A stretch of DNA of 64,000 nucleotides, taken from the IMG/VR virus record IMGVR_UViG_3300036944_000990, positions 1-64,000 of that record; one strand, given 5' to 3'. A model generated the notes under the pieces. It was not told where the DNA came from. It worked only from the letters and a program-made list of their open reading frames with translations, and searched no databases. Numbering within the stretch: the stretch's first letter is position 1; every line of letters begins with the position of its first letter. The translations under genes and the position numbers were made by a program. This document shows, in pieces, positions 1 to 64,000 of this stretch. Source of the DNA: a virus.

Positions 1-477
1 AAACAACTCGAAAAGGTCTGTTTGTCCACTGATCCGCTTGAGCAGATCCGACGCCCCTTTCAGAGTGTCGTAGTCTCCACGACTATAAGCACGTACACCC
101 TCTTTACCCAAGACGAGCAAATCCTTGGTGGTGTTAGTAGAAACACCCAAAGATTCCATGGTCTTAAATAGCTTGCCTTGTACACCAGCCGTTAAAGACT
201 TTGTAAGGCTCCCTCCGCCGAGTTTCTTGCCAATGCTAGTCAGGACATCAACTTTAGACATCCGCCCAGCAGAGAGCTTCTCAAGGTCTTTTGTGATGGA
301 TTTCACTAACTGCGGCGAACGCTTAAGCTTATCCACTGCCCCTTCGGCAGTATTGACCAGTACGTCGGGGATATTGTTGAGGGTTTCTTGTTTCTTTACC
401 TTGTAGGCGTCAACCGTCAAGAGGTCATCAATGGGCCCCGATTCGAACAGTGACGTCAGTCTCTTTTTAGAAGCCAT
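1..477 (-). CDS. Hypothetical protein, C-terminus beyond window
   Basis: An open frame starts at the ATG at 477 and runs without a stop to the window edge, giving 159 codons. A GGAG ribosome site lies just upstream. The protein is charged, begins MASKKRLTSLFESG, and looks mainly helical with many Lys and Leu residues; no membrane segment or known motif is visible. It follows a strong terminator (495-524), so it probably has its own promoter or relies on read-through. The gene is real by start, frame and spacing, but I do not recognise the family, and the rest of it lies outside the window. Confidence 0.7.
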   Translation of the reverse strand, partial: MASKKRLTSLFESGPIDDLLTVDAYKVKKQETLNNIPDVLVNTAEGAVDKLKRSPQLVKSITKDLEKLSAGRMSKVDVLTSIGKKLGGGSLTKSLTAGVQGKLFKTMESLGVSTNTTKDLLVLGKEGVRAYSRGDYDTLKGASDLLKRISGQTDLFELF

Positions 478-494
478 TGTGGTCTCCGAAGGTC

Positions 495-524
495 AAAAAA
501 AAAAAAACAAGGGGCCGAAGCCCC
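495..524 (-). terminator. Rho-independent terminator
   Basis: On the minus strand a GGGGC-TTCG-GCCCC hairpin (511-524) is followed by a run of about a dozen T. It closes the transcript of the gene ending at 530. Confidence 0.85.
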
Positions 525-529
525 TCATT

Positions 530-832
530 TCACAGACAGGCCGTAGCCAAGTACTTACCCAAAGCTTGTATCTTCAGAAAGCCTTTTGCCGCCATCTGTT
601 CCAACACGTCCTTAGCCGGGAAGACCACCTGAGGGAACGAGATAAAGTCGCCTTCTTGCAGGTCCGACACTTCGATCGAAGGCAGGTCCATTTTGATGGG
701 GGCAAGCTTGATCGGGTACTCACGATAAACGTCGCCGTCCTTACGCCAGAATGACATATCCGAAGGACACAGCCTAGGGATGGCTTCCCCTACAGCAGCT
801 GCGCGACAGTTCAGGTGTTCATGGATCTTCAT
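530..832 (-). CDS. Hypothetical protein, 100 aa
   Basis: The frame is open from 865, but the ATG at 832 has a clear AAGGA site seven bases upstream and the ATG at 865 has none, so I chose 832. The protein starts MKIHEHLNCRAAAVGEA and has a central stretch of alternating hydrophobic residues suggesting beta structure. No known domain is recognised. It follows the GIY-YIG/NADAR gene by a short gap on the same strand and ends just before a strong terminator, so it is the last gene of a minus-strand unit. Confidence 0.6.
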   Translation of the reverse strand: MKIHEHLNCRAAAVGEAIPRLCPSDMSFWRKDGDVYREYPIKLAPIKMDLPSIEVSDLQEGDFISFPQVVFPAKDVLEQMAAKGFLKIQALGKYLATACL

Positions 833-869
833 TAACGTGTCCTTAAAGGTTGAACAGGTACTCATAGTA

Positions 870-2027
870 TCAACGGTCAGTGAGGAACTTACACACCGCC
901 GTTAGATTGTCTGTGAAGTTGGAACGGTCCGGAATTACTTTACAGTTGTCGGGTTTACCGTAGTAGTAATAATGAACCAGTGGAAGGGTGTTAGTGATCA
1001 CCAACTCATACAGCTTTGGGTTTTGGGTTATCTTGCAAATCCATCCAATGCGCATCAAACGATCAAAGTCGGGGTTTTGGATGTAGTTCTTGTGATCAGC
1101 CTTTCCTTTCTTACGCGCTTCAAACCCTGAGAGTTGGGCATACTCATAATCAAGCATTCCCGTCTTCAAGAAGAAGTGTAAACCCTCGGCTGTATTGAAG
1201 TGTCCAAAGGCTGGGTGTTCAAACCCGATAGGTGAAGGGTTGGTTAACAAACGACCCAGCTCCGTGTGCCCTCGACTGTAGATGTTGATGTGATCAATTG
1301 AATCTGTACTTGGATGATAAACTCGAGGAGGTTCTATCACCGTTAACTCCTTTTCGACATAAAACCAATCTTGGTACTTAGGATCTTCAGAGACCAGTCT
1401 TCTCACAACTGACCTTTTCTCCATCCCAATAGCCATACTGGCACTTATTAAAGTTGGGTACTCCACCCCTTGAATAGAGACGGGTTTACCACACGCCAAG
1501 CGACTAGCTCCATTTGCAGCCAATCGATGTTCTTCGGAAAAGGGACGACCTTTCATAGCCACCGACATTTTTCGCCGCGTTTCGTCCGGTAGAGTCCTCC
1601 CTAGCTTCGCCGCCGCCAATTTAGAACGCCACTCTTCATCCATTATTCGACCTTTGTTGGCGGCCGACATTTTTGCCCGATGTTCTTCACTAAAAGACAA
1701 ACCCTTCATGGGTGATCGAACATCCATGCAGAAGTTGAGTAATGATGGATTGTCTTTATTAATGATAATTGTCGCTTGTTCAAGATCGTAAGCTTGATCT
1801 CGTCCAAAACAAGGAGTAGTTTCGAAATCCAATTGCGGGTTTTCGTTATATAGCTCTTGTAGCCTTTTATTGTGGTGACGTCTGTTCTTCAAATCCCATA
1901 AATGATCCATCTTCCGTTTGTTAAAGTTGGAAGTACTTCCAATATAGAAGTGACCAGTACTTGTGTGGGTTAGGACATACATCACACATTGGTCATTGAG
2001 TACCTCCGGTAACGGTGTCAGTTCCAT
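870..2027 (-). CDS. GIY-YIG homing endonuclease fused to a NADAR/gp30.3-like domain
   Basis: The N-terminus (residues about 14-75) has a GIY-YIG nuclease signature: MYVLTHTSTGHFYIGSTSN followed by basic residues. Residues about 110-175 hold three NUMOD3-like DNA-binding repeats of the SEEHRAKMSAANKGR type. Residues about 250-385 are a different module: INIYSRGHTELGRLL, a T-A-E-G-x-x-F-F pattern, and PLVHYYYYG near the end. This order of motifs matches the T4 gp30.3 / YbiA-NADAR fold as I know it, a family that handles ADP-ribose derivatives. A GAGGAG site precedes the ATG. The nuclease half probably spreads DNA; the C-terminal half may be an older phage gene into which the nuclease coding region was inserted in frame. 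The nuclease call is firm, the NADAR call moderate. Confidence 0.75.
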   Translation of the reverse strand: MELTPLPEVLNDQCVMYVLTHTSTGHFYIGSTSNFNKRKMDHLWDLKNRRHHNKRLQELYNENPQLDFETTPCFGRDQAYDLEQATIIINKDNPSLLNFCMDVRSPMKGLSFSEEHRAKMSAANKGRIMDEEWRSKLAAAKLGRTLPDETRRKMSVAMKGRPFSEEHRLAANGASRLACGKPVSIQGVEYPTLISASMAIGMEKRSVVRRLVSEDPKYQDWFYVEKELTVIEPPRVYHPSTDSIDHINIYSRGHTELGRLLTNPSPIGFEHPAFGHFNTAEGLHFFLKTGMLDYEYAQLSGFEARKKGKADHKNYIQNPDFDRLMRIGWICKITQNPKLYELVITNTLPLVHYYYYGKPDNCKVIPDRSNFTDNLTAVCKFLTDR

Positions 2028-2036
2028 AGGCTCTCC

Positions 2037-2390
2037 TCAGATCAGGTCGTAGTCGCGCTCGAGTGTGTTACGGGACAACATGAGAGGCCTCAACGTCTGG
2101 AGCCCAACATGTAGGTCAACCCCCATTCTTAGTACGTTGCGCAGGGTTTCCAAATCGGCCGGGCTATTGAATTCCACGTGGGTGTCGGGGAGGAGGTACT
2201 TGAGTAACAGTTCTGAGACGTCAAGGACACCGGCTTGATTCAGTTTGTGGACGAAGACCTTCACGCCATTGGTGTAGGCCAACAGAATAAATTGCGTCAC
2301 ATCCTGAGGACATTCAAACCGACACGAGTACGTCGTCATCGGGTGACTGAAGTTCATGTACTGGTCAATCTGTGGGGAGCGGTTCATAGA
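2037..2390 (-). CDS. Hypothetical protein, 117 aa
   Basis: The open frame extends to 2495, overlapping the upstream gene, but the ATG at 2390 has an AAAGGA site at normal distance; an ATG at 2411 is an alternative. A perfect GCGCAGG-GCAA-CCTGCGC hairpin (about 2418-2435) lies just upstream of these starts and could attenuate or set translation. The protein has no recognised domain. It ends ten bases before the homing endonuclease start, in a compact minus-strand run. Confidence 0.6.
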   Translation of the reverse strand, partial: SMNRSPQIDQYMNFSHPMTTYSCRFECPQDVTQFILLAYTNGVKVFVHKLNQAGVLDVSELLLKYLLPDTHVEFNSPADLETLRNVLRMGVDLHVGLQTLRPLMLSRNTLERDYDLI

Positions 2391-2439
2391 ACATTCGTCC
2401 TTTAAGGGCATATAGCGCAGGTTGCCCTGCGCTTGTTTG

Positions 2440-2946
2440 CTAGGAGGAGAGTTTATCACCAATGCCGCTGCGTTTGATCTTCTCCAACTGCTCATTGAGG
2501 CGGTCGTTCTGAGGATCGATTACAGGGGCATTGATCATCTGGTAGGGGCTGGGTTTAAGGGGCTGTTGTCCAGGACGCCGGCGATAGATTGTCATGGGGA
2601 GGACAATCTTGTCTCGTTCAAACTCGATCTCGAGGGTCAACTTGGCAGAGATCGGATTTATGAAGGACAAACCTTTCATAAACACGTTCCATGTCATGGT
2701 GTTTCGGGACAACTCTTTCGATAGGTTCCCGCGCGCGGACGACATGTCCTTGCCATTTTGCGGGATGCGGTTACGTGGATCTTCCAGATAACGAGGCATG
2801 CTGTTATTCCAGTCGATCACGCTAAACCGCGCTTCTCGCAAGATGGTGCGAAACGCTTTGCTTAAGACATCGCGCGCCTCATCTATCTTCTTGTCAGGGT
2901 CGTGGAGAATCTCCAGCATCTGACTGCGGTTTTCTCTGCCGTACAT
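2440..2946 (-). CDS. Hypothetical protein, 168 aa
   Basis: ATG at 2946 follows a GGAG site at seven bases and begins MYGRENRSQMLEIL; the open frame continues upstream to 2988 without a ribosome site. Start and upstream gene overlap by about 50 bases. The middle of the protein (LTLEIEFERDKIVLPMTIY) looks like paired beta strands, and the tail is Pro- and Gln-rich. No family recognised; a small virion or baseplate protein is possible from the neighbourhood but unproved. Confidence 0.6.
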   Translation of the reverse strand: MYGRENRSQMLEILHDPDKKIDEARDVLSKAFRTILREARFSVIDWNNSMPRYLEDPRNRIPQNGKDMSSARGNLSKELSRNTMTWNVFMKGLSFINPISAKLTLEIEFERDKIVLPMTIYRRRPGQQPLKPSPYQMINAPVIDPQNDRLNEQLEKIKRSGIGDKLSS

Positions 2947-3529
2947 GAGGTATCTCCAAAAAGGCCAGGGTAAGTGCCTCGACTTCACCCATCAGGTGTG
3001 ACAGCTGTCGATTGTAGTAATCGACACTACCCTGGCGCGTTATGCCGGCGCTGGTGAGACCTTTTTGAATAAACTCCAACTGTAGGATGATCGCATTGTA
3101 TACCTCCAACGGTACAATTGGCGCATCGTCTGGAGTGACCAAATAGTCATCCAAAGTCACACGCCTTAAGTTTAATGGGTTTTCTCGACTGCGTTGAATC
3201 TTCTCGGATACTGTCTCATTCGCCGAAATTTGCTTACTGGCTAAGTTGAGCAATCGAATCAACTCGTAAGCGTTAGGGTGTGCGGTATTCAGATGGATGC
3301 GAATTCCAACGGCTACCACGTACCCCCTCAAGACATCCAGGTCCAGAAGACGCAGAAGCTTGAGGCAATAGACTACATTTCTATGAAGGTAGTCATTGTC
3401 TGTATGTTCCGAGCGAATGCGACTTACGGCCTCTTCCACAGTCTCTTTACGGAGACCGCCAAAGAGTTTTCGTAGGTACTGCTCGAAAACATAATATAGG
3501 TTTGTAATTTTTTTCAAGGAAACCACCAT
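2894..3529 (-). CDS. Hypothetical helical protein, start uncertain
   Basis: A long frame ends at 2894. The ATG at 3529 overlaps the start of the divergent plus-strand gene at 3528 and has no good ribosome site. A TATATTATG promoter-like motif on the minus strand (3489-3500) instead suggests a later start, for example GTG at 3439. The protein is Leu-rich and helical, with ETVEEAVSRIRSEHTDNDYL and EKIQRSRENPLNLRR segments. No domain recognised. Confidence 0.55.
   Translation of the reverse strand: MVVSLKKITNLYYVFEQYLRKLFGGLRKETVEEAVSRIRSEHTDNDYLHRNVVYCLKLLRLLDLDVLRGYVVAVGIRIHLNTAHPNAYELIRLLNLASKQISANETVSEKIQRSRENPLNLRRVTLDDYLVTPDDAPIVPLEVYNAIILQLEFIQKGLTSAGITRQGSVDYYNRQLSHLMGEVEALTLAFLEIPHVRQRKPQSDAGDSPRP
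3489..3500 (-). promoter_or_regulatory. AT-rich promoter-like motif
   Basis: On the minus strand the sequence reads TATATTATG, close to motifs at 43559, 58497 and 59902 and resembling the TATATTAC motif of phiKZ early promoters. It lies in a divergent gap; on the plus strand the same bases give an AT-rich block before the gene at 3528. Confidence 0.35.
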
Positions 3530-3938
3530 GTCCGAATTCAATTTGACCGATGACGACATTCTTCGTCTGACCCAGGGTCAACGCAAAAAGCTACTCGACC
3601 ACTACACTGAAAAAGGTATACCCGGCTCGATTGAAGAGCAAGAGGCCTTGATGCGCCTACTGGCTGACATGGACCGCACGGCGCTGGGTAACAAGCGTGT
3701 CAAGACGGACGAGAAGCTAGCAGGTACTAACGAGTTGGTGGCTCAGGCCATCACCGATGTGATCAAACATTTCGGTGGACAGAACCCGTTCGAGAACAAC
3801 ACCACAGGCGTGATCATTGACGCCATCCCAGAACCGGACACGAAGCTACTTCCAGCAGCCAACCCAGTCCCTGGGGAAATGAACATTGGGATCGAGTCCC
3901 ATGACTTCAATGACTTCGTCAAGAAGTTTGAAGACTAA
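3528..3938 (+). CDS. Hypothetical acidic protein, 136 aa
   Basis: ATG at 3528 has an AAGGA site nine bases upstream. The protein starts MSEFNLTDDDILRLTQG and ends in an acidic FVKKFED tail; a helical first half is followed by a Pro/Asn-rich middle. It is a lone plus-strand gene between two minus-strand groups and ends at a bidirectional hairpin. I do not recognise the family. Confidence 0.65.
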   Translation: MSEFNLTDDDILRLTQGQRKKLLDHYTEKGIPGSIEEQEALMRLLADMDRTALGNKRVKTDEKLAGTNELVAQAITDVIKHFGGQNPFENNTTGVIIDAIPEPDTKLLPAANPVPGEMNIGIESHDFNDFVKKFED

Positions 3939-3972
3939 CATATCATCAGGTATTCAGTAACGGTTTACTGAC

Positions 3973-4007
3973 GGCATACAGGGCGGGGTGACCCGCCCTG
4001 TTTATGC
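3973..4007. terminator. Bidirectional hairpin with GGCATA/TATGC arms
   Basis: A 10-bp stem ACAGGGCGGG with a GTGA (GNRA) loop sits between GGCATA and TATGC half-sites, between the converging genes ending at 3938 and 4002. The minus-strand gene's stop codon lies inside the right arm. Member of the dispersed hairpin family. Confidence 0.7.
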
Positions 4008-4742
4008 ACGCAACAAGCTGAAGAAGGCAGGAGGTAACAGTTGTAGGGAGATGTACACCGACATCACCATCTCACTTACCGCAAAGGGATTAACCTCACC
4101 GAAGTGCTCAACTGTACGGTCTTCTTTGGTAATGACTCGGTCATGGCTGACAGCGGGTGCTAACAGATTGACTTCGGGAATCGCATGGGTGCGGAAGTTA
4201 TCCTTCTGCGCCTCCATCCAACTCCAATAGTCGTACATCACCAATAGCGAAACCTCACGCTTGATCCACTGAGGGGTCAACTGTTCTGGTTTCATAAAGA
4301 CCATCTTGACTTCAACCACATTGCCTGTGAGGATCTCACAGGCCTGTTGAATGGCGGCCACCTCAAGCTCTTCGAGTTGATAAGGCCAGTAGTTAACCAA
4401 ATACTGCGTACGTGACACGAAGGGTAGGTTAACTTGACTCACCACTAACGCTTCACTCAGTTCCTCTAAGATCCGAATGATGTTAGTGGGCCTTGCTGCT
4501 ATCAAAGCTTGTTTGTCGCGCGCTTTCCACCACTGCTTAAATTGGCTATGGGTAACCAACCCTTGAGTCAACTCGGAGTAGTCGTCAGACTCACGGGTCC
4601 AATAGCCCTCCTGCATCAACATCGTGGCGGCTTCAGGCGAATGAATAGCGACTACCCCCACCCGCGTATCCAACAAGCTGTCAAGGTCGATGTAGACCTT
4701 CTGATCGAACTCAGAGGGTGTTGAGGAAGTCTGGTTTGACAT
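4002..4742 (-). CDS. Hypothetical protein, 246 aa
   Basis: ATG at 4742 follows an AGGG site. The protein contains several aromatic-rich helices (LVMYDYWSWMEAQKDN) and ends in a short hydrophobic stretch, but shows no convincing transmembrane segment or catalytic motif. Its start overlaps the end of the gene at 4711-5217 by 32 bases, so the two are probably translated from one message. It may be a virion or assembly protein; unrecognised. Confidence 0.65.
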   Translation of the reverse strand: MSNQTSSTPSEFDQKVYIDLDSLLDTRVGVVAIHSPEAATMLMQEGYWTRESDDYSELTQGLVTHSQFKQWWKARDKQALIAARPTNIIRILEELSEALVVSQVNLPFVSRTQYLVNYWPYQLEELEVAAIQQACEILTGNVVEVKMVFMKPEQLTPQWIKREVSLLVMYDYWSWMEAQKDNFRTHAIPEVNLLAPAVSHDRVITKEDRTVEHFGEVNPFAVSEMVMSVYISLQLLPPAFFSLLRA

Positions 4743-5217
4743 ACTCGTCCCTACCTAGTGCGATCAACAGCACAACTGCGAACCACGGGTTATTGGTAAT
4801 GAGAGGTTCTACTTCAGTCGGACCCACTACCCGCTCGTAATAGTCGGCGTCCAACGCCCCTTGTTCTTTGGTCACCACTTGGGCTGCAAACCGCAGCGCT
4901 TTAGCCACCTCGGTGTGAAAGTCGTGTTGAACATGAGTCAGCATCAACAACGTCACTTCAGTCACCATCTCCTGAACAACGCTTTCTTCACGAATCTCCT
5001 CCCACAAATCCTCGACGACATCGTCGGTGATAAAGAGTGGTTGGAAGTCCAGGCGCAATTTACTTACGAACTGGAACACCTTAAGACGTTCTTCAAGCAT
5101 TGTCTTGGTGGCAGTGTTCTGATCGGCCCGAATCGCAACGAGTCGATTGATGTAGCTGTTCACCATGGCGTGGGTTTGTTGGCAGAGATGCGTAAAGTTT
5201 TCGTGCTGATTCATCAT
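4711..5217 (-). CDS. Hypothetical protein, 168 aa
   Basis: Start ATGATG at 5217 overlaps the stop of the preceding gene, which indicates translational coupling because no strong ribosome site is visible. The protein begins MMNQHENFTHLCQQT, is largely helical, and carries an acidic DDVVEDLWEEIREESV segment. No domain recognised. It belongs to a run of four tightly packed minus-strand genes (4002-6352). Confidence 0.65.
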   Translation of the reverse strand: MMNQHENFTHLCQQTHAMVNSYINRLVAIRADQNTATKTMLEERLKVFQFVSKLRLDFQPLFITDDVVEDLWEEIREESVVQEMVTEVTLLMLTHVQHDFHTEVAKALRFAAQVVTKEQGALDADYYERVVGPTEVEPLITNNPWFAVVLLIALGRDEYVKPDFLNTL

Positions 5218-5885
5218 TTATCCAACGTGTTGTCCAAGTGCATCGCTTTGAGTAAGGTACTAAGGGTCGTGACTGACTTCACCTTGGTACCTGCTTGACC
5301 CAAATGTTCGATCGAAGCCCCACCCGTCTCGTAGATGCTTCGGTTCATGGCGTTAAAGCCTTTGGCGTCACCGCCACGGAACTTAATCAGTTCGGTGATG
5401 GTGTAATCCAAGTTCTGGGCAAAAAGCACCTGTAGCTCCGGGAAGGAGATCTTCGAACCTTTAGAGGCTCCCGTGGGTTGTCCTGACAGGTCATCGACAT
5501 GCTTGTTGTTCTCAGGAATCGAAACCTTCTTTTGGAGTAACTGTACTTGTCGACGCACCGGAAGATCAACCACCATATAACGAATGGGGGTGAGGTAGGT
5601 CATACCTGTGGTGGGGTCAGTCAGAACCAAGCGTTGGAAGAACTCGTGGTTCAGCTCTTTGGCAATCTTAAGGTTTCGCTCAAGATCCAAACGGTCTTTG
5701 GTCAGGTTTGGAGAGATGATAGACAGGTTGGCTTCACCACTCTCCAACTGTTGCATGAACTGATCGAATTGGCGATCAGACATAGCGGCAAACATTTCTT
5801 CATACCGGGCGCGATTAGGGCTACCCGGCAAGAGTTTGTCGATGTACTTCAAAATGAATTCTGTGGCGGCTTTGCGATTACCCAT
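5214..5885 (-). CDS. Protein resembling the C-terminal region of RNA polymerase beta
   Basis: ATG at 5885 has a GGGGGAG site six bases upstream; longer starts lack one. The last third has GQPTGASKGSKISFPELQV, a later T-I-T-E-L, then RGGD and G-F-x-x-M-N-x-x-I. These fall in the same order as the conserved end of bacterial RpoB (QQPLGGKAQFGG..GEMEVW..TLQEM..DD..G..M..NI). phiKZ-related phages carry RNA polymerase subunits split into pieces, so a beta C-terminal piece would fit. At 223 residues it is far shorter than a normal beta half, and the match is by eye only. If wrong, it is an unknown protein. Confidence 0.45.
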   Translation of the reverse strand: MGNRKAATEFILKYIDKLLPGSPNRARYEEMFAAMSDRQFDQFMQQLESGEANLSIISPNLTKDRLDLERNLKIAKELNHEFFQRLVLTDPTTGMTYLTPIRYMVVDLPVRRQVQLLQKKVSIPENNKHVDDLSGQPTGASKGSKISFPELQVLFAQNLDYTITELIKFRGGDAKGFNAMNRSIYETGGASIEHLGQAGTKVKSVTTLSTLLKAMHLDNTLDK

Positions 5886-5899
5886 GACTTCTCCCCCGA

Positions 5900-6352
5900 C
5901 TACCAATCACAGACTACATCAAGCACCCCAATGCACAGGGATTTGGCCATACCCCGTACAGTCAAGTTCACAGGTTCGTTTAGCCCGTGGAACGAGATCA
6001 GGTGGGTGAGGTGCTTAAATTCGTACTCTAACTGTTGATAGTACTCTGCACTTAAAGGTGCGTGAAATATGTAAGCGGCTGATTTGGAAAATGCGATGTC
6101 CTGAACCAAACTGGACATACGCAACACCGTTGGTTGTGTTCCAATGAAACGAACGGCCACCCCCAAGCGCGGGTCGTCAGGGTCCCACCCTAAACTGGTC
6201 AATGCTGACAGCAGTGTATGGCGAAAGGACTGAGCATCCAAATTGGGGGTCGATGCAAAAACACCAACCACCACAGAATCGTACAGACCTGTTGTCGCCA
6301 TATTGACTTTGGCTGATGGTTGGGGAGCTATGCCCAATAGGAAGTCATCCAT
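5900..6352 (-). CDS. Hypothetical protein, 150 aa
   Basis: ATG at 6352 follows a GGAG about ten bases away and lies six bases after the previous gene. The sequence alternates beta-type strands (SVVVGVFAS, RLGVAVRFIGTQ) and helices and includes a histidine-rich KHLTHLISFHG segment. No family recognised. Same transcription unit as the flanking minus-strand genes. Confidence 0.6.
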   Translation of the reverse strand: MDDFLLGIAPQPSAKVNMATTGLYDSVVVGVFASTPNLDAQSFRHTLLSALTSLGWDPDDPRLGVAVRFIGTQPTVLRMSSLVQDIAFSKSAAYIFHAPLSAEYYQQLEYEFKHLTHLISFHGLNEPVNLTVRGMAKSLCIGVLDVVCDW

Positions 6353-6357
6353 TCGGA

Positions 6358-6615
6358 TTACACTCCGTGTCGGGCAAGCGTCGGAAAAACATGGCGTTCC
6401 AGATCACGCAACCAGAGCCCTACAGGACGTTGGTCGATCAGGTATTCGCGCTCTTTCTGAGTGTTGACTTCCAGTGAGCCGAGGTGGCAACGCAGAAAGC
6501 CGTTGATTTCAGCCTGTTGGGCTTGTGGAGTCTTTGCCGTACAGGTGAAGTTTTGACTGAACTTTTGAGCGACCTCCGGACAGGAACGCTCCAGTCTCTC
6601 CAGCAATTTATTCAT
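6358..6615 (-). CDS. Hypothetical protein, 85 aa
   Basis: Two in-frame ATGs exist (6624 and 6615); AGGA is at correct distance only from 6615. The protein begins MNKLLERLERSC, is basic and helical, and has no recognised motif. Upstream is the terminator at 6721-6764, so a promoter is expected between about 6625 and 6720; an AT-rich block with CATATAGAAC (minus strand) is there. Confidence 0.6.
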   Translation of the reverse strand: MNKLLERLERSCPEVAQKFSQNFTCTAKTPQAQQAEINGFLRCHLGSLEVNTQKEREYLIDQRPVGLWLRDLERHVFPTLARHGV

Positions 6616-6720
6616 GGTACTCATCCTAGTTATCCTCGAATGAAGTTAGTGGGCTGTAAGGAAACAACCTTCGTATCATTACGAGTAGTGTTGGCATTTG
6701 TTCTATATGGTAGGTGATGC

Positions 6721-6764
6721 ATTTAAAAAATAACCGTCATACGCTCAGGCAGAAGCCTGAGCGT
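6721..6764 (-). terminator. Rho-independent terminator
   Basis: A 10-bp stem ACGCTCAGGC / GCCTGAGCGT (6741-6764) is followed on the minus strand by a T-rich tract. It ends the RecA-like unit after the 49-residue ORF. Confidence 0.75.
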
Positions 6765-6774
6765 AGAGGACAGG

Positions 6775-6924
6775 TTAGTCGTGTCGGCGAGTAAGGCCCA
6801 AAGCGAGGCGCAACAGACTCATCAAACCAAACGATCGCCGCTTAAGGCGTTCAGCAGTAAACGGATCAATCTGACGATCTTCGGTTACAATGTCCAAGGT
6901 GCGAAGCCCGAGTGGGCTCATCAT
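6775..6924 (-). CDS. Small ORF, 49 aa, coupled to the RecA-like gene
   Basis: An ATGATG at 6924 overlaps the TGA stop of the RecA-like gene and has a GGAGGG ribosome site six bases upstream. The frame reads 49 residues (MMSPLGLRTLDIVTEDRQ...) and stops at 6775, just before a strong terminator. The C-terminal half is basic and hydrophobic, with a GLMSLLRLALGLTRR amphipathic helix. Coupling, ribosome site and terminator position all support translation. Function unknown; a helper of the recombinase is one possibility. Confidence 0.6.
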   Translation of the reverse strand: MMSPLGLRTLDIVTEDRQIDPFTAERLKRRSFGLMSLLRLALGLTRRHD

Positions 6925-8309
6925 TTAAAACCCTCCGGACTGTACTCCCCTTTAGCCATGCGCAGGATGTCGAAGGTCGACAGGAACTTACGTGGATTCG
7001 AAGCTTCGTCCTCCTTGTAGATCCAGTAGCCCCGACTGTTCAGGATCTTCTTCCAGTCGTAACCTTGCTCTTTGATCTTGGCGTACAGCTCAGCCGGTGC
7101 CATCATGTAGTCAATGGTTTGGCTGAACCCGAGAACATCCATCTGGCAGAGTTCGGAGGTGATTTCTGCAGCCCGCTTTTGTTCGTAGGTTTCCACCAAC
7201 TTACTGCGCACGGTGGTACGTTGCATCACCACTTCGGGGTTGATGTCGAAGTAGTAAGCGCGGTCGTGACCACCCAGACCAAACTTGTAGAACTTGCAGT
7301 AGTTGAATTCGGACAACGACGCCAGCAGACCATCACGCTGCGAATAGATCACTTCGAACGGCATCCCTGTAGGGCCAGACTTGGCCCGCAGGTTCTGCAA
7401 CGTCAGCAGGTTGAGGTCGGTATCCCCCTTGAGGTTGTCATCAGAGTTCTCCGGGTACTCGGGTCCCTTGGTGGTGGCGTTCTGTAGTACCGAAACGCTA
7501 TGGCAGTACCAGAGGTTGTTGGTGAGGAAGGTGAACTTCTCCGGAACGTTTTTGAAGACGTTCTTACCTTTAAGGAAGGCCAACTTCTTCGGGTCCGGGG
7601 CGTACGGGTCGAGTTGATGTTTGTCACCCACGTGAGCTGTGGTGATCACGAAGTTCGAGGCACCAGCTGTCATGTTCGGCAACTGCATCAACATCTGCGT
7701 CTTGGCCGCCGCAGAGCGCAGAGCGTCGGTGTTGGCACCAGAGTCACCGATCTGGTTCTTGTCGTAGATACCTTCGACCGAGTCGGTGATGAACATACTG
7801 AGCGAATCGATCTCGAACAGGTGAGCCATCAGCGTTTGGATGTTGTTACCCTTGTTGTCCACGAACGGCAGTGTCCGAGTCATGGACTTCGTTTCTTTAC
7901 GCTTGGCGTTAGAGAAGTCGCGGAAACGATCGAACCACTTGTTACCCGAGATCATGGTCGAGTCGGTGAGGATCAGCTTACGCAGGTCCACCAAATCCAA
8001 CCCTTGAAGTTCGGGGAACGTAGAGGCGAGGTGATACAGACGCTCCAACATCAGCGACACTTCGGTGTCGTAGAAGTTAGCAGGACTGCCGTAGCGCGCC
8101 AAGGCGCAAAGCATCATGTAGTGTGCAACAAGGGATTTACCCATGTTACCGCGACCCCCAATCCCGGTAAACGGAGCAAGACCACCGTTAAGGATCATCT
8201 CACCGTTTTTACCTTCGTAGTATCGGCCGGTGGGGATGTCCATCAGACAGCCGAGGTTGAGGAAAGGGCGCAGACGTGGCGCTTGGTCAAAATAGTCAGA
8301 AAGTTCCAT
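6921..8309 (-). CDS. RecA-like recombinase / RecA-fold ATPase
   Basis: A 462-residue protein with Walker A GGRGNMGKS (residues 51-59), a likely catalytic Glu in YDTEVS (about 83), and a Walker B strand SMFITDSVEG (Asp 176). After it comes a segment containing NFVITTAHVGDKHQL, like the sensor region of RecA-fold enzymes. This arrangement fits UvsX/RecA/RadA-type DNA recombinases, which coat single-stranded DNA and pair it with homologous duplex. Context supports recombination: RNase H, SbcC-like and RuvC-like genes are in the same window. The exact subfamily cannot be set by eye; a DnaB- or KaiC-like ATPase is the alternative. Confidence 0.75.
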   Translation of the reverse strand: MELSDYFDQAPRLRPFLNLGCLMDIPTGRYYEGKNGEMILNGGLAPFTGIGGRGNMGKSLVAHYMMLCALARYGSPANFYDTEVSLMLERLYHLASTFPELQGLDLVDLRKLILTDSTMISGNKWFDRFRDFSNAKRKETKSMTRTLPFVDNKGNNIQTLMAHLFEIDSLSMFITDSVEGIYDKNQIGDSGANTDALRSAAAKTQMLMQLPNMTAGASNFVITTAHVGDKHQLDPYAPDPKKLAFLKGKNVFKNVPEKFTFLTNNLWYCHSVSVLQNATTKGPEYPENSDDNLKGDTDLNLLTLQNLRAKSGPTGMPFEVIYSQRDGLLASLSEFNYCKFYKFGLGGHDRAYYFDINPEVVMQRTTVRSKLVETYEQKRAAEITSELCQMDVLGFSQTIDYMMAPAELYAKIKEQGYDWKKILNSRGYWIYKEDEASNPRKFLSTFDILRMAKGEYSPEGFK

Positions 8310-8421
8310 TCAAAATACTCGCTTGAACCGTGTTGGGTCGTGTTAAGTGTTGTTACTCACATTGATATCCGAAAGATGTTTATTTTTATGACCCCACCTT
8401 CCCTATCACCTTGAGGTAGTT

Positions 8422-9237
8422 ATGGACTTTACCATTTCATTGGAACAACAGGCGTCTCTGTTGTCGATGGAGGCATTCAACGTCAAAGCGTCGATGCAAG
8501 CCGTCACTCGTGTTTTCCCTTCGTTTGCCCGTAACGTTCAGGACAAACTGAAAACCTTTCTGGCCACCGAACCTCCGATGATCCCGGCAGTAAAGCCCTT
8601 GAGCATGGCCAAACTCAAGAGCATCAATTTCGCCGCTCATCGCAAGACCCAAGTCTATGGACCTTTGGGACTGAAGGTCACTTACGGTGAGTACCTCCAC
8701 GCCCTCGATGCATCGATTGATGTGGTGACCCAACTCCAAGAAAAGCAGGTGGGTGCGCTCACTCAATTTGCTAACGGCTTGTTGGCAGAACCAGGTCGCT
8801 TCAATAGCGCCCGTTCCGATAAGCCAGTCCTGCCGTTTGGGGAAGACACTATCGTTGAGTGCCGCAAGAAGATCGACAAGTGCGTGGATCGTGCCAGCAC
8901 CCAATCGATTCACGAATACGGCAAGCTGTTTCGCAACAACACCGAAGTACACATCACCACGGAACAGGTCAACGGTATGATCGACCGCTACCTGCGCGTT
9001 AACCGTGAAGAGCTGATTCAATCGGTGGCTGATTGCGTGGACGTACTGGAACGCATGGCTGATCGCCTGGAACACGACGATAGCTTCAAGCCTAACGGTG
9101 CAACGCTGTCTGCACTGACTCAAGGCATCCTCACCACCGCTAAACTGGTTGAGTTCTTTTCGGTCACAGGCTTCCTGCTTGCAGAAGTCGCCGGTTGTGT
9201 ACAAGAGACCAATAAAGGCGTTGAGCGCTTGGCGTAA
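8422..9237 (+). CDS. Hypothetical helical (virion-like) protein, 271 aa
   Basis: ATG at 8422 follows GAGG at six bases. The protein is almost entirely helical, with no membrane segments, and begins MDFTISLEQQASLLSMEAFN. Its plain helical make-up and codon use (many CTG, GGT) resemble the structural genes nearby, so a virion or internal head protein is possible. It stands alone on the plus strand between two minus-strand groups, starting in a 112-base divergent gap and ending at the hairpin at 9240-9294. Confidence 0.65.
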   Translation: MDFTISLEQQASLLSMEAFNVKASMQAVTRVFPSFARNVQDKLKTFLATEPPMIPAVKPLSMAKLKSINFAAHRKTQVYGPLGLKVTYGEYLHALDASIDVVTQLQEKQVGALTQFANGLLAEPGRFNSARSDKPVLPFGEDTIVECRKKIDKCVDRASTQSIHEYGKLFRNNTEVHITTEQVNGMIDRYLRVNREELIQSVADCVDVLERMADRLEHDDSFKPNGATLSALTQGILTTAKLVEFFSVTGFLLAEVAGCVQETNKGVERLA

Positions 9238-9239
9238 CG

Positions 9240-9294
9240 GGCATAAACACCTGACTACCCCATCCCATCCAGGGAGGGGTAGTCAGCCTATGCC
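9240..9294. terminator. Long hairpin with GGCATA/TATGCC arms
   Basis: CTGACTACCCC pairs with GGGGTAGTCAG inside GGCATA and TATGCC half-sites, between converging genes. Member of the dispersed hairpin family with a larger loop. Confidence 0.65.
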
Positions 9295-9301
9295 GCTTAT
9301 A

Positions 9302-9709
9302 TCAAGCCGCTTGTAGGCGCGTGTGGTTAACCACGCCGCGAATGTCGTCGACCATGACCTCGTCGGTATCGTAACGCAACCATTGAGGGATATTGGCCAC
9401 CAGCTTGTCGTAGGTACTTTCAGATGCAGTGTTGAGATCCACGCCCTCCAACTCAATACCCTCCCAAATCCGTTTGGACACCATCGCTGGAAATTCCAGC
9501 GCCTCAGGGCATGAAGCCAGACCCAGCGTAGCATTCAGACGCTCCAACTCATCCGGCGTTATCGCTTTGAGATGACGCATCCCCGAGAACACACCGACCA
9601 ACAACATCAGCTTCTTCCCGTAGCGCGGCAACCCGAAACGAAGAATCACGCCGAGTAGCCGGCGATTGCAGCGCTCGAGCTTCTCCGTTGCAGTTCCGAT
9701 CAGGTTCAT
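9302..9709 (-). CDS. Hypothetical protein, 135 aa
   Basis: ATG at 9709 follows AAGTAGG; it sits 12 bases after the RNase H gene, so both are likely cotranscribed. The protein begins MNLIGTATEKLERCNRR and has a weakly hydrophobic GKKLMLLVGVFSGM stretch that is too short for a sure membrane helix. No family recognised. Confidence 0.6.
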   Translation of the reverse strand: MNLIGTATEKLERCNRRLLGVILRFGLPRYGKKLMLLVGVFSGMRHLKAITPDELERLNATLGLASCPEALEFPAMVSKRIWEGIELEGVDLNTASESTYDKLVANIPQWLRYDTDEVMVDDIRGVVNHTRLQAA

Positions 9710-9721
9710 GTATAGACCTAC

Positions 9722-11410
9722 TTAACCAGGTAGTAGACAAATGTTTGAATAAACACTCGCCCAGATGCCTGCGTCATCCACTGTTTCAATCACCACGCCA
9801 TACCGGAAGGCCTGATCGCTTTCACGCCAGGTGACCACCGTTACAGTCGGCGATTGTTCCGCAATCCCAGACATCAGGTTACGGATACCGACGTCCAACC
9901 CAAAGGTGATCGGGATTTTAAATTCCCCGCTCTTAACCCCCGTGTCGTACGCTGCAACAACGTCCATCTTTTTGACGGCATTGTTGATGCTCGGCAACAG
10001 TTTATTAACAGGCTTCTTGGCGGATTTATCCTCCGCGTAAAACATTGAGGTGATATCCGTCTTAACCAGCGGGATCGACTGCTCCAAATCCAAATGGTTT
10101 CGAAGCACCTCTTCGAGTGCAGAGAGGTTTTCAGCCAATCGGAACGCGGTCAACGGCGGACGCAGCTCACGGGTCAGTAACACATCGTTTGCCGTACAAA
10201 CGTCATTACGACCGAAGTTTGGAGTGTGAAGGAAGTTAGTACCGTTTTCCTGAATATCGGCGTAGTTCGTCGCACTCAGAATGTTGGACAACCGCCCCAC
10301 GATGACGTTGCTGAACTCACCCTTGTCCAGTTCGTCTTGGTAAGTGGTCAAACGTTCCAAAACAGGATCGCTTTCTTTGAAGTACAGTACCGCAAAACCT
10401 GCATCACTTACCTTCTTGCCAATGAATTCATCCTCAGTACCGTGGTCGCCCACGAAGTACACCACACGATCGTCGGGGGATTTGAGAGGGCCACCCACAT
10501 GCGTGTTGAAGTACCAGTACGGGTGATTCAAAAGCTTATTGTACGAAACTTTGTTCGTCCAATACCCTTTGGCTTCGGTGATCTTGTGTTCATTGATCTC
10601 CAAACCCTTTCGGCCAGCAATGATGCAGCGTGAGGCTTGGGCATCGACGAGAGTGTTACCAAAATCGCCAGCATGACCCTGCACCCACTCCAGCTGTACA
10701 TTGCACCCGTTTGCACGCAGTTGACGAGCGAGTTTCAATAGCTCGATCCACTCTTCCACGTTAGCCACAGGTTCACCGTCACGACGGCGCCAGCCTTGCG
10801 CTTCCCAGTTATCGCAGTACGTCAAACCCTTTATGACGTAGTTACTATCCGTCAACAACAACAGATCTTTTACACCGTGCGCTATAGCATACCGCAGCGC
10901 ATTCGTCGCTGCTGTCAATTCAGCGATGTTGTTGGTGCTGATTGGGATCAAACTACCGTAACCATCCAGGTATTTCACCGGTGTCACTACTTGGATTTTG
11001 TCGATGGTCATCTGGGTACGAGGGAAGAAAGAACCCAAGCCTTCCATCGACTTCAATTCTTCATAGGTCGTCTTGTCATCGACATACCCCATGTTGGTCA
11101 GTACTGCTTGACACCCAGAGCCTTGTTTGGGTACGTCCAAGGTATAGAGATATCCATGAACACCCCAACCACCGATACCCCGAGACGGCTTACATCCCCC
11201 ATCGCTATAAAAGACAGCGCCCAGATCACGACGCTCCATCGCCTCGATGGTTTTCTTGGCTACGTCGAGTGGGTTGATGGGTTTTGAGAGATCCTGTCCA
11301 CTCAGAGCTTCAGCCACGGTTGCTACAGCCGCCATGGCTTCAGGGGAAAGCTTGCCCTTGGTATGGGAACCAAACAATCCAGCATTTTTGATTTTAATAG
11401 TGTCAGTCAC
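9722..11410 (-). CDS. rnhA-like: Ribonuclease H with long C-terminal extension
   Basis: Start is a GTG at 11410 with AAGG upstream. Residues about 62-270 form an RNase HI domain with all catalytic acids visible: D70 in FYSDGGC, E164 in NNIAELTAA, D188 in LLTDSNYV and D256 in NTLVDAQAS, plus H246 in VQGHAGD. The enzyme cuts RNA in RNA-DNA hybrids, for example primers during phage replication. The first 60 residues and the last ~290 are not part of the usual 155-residue enzyme and match nothing I recognise. The RNase H call is firm. Confidence 0.9.
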   Translation of the reverse strand: MTDTIKIKNAGLFGSHTKGKLSPEAMAAVATVAEALSGQDLSKPINPLDVAKKTIEAMERRDLGAVFYSDGGCKPSRGIGGWGVHGYLYTLDVPKQGSGCQAVLTNMGYVDDKTTYEELKSMEGLGSFFPRTQMTIDKIQVVTPVKYLDGYGSLIPISTNNIAELTAATNALRYAIAHGVKDLLLLTDSNYVIKGLTYCDNWEAQGWRRRDGEPVANVEEWIELLKLARQLRANGCNVQLEWVQGHAGDFGNTLVDAQASRCIIAGRKGLEINEHKITEAKGYWTNKVSYNKLLNHPYWYFNTHVGGPLKSPDDRVVYFVGDHGTEDEFIGKKVSDAGFAVLYFKESDPVLERLTTYQDELDKGEFSNVIVGRLSNILSATNYADIQENGTNFLHTPNFGRNDVCTANDVLLTRELRPPLTAFRLAENLSALEEVLRNHLDLEQSIPLVKTDITSMFYAEDKSAKKPVNKLLPSINNAVKKMDVVAAYDTGVKSGEFKIPITFGLDVGIRNLMSGIAEQSPTVTVVTWRESDQAFRYGVVIETVDDAGIWASVYSNICLLPG

Positions 11411-11463
11411 AGTCTTGGCCTTTTAGTCCGGTCTACTACTTCATAGCGCTTTGCTATAAGCTT

Positions 11464-11895
11464 TTACTGGACCGGTTTAGGGTAACCTAACCGATCACGC
11501 AACATCTCGATAGTGAGTCTCATCTCACCCAGACGCTCTTCACGCAATTGGATGGTTTTATTGGCCTCAGCCAAATCAATCTCATACTGGTGGTTCTGTT
11601 GCTTAAGCTCAACCACCTCGATCCGAATGGCCGACAGCTCTTCGGTCAATTTTCGGTGATCGGCTTCCACCACCTCAAAACCTCGTTTAAGTTCACGAAT
11701 CTTTTCTTGGTTGGCCATAAGCGTATCCAAGTGATCCAGATTTAGCATGAACAAAACGATACACGCCAAGAACACACCCAGTACCGCTCGGTTGTGTATG
11801 ATGGCTTCACGAAAGTCTTTGTTCTTGATAAAGACTTCCTTCAAAAACGGTAACAGCTTAACCAGTAAGCCGAACAGCGCTACGATATTGGTCAC
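11464..11895 (-). CDS. Two-helix membrane protein with coiled coil
   Basis: The GTG at 11895 has a strong AAGGAG at six bases, so I prefer it over the upstream ATG at 11940, which has no ribosome site. The 143-residue protein has hydrophobic segments at about 3-20 and 37-53, then a long coiled coil (about 60-140) rich in Glu, Lys and Leu (IRELKRGFEVVEADHRKL). This layout suits an inner-membrane protein with a soluble rod. A lysis or membrane-remodelling role is possible, but it lies far from the lysis genes at 42-45 kb. Confidence 0.65.
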   Translation of the reverse strand: MTNIVALFGLLVKLLPFLKEVFIKNKDFREAIIHNRAVLGVFLACIVLFMLNLDHLDTLMANQEKIRELKRGFEVVEADHRKLTEELSAIRIEVVELKQQNHQYEIDLAEANKTIQLREERLGEMRLTIEMLRDRLGYPKPVQ

Positions 11896-11919
11896 AGACG
11901 GCTCCTTAAAAACTCGTAA

Positions 11920-11931
11920 TACTATAGACAG
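11920..11931 (+). promoter_or_regulatory. Candidate promoter motif TACTATAGACAG
   Basis: Lies about 40 bases before the plus-strand start at 11970, in a short divergent gap. It closely matches TTCTATAGTCAG before the gene at 30912. Confidence 0.35.
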
Positions 11932-11969
11932 CCCAGTCACGGAACTCCCAGATAATTGAGGTAAATTCC

Positions 11970-13424
11970 ATGTATATTCTCAAAGGCTTTATGGTGATTT
12001 CACCACTGGCCGACAACACGGTGAACGTGATCGCACCGCTGGGGGAACTTTCCACCCAAAGCTACACGTACGCCAAAGAAAAAGGTCAGTACACCAATCC
12101 CAGTTACAAAGACGTTGTGCTCACAACCTTCCGTAGTAAATCGGTGGAAGAGGAAACTGAGACCTTGGTGGTGGTACCCATCGTCCATCAAAACGCCGCG
12201 TTGCAGATCGGACAGTGGCTTTACACCAAAGCCGAACTGGGTGAGCTTAACAGCAATTACCAACGCTGTCAAGAACTACTTCAAGCGCAATTTGGCAACC
12301 TGGTCAGCAACATCAAAGTTGGCCAAATGCAAACTGACCGCACCCGTTGGCTACCCGAATGGGTCAGCTACACCCTCACCGGTAGCAACAACGAGGTTAA
12401 GTTCTGGTTCAGTGACGCGGCTTTCCAAGACCAGTACGACGAATACGAAATCGAATTCGTTCCTGCACTGGAACCTCTGGATAGTTTCTTCAACGATCCT
12501 CTCGTGGTTCAAGCGGCCTTGGCTGCACGCAGCATGACGGCGATCTTTAACCGGATCGAGGAAGTCAAGAACAAGCAACCTTATACCAGCTTGCTCAACC
12601 AGGAGTTCGAGTACCGTGGTGGTCCTATTGGTGAAAACCGACTGATGACCAATTGGACGGTGATGATTTGGGGTGTGGCGGGTAACAACCCGGACATCAT
12701 CAAAGAAGAGCTGGCCGAGTATATCCTTGGTAACACCAAACACACCGAAGAAGAATGGATCAAGATCTTTCCTGACATCTTCACCAACACGGAATTCATC
12801 CTAATGCCATTCTGGGATCAGTATGCTATTCCAAACCGCACCATCGTAACTGGCATGTACTCGCCGAGTACGCACCTGCTGTCAGCCCTGTCTCTGGCTT
12901 ACGCTGCTGTGAAAGGTAAGGGGTATTACCGGGAACACGTCCAGCAGAACCTGGTGCTGTCCTCGGTCTTGTACAAGTCGCTGGCCTTTGCTGCGGTAGG
13001 TGGACCCTACAACCGTGATGGCATTTATCGCCTTGACATGAAGTGGGAAGATTATCTGATCGTACCCACTACGTCGCCCGACTTTAACCGGATGGATATC
13101 AAAACGCAGGAATGGATCACGCTCTTTTACGAGATGTTGATCGTGGCTGAGAACGCCACACCTACGTCGAGCATTCCGCGCGGCATGAGTCGTGTAATCC
13201 GCAATGGGGTAATGTACATCGCAGCAAGCTTTGAACGCGTACTGTATTTGGTGCTGACGCGGTACACGGTTCAGGAGATTGAAACCTCCCCCGAACGTTT
13301 CCCGTGGGTGCCTGAACGTGGGTTGATTCTGACTGACTCGACTGACACGTTGTACATGATCGACCAAGAGGAAAACCTCTTGTCTCGGATGGTAGTGACG
13401 AACGATCCGTTGGCATTAACATAA
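11970..13424 (+). CDS. Probable virion structural protein, 484 aa
   Basis: ATG at 11970 follows GAGG. The protein is a mix of beta and helix with many aromatic residues (EFEYRGGPIGENRLMTNW), no signal peptide and no membrane helix. It heads the plus-strand block of structural and fibre-like genes and ends at a strong hairpin terminator. A baseplate or tail-sheath-associated role is possible from context; I do not recognise the family. Confidence 0.6.
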   Translation: MYILKGFMVISPLADNTVNVIAPLGELSTQSYTYAKEKGQYTNPSYKDVVLTTFRSKSVEEETETLVVVPIVHQNAALQIGQWLYTKAELGELNSNYQRCQELLQAQFGNLVSNIKVGQMQTDRTRWLPEWVSYTLTGSNNEVKFWFSDAAFQDQYDEYEIEFVPALEPLDSFFNDPLVVQAALAARSMTAIFNRIEEVKNKQPYTSLLNQEFEYRGGPIGENRLMTNWTVMIWGVAGNNPDIIKEELAEYILGNTKHTEEEWIKIFPDIFTNTEFILMPFWDQYAIPNRTIVTGMYSPSTHLLSALSLAYAAVKGKGYYREHVQQNLVLSSVLYKSLAFAAVGGPYNRDGIYRLDMKWEDYLIVPTTSPDFNRMDIKTQEWITLFYEMLIVAENATPTSSIPRGMSRVIRNGVMYIAASFERVLYLVLTRYTVQEIETSPERFPWVPERGLILTDSTDTLYMIDQEENLLSRMVVTNDPLALT

Positions 13425-13434
13425 AGCATTACAT

Positions 13435-13469
13435 CCCTCAGGGCCTTCGGGCCCTGAGGGGTGGTTTTA
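13435..13469 (+). terminator. Rho-independent terminator
   Basis: Perfect 11-bp stem CCCTCAGGGCC with a TTCG loop, followed by GTGGTTTTATG, directly after the gene ending at 13424. Confidence 0.8.
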
Positions 13470-13544
13470 TGTCCAGACTTCGAGGTATAACCCTCCGTAA
13501 TTCTATGAGAGAGGCCAAACTCTTATAACCACGAGGAACATGAC

Positions 13545-14912
13545 ATGTCTACCCTTCTCGATCAACAAACCGAGGTACACGTTCAGCTCGGTAACGGCGC
13601 ACCGGCATTTCTGCCTACTGCGATCGGTCAACACTACATCGACATCGCCAACCGCCGCGTTTACCAATCGGTAGGCATCAACTCTGTCGAAGACTGGTCG
13701 GTACCGCTGGCCAATATGGCTGACCTTGATGCTCTACCTAAGACCAAAGTCGACTTCGGTCTCGGTAACGTCGAAGACTACGGCGTTGCCAGCCAGTCTG
13801 AAGCCGAACTGGGTCAGGCCAATGACCGCTACATGACGCCTCTGCGTGTCACTCAGCTGCTCAATGCCCTGTTCATGCCGGTCCTCGACACCTTCATGGC
13901 TCGTCGCGACAACCCGCATCAGGTCACTGCTGAACAAGTCGGTGCACTGACTTCGGAAGCCACCCAACTGCTGTTGGATGAGAAACTGGCTGAAGGCGAC
14001 CTCGCCGGTTTGCTGCAAGCATTCTGGGCGGAAAAGGTCGGCAGTGCTCCGGAAACTCTGGATACCATCCAAGAGATCTCTGCTGCGCTGCAAAACAACC
14101 CGGACGTTATCACTGTCCTGCAACAGTTGGTCAATGACAACGCCGCTGCGATTGGTGCGTTGGAAACTCGTGTTGATGGTATCGATGCTGAGATCACCCA
14201 AACGCAAGCAGACTTCGCCGCTGGCGTGCAGGCCGTTAACGACCGCGTTGATGCTGAAGCCCTGGCTCGCAACACTGCTGACCAAGCGCTTGATGACAAG
14301 ATTGTTGAAGTCGACACGCGTCTGTCTGCCGGTAAGGTTGACGTAGGCGGTGACATCTCCACCAACACTGTCACTCAAGGTGAAGGTGAAGCGGCTCAAC
14401 AGGTTGCCCTGAGCGTTCTGATTGCTCAGCTTCAGGCGGGTATTTCTGAAGCAGGCGATGCCAGTGACCTCGAAGCACTACAGGCTGCATTCAATGCGTT
14501 TGTTGCGGCTAAAGCCACTGCCGCTGAAGTCATCGCCGGTCTGGATGATGAGAAATACACCACTGCCATGGCAGTTAAAGGTGCTATTGACCAAGCCGTC
14601 GCCGAATTGGTGGGTACTGCTCCTGAAGCACTGGATACCATCCAAGAGCTGGCTGAAGCGCTACAGAACAACCCTGATGTGATCGCTGGTCTGGTTGACC
14701 AGATCGCTACTAAGGAAACGCCTGAAGGCGCACAAGCTAAAGCCGATGCCGCTCTGGTTGAAGCCAAAGCCTACGCCGACACCACTGCAGCTTCCAGCGT
14801 TGAAGCCGCTCAGCTGTACAGCGACAGCACCACCCAAGCCCTGATCGACGAACTCAACCGCCTGGCTGCTGAGATCGAAGGGTCTGGTACCGAAGAAGTA
14901 CAGGCACAGTAA
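13545..14912 (+). CDS. Fibre-like virion protein with APETLDTI repeats
   Basis: The ATG follows GAGGA. After a globular start (1-60) comes one fibre motif (FGLGNVEDYGVA with a RYMTPLRV and a DNPHQVTAEQVG), then two copies of the phage fibre motif APExLDTIQEL/ISxALQNNPDVI near residues 165-190 and 355-380. These motifs are common in trimeric phage tail fibres. Much of the rest is Ala-rich heptad-like helix. It is paired with the next gene, which has the same motifs, so both probably form fibre or whisker structures on the virion. Codon use is strongly biased to CTG and GCT, as in the capsid gene, suggesting high expression. Confidence 0.7.
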   Translation: MSTLLDQQTEVHVQLGNGAPAFLPTAIGQHYIDIANRRVYQSVGINSVEDWSVPLANMADLDALPKTKVDFGLGNVEDYGVASQSEAELGQANDRYMTPLRVTQLLNALFMPVLDTFMARRDNPHQVTAEQVGALTSEATQLLLDEKLAEGDLAGLLQAFWAEKVGSAPETLDTIQEISAALQNNPDVITVLQQLVNDNAAAIGALETRVDGIDAEITQTQADFAAGVQAVNDRVDAEALARNTADQALDDKIVEVDTRLSAGKVDVGGDISTNTVTQGEGEAAQQVALSVLIAQLQAGISEAGDASDLEALQAAFNAFVAAKATAAEVIAGLDDEKYTTAMAVKGAIDQAVAELVGTAPEALDTIQELAEALQNNPDVIAGLVDQIATKETPEGAQAKADAALVEAKAYADTTAASSVEAAQLYSDSTTQALIDELNRLAAEIEGSGTEEVQAQ

Positions 14913-14940
14913 CACCTGTACTTAAGTGAGCACTCTTAAG

Positions 14941-14970
14941 ACCGTTCTTTTTAATCGGAACGGTTTGTTT
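14941..14970 (+). terminator. Rho-independent terminator
   Basis: Stem ACCGTTC / GAACGGT with an AT-rich ten-base loop, followed by TTGTTT, after the gene ending at 14912. Confidence 0.65.
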
Positions 14971-14996
14971 AATTCAGTCCATGGGGATGTAAAAAA

Positions 14997-17831
14997 ATGG
15001 CAATGTCTAATGCGGAACTCGAAGTTGCCCTGAAATCGGGTCTTCAACGCTTGGTTACCGCTCTGGCCAACAAAGTTGCGCCGGACTCTCTCTTACTCGA
15101 AGGCAAGTCTCTGGCTGAAATCACCAGCCTGATCCTCGCTGGTAAAGCCGCCACTGCAGGCACAGCCGACAACGCACTGGCTGTAGGTGGTAAGGACCTC
15201 ACCACGCTGGAAAGCGAGCGTAATGCTCAGCTGGTTGCTGCCATCGATGCCCTGCGTATCGAACTGGAAGGCGAAATCAGCAACGTCACAGCTGAATCCC
15301 TCGGTCTGGGTAACGTCGTTAATTACGGTATTGCCACCGAAGAAGAAGCTCTGGCTGGTGCCGTTGACAAATACGTCACTGCTGCTCTGGCAGTCAAGAT
15401 CGCTCAGGTCAAGATCGACGAAATCGTTGGGGCAGCTCCAGAGACTCTGGACACCCTGGCTGAAATCGCCACGGCTCTGAAAAACGATCCGGACGTTATC
15501 AACACGCTGATGTCCAACATTGGCACTAACGCCACTGCGATCGAAGCGCTGGAAACTGCAACTGCAGCGTTCGAAGCCAAGGTACTGAGCTACTTTGACG
15601 TTGACGGCAATGCCAACAACGCCAACCTGCTTGCTGGCAAGACTCTGGACGAAGTCCTGGCTCTGGCACGCGACGGCGTGGACATGTCCAATGTCGTTCT
15701 GAAGACCGACGACTTCAGTCAGTACATGGTCACTCTGACCGAAGGTGCTGAGGCCCAATCGATCAAGCAAGTCTTTAATGATCTGGAGGCGGCTGACAAA
15801 GCTCAGGTTGCTGCAACTGAAGCGCTGGACGCCAAGGTTGAACAGAACGCCACTGCTACTACTGAAGCCCTGGCCCTCAAGGCCAACCAAGCTGACGTAG
15901 ACGCAGCCGTTGACGGCATCAACACTGCGCTGTCGACCAAGGTTGAAGTGGGTAGCAACATCGCCACTAACACCCTCTTGGTTGGTGAAGGCGAAGGCGC
16001 TGCTGAAGTTGCTCTGTCGCAGATCATCGCTGACATCAATGCTGCAATCGCCGCTGGTGGTGCTGCATCGACTGAAGGTCTGGCTGACCTGCAAGCTGCT
16101 CTGGATGCGTTCATCGCAGCCAAGGCCACTGGCGAAGAAGCTATCGCTGGTACCGACGATGCCAAGTACATCACTGCGCTGGCCCTTAAAGCCGCACTGG
16201 ATGCGCTGAACCTCGCTGGTAAACTCGACGTTGATGCCCAAGCCGTTGACTCGGCTAAGCTCGGCGGCAAGAGCTTGGAAGAAGTCATCGCTGACGCTCA
16301 AGCTGGCGTTGACATGTCGAACCTGGTCTTCAAGACCGACGACATGGGCCAATACTCCCTGGTTCTGGCCAGTGACGTAGAAGGCGAGCCGGTTCGTACC
16401 TTCAAGCAGATCCTCGACGCGTTCGAAGTGACGCTGGGTGAGAAAGCCACTGCTATTGATCTGGCTGCTGAAGTTGCAGCTCGTGAAGCACTGGACACTC
16501 GCCTGTCGGGTGAAATGGATGCTGTTGAGGCTCGGGCAACCGCGCTGGAAGACCGCGCCACTGCGCTGGAATCCGACAAGCTCGACGCTACCGCGCAAGC
16601 TGTAGACTCGGCTAAGTTGGAAGGCAAGTCGATTGCTGACTTGACTGCCAGCGGTGAAGAAGCAGCTGCCGGTGTCATCACCGATAAGTTCATGACTCCC
16701 GGTACTGCCAAGGAAGCTTTCGATGCTCGTTGGGCTGAGAAAGTCGGTGCTGCGCCTGAGACCCTCGATACGATCGAAGAGATCGCGTTGGCTCTGCGCA
16801 ACAACCCAGATTCCCTGGCTGCAGTGGAAACCGTTGCCAAGCAGTACACCGATGCTGAAGTTCTGGCTGCCATTCAGCAGATCTCCGGCGAAGACATGGT
16901 TGCTGGCACCACGCTGGCTAGCCTGTACGCTCAGGTTCAAGCTCTGCAAACCTCCAAGCTGGACGCTACTGCGACTGCAGTAAACTCCGAGAAGCTCGGT
17001 GGCAAGAGCCTCATGGAAGTCATCGATTCGGCTATCCAGCCTGGTCGTCTGTTCTACCCGGTTGTCCATGTCAATGGTAGCCTGGAAGAAGACAACTACG
17101 TCATGCCGACTCCGGCTGATGTCTGGGCTCAGGTGAAGACCAACGCCGTTATGGAACAGGTCGACACCATCTACGCCGTGGGCGTCAAGCGTCTGCTGCC
17201 GGGTAACCTGCTGGCCCTGACCAATCAGGAAGGTATGACCCTGCGTGGTGCGGTGTCTGAGGCACAAGAAGGTCCTGGCTACGTTATCATGCGTGCCGGT
17301 ATCGATGACACTGAGTGGACTGTGATCACTGACCCGATGCTGGGTTGCGTGGCTCGCCTGTCCAAGCACTGTGTCGTTGTCGGCGACAACACTGAGCGTT
17401 TCGTTCCGGGTCAGACGCTGTTCTACAACGGCTTCGAAGCTCTGAGCGAAAACGTGTACTACGACTGGACGCTGATGGCGGACAAGGAGTGGGAAGTCGC
17501 TACCTTCACCGGTACTGACCTCGTGATCGACAGCGCTCGTTACCATCGCAGCGAAATCCGCATTCAGTCCACCGGTCCGGTCACCGTGACGTTCGACGTC
17601 CCGACTGACCTGCCGTACGAGATGGAAGTGCGGTTCGTGAACCAGACTGGGGTCGAAGTGACCTTCGCTGGTAGTAACGTGGTGTCGGTACCGCGTATGC
17701 AACAGTACACCCTGACTAAGGTCAACGGTGTGGTGCGTGCCGTACGTTACACCAACACCTCCGTTTCGTTGGCGGGTGATATGGATGAAGCGTTCTTCGT
17801 CAATCCGGATTACTCGGCACCTCAGGTCTAA
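14997..17831 (+). CDS. Large fibre-like virion protein, 944 aa
   Basis: ATG at 14997 after GGGG; an in-frame ATG lies two codons later. The first ~680 residues are Ala-rich with repeated units: GAAPETLDTLAEI and GAAPETLDTIEEI, plus repeats of the SAKLxGKSLxEVI and VDMSNxVxKTDD type. The last ~260 residues are different, rich in beta strands and aromatic residues (GPGYVIMRAGIDDTEW), and likely form the distal globular head. The layout is that of a trimeric fibre with a receptor-binding or capping tip. It shares motifs with the preceding gene and ends at a GNRA hairpin. Confidence 0.75.
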   Translation: MAMSNAELEVALKSGLQRLVTALANKVAPDSLLLEGKSLAEITSLILAGKAATAGTADNALAVGGKDLTTLESERNAQLVAAIDALRIELEGEISNVTAESLGLGNVVNYGIATEEEALAGAVDKYVTAALAVKIAQVKIDEIVGAAPETLDTLAEIATALKNDPDVINTLMSNIGTNATAIEALETATAAFEAKVLSYFDVDGNANNANLLAGKTLDEVLALARDGVDMSNVVLKTDDFSQYMVTLTEGAEAQSIKQVFNDLEAADKAQVAATEALDAKVEQNATATTEALALKANQADVDAAVDGINTALSTKVEVGSNIATNTLLVGEGEGAAEVALSQIIADINAAIAAGGAASTEGLADLQAALDAFIAAKATGEEAIAGTDDAKYITALALKAALDALNLAGKLDVDAQAVDSAKLGGKSLEEVIADAQAGVDMSNLVFKTDDMGQYSLVLASDVEGEPVRTFKQILDAFEVTLGEKATAIDLAAEVAAREALDTRLSGEMDAVEARATALEDRATALESDKLDATAQAVDSAKLEGKSIADLTASGEEAAAGVITDKFMTPGTAKEAFDARWAEKVGAAPETLDTIEEIALALRNNPDSLAAVETVAKQYTDAEVLAAIQQISGEDMVAGTTLASLYAQVQALQTSKLDATATAVNSEKLGGKSLMEVIDSAIQPGRLFYPVVHVNGSLEEDNYVMPTPADVWAQVKTNAVMEQVDTIYAVGVKRLLPGNLLALTNQEGMTLRGAVSEAQEGPGYVIMRAGIDDTEWTVITDPMLGCVARLSKHCVVVGDNTERFVPGQTLFYNGFEALSENVYYDWTLMADKEWEVATFTGTDLVIDSARYHRSEIRIQSTGPVTVTFDVPTDLPYEMEVRFVNQTGVEVTFAGSNVVSVPRMQQYTLTKVNGVVRAVRYTNTSVSLAGDMDEAFFVNPDYSAPQV

Positions 17832-17843
17832 GTAACAATCGTG

Positions 17844-17872
17844 CAGCGAGGGGCAACCCTCGCTGTATGACG
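17844..17872 (+). terminator. GNRA hairpin terminator
   Basis: Stem CAGCGAGGG with GCAA loop (17844-17865), followed by TATGACGCC. Member of the dispersed hairpin family, without the left GGCATA arm. Confidence 0.65.
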
Positions 17873-17912
17873 CCTATTTAATGACAGTCGACTTCTTTTA
17901 AAAGGTTTAACC

Positions 17913-18530
17913 ATGGCCCGAATGACCCCACCGTTGCTTACAAAAGGGCGTTACACCCTGGTCAATCCGTTTGTGGCTGAGGACACCGTACTTTACACCT
18001 GTACGGCACTGCGTACTTTTGCTGAATGCGAAGTGGCGGGCGAAAACGTCTTACAGGACGTGTACCTCAAACACAACCTGACCGAACGTGAATACAACCG
18101 TGACTTGAATGCCGGTGCATTGTTGGTTACGTTGATGTCTGAGACTCAACCACCCATCTTTGTACCTGACACCTACATCGAGTCATACCCCAATCTCTCC
18201 GATGTCGTGTATAACCATGTGGTGTTAACCGTCTCCTTGGGATCAGTTCCAGATTTCCTGAACTTCGATTTCCTCAAGGCGCAGATGGCTGCGCTGGTTT
18301 CCGATGTTATCGGTGTTACACCAGAAGTTAAGTTGGCGCGGGCAATCAGTAGCGGTATCGTCACCCCCGAACAACACGAAGCAATGGAAGTGGGGCGACA
18401 AGCAGCCATCAAGCTTCGTACCACCGATCGAGCAAAGAACGTAGAACTACAAAACAAGTGCACCCGTCTGGAAGAGCAAAACAAGATTCTGGTCGAACTG
18501 CTTCAACAACACAACATCATTCCGATGTAA
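17913..18530 (+). CDS. Hypothetical protein with C-terminal coiled coil, 205 aa
   Basis: ATG at 17913 after AAAGG. The N-terminal two thirds look globular (beta and helix, with FVPDTYIESYPNLSDVVY); the last ~45 residues form a coiled coil (ELQNKCTRLEEQNKILVELL). Placed right after two fibre genes in the same direction, so it may be a fibre assembly helper or attachment protein, as chaperones often follow fibre genes. Not recognised. Confidence 0.6.
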   Translation: MARMTPPLLTKGRYTLVNPFVAEDTVLYTCTALRTFAECEVAGENVLQDVYLKHNLTEREYNRDLNAGALLVTLMSETQPPIFVPDTYIESYPNLSDVVYNHVVLTVSLGSVPDFLNFDFLKAQMAALVSDVIGVTPEVKLARAISSGIVTPEQHEAMEVGRQAAIKLRTTDRAKNVELQNKCTRLEEQNKILVELLQQHNIIPM

Positions 18531-18533
18531 TGC

Positions 18534-18573
18534 GGCATACAGGGAGGCTTACGCCTCCCTGTAGCTGTTATGC
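18534..18573. terminator. Bidirectional hairpin with GGCATA/TATGC arms
   Basis: Stem ACAGGGAGGC with loop TTAC (GTAA, a GNRA loop, on the minus strand) lies between GGCATA and TATGC. It separates converging genes; the minus-strand stop codon is inside the right arm. The stem is identical to that at 43614-43637. Confidence 0.7.
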
Positions 18574-19050
18574 TGCATAGGTAAACATGTAGATGGTTGC
18601 ACGGTTGTCCAGCTGACGATCTACAATCAATAACTCTTCAAGATATTGACGGAACTCCAATGGCCAACCTTCGAAATCGCGCAAGAACCGCCGCACTTCC
18701 AAAGAGCGACTTTGGATCTTCTTGACATTGAAGGGGAACAGGCTTTTGATTACCACCACAGCCATTGTTACTTGTAGGTCCGTAGTTTGGTCTTCTTCAA
18801 ATTCCTGCATAAACAATTCAACCGTTACCCAAGCGCGTTCAAGCACTTGATACAGATGGTCACGATTGCTACAAGCAGCCAACACATAAGCTGCGAACTC
18901 TTCGCCCAAGACTGTAACCAACAAACGCAACCGAGTACGGGTGAATTCGTCAACCGCCGCTGCCTTAAGCGAAGGGTTTACAGAAAGCACGCGATTGGCT
19001 TGCATCGATTGGGCGTCAGCTTGAGTCACTAAACGCCGCATAAATTTCAT
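18568..19050 (-). CDS. Hypothetical protein, 160 aa
   Basis: ATG at 19050 overlaps the previous stop (ATGA) and has GGGAG at five bases, so it is coupled. The protein starts MKFMRRLVTQADAQSMQ and is helical and soluble in appearance, with LRLLVTVLGEEFAAYVL as its most hydrophobic part. No motif recognised. Part of a minus-strand group with 19047-19970. Confidence 0.6.
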   Translation of the reverse strand: MKFMRRLVTQADAQSMQANRVLSVNPSLKAAAVDEFTRTRLRLLVTVLGEEFAAYVLAACSNRDHLYQVLERAWVTVELFMQEFEEDQTTDLQVTMAVVVIKSLFPFNVKKIQSRSLEVRRFLRDFEGWPLEFRQYLEELLIVDRQLDNRATIYMFTYAA

Positions 19051-19385
19051 GACAACTCCCACTTAAGGTCTGCCGGTTCGTAACGTTGGAAGCTACCGTA
19101 GCCCCCCTGCTCAAACTGAAACGCAGGTTTACCCAGAGCATCGAGGGCGTGTCCTAACTTGCCGTCATATAAGCACAGCGCGAAGGAATCCCACGCGCTG
19201 TGTTCACACGGTATAATCGGACCTGCGTTTTTGACCCAGTTGAACAGGTAGGCATGAAGTAGGCAGGCTTGGGGTGCACCGACCACCTGCCCACGAACAT
19301 CGATAGGTAGATAGAACAGTACTTCCCCACTGAGCAACTCTCGACCGGTGAGTCGGAAGTTGACAAACTCCTTTACCACACTCAT
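19047..19385 (-). CDS. Hypothetical protein, 112 aa
   Basis: ATG at 19385, GGGG upstream, ATGA overlap with the next gene. It has beta-type strands (LLSGEVLFYLPIDVRGQ) and several Cys, His and Trp residues (IPCEHSAWDSFALCLY). It could be a small globular enzyme or binding protein; no family recognised. Confidence 0.6.
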   Translation of the reverse strand: MSVVKEFVNFRLTGRELLSGEVLFYLPIDVRGQVVGAPQACLLHAYLFNWVKNAGPIIPCEHSAWDSFALCLYDGKLGHALDALGKPAFQFEQGGYGSFQRYEPADLKWELS

Positions 19386-19400
19386 GCGCTACCCCGACCC

Positions 19401-19970
19401 TTACTCGTCGTCTTCCTTCTCTTCCTCTTCCTCTTCTTCGGATTCGGACTCTTCCTCCTCCTGTTCTTCTTCCTGCTCTTCCTCTTCCTCCTGTTCTTCT
19501 TCCTGTTCACCGCCTTCGGCGCCGCCAGTAGGCTCTGCGTCTTCTTCGGTGTCAGTGTTGGTCAGGTCAGCAGGGTCGGTACCGTCATCGTTTTCACCGC
19601 CTTCATTCGGCAGACCTGCGTCGGCTTCGTTGGCACCACCGATGATCACACCTGGCTTCGGGTTGTTGTCGTCTTCACTCAACACCAAGGCACCGGCCTT
19701 CTGGGAGATTTCCAGATGTTCGACGAACTTCTTCTTCGCCTCCCCTACCTCGGTAGGATCGCCGATACCGGTCAGGACGACACCGCGATCACGCAGCAGT
19801 TCGATGACGGCGAGCAGGTCGTTCATCTTGGCGACGATCGTCTGGTGTGAAGGTTTCTCGGTCTTCGGGTCGATCGACTGCAGACTGAAACGGTTGCCTT
19901 TGGAAAAAGCAACGGAGAGTTCAGCTGCTTCTTCAGCAGCGGTTTGCACCAAGTTCTCAATGAGGTTCAT
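19401..19970 (-). CDS. Protein with EEAAEL helix and long acidic tail
   Basis: The N-terminal ~85 residues contain TAAEEAAELSVAFSKGN followed by a second helix (KMNDLLAVIELLRDRG). This resembles the two metal-binding helices of MazG-like nucleotide pyrophosphohydrolases (E-E-x-x-E then E-x-x-D), but the first Glu of the second motif is missing, so activity is uncertain. The last ~40 residues are nearly all Glu, with a few Gln, Ser, Lys and Asp. Such tails can mimic DNA or bind basic proteins. Codon use for Glu is mixed, so the tail is not a simple trinucleotide repeat. Confidence 0.6.
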   Translation of the reverse strand: MNLIENLVQTAAEEAAELSVAFSKGNRFSLQSIDPKTEKPSHQTIVAKMNDLLAVIELLRDRGVVLTGIGDPTEVGEAKKKFVEHLEISQKAGALVLSEDDNNPKPGVIIGGANEADAGLPNEGGENDDGTDPADLTNTDTEEDAEPTGGAEGGEQEEEQEEEEEQEEEQEEEESESEEEEEEEKEDDE

Positions 19971-20020
19971 GAGTTAACACCTTTGATTTAATGAAAGGGA
20001 CACAAGACCATGTCATAACA

Positions 20021-22489
20021 TCAGGCCATGGTCACGTGTTGATTATGTCTCATGGGTACGGTGATATTGGCAGCATCCATAACCAACACCTCAGCGTTCG
20101 TAAACGAACCGTGTGATGAGGCATAGTGACTAATCATAAATACTTGGCTAAAACCTTTCGTTTCCACAAGGTCTTTAACGAAGTTCATGACGTTCGTCCG
20201 ATGACGTTCATCAAACGAATGACCCAGTTCGTCCAAGTACAACGGGTAGTCTGTTAGGCGCAAATAGAACATCACGATCAGCTTAAAGGCAAAATCAATG
20301 ATCTCACATTGGCCTGTTGATCCCTTAGCCACATCCGGTACCCGGTTAGCTTCTGATTTAACATGAATCGGGAATTTGTAATCCAACTCCCCAGATTCCA
20401 GCCCACACGGTACAATGTTGAGGTCGTATTCCCACACATTCCCAATCAATGTATTCATGTGGTCAGTAAAGGCTTTGATGAATCCAATCAACTGTTCAGC
20501 AATCAAGCCATCCACAGGGGACAAGATCTTCGCCAGAATTTTGTACGTCTCCCACTTTTTATTGGTGAGTTCATGGTCCAACATCAGGTCGTTGATTAAA
20601 CCTTCAACCGCATGCTTTTCTGCAATCTTAGATTTGAGTACACCCAATCGTGCTTGATGGGCTTGGATCACCCGATCGATTCCGTTGTTACGGTACTCCA
20701 CCACAAGGTCTTCATAAGCTGCCAACTTCTCCCCATGAAGCACTTGGAGACGCTGTCCAACCTCAGTGACGGTGTGGGCGTCACGTAGCGCACGAGTCAA
20801 CGACATATGACTGGCTTTAGCTTCTACCAACTCCTCTGTCAACAACGAGATCTTCTGCTCAGTCTCATTAATGTGGGCCGACAAACTTTCAAAGCCGGTA
20901 GCCGACTCCATTGCCTTCAAAGCCAACTCGAGCTTTTTAAGACGTTGATCGTATTCAGCCAACTCCACCCAATGTTTGACGTCTTCGGTAAAGATACCGT
21001 AGTCCCTGATCCAGCGTTTGGGATTGTCATGGATGGCTTCAGCTTCGATCATTCGATCCCAAAGAGGTTTCAAACTACGGAAGCTGTTAACCAACCCTTT
21101 AAAACGTGTGATGTAACTACTAAAGGTTTCGGCTTCAGTGAGGTACGTTTCGTTGACTTCCAACTCTTTCTGAAAATCAGCAACCTTAATCCGAGCCTTA
21201 GCAATGAAGTCTTCAATCATGCCCTTACGATCATCGGCATTGTCGGGGTACCAACGATGCTTACAGCTCGGACATTCTTGTTGACACACACCGTTTAGAT
21301 GCTCGAGTTTGATCTCCTCACGACTGATCCGGTTATTGAGGTTAGCGATGTTCTCTTTGAGTTCTCGTGTAGCCTCACGGGTACGAGTCACCTGATCGCG
21401 GTTAAAACGCATCCCGACGTTATCAGGGATCTCTTGAACGATGGACATGAACTCTTCACGTGCTTGGTCCAACGCCGTCAACGTTCCGAAGGCATCGCTC
21501 TGACCATCCCACTGATATTCACGAATCTTCTGTCGAACCTCGAGGGACTTGTCATGAAGTTCGTGGATCTCTTGTCGAGCAGCGTCCACATCGGTTACAC
21601 CCGACTGCTGAACCGTGTGTTGGAGCTTGAGTAGATCATCCAGACTGTTGCTGGTGTGACTAATCGACATCTCCAGACCTTGCACCCGATAGCGTGCTTT
21701 ATCCACGGCCTCAGACAAGGCCTCTAAAGAGCCGTAGCGCTTGATGACAGAGTCGTTCTGCCGTAGTTCCAATACCTCACGGGCCAAGGCTTCTTCTTGT
21801 CGTGCCAGCTCTTCTAGGCGGTTACGGGAGCCTTGAGGTGGACGGCCAAACCGGGACATGTACAACAGGTCCAACTCGTCATTCAACAGCGCCAGTTCAT
21901 CTTCATCGTCCTCACTAACCCCCAGACTCTTGAGCTTGAGAGTTTCATCCGTGAGGCGATTTGCTACGTGTTTCACCGCACCTTGATGGTCACGCGCTGC
22001 GCTGGCCAACTTTTTATGCGTTGCAAGGGCATAACTGAAATCGGTATCGCAGAGTTTGGTCAACCAGTCCCGCCGCTTAGTGAAGCTCATGGTGGTGAAC
22101 TTCTCATTACCCACTAACAAATCGTGGATATCGGAGGTGTAGCTGAAATGTGATTCCACCAGTTCTTTTTGAATGGTGATCGTGCCGCCTCGATTGAGTT
22201 CCTCAGAACCGTCAATCAGAAACGAGTGCCGAGCACTACCGCCTGCGAAGTTGGAGGTGAGTTCATAAATCTTACCGTTGTGGAGCCACTTGCTGTACTT
22301 GCGACCCCCTTTAACGTAATCGGCAGGATTCGCCGGAAGAGGGGAAGCTTCGTAAACAACAGAACTCTTACCACTCCCGTTAGTCCCCAGAATGATTTGG
22401 TAGACGTCGGTGGGTGTATAACGGAATTGTTTGATGTTGTTCAGCATCAGGCGACGATAGCCGTCCAAGTGCAATTCTAAGAGTTTCAT
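20021..22489 (-). CDS. sbcC-like: SbcC/Rad50-like SMC ATPase (gp46-like)
   Basis: An 822-residue protein with Walker A ILGTNGSGKSS (about 33-43), two long coiled-coil arms, and a central CQQECPSC (402-409) that fits the Rad50 zinc hook. A Walker B LYLDELGHSFDE (about 750) and a conserved His in MISHYASSHG (near 787) close the ATPase. Such proteins pair with an SbcD/gp47-like nuclease to process DNA ends for recombination-dependent replication; that partner is not in this window. ATG at 22489 has GGA upstream. The call is firm at the family level. Confidence 0.88.
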   Translation of the reverse strand: MKLLELHLDGYRRLMLNNIKQFRYTPTDVYQIILGTNGSGKSSVVYEASPLPANPADYVKGGRKYSKWLHNGKIYELTSNFAGGSARHSFLIDGSEELNRGGTITIQKELVESHFSYTSDIHDLLVGNEKFTTMSFTKRRDWLTKLCDTDFSYALATHKKLASAARDHQGAVKHVANRLTDETLKLKSLGVSEDDEDELALLNDELDLLYMSRFGRPPQGSRNRLEELARQEEALAREVLELRQNDSVIKRYGSLEALSEAVDKARYRVQGLEMSISHTSNSLDDLLKLQHTVQQSGVTDVDAARQEIHELHDKSLEVRQKIREYQWDGQSDAFGTLTALDQAREEFMSIVQEIPDNVGMRFNRDQVTRTREATRELKENIANLNNRISREEIKLEHLNGVCQQECPSCKHRWYPDNADDRKGMIEDFIAKARIKVADFQKELEVNETYLTEAETFSSYITRFKGLVNSFRSLKPLWDRMIEAEAIHDNPKRWIRDYGIFTEDVKHWVELAEYDQRLKKLELALKAMESATGFESLSAHINETEQKISLLTEELVEAKASHMSLTRALRDAHTVTEVGQRLQVLHGEKLAAYEDLVVEYRNNGIDRVIQAHQARLGVLKSKIAEKHAVEGLINDLMLDHELTNKKWETYKILAKILSPVDGLIAEQLIGFIKAFTDHMNTLIGNVWEYDLNIVPCGLESGELDYKFPIHVKSEANRVPDVAKGSTGQCEIIDFAFKLIVMFYLRLTDYPLYLDELGHSFDERHRTNVMNFVKDLVETKGFSQVFMISHYASSHGSFTNAEVLVMDAANITVPMRHNQHVTMA

Positions 22490-22551
22490 AACAAGCTTCC
22501 AAGGTTCCTTACATAGTTTATGAGCCGTTGATAGTTTTTTATAGGTGCCTT

Positions 22552-23316
22552 ATGCAAGCCTCATGCTTTCAAAATGTTGCACTCGGCATCGTGGCCGAGA
22601 ATAAAGCAATGAAGGATGCTTCGGGTAAGTTTAACCGAACCATTCTCGTCACAGACATTGAATCCCTTAACATGACCAACGGGGAAATTCGTTCTAACCC
22701 CGAACAGTTGGAGTCATCAGGTGTAGATGCCACCGGGAAGGTCTATAACAGCGCTGTGGTGGTCGATCAGGTCATTGAGGCAACGTGGGTGCCCTTTCTC
22801 AGCAATCGTCTAACAGCGCCCGACGTACGCCGTGGTGAGCGAGTACGCCTTTGGCGCAGTGGTGATGCTGACAAGTACTACTGGTCCACAATGGGGTTGG
22901 ATGAGAACCTGCGTAAGCTTGAGACAGTGATCTTCGCATTCAGTGGAACTCAGGATGAGTCTCAAACGGAACTCGACCTTGAGAACTGCTATTACTTCGA
23001 AGTCTCAACCCACAACAAAACCATTACGCTCCAAACCTCAGCTAGTAATGGAGAACCCTTTCGCTATACCGCCCAAATCAATGCGGCAGAAGGCGCGCTC
23101 CTTATTGAAGATGACGTCGGTAACTCCTTTGAGCTTGACAGTACTGAAAACCGTCTAACCTTGGAAAATGCTGATGACTCCAAGGTTGAACTGAACCGAG
23201 GGAAAATTGCCATTGTCGCTAACGAAGAAGTCTCCCTCACGGTGGGTGGTACCAAACAAGTTTGGAAGCCTAATATCACCACCCTGAAGACGCCTAAGTT
23301 TGCAGGAGGTAGTTAA
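22552..23316 (+). CDS. Probable tail spike / baseplate hub protein
   Basis: ATG at 22552 follows AGGTG. The 254-residue protein has an N-terminal region that could be an OB-like fold, then a beta-rich C-terminal half with many short strands (TLQTSASNGEPFRYTAQ, VELNRGKIAIVANEEVSL) of the type seen in gp5/VgrG-like needle shafts. The next gene, overlapping by one base, encodes a PAAR tip, which is the usual partner of a membrane-piercing spike. The call rests mainly on this pairing. Confidence 0.65.
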   Translation: MQASCFQNVALGIVAENKAMKDASGKFNRTILVTDIESLNMTNGEIRSNPEQLESSGVDATGKVYNSAVVVDQVIEATWVPFLSNRLTAPDVRRGERVRLWRSGDADKYYWSTMGLDENLRKLETVIFAFSGTQDESQTELDLENCYYFEVSTHNKTITLQTSASNGEPFRYTAQINAAEGALLIEDDVGNSFELDSTENRLTLENADDSKVELNRGKIAIVANEEVSLTVGGTKQVWKPNITTLKTPKFAGGS

Positions 23317-23579
23317 TGCCCGGTATCACAGTAAAAGGTTTGGATAGTGCTGGTGGGACTCAGTTAGCAGGAGGACAAAGTGCATTCACCGTCAATGGGC
23401 AAGCTGTTGTTGTAAAAGGCGATCCAGTAGCCGGTCATGGCAATGCACCCCATAGCGGTCCAGTCATGGCTGAAGGTTCGAGTTGGATGACTTGGGACGG
23501 TATCCCCGTTGTACGTGCAGGTCACAAGGCCACCTGTGGTCACGCAGCAACCGGACAGAGTAATTGGGAGATCGATTAA
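23316..23579 (+). CDS. PAAR-like spike tip protein
   Basis: Start in a TAATG overlap with AGGAGGT upstream. The 87-residue protein has the PAAR layout: PGITVKGLDSAGGTQLAGG, then VVVKGDPVAGHGNAPHSGPVM, and IPVVRAGHKATCGHAATG near the end. The His and Cys residues in these loops can bind the tip iron or zinc ion. PAAR proteins cap the needle of contractile tails and type VI secretion systems and help pierce the outer membrane. Confidence 0.85.
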   Translation: MPGITVKGLDSAGGTQLAGGQSAFTVNGQAVVVKGDPVAGHGNAPHSGPVMAEGSSWMTWDGIPVVRAGHKATCGHAATGQSNWEID

Positions 23580-23580
23580 T

Positions 23581-23609
23581 GCGGCGGGGGAAACCCCGCT
23601 GTATGCCGC
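23581..23609 (+). terminator. GNRA hairpin with TATGCCG arm
   Basis: GCGGGG-GAAA-CCCCGC stem-loop, then TGTATGCCGCC; an outer GCGGC/GCCGC pairs around it. It lies after the PAAR gene. Confidence 0.6.
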
Positions 23610-23648
23610 CAGAAATGATATGAAGACCCACACACAGAGTATCCTTGG

Positions 23649-24293
23649 ATGAAAATCAAGACGTCTAATATCTGGCGCATCCCTAACGCCTTGAGATTTA
23701 AGCAACAAAACATGTGGAAACAAGCAATGCAAGTGTTTGCCAAGCAAGGTGGTCGTTGGGTCAAAACGGCTGATTACAACCCTGCTTTGTTTTTTGACAC
23801 CTATTGCAATACCACTAACAGTAATGTAAACAGCTATGCCTACGACACTATTTGGAAGGGGAATTTTGTTGTAGAGGCGGGTGACACATTCGAGTTTGAA
23901 ATGTACGCCACCACACCGATGGCCACTTTGGACATTGACTTTGGTGTTGATAAACTGCGACATCTTCCCGTGGTGGACCAAAATGGTAAACGTATCCACG
24001 CTGCTGAATTGGTGTGGGAACAAGTTAACCGTTGGCATCACCGCGTCTTTAACTTAGACCCTATCGTAGGTTACGTTGGTACAACTGCAGCCTGTGCCAT
24101 TGAAGACGACCAACCCGGTTGGCGACACCTATTCGCCCGCAATGCGTACATCAAAAATCGTTTTGGTCAAATCAAAGTCGATTTCTTACGGGACGTAGGT
24201 TTCTTTGCACCTCACGAGCCTTGGCCGGGTGGTGGTTATGCCAACTACTCTTTCCAAACCAAAAGTTTGGTTAGTTCTGCTAACTTTGATTAA
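23649..24293 (+). CDS. W-motif adhesin-like protein A
   Basis: The start MKIKTSNIWRIPNALRFKQ is followed by MWKQA and GGRWVKTAD, a pattern of short W-containing strands (xIW...MWK...GRWVK) seen at the start of the next gene and at 41610. The rest is beta-rich with many aromatic residues and ends near FFAPHEPWPGGGYANYSF. It lies between the PAAR spike and the tail fibres, so a receptor-binding or tail-tip adhesin role is likely. The start is chosen by the shared N-terminal motif; a clear ribosome site is not obvious. Confidence 0.65.
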   Translation: MKIKTSNIWRIPNALRFKQQNMWKQAMQVFAKQGGRWVKTADYNPALFFDTYCNTTNSNVNSYAYDTIWKGNFVVEAGDTFEFEMYATTPMATLDIDFGVDKLRHLPVVDQNGKRIHAAELVWEQVNRWHHRVFNLDPIVGYVGTTAACAIEDDQPGWRHLFARNAYIKNRFGQIKVDFLRDVGFFAPHEPWPGGGYANYSFQTKSLVSSANFD

Positions 24294-24305
24294 GAGGTCT
24301 TTACC

Positions 24306-24992
24306 ATGAGAATTAAAGCCGGGTCTGGTTGGCGTGACCCGAAACAGGTGGCTGTTAAGACCGATGCTGTTTGGAAGGAGGCTTCTGAGGTCCATCACAA
24401 ACAAGGAAATGGTAAGTGGTTGAAGGTGTATGACAAAGCTCCAGTTTTCCGTTTCATCGCAAACAGTGGTGGTAACGTCGCAGTCAATCCTTGTATTTAT
24501 GATCGCTTCTGGGGCGGCAACTACATTGTCCAACCGGGAGACTATCTGGAATACGAGATGTGTATTGGGGTAGGCGTTCAATATCCGGCAATCGAGCTGG
24601 TTTTCACAGGACACCCTGCCGCACCACGTGCAGCCTTCTACACCTTGGCAATGAGGGGTTATACCGTACCTTCAGATCAAAACGGACATCTGGCCCATGC
24701 GGGAACTCACGGTATGTGGAAATCTGGTGTGTGGCATTACCGTAAGATAGGGTTAGGTCCGATAGTTGGGACCGATGTCATTGCAGCGCTGGCTGTGTTC
24801 GAGGATGACAGTGGTGGCCGCAAAGAATCTTACTACCGACGGGTTTCGATCAAGAGTTTGAACGGTACAGTTAAAGTCAATCTCTTCAGTAACGCGCTGG
24901 GTGTTCCTCAAGCTGATCCGTGGTACAACCCTGGTGATTTGCGTGACTACACCTACGTGGTTAAGGACGTTATAGGACCTTACAATCCGTAA
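24306..24992 (+). CDS. W-motif adhesin-like protein B
   Basis: It starts MRIKAGSGWRDPKQVAV and continues AVWKEASEV and GKWLKVYD, matching its neighbour at 23649 in pattern and overall length, so the two look like diverged duplicates. Shared later features include YDxxWxGNxxVxxGD and DPIVG/GPIVGT-type segments followed by an acidic ED. Beta-rich; likely a virion surface protein in the tail-tip group. Ends at a GNRA hairpin. Confidence 0.65.
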   Translation: MRIKAGSGWRDPKQVAVKTDAVWKEASEVHHKQGNGKWLKVYDKAPVFRFIANSGGNVAVNPCIYDRFWGGNYIVQPGDYLEYEMCIGVGVQYPAIELVFTGHPAAPRAAFYTLAMRGYTVPSDQNGHLAHAGTHGMWKSGVWHYRKIGLGPIVGTDVIAALAVFEDDSGGRKESYYRRVSIKSLNGTVKVNLFSNALGVPQADPWYNPGDLRDYTYVVKDVIGPYNP

Positions 24993-24994
24993 CG

Positions 24995-25033
24995 GGCATA
25001 AAACAGGACAGGGGTAACCCTGTCCTGTATGCC
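24995..25033. terminator. Bidirectional hairpin with GGCATA/TATGCC arms
   Basis: An 11-bp stem ACAGGACAGGG with loop GTAA sits between GGCATA and TATGCC, separating converging genes. The clearest member of the family. Confidence 0.75.
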
Positions 25034-25034
25034 G

Positions 25035-26294
25035 TCAATCGAAAACCGCAGCGCCAATCAACCATTGAAACGCCATCGAATAGCGATCAGGTTCCGAACT
25101 GTACTTGGTGTCATCAAACGAGTTTTCTGTGAACAGTGACGTGGTCTCGTGATTGTAGGTTGGTCGTAGGTTCTCCTTACCTTTAATCACACACCGATCC
25201 ATCTCAGTGATTTCCCACGTGTCGTACAACATCCCCTTTTTATACAGCACAGGTAAACCTGCTGGGGACTGCGTCAGATAGACGCCGGGTGTACGAGTAC
25301 GTTCCACAGGTCGCTGACTCACCATCACGTCCGGATTGTCAACCAAGACAATAAAGGAGTTCGAAAGAGTCAACAGCGCTTTAAGGACGTCGTCACTGAA
25401 CAGTTCTTCATTGGCCACCTGAACGTAGGTACCGTTCTTACGCGTCATGTGTGCGTGAAGCGTACTAAGGTCCATCCGCTTGAGCAACTCGAAGTACCGG
25501 GACTCCCACCCAAAATTACCCAGATCAACCTTGAAGCAGTTGTTGCCCAAGTAGCTAAAGATCGACCCCAGTGAATGCAAAAACCCACCAACCGAGATCA
25601 TCGGAAACATTTGTTCCACGTTGTACTCGCTCGGCACTTTGATGACGCAAAGATCGCTGAGATTGGATTGACCTGACATCCCAGCGATCATGTCTTCGGT
25701 GATGGGTACTACTTTGAGTTTTCCGACTTTCTCAAAGCTCAGAATGCCAAGGTGGTTGTCGTTGTACAGCCGATTGCTGATACCCGCATCAATCACTTGA
25801 ATCTCTTCATCCACCCCACGCATGGCTAAGTGGACCAAGTTATTCACGGTTACCAGACAGTAGTCCAAGAACCGTTGAGCAGTCACCCCTTCCTTATACA
25901 TGCGAACGTCGTCTTTTTCAGACTTAGGCATTTGGACGCTAGGGTGAGCGGTTCGATGACACAGGTCCATTTTCCAACCAGCTTGGATGGCGTCCTTATA
26001 TTTGACGTACTCCACCTTAAGCTTCAGTGATTTCTCAGTCACTGGGAGTGAGGCCTGACCGAGCCCTGCCAACCACTGAGTGATGGTAGTGGTGTTGCTC
26101 TGTTGAGCAAAACGCTCAGCTACATCATCACAATCCAGTGTCAATTCCCCCTCGTAGTAGGGGTTTGTCAACACCAGATAGCATTTGGTGTAGAGTGAGG
26201 CGATTTGTCGTACAGGTACATCTGTTTCAGACGACTCAAACCAACTCCCCGTCCGACCACGTGTTTTGGCAATTACTTTTACTAGGGTGTACAT
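25035..26294 (-). CDS. Probable virion protein, 419 aa
   Basis: ATG at 26294 has AGAGGAA at normal distance; the frame is open further upstream to 26390 without a ribosome site. The protein starts MYTLVKVIAKTRGRTGSW and mixes strands and helices with no membrane segment. It is a single minus-strand gene between the tail tip and tail fibres. No family recognised; structural or assembly role inferred from position. Confidence 0.6.
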   Translation of the reverse strand: MYTLVKVIAKTRGRTGSWFESSETDVPVRQIASLYTKCYLVLTNPYYEGELTLDCDDVAERFAQQSNTTTITQWLAGLGQASLPVTEKSLKLKVEYVKYKDAIQAGWKMDLCHRTAHPSVQMPKSEKDDVRMYKEGVTAQRFLDYCLVTVNNLVHLAMRGVDEEIQVIDAGISNRLYNDNHLGILSFEKVGKLKVVPITEDMIAGMSGQSNLSDLCVIKVPSEYNVEQMFPMISVGGFLHSLGSIFSYLGNNCFKVDLGNFGWESRYFELLKRMDLSTLHAHMTRKNGTYVQVANEELFSDDVLKALLTLSNSFIVLVDNPDVMVSQRPVERTRTPGVYLTQSPAGLPVLYKKGMLYDTWEITEMDRCVIKGKENLRPTYNHETTSLFTENSFDDTKYSSEPDRYSMAFQWLIGAAVFD

Positions 26295-26390
26295 AGTGGT
26301 TCCTCTTTCGAAAACCTGTGCCTGCCCGGACTTGAGGGGGGCTTGCCAATGATATGGTGTGTAATAATTTACTCTCTGTTTAGGGAGCAA

Positions 26391-26400
26391 CTATACCATT
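26391..26400 (-). promoter_or_regulatory. Candidate promoter motif AATGGTATAG
   Basis: On the minus strand about 97 bases before the start at 26294. The same ATGGTATA core occurs before the capsid gene (62352-62360) and before the gene at 35871. Confidence 0.35.
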
Positions 26401-26424
26401 CGTTTAAATTCTGGAGAGCGCGGA

Positions 26425-28935
26425 ATGTCGCAGACCTACGTTTATCCATTCGACCCGACGGGCTCGTTGACTTCCAACGTGATCCCTAATGAACGGCATG
26501 TGCTGTCTGGGGTAACGGATCGTGAATTCAATTTCATCGTTCCCAAATTTGCACCGTTCTTTCGCAACAACTTGCGTATCCGTCATCTCGGCCTGGGTCG
26601 CGATTTGGTGGAAGGGGTGGATTACCACCTCACGCACTGGTTCCATGCAGCCTCCCACGGTGTGGGTCGTCCTGTTTATGGCTCTATCACTTTTATCGAC
26701 CGTAGCCTGACGGGCGTAGTCGAACTCCGCTACCAGACCATCGGTGGGGACTGGGTGTATGATGAGGGCACTGTCCTCGAACTGATGGCTAACCGCTTGA
26801 TGAACCCACGCATCACTACGTGGGAACAAGTAGTGGACTTGCCTTTCCAGTTCCCGGTCATCGACCACGAATGGGATCTGGATGACCTCACTGGCGCCAA
26901 AGAAGTCGTTGAAAAACTCGAAGGTATCACCGCTGCGATTAACGCGGCTAACGATGCCAACGGTACTTCTCACGTGGGTGACACCAACAACCCACACCGC
27001 GTCACCAAGCTACAAGTCGGTCTGGGGTTGGTTGAAAACTATCCAATGGCCAACATTGCTGAAGCCACCGCCGGTTTGAGCAATGAGCTGTATATGACCC
27101 CGGTTCGGGTGCGTAACTTCGTTGAGAACTACGTCAACCCACTGTTTGAAACTCACACACTGCGTAACGATAACCCTCACGGGGTGACGAAGACGCAAGT
27201 GGGTCTGGGTAATGTGCAGAACTATGGCGTAGCCACTGCTGAACAAACCGTCGCAGGAACGTCCAACACCCTGTACGTAACGCCTGTCGCCGTGAAGGCA
27301 ACACTTGATGCCAACGTGTTTCCTGTCATTACCGCCCACACCAACCGTAAGGATAATCCGCACGGCGTAACTAAAGCACAGGTTGGTCTGAATCTGGTTG
27401 AAAACCTACCTCTAGCCAATCAAGCAGAAGCCATTGCCGGTAGTCGCAACGACCGCTATATGACCCCATTGACGACTTACCAGATGGTCAGTCAGTACGT
27501 GGGAGAGGGGATGAACAACCACATCTCCAATCTGGACAACCCACACCGAGTGACTAAGGGTCAAGTAGGACTGGGTAACGTTCTGAACTACGGTGTTGCA
27601 ACCGATACGGAAATGGTTGTTGGTACGGCGGATAACCTGTATACCACTCCGAAAGGCGTGCGGGCTGCTATTGAAGAAATCGCACTGTCCACGTATCGCG
27701 ATCACACCAACGATGGTAACAACCCACACGGTACTACCAAAGCGCACGTGGGGTTGGGTAATGTCGATAACTACCCCACCGCCACCCGCGCCGAAGCAGT
27801 GGCCGGTACTGCTACTAACCGATTCATGACTCCCGCAACCACTCAAGCGATGCTTGAGAACATTGTAGGAGATTCGGTAGGTAGTCACGTGAGTCGTCAA
27901 GACAACCCTCACCAGGTCACGAAAGCACAGGTTGGTTTGGGTAGCGTTGACAACTTCGCAACAGCCAGTCAAGTCGAAGCAATGGAGGGCACTTCTGAGA
28001 CGTTGTTCATGACGCCTTACACCACGCTATTGGTTTCTCAAGGTGCTGCACGTGCGTTGGTTAAAGAACACAGTGATCGTAAGGACAACCCACACGGCGT
28101 AACTGCCGCTCAATTGGGTGCGGTGACGACTGAAGACCTGGCAACCCGACTGTTGGGTTATATGACCAACGGTAGTAAAGCCGATGACTCGGCTAAGCTT
28201 AACGGGTACACCTACGAGCAAATCATGGCGTCGGTGTCTGGTGGTCAGGCCGATGACACCTTGCGTTTTGGTGGCTATAATGTCGAGGAACTGCGCGATC
28301 TCTATGCTCCGTACTACGCCCCTTTGGCTACCAAGCTGGAAGGGAAGTCGCTGAGTGAAGTGGCAGAGTATGCGGGTAGTTTTGCTTTGGCAGCCCCGGT
28401 CCTTCAAAAAGCCCCTTACAACTCTCCGGATGCGTCGGTTGGTGGTTGGACCAAATTGTTCGAGACCACTCAAACTCAGTTCAGCTTTTTGCTTTCAATT
28501 ACAGGTGTGGAAAACGACAGACGGGTTGAAAGTTCGTTTGTGAGTTTCTACGACACCGAAATGGATACGGATAATGATAAACTTCTGCAACGCTTCTTTG
28601 TTGCTGGACGCTATCATCCCCATGAGGTGTATGTTAAGCGACTGGGGGGTGTGTACTCGGTTTGGGTGAAACACAATTCGGTGAAGGTGGGCCATATCAG
28701 TTGCGTCATCTCCGGAGTAGACCGTGTTGACGATATAGTTGTCGTGACAGAGAGCTACGATGAAGAGCCGGTCTGGGAAGACTTCGACCCAATGTACGAA
28801 GTCTTGTTGGACTCCTGTTCTGAGTCGGTGGACACTTTGATGACACTGTCCTCAGTGGAGCAATTGATCCAACTTCGTCTTGATGAACTTGCCGCAGAAA
28901 TGCGAGCTGAAGCACAAGCATCCATCGCCGACTGA
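26425..28935 (+). CDS. Tail fibre protein with seven DNPHxVTK repeats
   Basis: ATG at 26425 follows GGAG. The N-terminus (1-175) is likely the virion-attachment part. Residues about 185-570 hold seven copies of a ~60-residue unit built around NPHxVTKxQVGLGNVxNYxxA and a RYMTP/LYTTP-type segment. These repeats are standard in long phage tail fibres and form a trimeric shaft. The last ~260 residues lack repeats and should form the receptor-binding end; they contain SAKLNGYTYEQI and LATKLEGKSLSEV. It is paired with a second repeat fibre downstream. Confidence 0.85.
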   Translation: MSQTYVYPFDPTGSLTSNVIPNERHVLSGVTDREFNFIVPKFAPFFRNNLRIRHLGLGRDLVEGVDYHLTHWFHAASHGVGRPVYGSITFIDRSLTGVVELRYQTIGGDWVYDEGTVLELMANRLMNPRITTWEQVVDLPFQFPVIDHEWDLDDLTGAKEVVEKLEGITAAINAANDANGTSHVGDTNNPHRVTKLQVGLGLVENYPMANIAEATAGLSNELYMTPVRVRNFVENYVNPLFETHTLRNDNPHGVTKTQVGLGNVQNYGVATAEQTVAGTSNTLYVTPVAVKATLDANVFPVITAHTNRKDNPHGVTKAQVGLNLVENLPLANQAEAIAGSRNDRYMTPLTTYQMVSQYVGEGMNNHISNLDNPHRVTKGQVGLGNVLNYGVATDTEMVVGTADNLYTTPKGVRAAIEEIALSTYRDHTNDGNNPHGTTKAHVGLGNVDNYPTATRAEAVAGTATNRFMTPATTQAMLENIVGDSVGSHVSRQDNPHQVTKAQVGLGSVDNFATASQVEAMEGTSETLFMTPYTTLLVSQGAARALVKEHSDRKDNPHGVTAAQLGAVTTEDLATRLLGYMTNGSKADDSAKLNGYTYEQIMASVSGGQADDTLRFGGYNVEELRDLYAPYYAPLATKLEGKSLSEVAEYAGSFALAAPVLQKAPYNSPDASVGGWTKLFETTQTQFSFLLSITGVENDRRVESSFVSFYDTEMDTDNDKLLQRFFVAGRYHPHEVYVKRLGGVYSVWVKHNSVKVGHISCVISGVDRVDDIVVVTESYDEEPVWEDFDPMYEVLLDSCSESVDTLMTLSSVEQLIQLRLDELAAEMRAEAQASIAD
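26980..28122 (+). repeat. Seven protein-level fibre repeats
   Basis: Repeats of about 180 bases inside the fibre gene encode the NPHxVTKxQVGLGNV unit. They are diverged at DNA level, so they are old rather than recently copied. Confidence 0.8.
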
Positions 28936-28991
28936 ATAACCACCTAGGTTGTGGTAGATAGCCTACCACAACCCTTTCGGAGTAACTCGTT

Positions 28992-30815
28992 ATGTCATCA
29001 ACATTGACACGGGGTCTTATTCTTAAGTACCCCATTGACCCAACAGCCGTCAACCCCAACAACAAAATTGTAGGGGAGGTACACGACTTGGGTGTCGGTA
29101 TCAACCGAGCCATCGTCCCTAACTACAGCGCCTTCTACAGTGAGTCGTTAGTGGTGCGGGTCGAGGACCGTGTTGATCCACTGGTGCCTAATGAGCACTA
29201 CATTGCAGCACAGCTTCACGCTGACGCCACCGCCAGTTTGAACCGTGAGGTTTGTATGGCGGTTGTGATCAAGGATCAGAACGTCATGGGTAAAATCACC
29301 CTCGAATACCAAACGGTAGGGGGTGATTTCAGTGTTTCGGTTGACGCGCTACGCCGAGCAATCGAAGACGAAGATCTGGATGAACGTACTGTCAGTTGGG
29401 GTGACATCATTGCCCGACCCAGTGCTTATCCACCTGCACCACACCTTCACGACATCGGTGACCTTTATGGTTTCGAATACGTCGTAGAGGCTCTGGAAGC
29501 TTTGCGGGCAGCCATTCTGATTGGTGACGAAGCCACTCACGAAGAGATTCGTCAGTGGGTGCGATATGAAGACAGTCTGTTACGAGACAGCATTGCTGAA
29601 ACCAATGCCAATCTCAACACCCACGTTCGCGACCAATCCAATCCACACGCGGTAACTAAAGCACAGGTGGGTTTGGGTAATGTCTTGAACTACGGGGTGG
29701 CTCAAACTGCCGACATGGTTGCAGCGACCAGCAATGCGCTGTACACCACACCAATCCGTGTTCGTGATGCTATCAACGAACACGCCATCAAACCGTTGAA
29801 CGCTCACATTGCCCGTACGGATAACCCGCACGCGGTAACTAAAGCACAGGTTGGTTTGGGATTGGTGGCCAACTACAACGTAGCATCTCAGGCCGACATG
29901 ATCGCCGGTACGTCGCCTTCGTTGTACACGACACCGATTCTGGTCAAACAAGCCATCGATGAACATGCACTCAAACCACTTAATGCTCACACTGCTCGGG
30001 TGGATAACCCACATGGTGTAACCAAAGCACAAGTCGGATTGGGTAATGTCTTGAACTATGGCGTGGCTAGCGAAGCGCAGGCCCGTGCGGGCACCAGTGA
30101 TTCGCTGTACATGACGGCATTGAAGACCGCACAAGCCATCAACGAACAAGCGTTGGTACCGCTCAATGCTCACACTGCTCGGGTGGATAACCCGCATGGT
30201 GTAACCAAAGCCCAGGTAGGGCTTGATAGCGTGGATAATTTCGCAACAGCAACTGAGGCAGAGGCTCGTACCGGGACGGTTAACAACCGCTTCATGACAC
30301 CGTTGCGTACCGCACAAGCGATTGCTACCCAAGCACTGACGCCACTTAATGCCCACATTGCGCGAGCAGACAACCCTCACGGGGTGACTAAAGCACAGGT
30401 AGGCTTGGGTAATGTGCAGAACTACAGTGTGGCCACTCAAGCGTTGGCAGAAGGTGCGACCGATAACGGTACATATATGACACCGTTGCGTACAGGTCAG
30501 GCTATCAACAATTTGGCAGTCGTGCCTTTGAACGCACACATCAACCGCAGCGATAACCCGCACAGTGTAACCAAAGTACAAGTGGGTCTTGGAAGCATTC
30601 CAAACTCAATTACCAACTCACGCGGTACGGACAGTAACGCTTCGTTGTTGACCGCAAAAGGGATGTTTGATCACGTGAACTCGGGTGATCACGATGGACG
30701 GTACGCTCCGAAGAACACCGCAGGCGTTGACTGTAGCGTTCATTGGAACGGATCGGGTGTGTATATCTGGGGTGGTGGTACTTGGCGACAGGTTTGGCCG
30801 GCTCAGTGGCAATGA
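28992..30815 (+). CDS. Tail fibre protein with six DNPHxVTK repeats
   Basis: ATG at 28992 follows GGAG. The N-terminal ~200 residues resemble those of the previous fibre in pattern (PYS/NYSAFYSESL, TLEYQTVGGDFS), then six DNPHxVTKAQVGLGNV units follow, more alike to one another than in the first fibre. The end is short and Trp-rich (SGVYIWGGGTWRQVW), which may be a small tip. It is the last gene before the radical-SAM cluster, and a natural candidate partner or target of that cluster. Confidence 0.85.
   Translation: MSSTLTRGLILKYPIDPTAVNPNNKIVGEVHDLGVGINRAIVPNYSAFYSESLVVRVEDRVDPLVPNEHYIAAQLHADATASLNREVCMAVVIKDQNVMGKITLEYQTVGGDFSVSVDALRRAIEDEDLDERTVSWGDIIARPSAYPPAPHLHDIGDLYGFEYVVEALEALRAAILIGDEATHEEIRQWVRYEDSLLRDSIAETNANLNTHVRDQSNPHAVTKAQVGLGNVLNYGVAQTADMVAATSNALYTTPIRVRDAINEHAIKPLNAHIARTDNPHAVTKAQVGLGLVANYNVASQADMIAGTSPSLYTTPILVKQAIDEHALKPLNAHTARVDNPHGVTKAQVGLGNVLNYGVASEAQARAGTSDSLYMTALKTAQAINEQALVPLNAHTARVDNPHGVTKAQVGLDSVDNFATATEAEARTGTVNNRFMTPLRTAQAIATQALTPLNAHIARADNPHGVTKAQVGLGNVQNYSVATQALAEGATDNGTYMTPLRTGQAINNLAVVPLNAHINRSDNPHSVTKVQVGLGSIPNSITNSRGTDSNASLLTAKGMFDHVNSGDHDGRYAPKNTAGVDCSVHWNGSGVYIWGGGTWRQVWPAQWQ
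29630..30600 (+). repeat. Six protein-level fibre repeats
   Basis: Units of about 180 bases, several with long identical stretches such as those around 29990 and 30170, which suggests more recent duplication or conversion than in the first fibre. Confidence 0.8.
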
Positions 30816-30833
30816 TCATGAAGTAAGTATGGG

Positions 30834-30860
30834 CGGTCGGGGCAACCCGACCGTTTATGC
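30834..30860 (+). terminator. GNRA hairpin with TATGC arm
   Basis: Stem CGGTCGGG with GCAA loop followed by TTTATGC, between the fibre gene and the modification cluster. Confidence 0.65.
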
Positions 30861-30877
30861 TGACAGAATTTGACAAT

Positions 30878-30889
30878 TCTATAGTCAGC
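30878..30889 (+). promoter_or_regulatory. Candidate promoter motif TTCTATAGTCAG
   Basis: Lies 23 bases before the ATG at 30912. Shares CTATAGxCAG with the motif at 11920-11931; it would drive the first part of the radical-SAM cluster. Confidence 0.4.
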
Positions 30890-30911
30890 AGAACTTTGAG
30901 GACATCCCCTA

Positions 30912-31406
30912 ATGTTTAATCAAATTCCCGATCTGGTACAAGAGTACATCGACCTGTGTCTGGCCTCCGACTATGCTAAGACCGAAGAAGTGGTCCGCAT
31001 GGTACCTATGCCCAACCGGGACGAGCGTGTGACGTCTGAGCGTTGCCACCTTTTGACTCACCCTCAAACCACCATGAAGATCGAGCGCTTCGAAGACTTC
31101 TGTCCTGAAGCTCGTGCTCTATGTGATTATTTTGCTGCCTTGTACAATCACAAAGGCCCTGTGACAGCACACATCTTTAACAGCCCCAAAGACGGCTTCA
31201 CTTTTGTAGAACACCTCGATCCCGACGATGTGGTGATCTATACAGTCTTTGGCACCAAGACAATGGTAATTGATGGCAAACCCGTTCGGATTGCTGCCGG
31301 TGAACACGTCTACATGAAAGCCAACACACCTCACTACGCCACCAATGAAGAAGCTTCGGTGATGATCAGCATTGGTCTTGAGAAATGGGTAAGGGACAAA
31401 CTATGA
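30912..31406 (+). CDS. JmjC-like cupin protein (putative Fe(II)/2OG oxygenase)
   Basis: ATG after GAGGA. The C-terminal half has the cupin_4/JmjC layout: VEHLDPDDVVIYTVFG with H101-x-D103 as metal ligands, then K116 in GTKTMVIDG, a G-E-H-V-Y-M turn, and H141 in ANTPHYATN as the third ligand. Proteins of this fold hydroxylate amino acid side chains in proteins or peptides using 2-oxoglutarate. The gene overlaps the next (radical-SAM) gene by four bases (ATGA), so the two are translationally coupled and probably act in one pathway. Fold call moderate to good; substrate unknown. Confidence 0.7.
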   Translation: MFNQIPDLVQEYIDLCLASDYAKTEEVVRMVPMPNRDERVTSERCHLLTHPQTTMKIERFEDFCPEARALCDYFAALYNHKGPVTAHIFNSPKDGFTFVEHLDPDDVVIYTVFGTKTMVIDGKPVRIAAGEHVYMKANTPHYATNEEASVMISIGLEKWVRDKL

Positions 31407-32449
31407 GCTACAAGACGCTCTACATCAAAACCACCGGCTCATGTAACCTTGATTGCAAACACTGTTTCACCGGCGGTAAGGGTGGTGACAAAACCCATTT
31501 CAATCCCGAGAAAACAGCACAATGGGTCAAAGACTACATTGAAGCTACCCCAGATGCGGTAAACTATCACCTCGAATTGCACGGTGGGGAACCCTTCTTG
31601 GTACCGGTAGCCAAACTCAAGCAGTTTGTCGACCACTTCAAAGACAACCCCAAAATCACCATCGGGGCCAACACCAACCTGACGTACAAGTTGACAGATG
31701 AGATCTTAGACTTCATCCAGACTTACTTGGGTAGTTCGATTGGAACCAGTTGGGACCCGTGGATTCGTTGGGCCAATGACAAACAGTACCAACTGTGGCT
31801 CAACAACATGAAACGCCTGCGGTCACTGAACGTCAGTCTCTACACGATCGTATCGGTCTCTAAGAGAATGACGGAACAGACGCCAGATTGGTTACTCGAT
31901 CAATTGGCAACGACCGGGGCGACCACAGTGTCACTTGAACGTTTAACGCTCTCAGGCAACGCCGAGCGCAATCCGGACGTTTTCCCAGACAACGAAGCCC
32001 AAGACTATTGGTATTTGGAATTGGTAAAGCGGTATCGGGAACGCAAAGCGGACCTACCGTACAACATCCGTACGTTGGATACCCTGATTGAGAAAGTCAA
32101 TCTTGGGATTGTCAAGACCGATACCAACTGTCGCAACTGTGAGCAGAACTTGGTAACGATCAACTCCAACGGCACTTTGGGTGGCTGTCCTAACGTGGCC
32201 AGTGAACACAAACATGCGACCCTTGATGACTCCGTCCAAACCTTCTTGGTTTCCGATGGACGTGTCAATGAGATCGTCAAAGAACTCAACTTCAACGACC
32301 CGTGTTACTACTGCGACGTGTTCGACATCTGCGGTGGTGACTGTCATCGTCTGCCTTGGCAGGGTGACCGGTGCGGTGGGCTTAAGCACACATTACGCTA
32401 CCTGTCGGGTCGAGTTACAGACTCCAACATCATTTTGAAGGTACGTTAA
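31403..32449 (+). CDS. Radical SAM/SPASM maturase 1
   Basis: Start is the ATG in the ATGA overlap. The 4Fe-4S motif CNLDCKHC is at residues 14-21 and the SAM-binding HGGEP at 60-64. The C-terminus has eight cysteines in SPASM order: C243, C246, C262, C301, C304, C310, C314 and C324, enough for two further iron-sulfur clusters. SPASM enzymes of this layout modify ribosomal peptides or proteins (thioether or C-C bonds, oxidation). The gene directly after it encodes the small protein with the Cys-rich tail. The family call is firm; the chemistry is not known. Confidence 0.9.
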   Translation: MSYKTLYIKTTGSCNLDCKHCFTGGKGGDKTHFNPEKTAQWVKDYIEATPDAVNYHLELHGGEPFLVPVAKLKQFVDHFKDNPKITIGANTNLTYKLTDEILDFIQTYLGSSIGTSWDPWIRWANDKQYQLWLNNMKRLRSLNVSLYTIVSVSKRMTEQTPDWLLDQLATTGATTVSLERLTLSGNAERNPDVFPDNEAQDYWYLELVKRYRERKADLPYNIRTLDTLIEKVNLGIVKTDTNCRNCEQNLVTINSNGTLGGCPNVASEHKHATLDDSVQTFLVSDGRVNEIVKELNFNDPCYYCDVFDICGGDCHRLPWQGDRCGGLKHTLRYLSGRVTDSNIILKVR

Positions 32450-32450
32450 T

Positions 32451-32990
32451 ATGGCACGTAATTTGGAAGCGGCTTGGACGGTGAACCGAGTCAACGCGCT
32501 GATTCGAGATCCGATCAACGCCAGAATTGCTTACGGCACCAACAACCCCCCACACGCCAATACGCCCAGTAGCTGGTTTGGGGGTACGACGGAAGGTTTG
32601 GGGGCGTTGGCGGTAGACAGTAACGTTCAAGGTACTGCCGGCGCTGCAAAGTTAAACAATATGATCCGCAACTACACTCGGTTGTTTAATCGCATCTGTC
32701 GTAAGCGCATGATCATCTACTACAATAACAACGGTTCTTTGCAAGTATGGAGTGATGTGACCGGTATCGGTAACTTCGCTACAGGGGTGGCCGCATCAGC
32801 AATCGCTTCCCCTGCGACAGAATTTAGCGCAGGGTCTAACATCCAAGAGGCGGCTCTTAACAGTCATCTCAACTCGATGTATACTTCATGGTGGAACAAC
32901 GCCGGCAACACCACTGTGGAAACCTTGACTTACACCGTTTGTCACACCTCGTGCCATTCGAACTGTAACTGTAACCGTGGTCGGAGATAA
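32451..32990 (+). CDS. Candidate modification substrate with Cys-rich C-terminus
   Basis: A 179-residue protein with AAGG before its ATG, one base after maturase 1. The body is rich in Asn, Ala, Gly and Trp with few charges, like a virion surface protein, and has one short basic patch (RICRKRM). The end reads VCHTSCHSNCNCNRGRR: cysteines 164, 168, 172 and 174 (C-x3-C-x3-C-x-C), two His after Cys, and an RGRR tail. Apart from one Cys at about 82 these are the only cysteines, so they are clustered on purpose. A short Cys-rich C-terminus next to a SPASM enzyme is the usual sign of a maturase substrate. Alternatives are a metal-binding tail or a disulfide knot on a tail-tip protein. Confidence 0.7.
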   Translation: MARNLEAAWTVNRVNALIRDPINARIAYGTNNPPHANTPSSWFGGTTEGLGALAVDSNVQGTAGAAKLNNMIRNYTRLFNRICRKRMIIYYNNNGSLQVWSDVTGIGNFATGVAASAIASPATEFSAGSNIQEAALNSHLNSMYTSWWNNAGNTTVETLTYTVCHTSCHSNCNCNRGRR

Positions 32991-32994
32991 TTAG

Positions 32995-33702
32995 ATGACT
33001 ACCCCTGTCGTTGTAATTGAAACAACAGCCCCGATACCCGTCGAACTACTCCGTCGTAAGTACACCGAAAACATCCGCTTTGTGATCGACTACTCCACCA
33101 GTCGTTTCAAAGGTCGGACGCTGATTAACTTCCTCAATAACGTGGGGATTGAATGTCAGCTCAAACTCGACAACAACCAAGAATCCTTGGACTTGGTCTC
33201 GGCGTACCTCAACCATCCAGCCGTGGTAGATATCCCAGATCTTAACGACGTGGTGATGAACCTCATGTTGGCTTTGGTTGGTGAGGAAAACTACTTGGCC
33301 TTCGAACCCGAAATGTTCCAAAAGTTCGTCGCTGATAATGAAGCCATTCTTAAAACGTGGTTTCGTCGTGTGGGCTCGATTGGACTATTTCCGTTCTATG
33401 TAAACAAAACCGTAGAGCGCAGCTTCATCGAACAGTTCCCTGTGGACGAGGATGCCTCGTTGCCTGGCTTGAGCTTTGTGCAATTGATGCGTCATCCGCT
33501 CTGGCCACTGTTGGTCAGTCACATTCCACAATCGGCATGGTGCGTTAACCCGACGTTCTTTAACGAGTACATCTTTGCTGGTATGAACTTGATGTACTAC
33601 TTCTCCAATCCTGACAACCCGCTTTGTATGGCCGCCATCACCCGTGATGAAGACCTGAATGAGACGCTCTTAACAGCGCTCAATGAAGCCGGGGAGGAAT
33701 AG
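32995..33702 (+). CDS. Unrecognised cluster protein, 235 aa
   Basis: ATG after GGAG, four bases behind the substrate candidate. A helical soluble protein (VIDYSTSRFKGRTLINFL, LMRHPLWPLLVSHIP) with two cysteines only at C53-like and near the end, so it is not itself an iron-sulfur enzyme. Its place between substrate and enzymes would suit a recognition or carrier protein, but no RRE-like winged-helix pattern is clear by eye. Confidence 0.6.
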   Translation: MTTPVVVIETTAPIPVELLRRKYTENIRFVIDYSTSRFKGRTLINFLNNVGIECQLKLDNNQESLDLVSAYLNHPAVVDIPDLNDVVMNLMLALVGEENYLAFEPEMFQKFVADNEAILKTWFRRVGSIGLFPFYVNKTVERSFIEQFPVDEDASLPGLSFVQLMRHPLWPLLVSHIPQSAWCVNPTFFNEYIFAGMNLMYYFSNPDNPLCMAAITRDEDLNETLLTALNEAGEE

Positions 33703-33705
33703 ACC

Positions 33706-34770
33706 ATGCTACACGTATTTGGCGACCTATACGTCGAAACTGAGTTCCGCGCCTACCCGACCGACAACCAGATCAATATCTCGATGAACACGGGGTTTGA
33801 GAAGGTTGCGCACCCGTTCGTTGAAAACGAAGGCAAGCAGTTTGGTTGGGCATTGAGCTTGGATGAATTCAGTAGTGAGAGTTTCTACGAACTTCTACGT
33901 GCCGCCGTTGACTCTGAACGTAAGGTAATGATTTACGTTGATTCAGAAACCTATGTTCGCTTCTACGCAGCTCTTCTCAAAGCGTTGCTACCCGGCATCA
34001 CCGAGGAAATGTTCAAACAGTTCTTCATCTGCATTAAGGCAACTTACGACCACTCCACCGTCAGCTTCTATGACAGTGTGATGGACCATTCGTTGGCCCT
34101 CAAGATCAATCGGGAATTGGTTGAACGTTATTGGACGTTTGAAGATCCTGAGATCGTCACTGCACTGCGCCGTCTTATCAACAGCGATCCCGACAAGATC
34201 TCTCTTGAGTGGCGAGTGATGAAGTTGTTCGGAACCGGTTACGTAGGTAAGGTGGCCAAGACCATCCAAAACATCATGCGCCGTACGGCAATCAGTAACA
34301 GTCACGACGCCATGGAAGATTGGGGGCGGGTGATCGTCGATCCTACGCGTTGGTCGGTCTCCGGGTGTACGGCAGACGGCTTGCTTGAAGCCGACTCCAC
34401 ATTCCAGGCCTGTGTCAATTTTGGCAATTTGTCTGACCCCGACTTGCGTATCCCAGGGGCGATGAAAAAGAAAGCCAGTCGAGCCTATTTGGTGGAGCTA
34501 CTCACCAACATCGAGAAAGTGTTGGTGGATACTGGTGATCTTGCTTCTGCCAACCGCAGTGCCAATCTGCGCAAAGCGTTGGAGGACGAGTCTGATATGT
34601 CAGACCCAGAGAATCTCAAGCGACGCATTCGCATGTTGTTCGATGGTGGTCCCGCCACTTTCCGCCTCGCCAACCTGGATGCTGCCAAGTACAACGAGAA
34701 CTTGATCCGCACCGTCATTCGTCTGCCTGAAGACCTCATCAAGGACTTGTTGAAAGGAGCCGCCTGGTGA
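33706..34770 (+). CDS. Unrecognised cluster protein, 354 aa
   Basis: ATG after GGAGG; its stop overlaps the GTG of the next gene (GTGA), so it is coupled to radical-SAM protein 2. A mixed alpha/beta start (MLHVFGDLYVETEF, VMIYVDSETYVRFYAALL) is followed by a basic helical second half. No catalytic motif, no membrane helix. It may be a scaffold, chaperone or substrate of the modification enzymes. Confidence 0.6.
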   Translation: MLHVFGDLYVETEFRAYPTDNQINISMNTGFEKVAHPFVENEGKQFGWALSLDEFSSESFYELLRAAVDSERKVMIYVDSETYVRFYAALLKALLPGITEEMFKQFFICIKATYDHSTVSFYDSVMDHSLALKINRELVERYWTFEDPEIVTALRRLINSDPDKISLEWRVMKLFGTGYVGKVAKTIQNIMRRTAISNSHDAMEDWGRVIVDPTRWSVSGCTADGLLEADSTFQACVNFGNLSDPDLRIPGAMKKKASRAYLVELLTNIEKVLVDTGDLASANRSANLRKALEDESDMSDPENLKRRIRMLFDGGPATFRLANLDAAKYNENLIRTVIRLPEDLIKDLLKGAAW

Positions 34771-35765
34771 ATAACCTCATCCCTATCGTCGACGTACTAG
34801 CAGACAAAAAAGGAGAACAGAAGGAAGCTCATTTGATCCTGTTTGAGTACTGTAATCTTCGGTGTAGTTTCTGTCACCAAGACCACGACTCGAAGGTGGG
34901 GATGTCGGCCGACGCCATGTGGGAGAAGGTGTATGCATTGTTTGCAAACACCAACCCCAGTGACCCGTACGTGGTGAACATCACCGGTGGGGAGTTGTTC
35001 TTGGATGAATATCCGGACGACTACTTCGACGTTTACTACGGGATCGCACGTCGGATCTTCGAACACTACGATGACGTGGTGGTGGTTTTTGGGGCGAACT
35101 TGGTGTACGAGAACATTGAACGGGTGGTGCGGTTGCTTGAGCAGCTTAAACCACACGGTAAAGTACAGCTTGCCACCTCGTATGACCCAGCCGGCCGTTT
35201 TGACCGAGAGTCGTTCATGCTTTTCATGCACAACTTAACGCAAGTTAAGGAGTACGTAGAGACCGTGAACGTCGTGATCACTCGACAGAACATCGAAACC
35301 ATTTTGGCTGGGAGAGAAACCGCTACGCTTGACTGGTTGTGTGATAACTTCCAAGTGTTCTTCGACCACTATATCCCCAGCGCACAGTTCGAACGTATCC
35401 AGCCTTCTGAAGATCAGATTGGTAAACTTTACCTGTACCTGAACGAACATCACCCTAATTCCTATCCACTGATCAGTTGGAAAGAGAATTACCGTAACGT
35501 GACCACGTGTCGCTCTACGAAGATCGTAAACAAGGACGGGGTAGTTACAACCTGTTGGTCTGAAGCGGGTAAAGATGCAGTCTTGGATGAGCAGGCCGGA
35601 TTGCTGGCGAAGAATGCGGCTGAGGAGCGTTTTCTTGAGCACTACGAGTGTTTCTCGTGTGAGTACTATCAACGGTGCGGGTTACGGTGTTTCTTGCATC
35701 ACAGCTTCGTTGAGGGTACTACGAGCGAGTGTCAGATAAAAGAAATGTTCCGCAAGATCCTGTAA
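34767..35765 (+). CDS. Radical SAM/SPASM-like protein 2
   Basis: GTG start in a GTGA overlap with GGAG upstream. The cluster motif CNLRCSFC is at residues 29-36 and TGGEL at 73-77. C-terminal cysteines C248, C263, C295, C298, C304, C308 and C322 give a SPASM-like set (CFSCEYYQRCGLRC). Length and layout fit peptide/protein maturases. Last gene before a GNRA hairpin, so it ends the first transcription unit of the cluster. Confidence 0.88.
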   Translation: MNNLIPIVDVLADKKGEQKEAHLILFEYCNLRCSFCHQDHDSKVGMSADAMWEKVYALFANTNPSDPYVVNITGGELFLDEYPDDYFDVYYGIARRIFEHYDDVVVVFGANLVYENIERVVRLLEQLKPHGKVQLATSYDPAGRFDRESFMLFMHNLTQVKEYVETVNVVITRQNIETILAGRETATLDWLCDNFQVFFDHYIPSAQFERIQPSEDQIGKLYLYLNEHHPNSYPLISWKENYRNVTTCRSTKIVNKDGVVTTCWSEAGKDAVLDEQAGLLAKNAAEERFLEHYECFSCEYYQRCGLRCFLHHSFVEGTTSECQIKEMFRKIL

Positions 35766-35770
35766 GTGAC

Positions 35771-35818
35771 GGCATAACGGACCGGGGGAAACCCTGGTCC
35801 GAAATGTCTGTTATGTCC
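35771..35818 (+). terminator. GNRA hairpin with GGCATAA/TTATG arms
   Basis: Stem CGGACCGGGG (one G-T pair) with GAAA loop, between GGCATAA and TTATGTCC. It divides the cluster into two transcription units. Confidence 0.7.
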
Positions 35819-35842
35819 GATCATTATTTACCAGCAGTCGAG

Positions 35843-35852
35843 ATGGTATAAT
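35843..35852 (+). promoter_or_regulatory. Promoter-like ATGGTATAAT
   Basis: A TATAAT -10-like box 19 bases before the ATG at 35871, with the ATGGTATA core also seen at 26391 and 62352. A -35-like TTTACC lies upstream but at short spacing (14). Confidence 0.4.
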
Positions 35853-35870
35853 AAAACTTAGGAGTCTGTC

Positions 35871-36965
35871 ATGGATCTCATAATCAAAGGCACTTCAAAA
35901 TGTAACTACCGTTGTACTTTCTGTAGCTCCACAGTGCTGTCCGATGACCATAACGATGTGTTGGATATTGCATACATCGATCGCTTCGTACAGCGCTTTG
36001 CAGACACGTTAAACACGGTGATTGTCAACGGTGGTGACCCGTTAATGCTTCCCGTACAGTACTACTGGGACATTCTGGACATTCTGGCCAAATACAACTG
36101 TGAAGCCAAACTCTCGTTCACCAGTAACCTCTGGGCGTTCTATAAAAAGCCTGATCTGTGGACCGACTTGTTTCGCCACCCACAAGTAGGTGTGATCACC
36201 TCATTCCAGTATGGTGACAAGCGCCTTAAGGGCGACCGCACACCGTTTACCGAAGCTGAGTTCTGGGCTATCTCAGATCTGTTTTTGGACCGCGTTGGTT
36301 ATCGACCTGAGTTCATTGCCGTCATTGACCAAGACAATGAACACACCGTCTTGCAAACGGTTGAGTTGGCCAAAGCTATGGGGGTGGAATGTAAGATCAA
36401 CCACGTCCTAGCCTCAGGACCTGAAGTCAACAAGCAGGGTGTGGTGATGGGGAGTGCAAAGAACTTCTTCACCCAAGCCGACATCTACGAACATTACATT
36501 CAGATCATCGAGGCAGGCTTAGGGGAGTGGGAGTACAACTGCAAGCAACTGACAAAGAAGTTGCGTGGCGGTCACACCACCTGCCCTTTAAGTCGTAGTT
36601 GTGATGCCGGTATACGCACACTCCAACCAGACGGCTCCTACTACAGCTGTGGCGCGTTTGGTGACGACCGCACCCATCGTATAGACTTCGATCAGGAAAT
36701 GGCTTCAGCGGCCTTACAGACGCCTTTACAGGACGATCCTGACCTCGATACAATGAAGCTTGCGTGTTATGCTTGTCCGATGTTCGAAATCTGCAATGGG
36801 TGCCGCAAAACCATTGCCGACACTAAGAGGTTTGGGTTACAAGAACACCAGTGTCGCAAGATGAAATCCCTAGCCCCCAAGATCATCGAACTCAACGGTT
36901 TGGTTGGTGTGTTAGAGCCGACCCCGTATGAAGACGAAAGTCTTGAGCTAATCTTTAAAGGATGA
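35871..36965 (+). CDS. Radical SAM/SPASM protein 3
   Basis: ATG after AGGAG. CNYRCTFC at residues 11-18, NGGDP at 53-57 (GGD in place of GGE), and C-terminal cysteines C299, C302, C308, C311 and C328 (CYACPMFEICNGC), with two more Cys in TTCPLSRSC before them. SPASM maturase layout. First gene of the second unit of the cluster; three bases separate it from protein 4. Confidence 0.88.
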   Translation: MDLIIKGTSKCNYRCTFCSSTVLSDDHNDVLDIAYIDRFVQRFADTLNTVIVNGGDPLMLPVQYYWDILDILAKYNCEAKLSFTSNLWAFYKKPDLWTDLFRHPQVGVITSFQYGDKRLKGDRTPFTEAEFWAISDLFLDRVGYRPEFIAVIDQDNEHTVLQTVELAKAMGVECKINHVLASGPEVNKQGVVMGSAKNFFTQADIYEHYIQIIEAGLGEWEYNCKQLTKKLRGGHTTCPLSRSCDAGIRTLQPDGSYYSCGAFGDDRTHRIDFDQEMASAALQTPLQDDPDLDTMKLACYACPMFEICNGCRKTIADTKRFGLQEHQCRKMKSLAPKIIELNGLVGVLEPTPYEDESLELIFKG

Positions 36966-36968
36966 CCT

Positions 36969-37916
36969 ATGAATTCTCAAAATCCTGAACTGACGATTTC
37001 CCTGAATCCATGGTATTATTGTAACCTTGCGTGCGACTTCTGTTATCTGACACCTGAGCAGTTAAACGACAAACAAAAAATCGACCCCGACGTTTTGGCT
37101 CGGCGGTTAGATGAAGTGCTCGAAGCCGGCTATGACATCACCCACGTCGACTTGTATGGGGGTGAACCGAGCCTGTTACCCAAAGCGTATATGGATGAGT
37201 TGAAGCTCACCCTGTTCTCCCGTGGCGTGACGGACATTGTAGTCCACACCAACCTGACGGCTATTAACGACATCGTACTTGATGAAGACTATGAGTTGTC
37301 TGTCTCGTATGACTTCACCTCACGCGAGAAGCACGACCTGGTGTTCAACAACATGTTGTCACTGGAGCGTCGGTACAACGTGTTGACCTTGGCCTCGCGT
37401 ACATTACTGGATACCTTAAGTGCCGATGAGTTTGTCCGCACCTTTAACCTGTTAACTAACGCACGGTTCATCGAGATCAAACCGTACTCGACCAACCAAG
37501 CCAATCAACAAAACGTTCAGTTCGATGAATTCGAACAATTGGTTTATGGGGTAATCAACCACCCTGATCGTTTGTTTGAGTTTGAAAACCAGCGCCTTAT
37601 CGAAACAGCGTTGTCAGGTGAGCGTAACGCGTTTAGTGACGATCACTTGTATATCACCCCAAGGGGTGAGTTTGCAGTGCTGGACTTTGACCTGAATGAC
37701 AATGAGTATTTCAGGCCAATGGCATCGCTTGACGAATACCACCGTTGGTGCGAAAACGAAAAGCGTAAAGTCAACACCAACAGCATCTGCAATAGCTGCC
37801 AGTTCAAAGGCCATTGTCTGTCTGAGCACCTACGAGACGTGAAGTCTTTGGAGCGCTCCTGCAATGGATTTCACAACCTACTCGTAAGGTATCAACGCGA
37901 TGTTTGTTCAACATAG
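36969..37916 (+). CDS. Radical SAM protein 4
   Basis: ATG after AAGGA. CNLACDFC at residues 18-25 and YGGEP at 63-67. The C-terminal cysteines are fewer: C274, C277, C283 and C298 (C-x2-C-x5-C-x14-C), enough for one auxiliary cluster as in twitch-type enzymes. The same spacing recurs in proteins 5 and 6, so 4-6 look like one lineage. Overlaps protein 5 by 17 bases. Confidence 0.85.
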   Translation: MNSQNPELTISLNPWYYCNLACDFCYLTPEQLNDKQKIDPDVLARRLDEVLEAGYDITHVDLYGGEPSLLPKAYMDELKLTLFSRGVTDIVVHTNLTAINDIVLDEDYELSVSYDFTSREKHDLVFNNMLSLERRYNVLTLASRTLLDTLSADEFVRTFNLLTNARFIEIKPYSTNQANQQNVQFDEFEQLVYGVINHPDRLFEFENQRLIETALSGERNAFSDDHLYITPRGEFAVLDFDLNDNEYFRPMASLDEYHRWCENEKRKVNTNSICNSCQFKGHCLSEHLRDVKSLERSCNGFHNLLVRYQRDVCST

Positions 37917-38925
37917 ACAACGTCTTGAAATCACTCTGGACATGTTTCGTGGCTGTGCTCACAGCTGTAGTGGATGTATGGTTGATCGTACACTTGGTGG
38001 TGCGGTCGACGACTTAGTGCCGTTACAAGCACTGTTGCAGGAAATGGTTGCAGCTGGCTTTGTGGCCTTCGACGTAGGGATTGGTCCTACTGACTTTATG
38101 TCAGCTGATAACGTTGATGAGCTGATGTATCACCCGGTGTTTCAAGAGATCGCTCAGATGTTTGAGCAGGTCACTTTTCAAACCGCACTGTTGGATAAGA
38201 ACTTCGACAACTACACTGAGATGTGTCGGATAGTCGATGAAACCTGTCCGGGCAAAGCGATTCGTTTTTTGATTCCAGGTGCACCGGATTTTTTCAAGAC
38301 GCGAAAGTTCGGCGACATGGTGGTGAAGAAACTCAACCATGTCAAGAGCACTCTGAAGTCTGCGTACTTGAACGAAGCAGGTTTTGTGATCAATTGTACT
38401 CGAGATACTGTGGGTGAGCAATTTGATACATCTTTACATCGTATGTTCGATGTTGAGTTTCCTGTCGACAAAGACGACATCCTGAACATCCCGTACGGAC
38501 GTAGTAAAAGTATCGACATCATGCTTGGGCAGAACGTGAAAACAATCAGTCACCGCATCAGTCAGTACTACACAACCTTGGATGTAGACAACGAGCGTTT
38601 CCGTAATCCTGATCGTCATGAAGACACAGGAACCATGCAGAACCTACTCTACACCGACGGAAAGTTGTATTGGGTACCGTTCTTAAAGGATGACTTCGCT
38701 TTTTTGAATGATGCTTTCGTGATCCCAAGACCATGGACCATGGATGCGGTTCTCACAGCGCGTACGGCGGCTATACAGAAGAGCTTGGACTTCCTACAAG
38801 GTACTGAATGTCTGAGTTGTCCGTTGTTGCCCAGTTGTTCTGAGAAAGGCATCACCACCATCATGCGTATGTTGTCAGTACGTGACTGTATTGTGGGAGA
38901 TGAGCATGTTCGTAGCCCAGAGTGA
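37900..38925 (+). CDS. Divergent radical SAM protein 5 (GPTD in place of GGE)
   Basis: Start in an overlap with protein 4. The cluster motif is CAHSCSGC (residues 19-26). Where a GGE motif should stand, the protein has IGPTD (61-65), so SAM is held differently or the protein has lost or changed its chemistry. C-terminal cysteines C304, C307, C313 and C330 keep the twitch-like spacing of protein 4. It is clearly related to protein 6, with which it shares GPTD and an LNHVKS/NHNQ-type end. Confidence 0.8.
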   Translation: MFVQHRQRLEITLDMFRGCAHSCSGCMVDRTLGGAVDDLVPLQALLQEMVAAGFVAFDVGIGPTDFMSADNVDELMYHPVFQEIAQMFEQVTFQTALLDKNFDNYTEMCRIVDETCPGKAIRFLIPGAPDFFKTRKFGDMVVKKLNHVKSTLKSAYLNEAGFVINCTRDTVGEQFDTSLHRMFDVEFPVDKDDILNIPYGRSKSIDIMLGQNVKTISHRISQYYTTLDVDNERFRNPDRHEDTGTMQNLLYTDGKLYWVPFLKDDFAFLNDAFVIPRPWTMDAVLTARTAAIQKSLDFLQGTECLSCPLLPSCSEKGITTIMRMLSVRDCIVGDEHVRSPE

Positions 38926-39946
38926 TGAGGCCTTTAACATCCAGCTGGAGATTTTAAAGGACTGCGGTTATTCGTGTCAGGACTGTGCCATCGACAAAAG
39001 CAAAACCAGTGATTACATGCGAGTCGGGGATGATGACTTGTTAATCCGAGCGGCCGACGAGTTTAAGGACCACGGCTTTCGGTTACATGAATTTACCCTA
39101 GGTCCAACTGACATCATCTCCTCAAAGTCCGGTTTGGGGATCTTTGATCGCTACGTCGTGAAGGAATTGACGCAGCGTTATGATTCACTCACTGTGTCCT
39201 TGGCGTTGTTGTTTGATCGTCAGTTAGTGGAGTTGGCACGCACAGTTGATCGTGTGATGCGGGGCAAGAAGTTTCGACTGATTGTCCCACTCACCATTCG
39301 TAATGCCCACAACGAGAAGTTCTTGAACCTGATTCGTCAGCGGATTAAAGTCATCAAGGACAACTTGTTTGAGACTGATTTTTATATGGTCTATATCGGC
39401 ATTAATATGGTCAACGCTTCGGCTGAAGCATTTAACTTCGACAACAACAAACTGGTTCACGATCTGGATGTTGGGGTTCACCAGACGGTGGAGTACAACT
39501 TCCCTCATTCCCGAATGGGGTTAGAACAACACCGTGCGGCGTTCTTAAACGACCTTCAAGCGTTTATTAACGGTCTACACGAAACAGTAGACCGTGACGC
39601 TAACTACAACCGGTTTCTGGTTCCTAATATCAAAGACAGCATTGAGACCATCTACTACCAAGGTGATCTTTATTATGTCCCAAGCTTAATCGAAAAGTTC
39701 CCGTTGTTCGAACCTACGTTTAAGTTAGCCAGACCCTACTCGATGTCAAGCGTCTTACAATTTAAGTACGACCTCTACACCGAGAACCTGTTGGAGTATA
39801 GCGACAAGCAACCCTGTTCCGATTGTTGTTTTGTTGATGAGTGTGCCCGTGGTGACATACATGTCATCATGCGTAAACTTAACCACAATCAATGTTTACT
39901 TGACATGAAAAACAGGTGGGATCAACCTACCCCAAGGATTCGTTAG
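38906..39946 (+). CDS. Divergent radical SAM protein 6 (GPTD in place of GGE)
   Basis: I chose ATG 38906 because GGGAG lies six bases upstream; earlier in-frame starts lack this spacing. CGYSCQDC is at residues 20-27 and LGPTD at 65-69. C-terminal cysteines C304, C307, C308, C313 and C330. Paralogue of protein 5; the pair may act as a heterodimer, one subunit perhaps being catalytic. The next gene starts directly after its stop. Confidence 0.8.
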   Translation: MFVAQSDEAFNIQLEILKDCGYSCQDCAIDKSKTSDYMRVGDDDLLIRAADEFKDHGFRLHEFTLGPTDIISSKSGLGIFDRYVVKELTQRYDSLTVSLALLFDRQLVELARTVDRVMRGKKFRLIVPLTIRNAHNEKFLNLIRQRIKVIKDNLFETDFYMVYIGINMVNASAEAFNFDNNKLVHDLDVGVHQTVEYNFPHSRMGLEQHRAAFLNDLQAFINGLHETVDRDANYNRFLVPNIKDSIETIYYQGDLYYVPSLIEKFPLFEPTFKLARPYSMSSVLQFKYDLYTENLLEYSDKQPCSDCCFVDECARGDIHVIMRKLNHNQCLLDMKNRWDQPTPRIR

Positions 39947-40396
39947 ATGTCCACTCAACCCCCTTATAAAGAATATCAGTACCTGTATCGGGAGCTGGTA
40001 GAAGAACACGACGATGCGATCGACAAAGTTCCATCCGTTGTGACAGAAAACACCCTCGAGGAAAAACTACGAGGGGCTATGGCGTACTTTGAAGCACAAA
40101 GCTTTCCCATTATCTATCCTGGCAAAAGCTATGGGGTGGCTGTGGTGTACGCCTATCACATCTTGCGTGATTACAACATTCCAGTACTTGAGACGTTAAA
40201 CGAGTCGGACTTGTTCTTAGGTGAGGACCCCTACTTTGTGGTCTATCAGGACGATCCTGAAACTTATGACCGGTTACTGGAAAAACTCCAACCCCTAGGT
40301 GACATTACCGAGTTAGGCTGGGCGAAGCAAACCAGCGAGTACTATCGTTTGGAATGTACCGCCGAGGGCTTGGCTGAAGTCATGGCGCGAGGTTAA
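39947..40396 (+). CDS. Unrecognised cluster protein, 149 aa
   Basis: ATG after AGGA, directly following protein 6. An acidic protein (QYLYRELVEEHDDAID, PYFVVYQDDPETYDRLLEKL) with a mixed alpha/beta pattern, no cysteine cluster and one Cys near the end. A small partner protein that recognises the substrate is possible but not shown. Confidence 0.55.
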   Translation: MSTQPPYKEYQYLYRELVEEHDDAIDKVPSVVTENTLEEKLRGAMAYFEAQSFPIIYPGKSYGVAVVYAYHILRDYNIPVLETLNESDLFLGEDPYFVVYQDDPETYDRLLEKLQPLGDITELGWAKQTSEYYRLECTAEGLAEVMARG

Positions 40397-40397
40397 G

Positions 40398-40958
40398 GTG
40401 AATACATATATCAATCCTTGGAACATCGTTGTTGGCCGTATCAATGTAGCTGACCAGTTTGACATGAAAGAATTCTACGATGAAGTCTTTCTGCTTCAAG
40501 CTATGGCCGGACAAGAAGACCCCTCTCAAGAACGTTTGGACCCTGAGCTACTACCGACCCTGATGAACATGCGCGATAACGTCGTCACACCGGCTGTAGT
40601 ACAGTACGCTCAAGATGTTTGGGAGTACACGATCCCGAAGATCGAAGTTGAGACCAATGCCAAGTGGATTCCAGAAGGTGAGGGTTTGTTTCCTCATTAC
40701 CACGCTGGTAGTTGTCTGTCCGCTATCTGCTATCCTCAAGACTCTGAGTCGGGGATTAACTTCTTTGATCCTCGTGGACATGCCTGTCGAGGGTATCCAA
40801 AAGAGATTCGTGATCGGTTCTTTGCGGCATGGAAAGTCTCACCCAGAGCTGGCGACATCTACATCTTTCCAAGTTACATACAGCACAGTGTTTCTTATGT
40901 AAAAGAAGACGTACGGCTGTCTTTGCTTCACGAATACTACCTGCGTGAAAACGTATAA
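40398..40958 (+). CDS. Putative 2OG-Fe(II) oxygenase A
   Basis: GTG start at 40398 with GAGG upstream. The C-terminal half follows the pattern of the TIGR02466-type 2OG oxygenases: H100-x-H102 in FPHYHAGSCLSAI, D124 in NFFDPRG, GDIYIFPSYIQH with H163, and R173 in DVRLSL for 2-oxoglutarate. These enzymes hydroxylate proteins or small molecules. It is a close paralogue of the next gene, so the cluster contains a matched pair plus the JmjC-like protein. Confidence 0.72.
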   Translation: MNTYINPWNIVVGRINVADQFDMKEFYDEVFLLQAMAGQEDPSQERLDPELLPTLMNMRDNVVTPAVVQYAQDVWEYTIPKIEVETNAKWIPEGEGLFPHYHAGSCLSAICYPQDSESGINFFDPRGHACRGYPKEIRDRFFAAWKVSPRAGDIYIFPSYIQHSVSYVKEDVRLSLLHEYYLRENV

Positions 40959-40978
40959 CTCATAAGGAAAAATTCAAC

Positions 40979-41533
40979 ATGCAAATGCAACTCCTCACTC
41001 CTTGGGCTATTCAGATCGGTCGCGTCAATTTGAAAGAACTCATCGATGCTGACGCCATCGCCACTGAGATCCACACCCTACACCTGGTTTCGCCACGAGA
41101 GTCCACCATTCCGTATGAAGTCAACGAGCAAGAGTTTCCAGTGATCTGTGCGGCCCGCGACACGGTAATCGAAAAAGCCGTACGCGAATTCATTGTTAAG
41201 GTTTTTGCCCACTCTCCAAAGAACCTCAAAATCGATACCTTCGGTAAAGCATTCGAGAAATACGAAGGGCTAGATGCCCATCTTCACGGTAACAGTAACG
41301 TGACCACGGTGTACTATCCGTACGCCAGTGATAGTGGCATTCGCTTTTTCGATCCTCGGGGCAATGCCTCTCGCGGCTATCCACGAAGCATTCGCGATAG
41401 CCATTTCGGGGAGTTGTACATTCAACCCGAAGCCGGCGATCTGTTGATCGTACCGAGTTACGTACAGCACAGTGTGGCCCACGCTACTGAAGATGTACGT
41501 CTCTCGTTGGTCAATGATTTCTTCTTCGATTGA
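40979..41533 (+). CDS. Putative 2OG-Fe(II) oxygenase B
   Basis: ATG after AAGGA. Same motif order as oxygenase A: H101-x-H103 in AHLHGNS, D125 in RFFDPRG, GDLLIVPSYVQH with H164, R174 in DVRLSL. Both start with a short PWxIxxGRxN strand. The two proteins may modify different sites or act on the same one in turn. Ends at a UUCG hairpin. Confidence 0.72.
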   Translation: MQMQLLTPWAIQIGRVNLKELIDADAIATEIHTLHLVSPRESTIPYEVNEQEFPVICAARDTVIEKAVREFIVKVFAHSPKNLKIDTFGKAFEKYEGLDAHLHGNSNVTTVYYPYASDSGIRFFDPRGNASRGYPRSIRDSHFGELYIQPEAGDLLIVPSYVQHSVAHATEDVRLSLVNDFFFD

Positions 41534-41541
41534 CTATTATC

Positions 41542-41576
41542 CCAGGGAGGCTTCGGCCTCCCTAGGCTTTTATGCC
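41542..41576 (+). terminator. UUCG hairpin with TATGCC arm
   Basis: Stem CCAGGGAGGC with TTCG loop followed by CTTTTATGCC. It ends the modification cluster. Confidence 0.75.
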
Positions 41577-41609
41577 CGGTATCTTATGAGACTGTGAGGA
41601 GGTCCCTTT

Positions 41610-42110
41610 ATGAAACTTAAGTTTAATGGGGTGTGGAAACAAAGTTTACTGAGGATTAAACACCTCGGTGCTTGGCGCTCACCTTACAGAACCATGATAA
41701 AGCGCAATGGTGTGTGGAAAGACGATCACCTAAGAGGGATGTTGAACAGTCTGTATAACGGCACGGTTAACGTAGGTTCCTCAGTTGGTTGGGACTACAC
41801 CGCGTATGGATGGTTGGTTAATGGCTTTGGTACAACCAACAGCAACACCACCAAGTTCGTAAACAAGGTAGGAGCAATTATCACGGGAACCAAGCCCTAC
41901 TATAACTCACCACCTTTTCAATGGTTGGAGATGGCTGTAGAGGGAGATTTGATGGGGGTGGCTAATCAGATTGGCGATATCACAGTAAATGGTATCGCTG
42001 GTCGGTTGGTGAGTATCAGTAACGGTAATAGTGCAGGTGCCAGTACCTTTATTGGTTGGGTGTTTGATCAACCCCTTCCTACTTCTGGACAATGGATCAT
42101 CAATACTTAA
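41610..42110 (+). CDS. W-motif adhesin-like protein C, 166 aa
   Basis: ATG after GAGGAGG. The start MKLKFNGVWKQSLLRIK, then GAWRSPYRTM and NGVWKDD, repeats the W-motif seen in the genes at 23649 and 24306. The rest is Gly/Asn/Trp-rich beta structure (SVGWDYTAYGWLVNGFGT). It follows the modification cluster, so like the Cys-tail protein it may be a virion protein handled by it. Confidence 0.65.
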   Translation: MKLKFNGVWKQSLLRIKHLGAWRSPYRTMIKRNGVWKDDHLRGMLNSLYNGTVNVGSSVGWDYTAYGWLVNGFGTTNSNTTKFVNKVGAIITGTKPYYNSPPFQWLEMAVEGDLMGVANQIGDITVNGIAGRLVSISNGNSAGASTFIGWVFDQPLPTSGQWIINT

Positions 42111-42125
42111 CGTGGAGAAACAAGA

Positions 42126-42836
42126 ATGTCTGTAACTAAAGAAACCTTGAAAGACCTGCAACGCAACATGAAAGCGTTGGGTTTTTACACCGGTCTGATT
42201 GATGGTTCGTGGGGACCGCTGTCACACGGCGCTTTCACCAATGCACGCCGGTCGGTGGTCGGTAAGAAGACTGTGCCGGAAGGGATGACTCCGCTGCTCT
42301 TTGCTTACTGTAAAGCAACGGCGTGGTCAACTAAGGTCAGTGATCGTTTCGTCAAGCGTGTGAATGAGATCGCGACACTGCTCCAACTGGGCACGCAAGG
42401 TCCGGATCAGCTGATGGCCTGTATGGCGTTCGAGACTGGAGAAACTTTCAGCCCTTCGATCAAGAACGGCGCCGGTGCACCTTACTACGGCCTGATCCAG
42501 TTTGGTGCTGCTGCGGCTAAGGACGTAGGAACGACTACTGAGAAGCTCGTGAAGATGTCTGCCGAAGAACAGCTCGAGTACGTTTACAAGTTCTTCAAAC
42601 CGTATACCGGTAAGATCAAAACCACGAGTGACATTTATTTACGCATCCTCTATCCGGTAGCCGTTGGCAAACCCGAGGATTACGTACTCTTCGTCGAAGG
42701 GAAGGGCAAAGCCTATATCCAGAATCGGGGACTTGATGCCAATAAGGACGGCAAAATCACGAAGGGTGAGGCAGCAGCCAAAGTAGAACAAAAGTTGGTA
42801 TTGGGTCTACACCCAAGGAACCTTCGGGTAAAATAA
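42126..42836 (+). CDS. Endolysin: peptidoglycan-binding domain plus lysozyme-like domain
   Basis: ATG after GGAG. Residues about 6-45 form a PG_binding_1 repeat (LQRNMKALGFYTGLIDGSWG). Residues about 85-200 form a lysozyme/transglycosylase-like domain with E103 in AFETGETFSPSIKN and YYGLIQFGAAAA, the usual pattern around the catalytic Glu. An EF-hand-like loop (D204-x-N206-x-D208-G-K-I...E215) near the end may bind calcium. The N-terminal wall-binding, C-terminal catalytic order is the inverted order known from KZ144. It degrades the cell wall at lysis or, if virion-borne, at entry. Confidence 0.8.
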   Translation: MSVTKETLKDLQRNMKALGFYTGLIDGSWGPLSHGAFTNARRSVVGKKTVPEGMTPLLFAYCKATAWSTKVSDRFVKRVNEIATLLQLGTQGPDQLMACMAFETGETFSPSIKNGAGAPYYGLIQFGAAAAKDVGTTTEKLVKMSAEEQLEYVYKFFKPYTGKIKTTSDIYLRILYPVAVGKPEDYVLFVEGKGKAYIQNRGLDANKDGKITKGEAAAKVEQKLVLGLHPRNLRVK

Positions 42837-42883
42837 AAAAAAAAAATAAGCTAAGACCTACACGGGGCCAAAGCCCCGTGTAG
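42832..42883. terminator. Bidirectional terminator
   Basis: Stem CTACACGGGGC / GCCCCGTGTAG (42858-42883) with CAAA loop; a long A-run on its left gives a T-run for minus-strand transcripts. It separates the endolysin gene from the HNH gene. Confidence 0.75.
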
Positions 42884-42888
42884 TGTTC

Positions 42889-43536
42889 TTATGTTGCTTC
42901 ATTGGCCGATTGCTTTGTTAGGTAATCTATAGCCTCTTCTGGAGACATTCCTTTCAACAGTCGATAACCTAACGAACTAACAGATAGGTTAAACTTATCA
43001 GCTAGCTCAGCTACTGTGTATCGCTCACCTTGATAATGGACGTTCTTGTTGGATCTTCTATTGTTTGCCTGTACTTTGCGTGTGACCCATCTACAATTAT
43101 CAGGATTATAGTGTCCGTCATTGTCTCGACGATCAATGGTGAGTTTATCGGTGTAGCCGTTACTCAAAGCCCAGTCCCTAAAAGCTTCAAAACTATCCGA
43201 CCACTCTTTACATACACGAATACCTCTTCCACCGTAGCGAGGGTAAGCCATCACTGTAGGTAGATCACACCGACGTTTCATTTGTGCCCATATGCGATAC
43301 AGCCTAGTACTATTCTTCCCTGCTTCCCCATGTACAGTGTTTAGCTTGTGTGAAACCTCTCGTCTATGACAACCACAAGATTGTGTTTGACCACGTTTAA
43401 CCGAGTGTGCTGCAGCTAGAGTCACTAGCCCACAATCACATACAAAATACCAGTAAGCATTCTTTTGGTGATTGTGCGAATGAATGAGTGCAACGAGTTT
43501 ATTAAATCGTTGACCTCGTATATCCATGATAGCCAT
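42889..43536 (-). CDS. HNH homing endonuclease with zinc motif and HTH tail
   Basis: ATG at 43536 has AGGAG at five bases; the longer frame to 43581 does not. The N-terminal part holds a Cys-cluster (CDCG... and SCGC) like the zinc motif of phage HNH proteins. The HNH core is LTIDRRDNDGHYNPDNCRW. The last ~50 residues form a helix-turn-helix (YTVAELADKFNLSVSSLGYR). Such genes are mobile and spread by cutting phage DNA. It sits as an island between the endolysin and holin genes with its own promoter and terminator. Confidence 0.85.
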   Translation of the reverse strand: MAIMDIRGQRFNKLVALIHSHNHQKNAYWYFVCDCGLVTLAAAHSVKRGQTQSCGCHRREVSHKLNTVHGEAGKNSTRLYRIWAQMKRRCDLPTVMAYPRYGGRGIRVCKEWSDSFEAFRDWALSNGYTDKLTIDRRDNDGHYNPDNCRWVTRKVQANNRRSNKNVHYQGERYTVAELADKFNLSVSSLGYRLLKGMSPEEAIDYLTKQSANEAT

Positions 43537-43558
43537 AAGTACTCCTAAGGCATAGTTA

Positions 43559-43575
43559 CCCTTTGATAGTATATA
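43559..43575 (-). promoter_or_regulatory. Promoter-like TATATACTATCAAAGGG
   Basis: On the minus strand, 23 bases before the HNH start. Shares TATATTAYTCAA with motifs at 58497 and 59902 and with the phiKZ early-promoter core. Confidence 0.45.
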
Positions 43576-43600
43576 CTTCAAATAGCTTTAACCCCAACGC

Positions 43601-43642
43601 GGCATAAAAGCCTACAGGGAGGCGTGAGCCTCCCTGTATGCC
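43601..43642. terminator. Hairpin with GGCATA/TATGCC arms
   Basis: Stem ACAGGGAGGC with GTGA loop (43614-43637), between GGCATA and TATGCC, downstream of the holin candidate. Stem identical to that at 18539-18562. Confidence 0.7.
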
Positions 43643-43643
43643 C

Positions 43644-44051
43644 TTACGTGCCTGTCAGTACCTGTAGCAAGGTCTGGAGTGCAGAGACCAGCGCTTGCGT
43701 CATCTGCGACTTTTCTTCATCACCCACCCCAGCAGGATTGAAGTGATAAGTAGCAAAGGTGCTAACCATTGCCATAACCACAGACAGCATTACCAAGCCT
43801 GCGCGTACATACGTCGCTTTAGTCTTGTTACCGCTGTCTAGAATGGTGCCGACTTCCATCGACAACAACTTGATCTGGATCGCGTCCTTCAAAGTTGCAA
43901 TCTTGGCGTATGCGTCATTCCCCGAGTCTGTCAACAGCAACTGATTCTTTTCGTTCAGGTGGCTGTTGCAGATATCAACGATGGTTTCCCCCCACTCGAA
44001 CTCCCCCAACGGGCGCTTCCCAGCTGTCCCCAACGCCCCACCGATGTTCAT
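43644..44051 (-). CDS. Holin candidate / single-helix membrane protein
   Basis: A 135-residue protein ending at a hairpin. One clear transmembrane segment lies at about residues 80-101 (AGLVMLSVVMAMVSTFA); the region before it is a soluble helical domain. It follows the spanin genes directly on the minus strand, so a holin or other lysis membrane protein is likely. Alternative: an unrelated membrane protein of the lysis unit. Confidence 0.6.
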   Translation of the reverse strand: MNIGGALGTAGKRPLGEFEWGETIVDICNSHLNEKNQLLLTDSGNDAYAKIATLKDAIQIKLLSMEVGTILDSGNKTKATYVRAGLVMLSVVMAMVSTFATYHFNPAGVGDEEKSQMTQALVSALQTLLQVLTGT

Positions 44052-44053
44052 GG

Positions 44054-44425
44054 TTATTTACCTCGCAAGTTGACCCTCTTGGCCGTTTCCTCATACCATT
44101 TCTGGAAAGATTCTTGCGTTGCAAAACAAAGACCCAGGTTTTTAGTCTGGATCATGTACGCCAATGAAGCCATCAACAGCTGTTCTTCAGGGGTTGCTCG
44201 GTTGAACGCTTCGAGATCCGGCGGGGGTTGTACCGGTGCTTTTCTTTGGTACTCCGGTGGGATCTGGCTTGGGAGGTCCGTTGAGGGATTGGGTGGAGGC
44301 ATACGCGTTCCACATCCCGTTGATAGCAGAGCTAGCAATATCAGGACGAATACTAGCAACAGTGTTTTGAGGTTCGGGCTTTTTGGCGTTGACGGCCAGC
44401 TCGTACCGAAACTTAGTGAGCACAT
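44054..44425 (-). CDS. Outer-membrane spanin (Rz1-like lipoprotein)
   Basis: ATG at 44425 has GAGG six bases upstream and starts inside the i-spanin gene in another frame. A hydrophobic signal (residues about 21-37, LLLVFVLILLALLSTGC) ends in a lipobox-like STGC with the lipid-attached Cys at 38. The mature part is Pro-rich (MPPPNPSTDLPSQIPP). This is typical of the outer-membrane half of the two-part spanin that fuses the membranes at lysis. Confidence 0.8.
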   Translation of the reverse strand: MCSLSFGTSWPSTPKSPNLKTLLLVFVLILLALLSTGCGTRMPPPNPSTDLPSQIPPEYQRKAPVQPPPDLEAFNRATPEEQLLMASLAYMIQTKNLGLCFATQESFQKWYEETAKRVNLRGK

Positions 44426-44699
44426 TTTCAACCTCGGTCTGGTAACCAAGTTGCACATCAGTAAACTTGGTGGTGGTGTTAAACCAATCCTCGACCGATT
44501 CGCGATCAATGCGCATTTGTTCACGCAGATCTTCCACATCCGCCGTCAGGTCTGAAACCTTCTGTTGCGAATCTTCAAGCGAGGACGTTAGTTCGTTGAT
44601 GGTTTTTTCTTGACTGTAAATCTTCCACTGCGTCCAACTCACCACAGCGACGATCGCAATCATGAGTAGATTGCGAGGGTTAAGAAAGAACTTGGACAT
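44187..44699 (-). CDS. Inner-membrane spanin (Rz-like)
   Basis: ATG at 44699 has AGGAG at seven bases and overlaps the stop of the RuvC-like gene. An N-terminal membrane segment (about 9-22, NLLMIAIVAVVSWTQW) is followed by a long coiled coil (about 28-75) and a Pro-rich tail. Together with the nested lipoprotein it forms the spanin pair. Confidence 0.82.
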   Translation of the reverse strand: MSKFFLNPRNLLMIAIVAVVSWTQWKIYSQEKTINELTSSLEDSQQKVSDLTADVEDLREQMRIDRESVEDWFNTTTKFTDVQLGYQTEVENVLTKFRYELAVNAKKPEPQNTVASIRPDIASSAINGMWNAYASTQSLNGPPKPDPTGVPKKSTGTTPAGSRSVQPSNP

Positions 44700-45286
44700 T
44701 AAACTTCTCCTAGCAACCACTTACGTACCAGGGTGTACTTGTAGTACCCAACCGCAATGGCGTCGATGGTGTGTTCGTCAAAACTTTCCATCGATGTACC
44801 TGTGAGGTTGTTCAGGTGCGTAAGTTTGAGGATGCTTTCTTTGACGTTGTCTTTACTACCCTTTTTAACCAGAGCACCCACGGCCGATTTAGCACTGGGG
44901 GGATCAATGGTTTCCAACGGCATAAAGGCATCGTACTGAGTCAGGGCTCTGCGAATCGTTGCCTTACACTCCACGAGGGATTCAAAGGCTTGTGGGAAAC
45001 GTCCCAGAAATGGTGACTCGCAGATCAACGCATGCGGTTGATAAGTCCGAAGCCAGTGGAGGATGTTTTGTTCATGCATAAAAAGCTTGGCCCAACGGTC
45101 ACCGTGAATAGTGAAACTGTCAGGCGCTTTTCGACTCATGCGCAACCCCGAGGACGTGTAAGCAGACACCAAGTCCAACCCATACGTTCTCAGGTCCACA
45201 TCCAGTACCGCCAACCCCATGGTGTCAGTCCCAGGGTCAATGGCACAGATTCGGTACTTACCCACCCCTTGTGGGACGGTAAGCAT
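44699..45286 (-). CDS. ruvC-like: RuvC-like Holliday junction resolvase
   Basis: ATG after AAGGGG. The motifs of the RuvC/RNase H fold are present: D17 in AIDPGTDTMG, a second acid in ALICESPF, and the pair DEHTIDAIAVGYY near the end. Phage relatives cut Holliday junctions or branched DNA during recombination and packaging. Fits with the RecA-like and SbcC-like genes in this window. Confidence 0.82.
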   Translation of the reverse strand: MLTVPQGVGKYRICAIDPGTDTMGLAVLDVDLRTYGLDLVSAYTSSGLRMSRKAPDSFTIHGDRWAKLFMHEQNILHWLRTYQPHALICESPFLGRFPQAFESLVECKATIRRALTQYDAFMPLETIDPPSAKSAVGALVKKGSKDNVKESILKLTHLNNLTGTSMESFDEHTIDAIAVGYYKYTLVRKWLLGEV

Positions 45287-45295
45287 AACTACCCC

Positions 45296-46168
45296 TTAGT
45301 TCCTCAGCACCCCAGCCGTTACGACATCAGTCGCGGACAGCAGTGGTTCAGTCGCACCGAGTTCAATGTTCTGTTCGAACCCGCTGTTAGTGAATGCCAC
45401 ACGGTGATCGGTAGTGATGAAGCTACAGATCTGTGCGCACGCCACTTCCATCATGTTGAACGATTGGTTACCGCCGCCTTGAACTGTGGCCAGTCGATCA
45501 ACCCCCGAAACCAGACCGATCTCAGAGATCACGGCGTAGGCTTCATTGTCGTACTTGATACGACAAGCTTCGATCAACTCGAGCACGTCTTTGGCAGTGA
45601 ACAGCAGCTTCAGAATCGAAGACACCGAGAGGTAGTTACCCGAGGTGGTGATCACACCTTCATTCGGCACTTCCGGTGGCGTGGGGTTGAGGTTCGCCAT
45701 CGTGAATTCGTACGGCGAGGAAATTTCATTGTCGCCGTTCACCGCCGTGTGTTCAATCACAGGGAGTACGTCGGCAAGGTTGATGCGTTTGAGGTAATAC
45801 GCCCAATAACGCAGGTTGTTGTGGGTTTCCAGTACACGCATACCGTACTGGGCACGCTCGGAGACGCTCAGGTCGTTGTCGACCGGACGCAGCACAAACG
45901 GTAAGTGGCGGTACAGGGCCGCGTGAGAAGACACGCGATGATGAGGGGTGCTGTAGGGAGTACCGTCACCGCCAACGCGGTTACGATGACCACCATTACC
46001 AATGGCGAAATAACCCAAATGGGGGACCTCACCCTCGTTCAGTTTCGCATCAGCCAACACACCGAACTTTTCGTTGAGTGTGGTGAAAGGTAGGATTTGC
46101 GGGCGAATACCCAGCAGCAGTGCGCTTTGCAGGGCCGAACCCATGATAGTACGCGTAATCGTTTTCAT
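45296..46168 (-). CDS. Probable virion protein, 290 aa
   Basis: The ATG at 46168 begins MKTITRTIMGSALQSALL; longer in-frame starts exist but lack a ribosome site. The protein is alpha/beta and rich in His near the middle (THHRVSSHAALYRHLP), without membrane helices beyond a weak N-terminal one. It opens a long run of minus-strand structural genes (45-62 kb). Not recognised. Confidence 0.6.
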   Translation of the reverse strand: MKTITRTIMGSALQSALLLGIRPQILPFTTLNEKFGVLADAKLNEGEVPHLGYFAIGNGGHRNRVGGDGTPYSTPHHRVSSHAALYRHLPFVLRPVDNDLSVSERAQYGMRVLETHNNLRYWAYYLKRINLADVLPVIEHTAVNGDNEISSPYEFTMANLNPTPPEVPNEGVITTSGNYLSVSSILKLLFTAKDVLELIEACRIKYDNEAYAVISEIGLVSGVDRLATVQGGGNQSFNMMEVACAQICSFITTDHRVAFTNSGFEQNIELGATEPLLSATDVVTAGVLRN

Positions 46169-46210
46169 GTGGGGATAAAACCTTATCAGGTGAGACTCAC
46201 ATAATAGGGC

Positions 46211-46250
46211 ATAAAATGTAATTTGGCATAGACGGGACCGAAGTCCCGTC
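46211..46250 (-). terminator. UUCG hairpin with GGCATA half-sites
   Basis: Stem GACGGGAC / GTCCCGTC with CGAA loop on the plus strand (TTCG on minus); GGCATA occurs twice just before it. Downstream of the gene ending at 46257. Confidence 0.65.
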
Positions 46251-46256
46251 AGATGG

Positions 46257-46844
46257 TTAAGCGTCAAGACTGGTGACTGGCGGTAACTGTTTGGTAGGAC
46301 CAATCAAAGCCAAATCGGAACCGGTGGTACTGACAATACGGATATAAAACGAATCACCCCCACGCACCTTAGGAATGAAACGAGGTGAGTGTTCGGCAAT
46401 CTGCAATTCGATGGTGTAGTCGAAAGGTGCGTACATCGACTTTTGGAATGAATGTGTGTCAGAAAGTGTCTGGGTTGAGCTACCCGGAACCAATACGTCT
46501 TGGTTCTCAATCAAGACCCCATACGTCCCTAACAAGTGTGTCTTAATGGCACCCCAAGTCACAGGCCATTCCGAAGGGAAAAAGAACACAGGGCGTCCGT
46601 TGAAAAGAGTTTGCAGACTCTCTCGCCGATAACGAACCGAAGCTTCGTTCATATACCGACCGGGTTGCATCTGGTCAGTCAGCGTCCGTGCCCGAATGTT
46701 CACCACCACATAGTCCCCATCCGCTTGGTAGCTCAAGGCAGTGTGGTCAGTGTCCAAGTCATGGTCATTCACCATGCTGTACAGATTCTCCAGCAGCGTC
46801 TTGGAATCTAAACGCAATACTTGACTGATGGATAAAAGGCTCAT
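46257..46844 (-). CDS. Probable baseplate or tail protein, 195 aa
   Basis: ATG at 46844, four bases after the stop of the gene at 46849-48078. Beta-rich with a VVVNIRARTLT strand and many Tyr and Phe residues. The neighbours are large structural proteins in the same direction, so it is probably part of the baseplate or tail. Not recognised. Confidence 0.6.
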   Translation of the reverse strand: MSLLSISQVLRLDSKTLLENLYSMVNDHDLDTDHTALSYQADGDYVVVNIRARTLTDQMQPGRYMNEASVRYRRESLQTLFNGRPVFFFPSEWPVTWGAIKTHLLGTYGVLIENQDVLVPGSSTQTLSDTHSFQKSMYAPFDYTIELQIAEHSPRFIPKVRGGDSFYIRIVSTTGSDLALIGPTKQLPPVTSLDA

Positions 46845-46848
46845 GTGG

Positions 46849-48078
46849 TTATCTCTTGTAGTAAATCAGAAAACGACCGCCAAAGTACGTACAGTACTGT
46901 GGGTCCAAACGCACCACCCAGATCAGTGTAAGACGAGGATCGGGACTAGCTGGGTAACCAACGTTGCGTCCCAAATACTCCACCTCAGCATTGAACAGGT
47001 TCACTGGAGAAGGTGTAGGACTACATTGTGTTGTACCCTCAGGTAAACCCAAGATTCGATCCATAAACGTCAGATCTGGTAACGATGTTAAGACCGTACC
47101 TTCATAGAGCGCTTGGAAACCTTCCAGCTCCGGCGTACCATCCAACAATCCAGCCCACAACTCCGCAGGATACCGATATCCCTGTTCAGGGAATTCAGGT
47201 ACCAACTTAGTGACTTGGGCGTTGTAGTTAAGTGTGAGAGGACCCCTTACTTTGGTGTTGAGGGCCTCGTCCAATTCAACCTGTAGTACTCGACTGACTG
47301 TGAAAACGTAGGGAGTAACTCCCAGATCGATAGCCCGCCCATTGAAGGTCACTTTCGCACCTTTAAGGTTAGCTTCGGCCGGGACAGAAGAATGAACCCA
47401 ACTGTAGTTGGTCTCACCCACTTCGAAATAGACCCGACCCAATGCTTGATGAAGAATAGAATCGGCTGAGATATCACCCAACGGGATACGCTTGAGGTGA
47501 TCTCCGTAAAAGCGACCGTCAGTAAAATGCTTACGGTGCTGAACGAAGTCACGCGTCTTACTGGGATCTATCAGTCTGCCGAAATCACTGACCACTGTCA
47601 CTTGATCCAACGCTTCTTTTTTAAGCAGTGTCAGCGTCACCTGACCCCACCACCGAAGTGAATAAGGGGCTGCCTTAAGTACATACCCGTAGGCGTTCTC
47701 TGCGGTGATCAGTTCGTTAACATAATCACTGCTGTCAAAGACGTAGCCGTAATGGTGACTCAACACCTGAATGACATCCGAGGTCTTACAAGGCAAGTCC
47801 ATCTGAATGGACAGTTGGGTATTGGCAAACAACTCCCCAAAATCAATGCGCTTATAAAAGAAGTCTACCGAACCCCGGTAGACCTGACCCATAAAGCTGT
47901 CATTGGGTTTGCGACCCGTCACCTGAATCATGGTCTCACGACCCACCAAGGCTTGGGGTATACCAAACTCCATGTGATCAGGCGCAATAGAGACCTGATT
48001 ACTGTGAGTGATGATTCGGACCAACGCTTGTTGCGGAGTCAGACTCAACAACTCTTTAAAATCGAGGGCATCAATCAT
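46849..48078 (-). CDS. Probable baseplate or tail protein, 409 aa
   Basis: The frame is open to 48171, but the ATG at 48078 (MIDALDFKELLSLTPQQ) lies after the terminator at 48091-48115 and has AGGG before it, so I chose it. Long beta-rich protein with aromatic strands (WVHSSVPAEANLKGAKV). Position between two structural genes suggests a virion role. Not recognised. Confidence 0.62.
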   Translation of the reverse strand: MIDALDFKELLSLTPQQALVRIITHSNQVSIAPDHMEFGIPQALVGRETMIQVTGRKPNDSFMGQVYRGSVDFFYKRIDFGELFANTQLSIQMDLPCKTSDVIQVLSHHYGYVFDSSDYVNELITAENAYGYVLKAAPYSLRWWGQVTLTLLKKEALDQVTVVSDFGRLIDPSKTRDFVQHRKHFTDGRFYGDHLKRIPLGDISADSILHQALGRVYFEVGETNYSWVHSSVPAEANLKGAKVTFNGRAIDLGVTPYVFTVSRVLQVELDEALNTKVRGPLTLNYNAQVTKLVPEFPEQGYRYPAELWAGLLDGTPELEGFQALYEGTVLTSLPDLTFMDRILGLPEGTTQCSPTPSPVNLFNAEVEYLGRNVGYPASPDPRLTLIWVVRLDPQYCTYFGGRFLIYYKR

Positions 48079-48090
48079 AAACCCACCCTG

Positions 48091-48115
48091 AAAAAAAAAG
48101 GCCTCCGAAGAGGCC
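48091..48115 (-). terminator. Rho-independent terminator
   Basis: GGCCTC-TTCG-GAGGCC on the minus strand, followed by nine T. It ends the large structural gene at 48122. Confidence 0.82.
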
Positions 48116-48121
48116 CTGAGG

Positions 48122-50293
48122 TTAAATATCGAGATCTTCTGGTGGCGTGTCCGGATAACGGTATTCATCACTGGTACGGACCGGGAAGACGTCTTCCAAC
48201 TCCTCCAACGGACGCACCGTCAGCGTGGCGTAGACAGACGGAATCGTCATGCGCACACGGCTGGTGTAGCCAGTTCCAGATGACATGTCCAGTGTTGGAT
48301 CAAGTCGATCGGTGTGAAACTGGGTCGCTGAGGTGTCTGATTCGAACGTGGCGTCCGATAGATCCACGTACTCGGCATTGTAACCCTTACCGAACAGATC
48401 CTGAACGTACACGTTACTTTGGTGAATGCGAGTCACCCCTTCACCAAGTCCTTGATAATCCCCCACCCGAATAGCCGGACAACCGACCACCGTGATGTTT
48501 TTACCTTGGAGTTCCGTGACCACTTGGATTGAATAGCTGCTAAGCTGGCGCAGCAAACGCACCATACTCTCTTGTAGGTCACTCAAACCCACAGACACCT
48601 TAAGATCTGACCCTGTTGCAGTTGCCATCAGGTTGTTAGCCAGTAGATCAAACTCTTCACGGGACAAACCGTCCAATTCCAAGTTCTTAGCTTTCAACCA
48701 ATCGGTGTAGTCCATACCACCGGCCAAGTCGTAGTGTACGTCTTGATACAGGTGATAAGCCACATTTTCAACTTGTCCACGAGTTACCATGTGTTCACGG
48801 AAGGCAATGAAATCACTGTGTAGCTTCCACGCCTTATGAATCTCTTGGCACTTCTCGTAGAAAGCAGCGGTGGATATCACATCACCAATTACCGGTTGGT
48901 CTTCACGCAGGTAATGAATCCATTCCGTGGGGACACGAGAGGGTTGCGCCAGCGCCCGCATCTCAGCTACCGAAGGAATCACAGGCTTGCGAACAAAGGT
49001 GGCTACCACATCCGGGACTTGTTCCAACCGAACACCATGCGAGGCATTGTAGGCGTACAAGAACAGGATAAACGCTTCCTTAGCCGTAAACCACAAAGAC
49101 TCACCATTGGCTGGGTTGTCGAAGTTGGTCATGGCCAAATAGTTGCCTTCACACGCCCAACTGATCCAGTGGTTCAGTAGGACATCCCCTAACTTAACGC
49201 TAAAGGCTTCAGACCGATCCACCACCGAGGACTCCAACACTTTGGTTGGGAGTTCGCTGTGAGTGTGTCGTCCGTATTTGTGCGTAAGGTCTTGGAGCGC
49301 TTCAGCTTGGTAATGGACGTTGTTGCGAGTTACTGACACTTCTTTCTGGATCAACTCATTCGCCGAATAAATGTCGCGTACAGTACCGCTGACATACTTC
49401 GTCAGATCAAAGCGTTTGGCGTTGATTGCCGGCAGTAATTTATTAGGCATCCCAGAAATATTGTGTTGCAGGCGATACTTAGCCAGCGGCAATAGGCGCT
49501 CTGTCAACAGGTTCTCAACCAACCAGTCAAAGGTTTCTTGTTTACCAGCATTGCGGTTAATGTACTGGATGTTCCGATACAAAAACAACATCTGCTTTTT
49601 ATTGAGGTTGTCGATGTAGCTGTCCAATTTACCGTTGGATGCTAGGTATTGTCTGATATGGAAACTGTGCACCTTTTCGGTTCGGCAATTGGCTAACCGA
49701 ATGTTCAAGATGAACAGGGGAATGTTCATATAAAGGATGGCCAAGTTAGCGGCTGGATACAGATCATCCACCTTCGCATAGTCGGCTACATCCCAACGGA
49801 CTTTCCATCCATCGATTTTCTTTTGCAGCTCCGGAATCAGATTGGTTTCGTTGCTCTCAACCAGATTGGTGTCATAGCTGAGGATCTCTCCATCCCGTGC
49901 CGCAATGGCTTGTTGGATATCGATGGGTTCCAAGATCCCTTGAATCAGATCGATCTGGTTCGGGTATTTACGCACCAGTTCTTTATAGAAACGTGTACCG
50001 GGCAAGTAACCACGCTTAGTGGCACGATGCTCGACCAGATTGGCCTTGGAGAACTCGATCATTTCACGAGTATCCAATGAGGTGACAAACATCCGGGTGT
50101 CGGTACTATGGTACTCACCCGCCAAATTCAGGTAATACTTCCACGTTTCTGGTTGCTCTTCGAAGACTTCCGCTGCGCCTGAATCGCGAAAAAACTGGTT
50201 GATAGAATTCGCCGTACTTTCGCTTTTGAGGACGATCGAGCGGGCGAGCAAGAGCACATCGTCGACATACAGCTTATAGCGTGCATTGGACAC
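48122..50293 (-). CDS. Large virion (baseplate-like) protein, 723 aa
   Basis: GTG at 50293 has AAGGGGG at eight bases; the frame is open to 50386 but that would overlap the divergent gene. The middle part (PNQIDLIQGILEPIDIQQAI, then HSFHIRQYLASNGKLDSYI) is helical with many aromatic residues, like baseplate or tail proteins of jumbo phages. It is divergent from the portal-like gene with a 44-base gap. Family not certain. Confidence 0.65.
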   Translation of the reverse strand: MSNARYKLYVDDVLLLARSIVLKSESTANSINQFFRDSGAAEVFEEQPETWKYYLNLAGEYHSTDTRMFVTSLDTREMIEFSKANLVEHRATKRGYLPGTRFYKELVRKYPNQIDLIQGILEPIDIQQAIAARDGEILSYDTNLVESNETNLIPELQKKIDGWKVRWDVADYAKVDDLYPAANLAILYMNIPLFILNIRLANCRTEKVHSFHIRQYLASNGKLDSYIDNLNKKQMLFLYRNIQYINRNAGKQETFDWLVENLLTERLLPLAKYRLQHNISGMPNKLLPAINAKRFDLTKYVSGTVRDIYSANELIQKEVSVTRNNVHYQAEALQDLTHKYGRHTHSELPTKVLESSVVDRSEAFSVKLGDVLLNHWISWACEGNYLAMTNFDNPANGESLWFTAKEAFILFLYAYNASHGVRLEQVPDVVATFVRKPVIPSVAEMRALAQPSRVPTEWIHYLREDQPVIGDVISTAAFYEKCQEIHKAWKLHSDFIAFREHMVTRGQVENVAYHLYQDVHYDLAGGMDYTDWLKAKNLELDGLSREEFDLLANNLMATATGSDLKVSVGLSDLQESMVRLLRQLSSYSIQVVTELQGKNITVVGCPAIRVGDYQGLGEGVTRIHQSNVYVQDLFGKGYNAEYVDLSDATFESDTSATQFHTDRLDPTLDMSSGTGYTSRVRMTIPSVYATLTVRPLEELEDVFPVRTSDEYRYPDTPPEDLDI

Positions 50294-50337
50294 GTCCAAG
50301 CCCCCTTTAGTGGATTTGAAAAGATAGGAGTGTGAAA

Positions 50338-53169
50338 ATGAGTCGAAGTCCCGATTCGAACGAGTTGGCGCAACTGGGGTTGTCAACCCAGGAAAAGCGC
50401 CACGAACGCGTTAAGGCGTTCCGTCGTAACCCCACATCGGCAGCCGTGGTGAACAAACTGGTTCGGGAAAATCAAGGCCTCTATGACCGTGATACTCGGG
50501 CTAAAGACCAGTTGAACGTTGGTGGGTACCTGCGCCGTACTTCTGACGAAACCGCAGCCAACGTTACTGACTCCAGCAACCTGTATCAACTGTTGCCTGA
50601 CACCGAACTGGCCGAGCAAATTCTCGTCAGCTCTATTCTGGCACCAAAAGACATGGTCAATGTGGAGTTGAACTTCAACGTCAACAGTCCAAAAATTCCC
50701 TTGGAGATCTCAGGTCCGATGCTTGGCATCGTGGAAGAGTTCTTTACCAAGACCTATAAAATACCATCTCTTTTGCCGAAGATTTTGTCGGACGCGTTGT
50801 TTAAGCGCGGCAGCTACCCCATGTTGATTCTGCCAGAGAGTTCGATCGATGAGATCATTAACTCTTCAGGTCAAGTGGGTTTGGAAGACCTGTCTAACAA
50901 CGACCCTTTCAAACTGTCGGTCGGTATTCTGGGTAACGCTTTGGATAGCGTGGGTCAAGCCATCCCTCGCCGCAAAACCAACGTATCGATGGAATCGGCT
51001 CGCGACATCCTGTCTACTCGGGTGGGTACTTACAACCCCTCTGTCAATGCCAAAGGCAAAGATAAAAACCGGGTAGATCTCAAGGTGTTGGTGAGCGACA
51101 ACCCTGACGTGCTTAAAGCACCCTTCCTGTACAGCCGTGTCCGTAGTCAAGCGGTGAGTAACCGGTTGGGCCTTTCGATGGAATCTCGTGCTGAACTCAA
51201 CCGTTCCGACATCGAGGCTAGTTTCTACAAGCCACGTCAGTATCAATCCCGTGAAGTCGTAGGGTTGAAAACTGCAGCGCAGGTAGGTCGTCCTACGGTC
51301 GGTCACCCGTTGGTGATGCGTTTGCCTTCTGAGAGCATCATTCCGGTCCACGTGCCGGGCTCTCCTGAAGAACACGTAGGCTATTTCGTCCTATTGGATG
51401 CCACAGGTAACCCGCTGAACAAAGCCAACAAAGCCGACTACTACAACGACTTGGGTCACAACCTTCAAGCTAACCGGGAACTGGCCAGTCAATTGATTGC
51501 CCAGTCGACGCGTGCGGTAGAGGGTTGGCGTGACGGCACCATCGACACCGCCGTCGATGAAGCCACACGAATGTACGCAACGGTCGTTGAGAATGACCTG
51601 ATCTCTCGCCTGAAGAACGGGTTGTACAATGACACCGTAGAGATTGCACGACCGCTGGAAGTGTACCGGATCATGCTGGCGCGCACCTTTGCCAACATGA
51701 CTACACAGTTGTTGTATGTACCGGTGGAACTCGTCAGCTACATTGCTTTCGATTACAACCAGTACGGTGTGGGTCAATCCTTGTTGGAAAACAACAAGAT
51801 CCTGGCTTCTTTGCGTGTGAGTATGATGCTCGCCAACACCATGTCGGCCATCGACAACTCGGTGGCGCACACGGGCCTTAACATCACGCTGGACCCTGAT
51901 GATCCCGATCCCTCTACCACGGTAGAGAAATTGGTTCACAACTACGTCAATACGCGACGGGCAAGTTACCCCTTGGGTGCTTCCAGTCCTGTTGACATCA
52001 TCAACTTCCTTCAAAACGCCGGGGTCGATATTCACGTCAGTGGTAACCCTGCGTATCCGGAAACTCGGATGGAGGTTGAAGACCGGGGTCGGAGCATCGT
52101 AGAGCCTAACAACGAGCTGGAAGAGTCGTTGAAAAAGCGCTACCTGATGTCGTTGGGTCTGTCACCTGAAACTGTGGACAATAGCTACAACGTGGAGTTC
52201 GCGACGTCCATCGTGTCCTCTAACCTGCTGTTGACCAAACGTGTTGTGTTGTATCAAGACATGTTTACTGAGATGCTGTCGGATTTCTTCCGTAAGTACA
52301 TCAGTCAGTCGGGTGCCTTGCGAGATGCTCTACTCAAGTGTATTGCGTCTGCTCAACAAACGGCGGCTGAACAAGAAGCCAAAGAGAAAGAGGGACAAAG
52401 TCCTGCTGAAGAGAAAGCTCAAGCTTCCAACCAAGGACCTGAACTTCAAACGGATGGTAAAGAGCAGAACGAACAACACCTTGAGTGGTACCGTGAGTTT
52501 GTGATGGCTCTGTCTGTGTCCCTACCACGCCCTGACAACATCACCATCGAGCGTCAGCTGGAAGCATACGACAAGTATGTAGAAGCGCTGGAGAAGGTGG
52601 TAGATGCCTACATCAACAGTGAGTTCTTGGACGGCACTGCGTTGGGTGAACAGGCCGACCAAGTCGATGTTATCAAATCTGCCATTCTTGCGTACTTCAA
52701 ACGTAAGTGGCTGAACGAGAACAACGTCATGCCTGAGTTGCTTGACTTGGTAACCTTCAAAGATGAAAAGCATCCGATGTTGGACCTTCTGGAAGTGCAC
52801 AACGATCACATCACTGCGATCGGTGCCTCTATCCAAGGGTACATGGTTAAAGTGGCAGAAGCTCAGACTAAGCGTGATGAACTGAGCCGCGCCATTGAAG
52901 CCGACAAAGGCATCAAGTTGGGATCGGGTGACGAGTACGGTAGCGACAGTTCGTCTGATGACGACAGCGAAAGCTCGGACGATGATTTCGGAGACGATGA
53001 TGACATGGGCGGAATGGACGACGACATGGGCGGTGAAGACGAAGAGTTGGATGCTGAACCTGAAGCTGAAGCCGAACCTGAAGAAGAGGAAGCAGAAGAA
53101 GAATCTGATGCGGATCTCGAATCAACGGGCGGTGTTGCAGGGGATGGGGTAATCATTCAACCTGAGTGA
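50338..53169 (+). CDS. Portal-like protein with acidic tail, 943 aa
   Basis: The ATG at 50338 lies seven bases from AGGAG; a GTG at 50332 is too close. The central part has the portal look: a helical crown, FFTKTYKIPSLLPKILSDAL, then MLARTFANMTTQLLYVPVEL and LANTMSAIDNSVAHTGLN. Length fits large-phage portals (phiKZ gp129 class). The last ~80 residues are almost all Asp, Glu, Ser, Met and Gly (GDDDDMGGMDDDMGG). The portal forms the DNA gate at one capsid vertex. The call is by pattern and position, not by clear motif. Confidence 0.55.
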   Translation: MSRSPDSNELAQLGLSTQEKRHERVKAFRRNPTSAAVVNKLVRENQGLYDRDTRAKDQLNVGGYLRRTSDETAANVTDSSNLYQLLPDTELAEQILVSSILAPKDMVNVELNFNVNSPKIPLEISGPMLGIVEEFFTKTYKIPSLLPKILSDALFKRGSYPMLILPESSIDEIINSSGQVGLEDLSNNDPFKLSVGILGNALDSVGQAIPRRKTNVSMESARDILSTRVGTYNPSVNAKGKDKNRVDLKVLVSDNPDVLKAPFLYSRVRSQAVSNRLGLSMESRAELNRSDIEASFYKPRQYQSREVVGLKTAAQVGRPTVGHPLVMRLPSESIIPVHVPGSPEEHVGYFVLLDATGNPLNKANKADYYNDLGHNLQANRELASQLIAQSTRAVEGWRDGTIDTAVDEATRMYATVVENDLISRLKNGLYNDTVEIARPLEVYRIMLARTFANMTTQLLYVPVELVSYIAFDYNQYGVGQSLLENNKILASLRVSMMLANTMSAIDNSVAHTGLNITLDPDDPDPSTTVEKLVHNYVNTRRASYPLGASSPVDIINFLQNAGVDIHVSGNPAYPETRMEVEDRGRSIVEPNNELEESLKKRYLMSLGLSPETVDNSYNVEFATSIVSSNLLLTKRVVLYQDMFTEMLSDFFRKYISQSGALRDALLKCIASAQQTAAEQEAKEKEGQSPAEEKAQASNQGPELQTDGKEQNEQHLEWYREFVMALSVSLPRPDNITIERQLEAYDKYVEALEKVVDAYINSEFLDGTALGEQADQVDVIKSAILAYFKRKWLNENNVMPELLDLVTFKDEKHPMLDLLEVHNDHITAIGASIQGYMVKVAEAQTKRDELSRAIEADKGIKLGSGDEYGSDSSSDDDSESSDDDFGDDDDMGGMDDDMGGEDEELDAEPEAEAEPEEEEAEEESDADLESTGGVAGDGVIIQPE

Positions 53170-53178
53170 TCCAAGGCA

Positions 53179-53220
53179 AAAAAAAAACAGGAGGGGAAAC
53201 CCTCCTGTTATGCCGCATAA
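53179..53220 (+). terminator. GNRA hairpin with TATGCCG arm
   Basis: Stem ACAGGAGGG with GAAA loop, then TATGCCGCATAATA. It follows the portal-like gene; an A-run precedes it. Confidence 0.75.
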
Positions 53221-53223
53221 TAA

Positions 53224-53247
53224 GTCAGGGAGCCGAAGCCCCCTGAC
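53224..53247 (-). terminator. UUCG hairpin
   Basis: GTCAGGG-A-GC / GC-C-CCCTGAC with loop CGAA on plus (TTCG on minus). It ends the minus-strand gene at 53257, side by side with the plus-strand terminator. Confidence 0.65.
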
Positions 53248-53256
53248 CTACCATAC

Positions 53257-55533
53257 TTACAGAGCAGTTACACGACGTACCAGCATCGAACCTGGAACCA
53301 GCCAGCCACGATGGACTTCCAGTACGTTACCCACACTGTCCACGAAGTAGTGGTGTTTAACCCGCTTCTTCTGATCGCCGTGGTGACGACCAAAGGAGGC
53401 ACGAATGGCACCCAAGAGGGCTTCATCCATTTCCTTCGTGATTTGCAGTGCTTCATCGTCGCGGAACTCCGGACCGAACACACCCGGCAGGTGCACCACT
53501 ACATTCTTCTCAACCAGCGACAGCACTGACTGATACTGACGACGCTGCTCTTTTGGAGTTTTGTCGATCAGCTCATACAGGTATGCCGACTGGTCATCAC
53601 CGGTCAGTACTTCCAGAGCCGGCAATGCGATTGCGCTGTAGCGCTCCTTGTTCAGGGTGTGCCACATGGTGTGGTAACCATCCGAACGAATGGCGTCGCC
53701 CAAGGCATCCATATCGTAGATGAAGTCATCAATGTTCAGCCCTTTGCCATAGCCCAGGTTATAGGCCAGTGCATCATTGACAGCTTCGGTCAGGATGGAG
53801 TTCAGTTTGGACTTCAGCAGCATGTCCATGTCGGCATCACGCAGCATTGCAGACAGCTCTACCAACGTTTCACACTGACGCAGCTCAGAGAGCTTAGCCA
53901 GATGCGGCTTGGACAGGAACAGCGGTGTCACCTTACGGAAGCTGTACTCCACTGGCATGTCTTCTGGCACATCGTGACAGATCATTTCCTTGTGGTAGTT
54001 CAGTTCGGCCTCTTCGAAGGTATGGCACGCCTTCTTGAGATCGAGGAGGAGGATATCCACCGGGGTGGGTTCCTGACCTTCTTCCAGTTTGGATTGAGCT
54101 TCTTCGTGCTCTTTGAGTTTCTCGACCGGCAGGGGTTCATGCGTCAACGCAGACCACGGTACCTCAGCGACCTTGACGTCCTCAGGCAGACGGTAATCAA
54201 GGCTCTTACGGATTTCGTGGTTCATGTATTGCATGCTAGACCTCAGATCGTCTTCGATTTCGACCAGTTTCTCACGGATAAACATCGACCCGTCAGGATT
54301 GATCTTACGGATGTGGAACTTCATGAAGCGCTCAGGATCGCAGAACAATCCATAAGGCTGCGCCGGATCGTAGCTGACCTTCCAGCCACTGGAGTAAGCG
54401 GGACGTACTTCTTCACCCGATTCCAGTACCAGTTGATCCCACAGACGATTGGGGTCCGAGGCAATGAAGCCCATCTTGTTGACGAACTGGAGACCCGACA
54501 GATCCAGAGGATGGAACTCACCCGGATTTTCCAGCGACTCGATTACCGTCATCTGCTTCGGTTTGCCGGTAGGCTGTTCCTGAACAGGTGCTTGGGTTTG
54601 AGCCGGCGGGTTGTAGGACCCTTGTTGAGTTTGCGGGACAGCACCCGACCCATAACGCTGCGAAGTTTCAGAACCCCATTCTTCCATGATCGCATCTACT
54701 CCCTGTAGTTTGGTCACTTCGACTTGCTGTTCTTCTTGAGAACTCTGGACTGCCGGGGTGTACGAGTTGCGCTCGTTGCTCCGACTAACCACAGCATCAG
54801 CGGTGTTGTTGTGCTGATTCTGTTGGCCCGCCCAGCTGGGCTGCTGCATTTGATTGCCCCACCCTTGCTGCGGTTGACCCCAACCAGACTGTTGGGTCTG
54901 TTGTGGCCAGTTCTGCTGCATCGGTTGTTGTTGGGTTTGGGCGGCTGCCCACTGACCACGCGGTTGCTGGAACTGCATGGAGTTCTGTCCCCACCCTTGT
55001 TGCATCGGTTGTTGCATACCACCCCAACCACCCTGCATCTGCTGACGCATTTGGCCGATGCGCTGGGAGATTTGCTGATAGGTCGCAAGCAACGCTTGGA
55101 TTTCTTGCTGCTGCTGAGGCGGCATGCCGTTCATCAGTGCAGGAAACTTCTGCGTGTAGATCGCAGCCAAACAGCTAGCCACTTGGTTGGCAGCTTGGAC
55201 GATAGCCGCTTCGGGGTTGTTGCCTACTTGGCCGGAGCTAAGGAGAACAAACGCAAAGTCCGACACCGCCATGAAAGCGCTTTCGAACTCTGGGTTGACC
55301 CAGCGGTTCTGCGACAGCATGTTCGCAGTGAAGCAGCGCAGCGGGTTGCGGCCCGCGTTATCTTGAACCACCTTGATCAGATACCCAGCCACCATCGGGT
55401 TGAACTGTTGCATTTGGGGCAGGGAATTGAAGTTGAAGGAGACCGGGATGTTCGGAGCACTCGGGTAGAAGTTCTCCTGCATCGGACGGTCGATAGGTAC
55501 AGGAAGCGAACCGTACATGGGTTGTTGGTACAT
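53257..55533 (-). CDS. Probable virion protein with Gln-rich N-terminal region, 758 aa
   Basis: ATG after AAGGA. Residues about 125-250 are extremely rich in Gln, Gly, Trp and Pro (QGGWGGMQQPMQQGWG and similar), which suggests a disordered or sticky segment. The N-terminal 100 residues and the C-terminal ~500 look folded, with many helices. It lies next to the portal-like gene in the capsid block, so a head-internal or scaffold protein is possible. Not recognised. Confidence 0.62.
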   Translation of the reverse strand: MYQQPMYGSLPVPIDRPMQENFYPSAPNIPVSFNFNSLPQMQQFNPMVAGYLIKVVQDNAGRNPLRCFTANMLSQNRWVNPEFESAFMAVSDFAFVLLSSGQVGNNPEAAIVQAANQVASCLAAIYTQKFPALMNGMPPQQQQEIQALLATYQQISQRIGQMRQQMQGGWGGMQQPMQQGWGQNSMQFQQPRGQWAAAQTQQQPMQQNWPQQTQQSGWGQPQQGWGNQMQQPSWAGQQNQHNNTADAVVSRSNERNSYTPAVQSSQEEQQVEVTKLQGVDAIMEEWGSETSQRYGSGAVPQTQQGSYNPPAQTQAPVQEQPTGKPKQMTVIESLENPGEFHPLDLSGLQFVNKMGFIASDPNRLWDQLVLESGEEVRPAYSSGWKVSYDPAQPYGLFCDPERFMKFHIRKINPDGSMFIREKLVEIEDDLRSSMQYMNHEIRKSLDYRLPEDVKVAEVPWSALTHEPLPVEKLKEHEEAQSKLEEGQEPTPVDILLLDLKKACHTFEEAELNYHKEMICHDVPEDMPVEYSFRKVTPLFLSKPHLAKLSELRQCETLVELSAMLRDADMDMLLKSKLNSILTEAVNDALAYNLGYGKGLNIDDFIYDMDALGDAIRSDGYHTMWHTLNKERYSAIALPALEVLTGDDQSAYLYELIDKTPKEQRRQYQSVLSLVEKNVVVHLPGVFGPEFRDDEALQITKEMDEALLGAIRASFGRHHGDQKKRVKHHYFVDSVGNVLEVHRGWLVPGSMLVRRVTAL

Positions 55534-55597
55534 AACAGTTATCCTTAAGCGCTAGGCTTATCAGTTTAGTGCGAGAAAGGGGTTGACCCTAAGGCCG

Positions 55598-57265
55598 TTA
55601 GTGCGTGTGTTGAATCTTTTTCTGTACGCTGTTTAGCAGTTTGACAAACCGCTGGTTACGCTTGACGCGACGCCCTTCTTCCAGTTGCAGGTACGGGTTG
55701 GTCCGTGTGCGACCGTCAGGGCTGGTCTTGGGTAGGTTGTTGTAACTTCCTACCTCAGCGATAGATGCGTGCAGATACTTCGATGGATCGGTCAGGGTCG
55801 TCTTCTTGTTTCCACGACCACCGCCAGTGGCACTGGTTTGCGGTACCAGGATCGAGGTGATCTTGAAGTACATGTTGTCGCCGGGACTTGAGATCCCCGC
55901 CACTTCACCGTGACCACGGTTCATCTTAGCAATTTCCTCTTGACCAATCTTGGTCTTGAGAGCGCCAATGATCTCCTCTTTAACCTTGGCTTTCTTGATG
56001 ATTTTCTGGAGGGTGAACTTAAAGTGAGAGATGGCCTTATTGATATCGAACAGTGCATAACGCAGAACCATCAGTTCCTTGTCATACATCGTTGACTCAA
56101 CGTTATCCGGTCGAATGACCATCTCAGCCAACATTTCGATCGCGCTGTTGAACAACATGTAGATGTCATCCGCCACCACACCAACGCTGGCCAGATCCAT
56201 ACGAGAGCGTTCGTCCATGTACTCATCCAACGATTCAATGTGAGTATCCACATCGTCAGAGAGCTTAGCTTCACTTTGACCTGACCCGAAGATCAAGTAT
56301 CCCATCAGGACTCGCCACAAGCGCGTGTTGTCCACGAACTCAGGTTCAATCCGGTCAGGGAAATGGTCCACTACATAGAAGAAGGATGCGATCAGTGCCT
56401 GCAGACCAATGCTGAGGTAATCCTTGCGCACTGCCAGCCGTAGGTTACTTGGGAAGTACACCCGTTTACCATTGGCACCTGGAGCAACCTTCAGTGTTCT
56501 GGGTAGATCCTTAACACTCTCGCAGATCAACCACTCTGAACGATCCATTCGCTCGTAGTTGATGGTGTCAGGATATCCCACTCGAACATCACAACCCGGC
56601 ACCAGTTTTTGGAACGCTTCAGTAACACCGTACTTGCAGAACAAGTAATGACCCAGCGTATGCTTGGCCTTCACAAAGTACTGCCCCTGTCGTTTTGCGC
56701 TGTCTTGGTTATAGATCGTCGACCAAGCAACGTTTGCTTCCACGCAGTACAGCGCATCCGCAGGCTCAGACTCCATCGACCCGACTTCGTTGTACTTATA
56801 GTCCAACCGTTCGAACGTCAACTTTGCCACTTGCACTGGGATGAAGATGCTGTCAGAACCATAGCTGATTGCTCGGTCAGCCAATACAGGACTGATCGAA
56901 AAAGTACTGCCCCGAATGGAGATCAACCCGGCTTGACGCACATACGGCAAGTATATGTAACGGTCTGGCAGGTCTTCCCCGTCATAGCGAAACTTATACT
57001 TCATCATGAAGAAGTCAGAACGAGCGATGTCGATCGTGTACCGGTTGTTGCGTTTGCGGGTGATCTCTTGGTATTCCTCTTGGGGCGTGCAGCGCGAGCA
57101 CCCAACGTATTTCAACTTCTCAGGGAAGCTCTTTGAAATACTGCGAAAGAGAGAGTCAACATAGAGTTCCACTCCTTTCATTTGTTCGACGGCCAACCCA
57201 TTCATGATACTTGAGTTGAACTTGGGTGTTGCGTCAGCAACCAAGCTAAAGAGATTCATATCCAC
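55598..57265 (-). CDS. Large protein near the capsid gene, possible RNA polymerase beta N-terminal-like
   Basis: Start is a GTG at 57265 (or ATG at 57259). The segment IRGSTFSISPVLADRAIS, later IFIPVQVAKLTFERL, resembles the early part of beta subunits, where I..G.....S.VL is followed by a strand pair. In phiKZ the RNA polymerase subunit gp123 is encoded close to the capsid gp120, which would fit. The match is weak and by eye, so an unrelated virion protein is just as possible. A CxxC (VGCSRCTP) near residue 55 could bind zinc. Confidence 0.5.
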   Translation of the reverse strand: MDMNLFSLVADATPKFNSSIMNGLAVEQMKGVELYVDSLFRSISKSFPEKLKYVGCSRCTPQEEYQEITRKRNNRYTIDIARSDFFMMKYKFRYDGEDLPDRYIYLPYVRQAGLISIRGSTFSISPVLADRAISYGSDSIFIPVQVAKLTFERLDYKYNEVGSMESEPADALYCVEANVAWSTIYNQDSAKRQGQYFVKAKHTLGHYLFCKYGVTEAFQKLVPGCDVRVGYPDTINYERMDRSEWLICESVKDLPRTLKVAPGANGKRVYFPSNLRLAVRKDYLSIGLQALIASFFYVVDHFPDRIEPEFVDNTRLWRVLMGYLIFGSGQSEAKLSDDVDTHIESLDEYMDERSRMDLASVGVVADDIYMLFNSAIEMLAEMVIRPDNVESTMYDKELMVLRYALFDINKAISHFKFTLQKIIKKAKVKEEIIGALKTKIGQEEIAKMNRGHGEVAGISSPGDNMYFKITSILVPQTSATGGGRGNKKTTLTDPSKYLHASIAEVGSYNNLPKTSPDGRTRTNPYLQLEEGRRVKRNQRFVKLLNSVQKKIQHTH

Positions 57266-57285
57266 GTTAGTTTAACCCTGCTGTG

Positions 57286-58464
57286 TTAGCGTAACGCAAG
57301 GAATAAAGCAGCACCAGCACCAATTAACCCAGGAACCCACTTGAAGAACTCAGAGCTGTCTTTACGACTGTAACTGCGTTCCTCGTAATGGTCTTTACGA
57401 TGAAGTGACTCCATGGAGCGTTGGTGCTCCAAAGTAGCCACCTCCTCCTTCAGTCGCATCAAGCGAATTGACTGTTCAGATTCTTGGCGCTTCCACTCAT
57501 TCTCGCGAGTTCTGCGGGCCTCCTCTTCCTGGAGACGCTCCAGTTCGAAAGCTCGCTTCTGTTCATCAAAGGCTCTATCGTGATTAAGCTTAGCGGCGTT
57601 GAACTCAGCAAGGTCACGCTTAAGTTGGAGTGCACGCTCTTCCAACTCACGACGTTGTTCCTCACTGATGTCACCCAATATCCGAGCTTCCTCAATGGTC
57701 TTGAAGAACCCCAAATACTGCTCAGCTTCCTCGAACGTATAGAGCATAGCGATTGGTGGTGGCACAACACCATTGTCCCCAATCGGTGCAGTTTTGGCGT
57801 GGTATACTCCACTTAGCCGACTGCGGTCCACAATAGGACTGATCTCGTAAATTTCCTTATTAATGTTGATATACCGTTTACCGTAGATCCCCTCGTTGTC
57901 TACGATCTGAATGGCGTAACCAAATGAGCCTACTGTGTTGATTGTTTCCTCTCGTCCTACAAGGTAGTTTCGAATACCGTCGAGGTTGTGAGGATGACGC
58001 GGGACATAGTGCCCCTGCATCGTGGAGACCACGATGTCAAGGTTTGTGAGATAAAGGGAGCCACCTCCTGCTTTGAGCTGTTCTTTGGTCACAGCGTAGG
58101 TTATAGAAGTTGCCATCTTACCGAAGGCACCCTCTTTTACAGAGCCGTGACGTATGGCATCACGCAATGCTCGTGATGTTTCACACTTCGCATTAGATAG
58201 ACGCTCAATGTCAATTTTTACACTTCTGTTGTAGGTGAAAGTGAATCTCACCAAGAAGGTATTGGGATACTCGATACGCATGGGTGCGATGGTAATCGGA
58301 AGGCCCGACCGACTCACCAGCGTAACTGGTTCGGACAGGCCGTTGTAAAACTCCTTTTCCATTTTGCAGGGAGTAGTCTCCCCTGAGTTGGGATTGAAGG
58401 GTTGGTCTAAGATGTTTGCCAGGGCATTAATAGCTTCTGGATGATGAATGTACTGGTGCGTCAT
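57286..58464 (-). CDS. Coiled-coil protein with C-terminal membrane anchor, 392 aa
   Basis: ATG at 58464 after AGG. Residues 1-265 look globular and beta-rich; about 270-350 is a long charged coiled coil with many Glu, Arg and Gln; the last 16 residues (VPGLIGAGAALFLALR) are hydrophobic and fit a membrane helix. A tail-anchored protein of the inner membrane, or a virion protein with a hydrophobic end. Promoter motif TATATATTATCAAG lies 33 bases upstream. Confidence 0.65.
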   Translation of the reverse strand: MTHQYIHHPEAINALANILDQPFNPNSGETTPCKMEKEFYNGLSEPVTLVSRSGLPITIAPMRIEYPNTFLVRFTFTYNRSVKIDIERLSNAKCETSRALRDAIRHGSVKEGAFGKMATSITYAVTKEQLKAGGGSLYLTNLDIVVSTMQGHYVPRHPHNLDGIRNYLVGREETINTVGSFGYAIQIVDNEGIYGKRYININKEIYEISPIVDRSRLSGVYHAKTAPIGDNGVVPPPIAMLYTFEEAEQYLGFFKTIEEARILGDISEEQRRELEERALQLKRDLAEFNAAKLNHDRAFDEQKRAFELERLQEEEARRTRENEWKRQESEQSIRLMRLKEEVATLEHQRSMESLHRKDHYEERSYSRKDSSEFFKWVPGLIGAGAALFLALR

Positions 58465-58496
58465 TGTGCGTAGCCTTTTCTACTGACCACATTCAT

Positions 58497-58510
58497 CTTG
58501 ATAATATATA
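58497..58510 (-). promoter_or_regulatory. Promoter-like TATATATTATCAAG
   Basis: On the minus strand, 33 bases before the start at 58464; same family as 43559 and 59902. Confidence 0.45.
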
Positions 58511-58530
58511 CCTGTTTTTACTTTCAATCC

Positions 58531-58568
58531 CAAAAAAAAAAATAAGGGACTAGGTCCCTTATTTTTTA
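58531..58568 (-). terminator. Rho-independent terminator
   Basis: ATAAGGGAC-TAG-GTCCCTTAT with a T-run on the minus strand, ending the gene at 58575. T-rich on both strands, so it may act in both directions. Confidence 0.8.
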
Positions 58569-58574
58569 TGCTGG

Positions 58575-58931
58575 CTACTCAGCCCCGTTAACCGGCTCGT
58601 AGCGTACTGCAAGATCTTCGAAGAAAGCATTGTCATCTTCGAGTGCTTGTAGCGAGGTCACGCGAGTCATCCGGCGCCGGACGTTAGCGGTGATCAGGAA
58701 GAAGTCCGAACGCCCAGCGCCCGAGACCTGAAAGCCTGCATCACGAATCTCGGTGATCATGCCACTGACGGTGGAGTCTTCGATGCGACTACGGCCGGTA
58801 ATGGCCGTCAGTTCACCACGCGTGAATTGAACTTCAACATCATCCAGGCAACCGAACTTCAGGTTCAGTTCCAGACGGTTTTGCAGCAGGGTGATGATGT
58901 GTTTGCCCAGATCTTTATTACTCAGTTTCAT
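58575..58931 (-). CDS. Hypothetical protein, 118 aa
   Basis: ATG at 58931 with AGAGAG upstream. The protein begins MKLSNKDLGKHIITLLQNRL; it has helix then strands with two Arg-rich patches (RRRMTRVTSLQ). Size and basic character suit a small DNA- or RNA-binding protein, but no motif is clear. Confidence 0.6.
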   Translation of the reverse strand: MKLSNKDLGKHIITLLQNRLELNLKFGCLDDVEVQFTRGELTAITGRSRIEDSTVSGMITEIRDAGFQVSGAGRSDFFLITANVRRRMTRVTSLQALEDDNAFFEDLAVRYEPVNGAE

Positions 58932-58984
58932 TAGAGGTTCTCTCTGTACAGTTTAAGGTTAAGGATTCTCGACGCTCTTCTTTC

Positions 58985-59197
58985 TTACCGAGCCAGCTGC
59001 AAGGTACTATTGCGTAGCATTTGAATCTGATTGAGCTTCATCTGTAAGGTTTGAAGCTCCTGATTCAGTTGAGGGACTTTACTTAAATCGAAAGTCTCTG
59101 CATGCTCTTTGAGTTTCTCTCTGAACTCCAACATCAACGCGTATTCGATCTGAGCAAAGCTATCGGCCGCTTGTGTTACAGTGGTTGCTACTGACAT
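58985..59197 (-). CDS. Small coiled-coil protein, 70 aa
   Basis: ATG after GGGG. It starts MSVATTVTQAADSFAQIEY and is a single helical run with heptad-like Leu and Ile (QELQTLQMKLNQIQML). Probably a small helical partner in the virion or assembly. Not recognised. Confidence 0.6.
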   Translation of the reverse strand: MSVATTVTQAADSFAQIEYALMLEFREKLKEHAETFDLSKVPQLNQELQTLQMKLNQIQMLRNSTLQLAR

Positions 59198-59217
59198 GAG
59201 TCTATCCCCATTAAAGT

Positions 59218-59496
59218 TTAAACGGATTTGGCCACCAGAACAAATTGACGTTCTTTGACCATCTCTTCTACGGTGTCTTCATCGAACATTGCGTTCGACG
59301 TATTACGCTTCCAACTGAATTGAGTTTTGACGAGGGTGTCAAAGTACTTGTGGCCATCGGCTTCAAAAACACCGCAGACCATCCAAATATCAGCACCGGT
59401 AGCAGCACGGGCCAGATACAACTCTTGTGGCATCTCGTCATCAACACCAACACGAGCGACTTGTTGGAAGACGTACATTGCTTTAATCAGATCCAT
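59218..59496 (-). CDS. Hypothetical protein, 92 aa
   Basis: ATG at 59496 has AAGGAG; the open frame upstream to 59556 lacks one. Mixed strands and helices (DIWMVCGVFEADGHKYFD), no motif recognised. In the minus-strand run leading from the capsid gene. Confidence 0.6.
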   Translation of the reverse strand: MDLIKAMYVFQQVARVGVDDEMPQELYLARAATGADIWMVCGVFEADGHKYFDTLVKTQFSWKRNTSNAMFDEDTVEEMVKERQFVLVAKSV

Positions 59497-59564
59497 TTTC
59501 GTTCTCCTTAGAACTAGATAAGACTGGGAAGACCTTTTGTCTCCCCAGGGTAACAAACGATGGG

Positions 59565-59849
59565 TTACCGGTACACGTGACAGAGTTCTTGAAACAACTC
59601 TTCACTAATACCGAACTCCGCGTTCAGAAAGATCAACCCTTGGTAGGATTGAACTCGTCCGAACAACACCCCTGCATCGTAACCCAACGACTTGCGGGAT
59701 TTGAGTCGATCCACTTCCTTGTAGGTCTCCTCAGGAGTAATGGGCTTATTCGCCGCACTCCAGCCTCGGAAGAACTCCCCGTGTTTCATGGCCAACGATT
59801 CGTTGGGACACAGGCTACGGTTGAAGTGGGTATTGTAAACTGGTACCAT
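59565..59849 (-). CDS. Hypothetical protein, 94 aa
   Basis: ATG at 59849 has AAGGAG. It starts MVPVYNTHFNRSLCPNES; alpha/beta, no motif recognised. First gene after the promoter-like motif at 59902, so probably read from its own promoter. Confidence 0.6.
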   Translation of the reverse strand: MVPVYNTHFNRSLCPNESLAMKHGEFFRGWSAANKPITPEETYKEVDRLKSRKSLGYDAGVLFGRVQSYQGLIFLNAEFGISEELFQELCHVYR

Positions 59850-59901
59850 AATAGATTCTCCTTAGAATCTTGGGGATGAATACAGTTATTTGTATTCTAT
59901 T

Positions 59902-59916
59902 CCCTTGAGTAATATA
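59902..59916 (-). promoter_or_regulatory. Promoter-like TATATTACTCAAGGG
   Basis: On the minus strand, 53 bases before the start at 59849. It contains the full TATATTAC core known from phiKZ early promoters. Confidence 0.5.
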
Positions 59917-59947
59917 GATCTGAAATTTTTTTAACTAGAAAATAGAC

Positions 59948-59992
59948 GGCATAAAAAGAAAGGAGCCCTCGGGAGGCCGAAGCCCCCCGAGG
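59948..59992 (-). terminator. UUCG hairpin with GGCATA half-site
   Basis: CCTCGGGAGGC-CGAA-GCCCCCCGAGG (one mismatch), TTCG loop on minus, GGCATA to its left. It ends the major capsid transcript. Confidence 0.75.
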
Positions 59993-60068
59993 ATTCCAGT
60001 GTCCCCACTTAAGGACCCGACTTCAACAACCCGAAGATTGTTAAAGCTTTTCAGCCAGCTGCAATAAC

Positions 60069-62258
60069 TTACGGAGTTACGGCAACGACGGTCTGACGGT
60101 TCTTCAGTACCTTGTCCAGGTTCTTGACCTTGATGCGAGCAGCGACCGGAACGTTGTTCACGTGCAGGTTACGCGGCTGAACCATGGCCTCTGGGTAGGT
60201 ACCGCCATCACGAGCAACCATCATGCTGGAAGCCAGTTCCGGAATCCACGCGTGAACGCCCCACTGCAGCGGGTCACCGGCTTCACACTGGCCGTCACGG
60301 GTCAGAGCGATGACGATGGTGTCGTCCATACGGGAGTCGAAGGTCGACTCGATCTGGTAGCTGGCGAACGCGATACCGAAGGTACGGCTGTCGCCGGTAA
60401 CCATCAGGTGACGCTGCAGCAGTACGTCGGTACCGATCAGCAGCTTCGGCTGGTTGGAACCGTTGCTCGAGGCATTCAGCGCAGGCTGGAAGCCGGAAGC
60501 GCGGTACATGCGGTAGGACACGTCACGAATGGCGTTGACCAGCAGAGCGTTGACGTCGGCCGCGCGGTCGATATCACGGATCGAGCTGATCTCTTGTTCC
60601 ATGTCGATTTCGATGTCTTCGAAGAACGGGCTGACCAGGAAGCCACCCACACCTTCCACCGACGGCAGGCAACCTTTACGCTGAACGCCACCAACGTACT
60701 CTTTCAGAGTGCTGATGTAGTTGAGCAGGCGGGTCACGGCGTTGTTGGTGTTACGAACGCGAACGGCGTCGATCAGGCTTTCCAGGTCACGCGCATCGCG
60801 GTTGGAACCGGCCGGGCTCGGAGCAGAGATCGGCGCACCCAGCGGGATGGTGTAACGGAAGACTTGATCGTTGTGGTCGAGCAGCAGACCACGGGTACGA
60901 CGGTTGCTGTTGGTACGGGCAGCTTTCAGCTCGTAGCCGAGAACCTGCGAAGAAGCAGTCAGGGCTTGAGCGATGGTGCGGCCAGCGCCGGAGGCCAGGC
61001 TGATTTCGTTACCGTCTTCGTCGACGATCGAAGCCACGTTCACCTTGGAGGCGAACAGTTCAGCGTTACCCAGCTGCACGTTGACGGTACCGGTCACGTT
61101 GACCGACAGACGAACGGTGTAGTTGGCATCACGAACAGCTTGCAGAACAGCCGGAGCAACGCCAGCAACGTCGGTGGTGTTCTTGTCCAGGACCAGGTCC
61201 TGAGTACGGAACGCCAGCGCCATTTCACGGCCGTCGCCTTCAACCGACTTCACGAAACCGGCACGAGCCAGACGCAGAGTGTTGAAACGAACGATGGTCG
61301 GAGCTACGTTGTTGGAAGCGTCGCCTTCGTCGAGTTGCACGTACAGCTTCTCGAGGCTGATGGCAGCGTCGATGGCATCGGTGTGATCGATGAAACCAGC
61401 GCCCAGCAGGCCCGGATGGCTGGACAGACCCAGCAGGTCAACCTGCTGACCGATCAGCAGAGGAGCGGTAACGACGTCGACATTGCCGATACGGCGAGTG
61501 GTCGGTGCGACCAGAGCTTCCGGAACGAACTTGTCGGCGTTGCTGCCGTTGGTCAGAACAGTCGGGATCAGCGCGGTGCTTTCGTCGGCCAGGATGGTGG
61601 CGTCGATAGCGGCGTGAACCAGGTTCTTACGCTGCCAGTCGCTGCGGTTACCGCTGGACTGGTGCTGGATGGCGTTGTGCACGAGGGTGCGGCGCAGGTG
61701 GACTTCGTAGCCGCCCTGGTCGGGGCTGACGACGGTAGTCGGGTAGAACATTTCGGAGAAGCTGTCCTGACGGGACGCTTTCACGTTGAAGGCGATCGAG
61801 TACGGGATGAACTTGGCCAGTTCACGCTCGTCGAACGCTTCGAGGGACGGAGTTTCGCGGACGTCGACCGAACCGGCGGCACCGGAGGTAGCAACTTCCA
61901 GACGCTCACCACCTTCAGCAGGAGCGGAGCGCAGAGCGATGTCGGCGTACTCGGCAGGTGCGCCAGCGGCCATGGCAGCGATGGCACCAGCTTCCAGTTG
62001 CGCGTCGGTCAGCTCTTCGCCAGCTTCGTCGCCTTCCATGGAAACCGACAGAGCGTTCTTGATTTCGCCTTTCAGCATGTCGGCAGTGCGGGTCAGTTCG
62101 CCCAGGGAGGCCGCGTCCAGCGATTCCATGCTGATCACTTGTTGGGTGATCTGACGGGAGCTGAGGTCGGTACCTTGCGAGTCGATGGTGCTGCGCAGAG
62201 CGCCTACAGCAGTGGCCAGAGCGGAACCCTGTCCGGATTTCGAATTGATACGAGACAT
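60069..62258 (-). CDS. Major capsid protein, 729 aa
   Basis: ATG after AAGGAC. The first ~140 residues are acidic and Ala-rich, as a scaffold-like propeptide; an S-L-E at 138-140 just before AFDERELAKFIPYSI fits the S/A-x-E cleavage sites of phiKZ-type head proteases. The rest is a long beta-rich fold with an N-arm-like FNVKASRQDSFSEM and many aromatic strands, fitting an HK97-type capsid of a large phage. Codon use is the most biased in the window, as for the most abundant virion protein. Call by size, propeptide, codon use and position. Confidence 0.75.
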   Translation of the reverse strand: MSRINSKSGQGSALATAVGALRSTIDSQGTDLSSRQITQQVISMESLDAASLGELTRTADMLKGEIKNALSVSMEGDEAGEELTDAQLEAGAIAAMAAGAPAEYADIALRSAPAEGGERLEVATSGAAGSVDVRETPSLEAFDERELAKFIPYSIAFNVKASRQDSFSEMFYPTTVVSPDQGGYEVHLRRTLVHNAIQHQSSGNRSDWQRKNLVHAAIDATILADESTALIPTVLTNGSNADKFVPEALVAPTTRRIGNVDVVTAPLLIGQQVDLLGLSSHPGLLGAGFIDHTDAIDAAISLEKLYVQLDEGDASNNVAPTIVRFNTLRLARAGFVKSVEGDGREMALAFRTQDLVLDKNTTDVAGVAPAVLQAVRDANYTVRLSVNVTGTVNVQLGNAELFASKVNVASIVDEDGNEISLASGAGRTIAQALTASSQVLGYELKAARTNSNRRTRGLLLDHNDQVFRYTIPLGAPISAPSPAGSNRDARDLESLIDAVRVRNTNNAVTRLLNYISTLKEYVGGVQRKGCLPSVEGVGGFLVSPFFEDIEIDMEQEISSIRDIDRAADVNALLVNAIRDVSYRMYRASGFQPALNASSNGSNQPKLLIGTDVLLQRHLMVTGDSRTFGIAFASYQIESTFDSRMDDTIVIALTRDGQCEAGDPLQWGVHAWIPELASSMMVARDGGTYPEAMVQPRNLHVNNVPVAARIKVKNLDKVLKNRQTVVAVTP

Positions 62259-62351
62259 GTGTTGAGTCCTTACCTTATTTCAGATACAGTGGGGAGTACG
62301 GCAGAAGTCGCCTCATAGTGTAGGTACATCTACAGGAAACAATTTAATCTG

Positions 62352-62360
62352 CTATACCAT
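62352..62360 (-). promoter_or_regulatory. Candidate promoter motif ATGGTATAG
   Basis: On the minus strand, about 94 bases before the capsid start; same core as at 26391 and 35843. Confidence 0.4.
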
Positions 62361-62430
62361 TTGCAAAAAATCCACTTCCTTGCAGAAAGCAGAAACTTGT
62401 TGGCTTGGCGTTAAACTCCATAGAATAGAG

Positions 62431-62988
62431 TTAGGCGACCAATCCTTTCAAATAGTTGATAAACACCGGCTTGTCAGCCAACTCTGGCAACTTATGCTTC
62501 AGCAGGTGTTGACCAAACAACCGCTCCTTAAACAGGCGCTCGGCTTGTCGCACTACTTCGTTGGGCGTACCCACCTCGTGCTGACCCAGCGTGACGACGA
62601 TGTACTCGTCATCCAGCACAGTGCAGCTATAACATAGTGGCGCACCCTCCACGAAATTGCGGCCGATCAGATGCTCCAACGGATTGAACTGTTGGGTCTG
62701 AGCAGGGTTGTTAACCTCAGTGGCAGGATTGAGCTTCATTTCCAGATAGCTCATATACGAACTGACTCGTGCATCCTGAAGGGCCAGAGCCTGTTCAGTG
62801 ATCTCGTAACAGCCCGTATAGACGGCACCAGAGACGTGTAGCGGCCACGCATTAACCATGGCGTAAACCGATACATCTTCAGCTGATGTTATAGACAGAA
62901 CTTTTTTAACGTCGGTGACAGCAGACAACGGAAGCCCATGGGCTGCCAGGGTTTGCTCCAGCCACCGAGGAACAATGATCAACTTCAT
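62431..62988 (-). CDS. Hypothetical protein, 185 aa
   Basis: ATG at 62988 with AGGAG; its ribosome site overlaps that of the divergent helicase gene in a CTCCTAGGAAAG sequence. The protein begins MKLIIVPRWLEQTLAAHG and mixes strands and helices (YIVVTLGQHEVG) with a few Cys residues. Between capsid and helicase genes; not recognised. Confidence 0.6.
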   Translation of the reverse strand: MKLIIVPRWLEQTLAAHGLPLSAVTDVKKVLSITSAEDVSVYAMVNAWPLHVSGAVYTGCYEITEQALALQDARVSSYMSYLEMKLNPATEVNNPAQTQQFNPLEHLIGRNFVEGAPLCYSCTVLDDEYIVVTLGQHEVGTPNEVVRQAERLFKERLFGQHLLKHKLPELADKPVFINYLKGLVA

Positions 62989-63009
62989 GTTTTACTCCTA
63001 GGAAAGACA

Positions 63010-64000
63010 ATGGACTTCAATATTTTGCTGGTTCAGGTGATTACCCTTTTGTATCGGGAAAGTCAGCTGGACAACCGGACGAGTAACTCTGCCGAATTGG
63101 CGAATACCGTCGTAGGTACCATCAAGCTTCCTGACACCACCGTAGAGATGGATCGTAGTCGCGATACCTTGGTCTCTCTGCGCAGCACAGCCTTGTGGAT
63201 GATCGGCAACCCGCCGACACAGGACTACGATCGCGGAATGCTGCTTCAAAGGATACGTGTAAACGTTGGTGATGACGAGTATCTCTACCAAGCTGTGGAG
63301 ATGGCCACACAAGACCTTCCTGACATCGGTGCTGTTAAGAAGGCAGTGCTCGAATACCGTGCTTCGCTGAACTCGTATGTCAACCTGGCAGCGGTTGAGG
63401 AAATCCTCAAGAACAACTACCACAAGCTTGCTTTTCATCGCGGTGCCATTGGACGAGACTTCGTAGGCGAGATTGTCACGGCCCTCGAACCTTACCAAGC
63501 CGGTACAGGTGCTATTGCTAACCCTGCCATCGTTGGTGAAGCCGACCTTGATGACATGGAGAAGGTACTGTCTCTGTTGGAACAGTCGCGTGATGAACTG
63601 TCCAACGAAGGTATCCTCAAAACCGGTTGGCAAGCGATCAACCGGATGTTTGGTGATCAGGACGGTGCACGGCGCGGTGAGCAGATTCTGGTAGGTGCAC
63701 TCCAGCACAACTACAAAACAGGTTTTACCCTGAACCTGTTTAAGCACTTCTGTATCTACAATAAACCGTACATGCGTGACCCTTCCAAGAAACCGATGGG
63801 TGTGCACATCTCGGCTGAGAACAACCTCAACGACAACATCATGCAGCTCTACGTCTCGCTTCGTGAGAACGAAACCAAAGAGCCGGTGGTGTTGCGTGAG
63901 GTGGATATCGACTATGCCTCCAAGTACGTTAAGGAAAAGCTCCAGGAGACGGGTTACTCCATCCGGATGCTTCGGGTAGACCCCAGCCTTTTCACGTACC
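63010..64000 (+). CDS. dnaB-like: DnaB-like replicative helicase, N-terminal part
   Basis: An open frame starts at the ATG at 63010 (AGGAAAG upstream) and runs past the window edge, 330 codons seen. Residues about 200-235 read LKTGWQAINRMFGDQDGARRGEQILVG (given in pieces: LKTGWQAINRMFG, GEQILVGALQ, NYKTGFTLNL), matching the start of the DnaB RecA core, where a P-loop follows GIxTGxxxLD. The P-loop is unusual: NYKTG instead of the common GxxxxGKT. The N-terminal ~190 residues resemble the DnaB helical domain. It would unwind phage DNA at forks. The rest of the gene lies outside the window. Confidence 0.7.
   Translation, partial: MDFNILLVQVITLLYRESQLDNRTSNSAELANTVVGTIKLPDTTVEMDRSRDTLVSLRSTALWMIGNPPTQDYDRGMLLQRIRVNVGDDEYLYQAVEMATQDLPDIGAVKKAVLEYRASLNSYVNLAAVEEILKNNYHKLAFHRGAIGRDFVGEIVTALEPYQAGTGAIANPAIVGEADLDDMEKVLSLLEQSRDELSNEGILKTGWQAINRMFGDQDGARRGEQILVGALQHNYKTGFTLNLFKHFCIYNKPYMRDPSKKPMGVHISAENNLNDNIMQLYVSLRENETKEPVVLREVDIDYASKYVKEKLQETGYSIRMLRVDPSLFTY

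Follow-up and report, generated by a model that had tools for sequence, protein, structure and literature searches.

A phage cluster of radical-SAM enzymes and oxygenases proposed to modify a protein with a Cys-His-x-Ser tail

The DNA that we studied comprises positions 1 to 64,000 of the IMG/VR record IMGVR_UViG_3300036944_000990, and this whole stretch of 64,000 nucleotides is called the window below. Positions 30912-41533 hold a cluster of twelve packed ORFs, all on the + strand (Table 1). Six of their products are assigned to the radical-SAM (rSAM) enzymes, clearly for four and as divergent members for two, and the others include two 2OG-Fe(II) oxygenases and a JmjC-type cupin. An earlier note on this DNA had described the twelve-gene layout, and its positions proved accurate down to the overlaps: ATGA at 31403, GTGA at 34767, 17 bases at 37900-37916 and 20 bases at 38906-38925. 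It had also divided the cluster into two units, a fair description because a gap of 105 bases lies between 35765 and 35871. Its further statement that the cluster is flanked by tail-fibre and adhesin genes was borne out upstream, where two tail-fibre-type virion genes lie and where the same gene pair also precedes the cluster in jumbo relatives, but the downstream "adhesin" at 41610-42110 has no family support.

Table 1. Features of the cluster and of the two genes that precede it.
Feature	Coordinates	Strand	Details
Tail-fibre-type virion protein, flanking	26425..28935	+	DNPHGVTKxQVGLGNV repeats; PHROG 2163 (virion structural) and 13857 (tail protein), E<1e-149
Second tail-fibre-type virion protein, directly upstream of cluster	28992..30815	+	PHROG 2163, E=2e-185
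Cupin, candidate JmjC-type Fe(II)-2OG oxygenase	30912..31406	+	Cupin_2, 33.5 bits (cut-off 27.2)
rS1, putative radical-SAM/SPASM maturase, directly upstream of tail gene	31403..32449	+	PF04055, 29.4 bits; CNLDCKHC; 8 C-terminal Cys; 27 IMG/VR relatives
CHxS-tail protein, proposed substrate, CHTSCHSNCNCNRGRR	32451..32990	+	Predicted ordered body and disordered C-terminal tail
C-terminal tail codons, CHTSCHSNCNCNRGRR	32940..32987	+	Pattern matches at 32940-32957 and 32952-32969
U1, near-universal partner	32995..33702	+	PHROG 20767; 134 loci; pLDDT 93.3
U2, frequent partner	33706..34770	+	100 loci
rS2, putative radical-SAM/SPASM enzyme	34767..35765	+	PHROG 1802, E=2e-37; CNLRCSFC
rS3, putative radical-SAM/SPASM enzyme	35871..36965	+	PF04055, 36.9 bits
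rS4, putative radical-SAM enzyme	36969..37916	+	PF04055, 39.4 bits
rS5, divergent radical-SAM-like protein	37900..38925	+	CAHSCSGC and 4 C-terminal Cys; weak hhalign match to rS1
rS6, divergent radical-SAM-like protein, rS5 paralogue	38906..39946	+	PHROG 31457, shared with rS5; CGYSCQDC
U3, small partner	39947..40396	+	PHROG 20737; 38 loci
2OG-Fe(II) oxygenase 1 (predicted)	40398..40958	+	PF13759, 44.0 bits (cut-off 27)
2OG-Fe(II) oxygenase 2 (predicted)	40979..41533	+	PF13759, 41.0 bits (cut-off 27)

Six of the proteins had been called radical-SAM enzymes, and for four of them, rS1 to rS4, membership of that superfamily can be assigned on sequence grounds. All four carry CxxxCxxC and match PHROG 1802 with E-values from 1e-57 to 1e-35. 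In the ORF-level search with the Pfam Radical_SAM model, rS3 and rS4 scored over the cut-off, rS1 fell 0.1 bit under it and rS2 was below; the search of the whole record placed three proteins over the cut-off. NCBIfam gave maturase matches for rS1 through rS4, with a weak SPASM match for rS2 and rS3. The membership of rS5 and rS6 is inferred: no rSAM model in Pfam or NCBIfam matched either protein, and their weak tie to the superfamily consists of CxxxCxxC and four C-terminal Cys, invariant across 24 aligned relatives, and a weak hhalign match of rS5 to rS1 (probability 10%, E=0.003).

The protein encoded directly before the tail gene, rS1, qualifies as a predicted SPASM maturase by its C-terminal auxiliary-cluster Cys, with 8-9 Cys within the last 110 residues in nearly all of 106 relatives; a marine rS1 reaches 34.5 bits against the SPASM model TIGR04085 (cut-off 27). 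Among the curated RiPP maturase families of NCBIfam, however, rS1 stayed far under every cut-off (at best 57.9 bits against 349), those of loci L152, L097 and L174 also falling short, and we therefore assign it no specific chemistry.

The three oxygenase-like proteins named in the earlier note are also supported. Residues H101, D103, K116 and H141 of the cupin are 99-100% conserved in 89 relatives, so that the protein has the HxD...H triad and conserved Lys expected of a JmjC/cupin Fe(II)-2OG enzyme, and essentially all relatives retain HxD...K...H; the JmjC_2 score of 20.4 bits is slightly under the cut-off of 22. Both 2OG proteins qualify, by their scores, as predicted members of 2OG-FeII_Oxy_5 (PF13759).

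The most distinctive product of the cluster is the tail protein, whose relatives share the near-invariant C-terminus CHxSCHxSCHxSRGRR, in which the spacing of three Cys and three His is constant, on otherwise divergent bodies. In the window protein N replaces H in the third unit, the sole such case among 160 tails. When 25 jumbo relatives are compared, rS1 averages 69% identity and the body of the tail protein 41%, against 80% for the last 16 residues of that protein. Total length ranges from 102 to 364 aa, and the repeat is expanded to 13-14 CH units in two loci (L011 and L023). The AlphaFold model of the window protein has a pLDDT of 86.8, falling to about 72 and 53 in the last two 10-residue blocks; as modelled, the body is ordered and folded and the C-terminal tail is disordered. 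The bodies form several groups that BLAST does not relate to each other, despite which Foldseek matched the window model to a 296-aa protein of Agrobacterium phage Atu_ph07 (E=9e-5). Neither this model nor that of U1 matched a PDB fold with E below 0.1, and sequence searches of the PDB with the tail protein, U1 and U2 found nothing; U2 also had no Pfam match. The two structure predictions were made from input alignments without rows from phage records. We found no supported CHxxCH protein in the window's own record beyond the tail protein, and its sequence has no apparent signal peptide or membrane anchor.

Relatives of these genes occur together, which excludes one outcome that the earlier note would have taken as refutation, that they never do. 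The cluster gene order was found in more than 100 loci and is therefore more than chance. When loci were collected blind through rS1, a CHxS-repeat protein was encoded directly downstream of rS1 in all 26 testable loci; with a single U1 protein as the query, the same held in 17 of 17. At the level of gene order these searches show rS1 and the tail gene to be adjacent and nearly inseparable, and the adjacency is kept across unrelated phages and the chromosomes of predatory bacteria, while the number of accessory enzymes differs between phages. A DNA pattern for the tail matched at least 120 viral stretches, and the 144 tails among the matches listed were all in-frame protein C-termini; a permuted control pattern gave 0 matches. 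There were 17 bacterial matches, two of which (Frankia and Pseudoalteromonas) were not protein C-termini and were discounted as chance. A four-unit CH pattern returned mostly out-of-frame or low-complexity repeats, together with a few real extended tails.

Isolated phages with the system are DT01, FLC6/FLC8/S13, Atu_ph07 and Phosso, and the proposal is therefore directly testable. Genes for rSAM proteins have been annotated in DT01, FLC6, S13, RP12/RP31 and the host-recognition islands of pelagimyophages (PMC8541153, PMC8066314, PMC11898562, PMC5468394, PMC7029224). These are the same genes or gene kinds as in the window, but the published descriptions go no further than accessory or host-metabolism functions and identify no substrate, tail motif or pathway. 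The earlier note knew of no described phage system of this kind, and we found none in the literature searched, neither under phage RiPPs and His-Xaa-Ser nor under rSAM enzymes tied to tail fibres; looking for the CHxS motif itself in the literature yielded nothing but unrelated passages, most of them German.

Several observations connect the tail protein with the virus particle. Across relatives the cluster adjoins tail-fibre or baseplate genes; in a marine phage T4-type baseplate wedge genes lie upstream of it, and in pelagimyophages the rSAM cassettes are located inside the host-recognition island (PMC7029224). In Atu_ph07 mass spectrometry defined a cluster of virion proteins, CDS 170-215 (PMC6102473), and the tail-protein homologue, with a peptide ending DFCHSSCHASCHNSRSRR, is gp170, the first gene of that cluster (numbering checked). 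We infer the virion membership of gp170 from the cluster boundary, with no direct peptide evidence. In one locus (L026) an S74 fibre chaperone is fused after the CHxS repeats (E=1.5e-11), in another (L273) a Hint domain follows them directly, and in five Bdellovibrionota genomes the cluster lies beside an S74 fibre gene; the S74 domain is absent from the window tail protein. A location of the tail protein at the fibre tip is inferred from such neighbours and fusions.

We consider it likely that these genes form a module, encoded by the phage, for post-translational modification, and that the module acts on the CHxS-tail protein of the same cluster. The earlier note had proposed a dedicated pathway acting on a virion protein, and this remains the best reading because of the strict linkage of rS1 to the tail gene, the fibre and baseplate neighbours, the position of gp170 and the S74 fusion. 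The modification and its chemistry are inferred, and no modified peptide has been observed. In the mechanism that we propose, rS1 would target the Cys-His-x-Ser repeats, taken to be exposed and disordered, and would probably modify Cys or His to give a thioether, a C-C cross-link or an oxidised Cys, with U1 and perhaps U2 presenting the substrate. The remaining rSAM enzymes, the cupin and the 2OG oxygenases may add further changes; His, Ser or Arg residues of the repeats or of RGRR might be hydroxylated, for example. Once completed, the protein would become part of the tail fibre or baseplate, with its remodelled tail at the mature C-terminus working in contact with the host surface.

The fixed spacing of Cys and His in the tail could instead mean that it binds a metal, an Fe-S cluster or haem, the rSAM and oxygenase genes serving to mature a metal or redox site with no covalent cross-link; some phage fibres and spikes do contain His-bound iron. 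We think this unlikely: none of the twelve genes was recognised as encoding a haem lyase or metallochaperone, and up to six rSAM enzymes are not needed for simple metal binding. Attachment of haem c in particular was judged unlikely because the tail is spaced CxxxCH and not in the usual motif CxxCH.

A C-terminal Cys-rich repeat encoded next to an rSAM/SPASM maturase is also the classic architecture of a RiPP, with a co-encoded maturase and a C-terminal modifiable core, and the expanded repeats would suit such a precursor. On this reading the repeats, once modified, would be cleaved off to act as a free bacteriocin or signal and would play no part in the virion. Here, however, the logic is reversed, the putative core being nearly invariant and the N-terminal part variable. 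That part is, as modelled, a folded domain, and the protein is not a short precursor. No leader protease or exporter appeared among the family-model matches of the twelve genes, and the S74 fusion and the virion cluster favour a structural role for the protein; we hold this reading to be quite unlikely.

Enzymes of the rSAM and 2OG types are common phage auxiliary genes, and they might act on host metabolites, DNA or host proteins, with the tail protein as a coincidental neighbour. The DT01 paper leans to similar roles, in DNA repair and host metabolism (PMC8541153). The persistence of the tail gene next to rS1 in unrelated phages and in predatory bacteria makes this very improbable. A role for the modified protein inside or on the surface of the infected cell instead of in the particle, for example in blocking superinfection, is hardly credible: host-recognition islands of pelagimyophages do carry surface-altering genes as well (PMC7029224), but the window protein lacks an apparent signal peptide or anchor, and the S74 fusion and the virion cluster defined by mass spectrometry (PMC6102473) point to particles.

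Beyond modification of the tail protein itself, we lean, with less assurance, towards a broader proposal: that viruses and predatory bacteria, which may have exchanged these genes, run a multi-enzyme rSAM and Fe/2OG pathway that adds unusual covalent chemistry to an adhesive fibre protein, at its repeated Cys-His-x-Ser tail. No earlier case of rSAM maturation of a virion protein by a virus-encoded pathway would then be known, and this one would be common to jumbo phages, T4-like marine phages and Bdellovibrionota. If so, phages devote about 10 kb to the chemical remodelling of one structural protein, which would imply an important role for the modified tail in adsorption or entry, and radical-SAM peptide chemistry would extend from small natural products to virus particles. 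Genes for rSAM proteins, 2OG oxygenases and cupins now classed as auxiliary metabolic genes would gain a function, and new modifying enzymes would come with a recognition tag already known. Given the parallel in Bdellovibrionota, a single adhesive chemistry would connect the adsorption of phages with predation by bacteria.

Among characterised systems, the cyclophane, darobactin and ranthipeptide (PapB) maturases share with rS1 a superfamily and the SPASM architecture (42.8-57.2 bits to the PapB, DarE, YhhB and AmcB models), but rS1 is well under their cut-offs, and their substrates are short peptides with cleaved leaders. The anaerobic sulfatase maturases (anSME), whose targets are Cys or Ser residues in a folded protein, supply the top NCBIfam match of the window rS1 and, through relatives of 4k37, a PDB match; they differ in that the score is far from the cut-off, there is no sulfatase and the tail has no CxPxR motif. 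The CXXX-repeat target system (maturase TIGR04115, target TIGR04117) likewise places Cys at every fourth residue of a C-terminal repeat beside an rSAM/SPASM maturase. Judged by model scores, the phage proteins do not belong to it, a related marine rS1 reaching 33.8 bits (cut-off 350) and one repeat protein 15.7 bits (cut-off 50). In the phage repeats, moreover, His and Ser are fixed as well, the body is folded, and the genes lie in a viral fibre setting together with additional rSAM and oxygenase genes. The His-Xaa-Ser system (HxsA/B/C/D) combines HxS repeats with several rSAM enzymes, and HxsB is among the weak matches of rS1, but at 29.9 bits (cut-off 370) and with no match to HxsA or HxsD membership is not met; the phage repeat differs in carrying Cys and in its phage setting. 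Finally, no rSAM modification is described for the mosaic adhesive trimer (MAT) fibres of Bdellovibrio (PMC10769870), and the S74 neighbours of the cluster in Bdellovibrionota differ from them by a prepilin-like N-terminus in several cases; what these neighbours and the L026 fusion share with MAT fibres is an S74-type domain with SDxxxK.

We found that the maturase gene rS1, the first radical-SAM (rSAM) gene of the cluster, is paired with a gene for a protein carrying CHxS repeats at every locus that could be tested. When rS1 relatives were taken from 27 viral contigs, by a selection blind to the small protein, the gene directly 3' of rS1 encoded a protein with terminal Cys-His repeats in 25. 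The remaining contigs are L024, which stops within the maturase and is untestable, and L026, where an S74 domain (an intramolecular fibre chaperone) comes after the repeats, so that 26 of 26 testable loci agree. Such a gene likewise directly follows rS1 in the isolated phages DT01, FLC6, Atu_ph07 and Phosso. In a second blind search, with the partner protein U1 of a marine phage as query, rS1 and then the CHxS-tail gene preceded U1 at all 17 loci.

The C-terminal tail was also sought directly, by running a degenerate DNA pattern for CHxxCHxxCHxxRxRR-stop on viral contigs. There were at least 120 matches, and among the matches listed all 144 tails were in-frame protein ends; a control pattern (CH changed to HC, arginines permuted) had zero matches. 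Bacterial and archaeal genomes (257 billion bases) yielded 17 matches, two of them not protein ends. Ser occupies position -13, which the pattern left free, in 149 of 160 tails, and Gly occupies -3, where several residues were permitted, in 153. The window's own tail (CHTSCHSNCNCNRGRR) departs slightly from the others: its third CH unit contains N, the sole case among the 160. Two relatives, in L011 and L023, carry 13-14 CH units with NVPV/NVV spacers.

Conservation is concentrated in this tail: across 25 jumbo relatives the last 16 residues of the tail protein average 80% pairwise identity, its body 41% and rS1 69%. The protein is without a Pfam or NCBIfam model, and the bodies from all loci fall into nine BLAST groups. 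For the window protein, AlphaFold models the body with confidence (pLDDT 86.8, pTM 0.81) and leaves the tail disordered. A PDB fold search with this model returned nothing of any significance; a BFVD search gave six matches with E<0.001, including a 178-aa protein of the same length as the DT01 homologue and an Atu_ph07 protein of 296 aa at 15% identity. Judged by these matches to a predicted model, the bodies have a fold in common that goes undetected by BLAST. Three larger proteins of Myoviridae sp. ctijX18 (A0A8S5USJ8, A0A8S5USV2 and A0A8S5USJ7) are among the matches, with the same predicted body fold.

Coordinates of cluster genes, neighbouring window features and related loci
Feature	Location	Strand
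JmjC-like cupin	window, from 30912	+
rS1 (maturase 1)	window, 31403..32449	+
Tail protein (CHxS repeats)	window, 32451..32990	+
U1	window, from 32995	+
U2	window, from 33706	+
rS5	window, from 37900	+
rS6	window, from 38906	+
U3	window, from 39947	+
2OG oxygenases	window, from 40398 and 40979	+
Baseplate-hub-like protein	window, 42126-42836	
Rz/Rz1-like ORFs	window, 44054-44720	-
Relatives with 13-14 CH units	L011:11036-11740; L023:11043-11726	
CHxS-S74 fusion	L026:11053-12000	
CHxS-Hint/intein-like fusion	L273:1-1239	-
CHxS, PT-rich linker	L227:1642-2865	-
FLC6 cluster, two genes between rSAM genes	L033:21316-22529	

All twelve ORFs described in the earlier note were located in the window, with their overlaps; the parent virus record, whose first 64,000 bases form the window, has 131,545 bases and is probably a fragment. 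Of the six rSAM proteins claimed, four have rSAM profile support. We term rS5 and rS6 rSAM-like only, because their CxxxCxxC and four C-terminal Cys are invariant across 24 relatives, yet profile comparison with rS1 is weak. The proposed cupin stands, its HxD...K...H being 99-100% conserved in 89 relatives, the pattern expected for a JmjC-type oxygenase, and the last two genes are indeed 2OG-FeII_Oxy_5 members. As expected from the earlier note, the two genes upstream encode tail-fibre/virion proteins, and the module recurs behind fibre genes in other jumbo phages. Soon after the cluster lies a baseplate-hub-like gene (PHROG 196, PHROG 4928), and further on, by eye only, are overlapping ORFs resembling an Rz/Rz1 spanin pair (lipoprotein-like plus membrane-anchored coiled coil).

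Family matches over about 150 loci numbered 153 for the tail, 138 for rS1, 134 for U1, 100 for U2, 91 for the cupin, about 72 for rS5/rS6, 59 for the oxygenases and 38 for U3; rSAM tallies overlap between subfamilies. The commonest order is cupin, rS1, tail, U1, U2, rS2, followed by rS3, rS4, U3 and oxygenases in variable order. In a second arrangement, a pair of short tail proteins (about 125-140 aa) encoded in tandem precedes rS5/rS6-type genes (L040, L059, L097, L115 and others). The predicted U1 fold is confident (pLDDT 93.3), with no resemblance found among PDB folds. The FLC6 cluster has two genes annotated dihydrofolate reductase between its rSAM genes.

Several observations bear on a place in the virion. 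ESI-MS/MS of Atu_ph07 virions placed virion proteins in CDS 31-76, 170-215 and 284-329 (PMC6102473), in a numbering that agrees with RefSeq, where gp215 is likewise the major head protein. Cluster 170-215 opens with gp170, which is the tail protein; U1 (gp169), rS2 (gp168) and rS3 (gp165) fall outside. We infer from this position, without peptide data, that gp170 is present in virions. In L026 an S74 chaperone domain (E=1.5e-11, containing SDERLK) follows the CHxS repeats in one polypeptide, and its self-cleavage would leave the repeats at the mature C-terminus. A Hint/intein-like domain begins directly after the repeats in L273; in L227, by eye only, they lead into a PT-rich linker and then perhaps a Hint-like end. 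A marine phage of 86.5 kb has the module behind genes for baseplate wedge and fibre proteins, and unexplained rSAM cassettes have been noted in the host-recognition island of pelagimyophages (PMC7029224). Phage S13, a module carrier, depends on flagella (PMC11898562), which we take as a lead, not evidence.

The tail motif also occurs, one copy per genome, in 8 genomes of a sample of 291 drawn from the phylum to which the bacterial locus L174 belongs, the named ones mostly Bdellovibrionaceae and Bacteriovoracaceae. In stretches from five of the eight, the cluster sits amid ordinary chromosomal genes. An S74 fibre gene, in some cases encoding a prepilin-like N-terminus, adjoins it in five Bdellovibrionota genomes (L186, L187, L188, L190 and L176); in four of these the S74 gene has a further neighbour, encoding a protein of 184-209 aa whose family is unknown. 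The likeness of these neighbours to mosaic adhesive trimer (MAT) adhesins (PMC10769870) is in domain content only. In the rS1 tree most Bdellovibrionota copies group with a small number of environmental copies, and L176 stands apart; this split placement suggests, on tree evidence alone, more than one transfer.

Upon the demonstrated gene linkage, conservation pattern, fold prediction, motif presence and fusions we place a proposed pathway, itself inferred: rS1 would bind and modify the CHxS repeats, the accessory enzymes would act on the same tail, and the modified protein would be incorporated into the tail fibre or baseplate. The six rSAM genes of DT01 had been assigned roles in DNA repair and host metabolism (PMC8541153). 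PHROG 35144 and 20767 exist without function. The earlier note knew of no such phage system, and we likewise found no description of the motif or pathway in the open-access literature, subscription journals being largely uncovered. Nearest to rS1, at low scores, are the maturases anSME, PapB, YhhB and AmcB, and a marine rS1 homologue has a further match to TIGR04115, a family predicted to act on targets in which Cys recurs every four residues. From these likenesses we would expect chemistry centred on Cys or His, without naming the bond itself, and we rate the CHxS/rSAM system as categorically new as a biological system, built of enzymes from known superfamilies.

Follow-up and report, generated by a model that had tools for sequence, protein, structure and literature searches.

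Introduction

Enzymes of the radical SAM superfamily typically carry a GGE motif where strand 2 ends (some known members lack it), and the SPASM maturases among them usually have seven or eight auxiliary cysteines. Radical-SAM genes are also numerous in some phages. Pelagimyophages carry many of them beside tail-fibre genes, in cassettes that vary within the host-recognition cluster (PMC7029224), and Aeromonas phage 332-Vera has eight, again beside tail-fibre genes (PMC12390700); the accessible parts of both descriptions name neither a substrate nor a class of enzymes like the one presented here, and it is by description that we compare these cassettes with ours. Here we analyse a window of 64,000 nucleotides (positions 1 to 64,000 of IMG/VR virus record IMGVR_UViG_3300036944_000990), which holds such a cassette together with two adjacent radical-SAM paralogues that have GPTD in place of GGE (hereafter the PTD type) and, upstream of them, the gene of a protein with a Cys/His tail. 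In the open-access literature that we searched, we found no description of the tail or of the PTD class.

Results

All genes of the cassette lie on the + strand. The first encodes a cupin/JmjC-like protein (30912..31406) and is followed by rSAM1 (HGGE; 31385..32449), which is directly 5' of the gene for the proposed substrate, a protein of 179 residues formed by a domain and a Cys/His tail (32451..32990; tail CHTSCHSNCNCNRGRR, 32940..32987), about 5 kb upstream of the PTD pair. Directly 3' of this gene come a conserved partner, phrog_20767 (32995..33702), then a conserved cassette protein of 354 residues (33706..34770), rSAM2 (TGGE; 34767..35765), rSAM3 (NGGD; 35871..36965) and rSAM4 (YGGE; 36969..37916); beyond the PTD pair lie the conserved cassette protein phrog_20737 (39947..40396) and two 2OG-Fe(II) oxygenases of PF13759 (40398..40958 and 40979..41533). 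The motifs of the four canonical enzymes are stable among their relatives: HGGE for rSAM1 (98/98), xGGE for rSAM2 (77/77), YGGE for rSAM4 (52/52) and, for rSAM3, NGGD in 57 of 60, with one TGGE and two gaps.

Protein 5 (341 residues; 37900..38925, start ATG 37900) overlaps the 3' end of rSAM4 by 17 bases. Protein 6 (38882..39946) starts at GTG 38882 or, likelier, at ATG 38906 (346 residues), the latter start giving an overlap of 20 bases with the 3' end of protein 5. Both ORFs proved to be as the sequence-only reading had described them, with GPTD for GGE next to an intact CxxxCxxC and a C-terminal Cys set. Protein 5 has C19-x3-C23-x2-C26 (37954..37977), GPTD at residues 62-65 (38083..38094), just as strand 2 ends and in the position that GGE takes in canonical enzymes, and C304-x2-C307-x5-C313-x16-C330 (38809..38889); protein 6 has CxxxCxxC at 38963-38986, GPTD at 39101..39112 and the same C-terminal set. 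For these two proteins, PF04055 (Radical_SAM) gave no match at E≤1, Pfam and NCBIfam as a whole gave no radical-SAM match and missed the entire PTD clade, and the SPASM profile TIGR04085 gave none either, the cysteines there being CxxCx5C and one further Cys, against seven in the SPASM arrangement. Both match phrog_31457 (protein 5 at 3.3e-9, protein 6 at 7e-6), but this family carries no radical SAM annotation and no assigned function.

Sequence searches against solved structures returned chance matches only. The model of protein 5 (pLDDT 91.6, pTM 0.90) predicts a full radical-SAM/SPASM-like fold with a partial TIM barrel, in which the Cys loop follows strand 1 and GPTD is placed right after strand 2. 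In a structure search with this model, rows 1-40 were radical-SAM enzymes throughout, led by anSME (4k36; Z 15.8, rmsd 4.2, 293 aligned) and including ChlB (9gm3, Z 14.4), SuiB (5v1t, 14.0), TigE (8vpo, 12.9) and SkfB (6efn, 12.5), the first unrelated entry being a xylanase at Z 9.3; the best Foldseek match was SuiB (E 8.7e-6). When the families were aligned with hhalign, x-PTD paired with x-GGE of rSAM2, PTD paired elsewhere in rSAM1 and the alignments with rSAM3 and rSAM4 ended before the motif, the register being seen in one of the two comparisons that reach it. Going by the alignment with rSAM2, each position of x-P-T-D probably corresponds to one of x-G-G-E, the acidic residue being kept and not lost. 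A normal SAM-binding motif elsewhere in the protein, which the sequence-only reading had named as the finding that would speak against it, was not seen: only 22 of 132 rows have a GG[DE] close behind the Cys loop, every one of them from the protein-5 clade and in coil before helix 1, and with that distribution we rejected it as a displaced SAM motif.

No relatives turned up when viral contigs were scanned with protein 5 or protein 6 as a single sequence, and a six-row alignment retrieved 30 loci. All 72 full-length relatives from the homology search keep CxxxCxxC, Asp65, R201 and the four C-terminal cysteines, probably an auxiliary cluster site and perhaps one of the Twitch type, with a single extra cluster. 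In a wider scan, Asp65 is kept in 133 of 133 distinct members, CxxxCxxC in 132 and CxxC...C in 129, with identities within the family down to about 16%. The motif itself is GPTD in 110 of these 133, GPVD in 8, LPTD in 4, QPTD and SPTD in 3 each, GATD in 2 and APVD, GPSD and RLGD in one each; P-T-D is the conserved part and the position of the preceding Gly is free. Profile-profile probabilities between the PTD clade and its four canonical neighbours range from 8 to 93%, against 97-99% among those four, and the family falls into two old, well-supported paralogue clades, one for each gene of the pair. These results support the distinct subclass that had been proposed from the motif change shared by the two paralogues and, judged from sequence comparison, the PTD type is a previously unclassified radical-SAM branch, missed by standard profiles.

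The same early reading had offered a second option, in which the pair are pseudo-enzymes that serve the other four by recognising their substrate. Proteins 5 and 6 would then keep the fold and the cluster without cleaving SAM, their role being to bring the tail protein to the four canonical enzymes, as could be suggested by the loss of GGE, by the canonical radical-SAM genes over the Pfam cut-off on 18 of 20 PTD contigs (the other two are pieces of 18-33 kb) and by a degenerate relative without Cys or PTD (L161, 737-1636) that adjoins a tail gene. We consider this unlikely: the near-perfect conservation of CxxxCxxC and the Asp, with auxiliary cysteines almost always kept across so divergent a family, argues against it, as do the normal fold of the protein 5 model and the place of GPTD in it, where strand 2 ends. 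Moreover, phage Atu_ph07 has the tail and canonical radical-SAM enzymes with no PTD member, and PTD copies range from 0 in this phage to 7 in one Bdellovibrionota contig, a spread easier to reconcile with tailoring enzymes than with an adaptor that the cassette cannot do without. Sequence conservation and the model taken together, proteins 5 and 6 are most likely catalytically active. A cellular system in Bdellovibrionota was also considered, and it is sporadic because PTD genes and the tail each occur in 3 of 144 genomes. In Bacteriovorax L161, a neighbouring protein carries N_methyl and Peptidase_S74.

The tail pattern, [C-H-x-S/N]x3-R-G-R-R, is the C-terminus of a protein in no fewer than 119 viral loci and falls exactly at the ORF end in 135 of 139 pattern loci, counts that are partly redundant with several contigs counted twice; an order-swapped pattern used as a control matched 0 stretches. 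The third unit reads CNCN in the window and CHxS in most relatives. Radical-SAM matches were found in the DNA around 128 of the 135 exact-end loci and around 0 of 22 random viral loci, and radical-SAM genes accompany the tail in all 119 viral loci (near it in 113, elsewhere on the contig in 6). In 82 of 161 cases rSAM1 ends at most 60 bases upstream of the tail ORF. The Bdellovibrionota contig with seven PTD copies has no exact tail match, but the cassette predicts a tail gene beside rSAM1 and this prediction held, a variant tail (...ICHSNCYTPPPKSRSRR) being encoded right after rSAM1. PTD genes are present in 44 of the 135 loci; because Atu_ph07 and the surrounding DNA of the other 91 have none, the link between PTD enzymes and the tail is one of neighbourhood only. 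As for the tail protein itself, its viral matches are uncharacterised proteins and a structure search with its model gave two rows only (Z 2.5 and 2.1). The window's tail protein and 9 of 10 others match the C-terminus of phrog_35144, but the annotation of this family names no function and no radical SAM link.

The tail could instead be a metal or haem site without covalent change, the cassette modifying another part of the tail protein. Phage spike tips do bind metals, and the tail contains CxxxCH, which resembles a variant c-haem motif. This explanation is nevertheless distinctly unlikely, for the tail positions that the pattern leaves free vary hardly more than its Cys and His: the three residues that precede the next Cys or Arg are Ser in 147, Ser or Asn in 157 and Ser in 147 of 161, and another free position is Gly in 147 of 161. 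The invariant RGRR would not be expected of a metal ligand set either, and the annotated neighbours, under general rather than haem-targeted annotation, hold no pointer to haem maturation or export. It is very improbable that the radical-SAM genes have an auxiliary metabolic role, directed at metabolites of the host or at Fe-S metabolism, with the tail protein as a bystander, as the accessible text on marine phages with up to 12 such genes would have it in its Fe-S interpretation (PMC5332604, PMC7150976), given their presence in every viral tail locus, the close spacing of rSAM1 and the tail ORF, the likeness of the PTD fold to peptide and protein maturases and the best profile scores of rSAM1, which are with maturases such as TIGR03942.

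The tail protein of Atu_ph07 is gp170, and the accessible text on this phage gives the virion gene cluster from ESI-MS/MS as 'CDS 170-215' (PMC6102473); we checked the gene numbering through gp215, the major head protein. Judging from its place at the border of this cluster, gp170 would be part of the virion, and the tail protein probably ends up there near the tail fibres.

Discussion

We regard it as fairly probable that the PTD-type paralogues are active enzymes of a phage cassette that modifies the Cys/His tail of a probable virion protein. The CxxxCxxC of proteins 5 and 6 would bind a [4Fe-4S] cluster, SAM would be held by PTD just behind strand 2 with Asp taking the place of Glu, and an auxiliary cluster would sit on the C-terminal Cys set. 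The partners of the pair would be the cupin protein, the two 2OG-Fe(II) oxygenases and the four canonical radical-SAM proteins. The cassette would act on the Cys/His-rich tail, [C-H-x-S/N]n followed by RGRR, of the small protein whose gene adjoins rSAM1, the PTD members adding further cross-links or oxidations as extra tailoring enzymes. The analysis shows the sequence conservation, the predicted fold, the linkage between tail and radical-SAM genes and the great age of the two paralogues; from there we infer that SAM is cleaved, that proteins 5 and 6 act on the tail, which type of bond they form and that the tail protein is located on the virion. More tentatively, the cassette could be one case of a widespread and hitherto undescribed viral system, also found in a few predatory bacteria, in which between four and roughly twelve radical-SAM enzymes, up to seven of them PTD copies, build a heavily cross-linked or oxidised [CHx(S/N)]n-RGRR tail on a virion protein for host recognition or entry; we hold this wider picture to be possible, if somewhat doubtful.

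Modification of a Cys/His tail would explain why some phages have many radical-SAM genes, and the cassette offers a testable answer in the form of a shared, countable substrate motif behind many phage radical-SAM and Fe-S genes. The PTD type also adds a radical-SAM subclass whose altered SAM motif is open to point-change tests. If the tail is indeed on the virion, radical-SAM chemistry would be placed on the virus particle itself, meaning that oxygen-sensitive radical reactions are spent on building it.

Compared with known systems, the PTD type is nearest to the radical-SAM/SPASM maturases: the protein 5 model matches anSME, ChlB, SuiB, TigE, SkfB and CteB over its whole length (Z 12-16), and CxxxCxxC after strand 1 and a C-terminal Cys set are shared. 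There are a number of differences from maturases of the anSME and SuiB type: (i), x-PTD stands in place of x-GGE; (ii), there are four auxiliary cysteines and no Pfam or NCBIfam match; (iii), the PTD genes belong to phage cassettes and can number as many as seven paralogues. The His-Xaa-Ser system HxsABCD (TIGR03976-TIGR03979) resembles the cassette in having two or more radical-SAM proteins, and His-Xaa-Ser also occurs inside the tail units, C-[H-x-S]; in contrast, a Cys precedes each His in the phage tail and RGRR closes it. The weak matches of rSAM1 to HxsB (1.7e-7) and of rSAM3 to HxsC (4.6e-6) are far below the curated cut-offs. We rejected the tail protein as HxsA because TIGR03979 has 0 matches at E≤10 among eight tail proteins, the window's included; over the cut-off, HxsA is found in 0 of 6 records, and the weak match in the L026 contig is some 9 kb away from the tail gene there. 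One feature is RiPP-like: a small putative precursor gene lies beside maturases, as the adjacency of rSAM1 and the tail gene shows. The invariant C-terminal motif of the tail may correspond to the modified core that RiPP precursors have at one end, often in repeats. Two relatives, L007 and L026, have expanded tails, with 14 and 13 CHxx units, as would be expected of repeated cores. On these sequence features, the cassette is best read as a phage RiPP-like system acting on the tail, which may stay on its protein rather than be released.

A Cys-His tail linked to radical-SAM cassettes

The larger finding of this analysis is a C-terminal protein tail, a [C-H-x-S/N]n repeat followed by RGRR, that is linked in many phages to radical-SAM cassettes. 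In the window, the 179-aa tail protein (32451-32990) is encoded directly after rSAM1, the first of four canonical radical-SAM neighbours (rSAM1-rSAM4), and ends in CHTSCHSNCNCNRGRR. Among 25 aligned homologues, invariant columns occur in the tail alone (C-H-x-x-C-H-x-x-C and R-G-R-R) and the protein is variable elsewhere; its model (pLDDT 81.9) matches only uncharacterised viral proteins, including one from phage Atu_ph07. Tails can be expanded, to 14 CHxx units in L007 (4425-4631) and 13 in L026 (4972-5169), with VPV or V spacers.

A DNA pattern encoding CHxxCHxxCHxxRxRR-stop matched 19 times in 84,980 species genomes and in at least 120 IMG/VR stretches, not all of them independent because some come from contigs of our first locus set. 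Among the matches listed, the tail is the exact end of an ORF in 135/139 loci (161 ORFs), and 128 of these 135 have radical-SAM matches inside the fetched DNA: 113/119 viral loci, the other six carrying radical-SAM genes elsewhere on the same contigs, and 15/16 loci from the bacterial collection. The four listed loci lacking a tail ORF comprise one viral locus, with rSAM1, and three bacterial loci with no radical-SAM match within the fetched DNA. As controls, 0/22 viral loci chosen by an arbitrary 15-mer had radical-SAM matches, and an order-swapped tail pattern matched nothing. At positions that the pattern leaves free, the 161 listed tail ORFs have S at position 4 (147), S/N at 8 (157), S at 12 (147) and G at 14 (147). 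Our best reading is that the cassette's target is the tail of the protein encoded after rSAM1.

A divergent pair of probable radical-SAM enzymes

Four radical-SAM ORFs precede proteins 5 (37900-38925, plus strand) and 6 (38882/38906-39946, plus strand) in the window, which belongs to a viral record of 131,545 bases. The sequence-only reading had seen CxxxCxxC and a C-terminal Cys set in both ORFs, with GPTD where GGE is usual, which the window sequence confirms and which can now be sharpened. Neither protein is recognised as radical SAM by Pfam or NCBIfam profiles, and PHROGs assigns both to phrog_31457 (function unknown). An AlphaFold2 model of protein 5, built from 44 aligned sequences (pLDDT 91.6, pTM 0.90), runs from a strand (8-14) through the Cys loop, a helix (36-51) and a second strand (55-61) directly to GPTD. 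VIA-align rows 1-40 are radical-SAM enzymes throughout, with anSME, ChlB and SuiB at the top, the first unrelated matches being xylanases from Z 9.3; Foldseek concurs. Elsewhere in the window, two overlapping minus-strand ORFs (44054-44720) resemble a nested spanin pair, Rz/Rz1.

All 72/72 full-length members of the wider PTD-type family keep CxxxCxxC, D65, R201 (protein 5 numbering) and four C-terminal Cys. Across the 133 distinct members of a wider scan, P is preceded by G, L, Q, S or A. The canonical motifs are HGGE (rSAM1), [MTVL]GGE (rSAM2), NGGD (rSAM3) and YGGE (rSAM4). In hhalign, P and T of the PTD family pair with the two G of rSAM2 and D with E; on that basis we read the motif as Pro-Thr substituted for Gly-Gly, the acidic residue being retained. 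This register is only probable, because rSAM1 pairs the PTD motif elsewhere than with GGE and the rSAM3 and rSAM4 alignments end ahead of it. In SkfB, the SAM amino and carboxyl groups are held by GGE residues plus an Arg (PMC6231123); by analogy, R201 is a candidate for that SAM-holding role. A distant sub-branch (L063 2218-3246, L131 7858-8883, L165 5892-6905, L173 4998-5999), each member adjoining a tail gene, has LPTD, and F-Y after CxxxCxxC.

The proposal that the pair are pseudo-enzymes recognising substrate for the other four, prompted by the altered motif, is unlikely, since among these 133 distinct members D65 is kept in 133/133 and CxxxCxxC in 132/133. A distinct subclass, the other proposal, is supported: the rSAM1-rSAM4 families score 97-99% among themselves and 8-93% against the PTD family (hhalign). 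In a tree of 80 PTD members, the window's phage group has its protein-5 orthologues in one clade (12 rows, support 100/100) and, in a separate one, its protein-6 orthologues (22 rows, 100/99), which makes the duplication behind the pair ancient rather than recent; the motifs are kept in both copies, and other phages hold more paralogue clades. On a Bacteriovorax contig (L161 737-1636), a PTD-like ORF adjoining the tail gene has neither the cluster cysteines nor PTD and is possibly a true pseudo-enzyme.

Distribution and gene order

Convincing PTD relatives occur in 4 of 50,697 phage records (tblastn): Pseudomonas phage pPa_SNUABM_DT01, with two copies ordered as in the window, and Burkholderia phages FLC6, FLC8 and SURPRISE13, with a single copy each (QPTD in both translated members among the three). 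An alignment scan of IMG/VR yielded 30 loci. Across 33 loci (L001-L003 and L006-L035, near-duplicates among them), rSAM1, the tail protein, rSAM2, rSAM3, rSAM4, protein 5 and protein 6 are all on one strand in 24; the remainder comprise four truncated loci, three with a single copy and two with five copies arranged differently. FLC6 gp75 (L002 12127-13035) has an annotated start that excludes the CxxxCxxC part, which the open frame extends upstream to include, and the gene was therefore overlooked as radical SAM. Two dihydrofolate-reductase-like genes lie within the cassette in these Burkholderia phages (L002 14104-15317).

Among the matches listed, PTD genes are present in 44/135 tail loci (at most six on one fetched stretch) and start at the tail-gene end in 22 cases; 18/20 whole contigs with PTD genes also have radical-SAM matches above the Pfam cut-off. 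Atu_ph07 carries rSAM1, the tail protein, rSAM2, rSAM3, rSAM4 and a cupin-like gene (cupin by a look at its sequence) and no convincing PTD member across its 490 kb; the canonical set is therefore the basic one, to which PTD enzymes are added. The annotation of Atu_ph07 gp164 (L036 20342-21055) omits the N-terminal half of rSAM4, likely a start-site error given an open frame of 319 aa. As a test of prediction, a Bdellovibrionota contig was chosen for its seven PTD genes and lack of an exact tail match: the ORF following rSAM1 has ICHSNCYTPPPKSRSRR as its C-terminus. Near the tail cassette of L161, one protein (5955-7142) joins a prepilin-like N_methyl start to a Peptidase_S74 tail-fibre chaperone domain, and is perhaps a cellular adhesin.

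Possible product location and chemistry, and known systems

Possible bonds in the tail are Cys thioethers and Cys-His links; hydroxylation by the cassette's two 2OG oxygenases is possible too. The Atu_ph07 tail protein is gp170, and the genome paper states that CDS 31-76, 170-215 and 284-329 encode most virion proteins detected by ESI-MS/MS (PMC6102473); its CDS numbering matches the record (gp215 is the major head protein). That a cluster starts exactly at 170 suggests that gp170 was itself detected in virions.

Where papers on FLC6, S13 and RP12/RP31 list radical-SAM genes, they give them no function (PMC8066314, PMC11898562, PMC5468394), and the 12 of a marine T4-like genome are interpreted as Fe-S metabolism (PMC5332604). 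Phage 332-Vera is described as having eight in the structural cluster, termed highly unusual (PMC12390700), and the pelagimyophage study places variable radical-SAM cassettes in the host-recognition cluster (PMC7029224).
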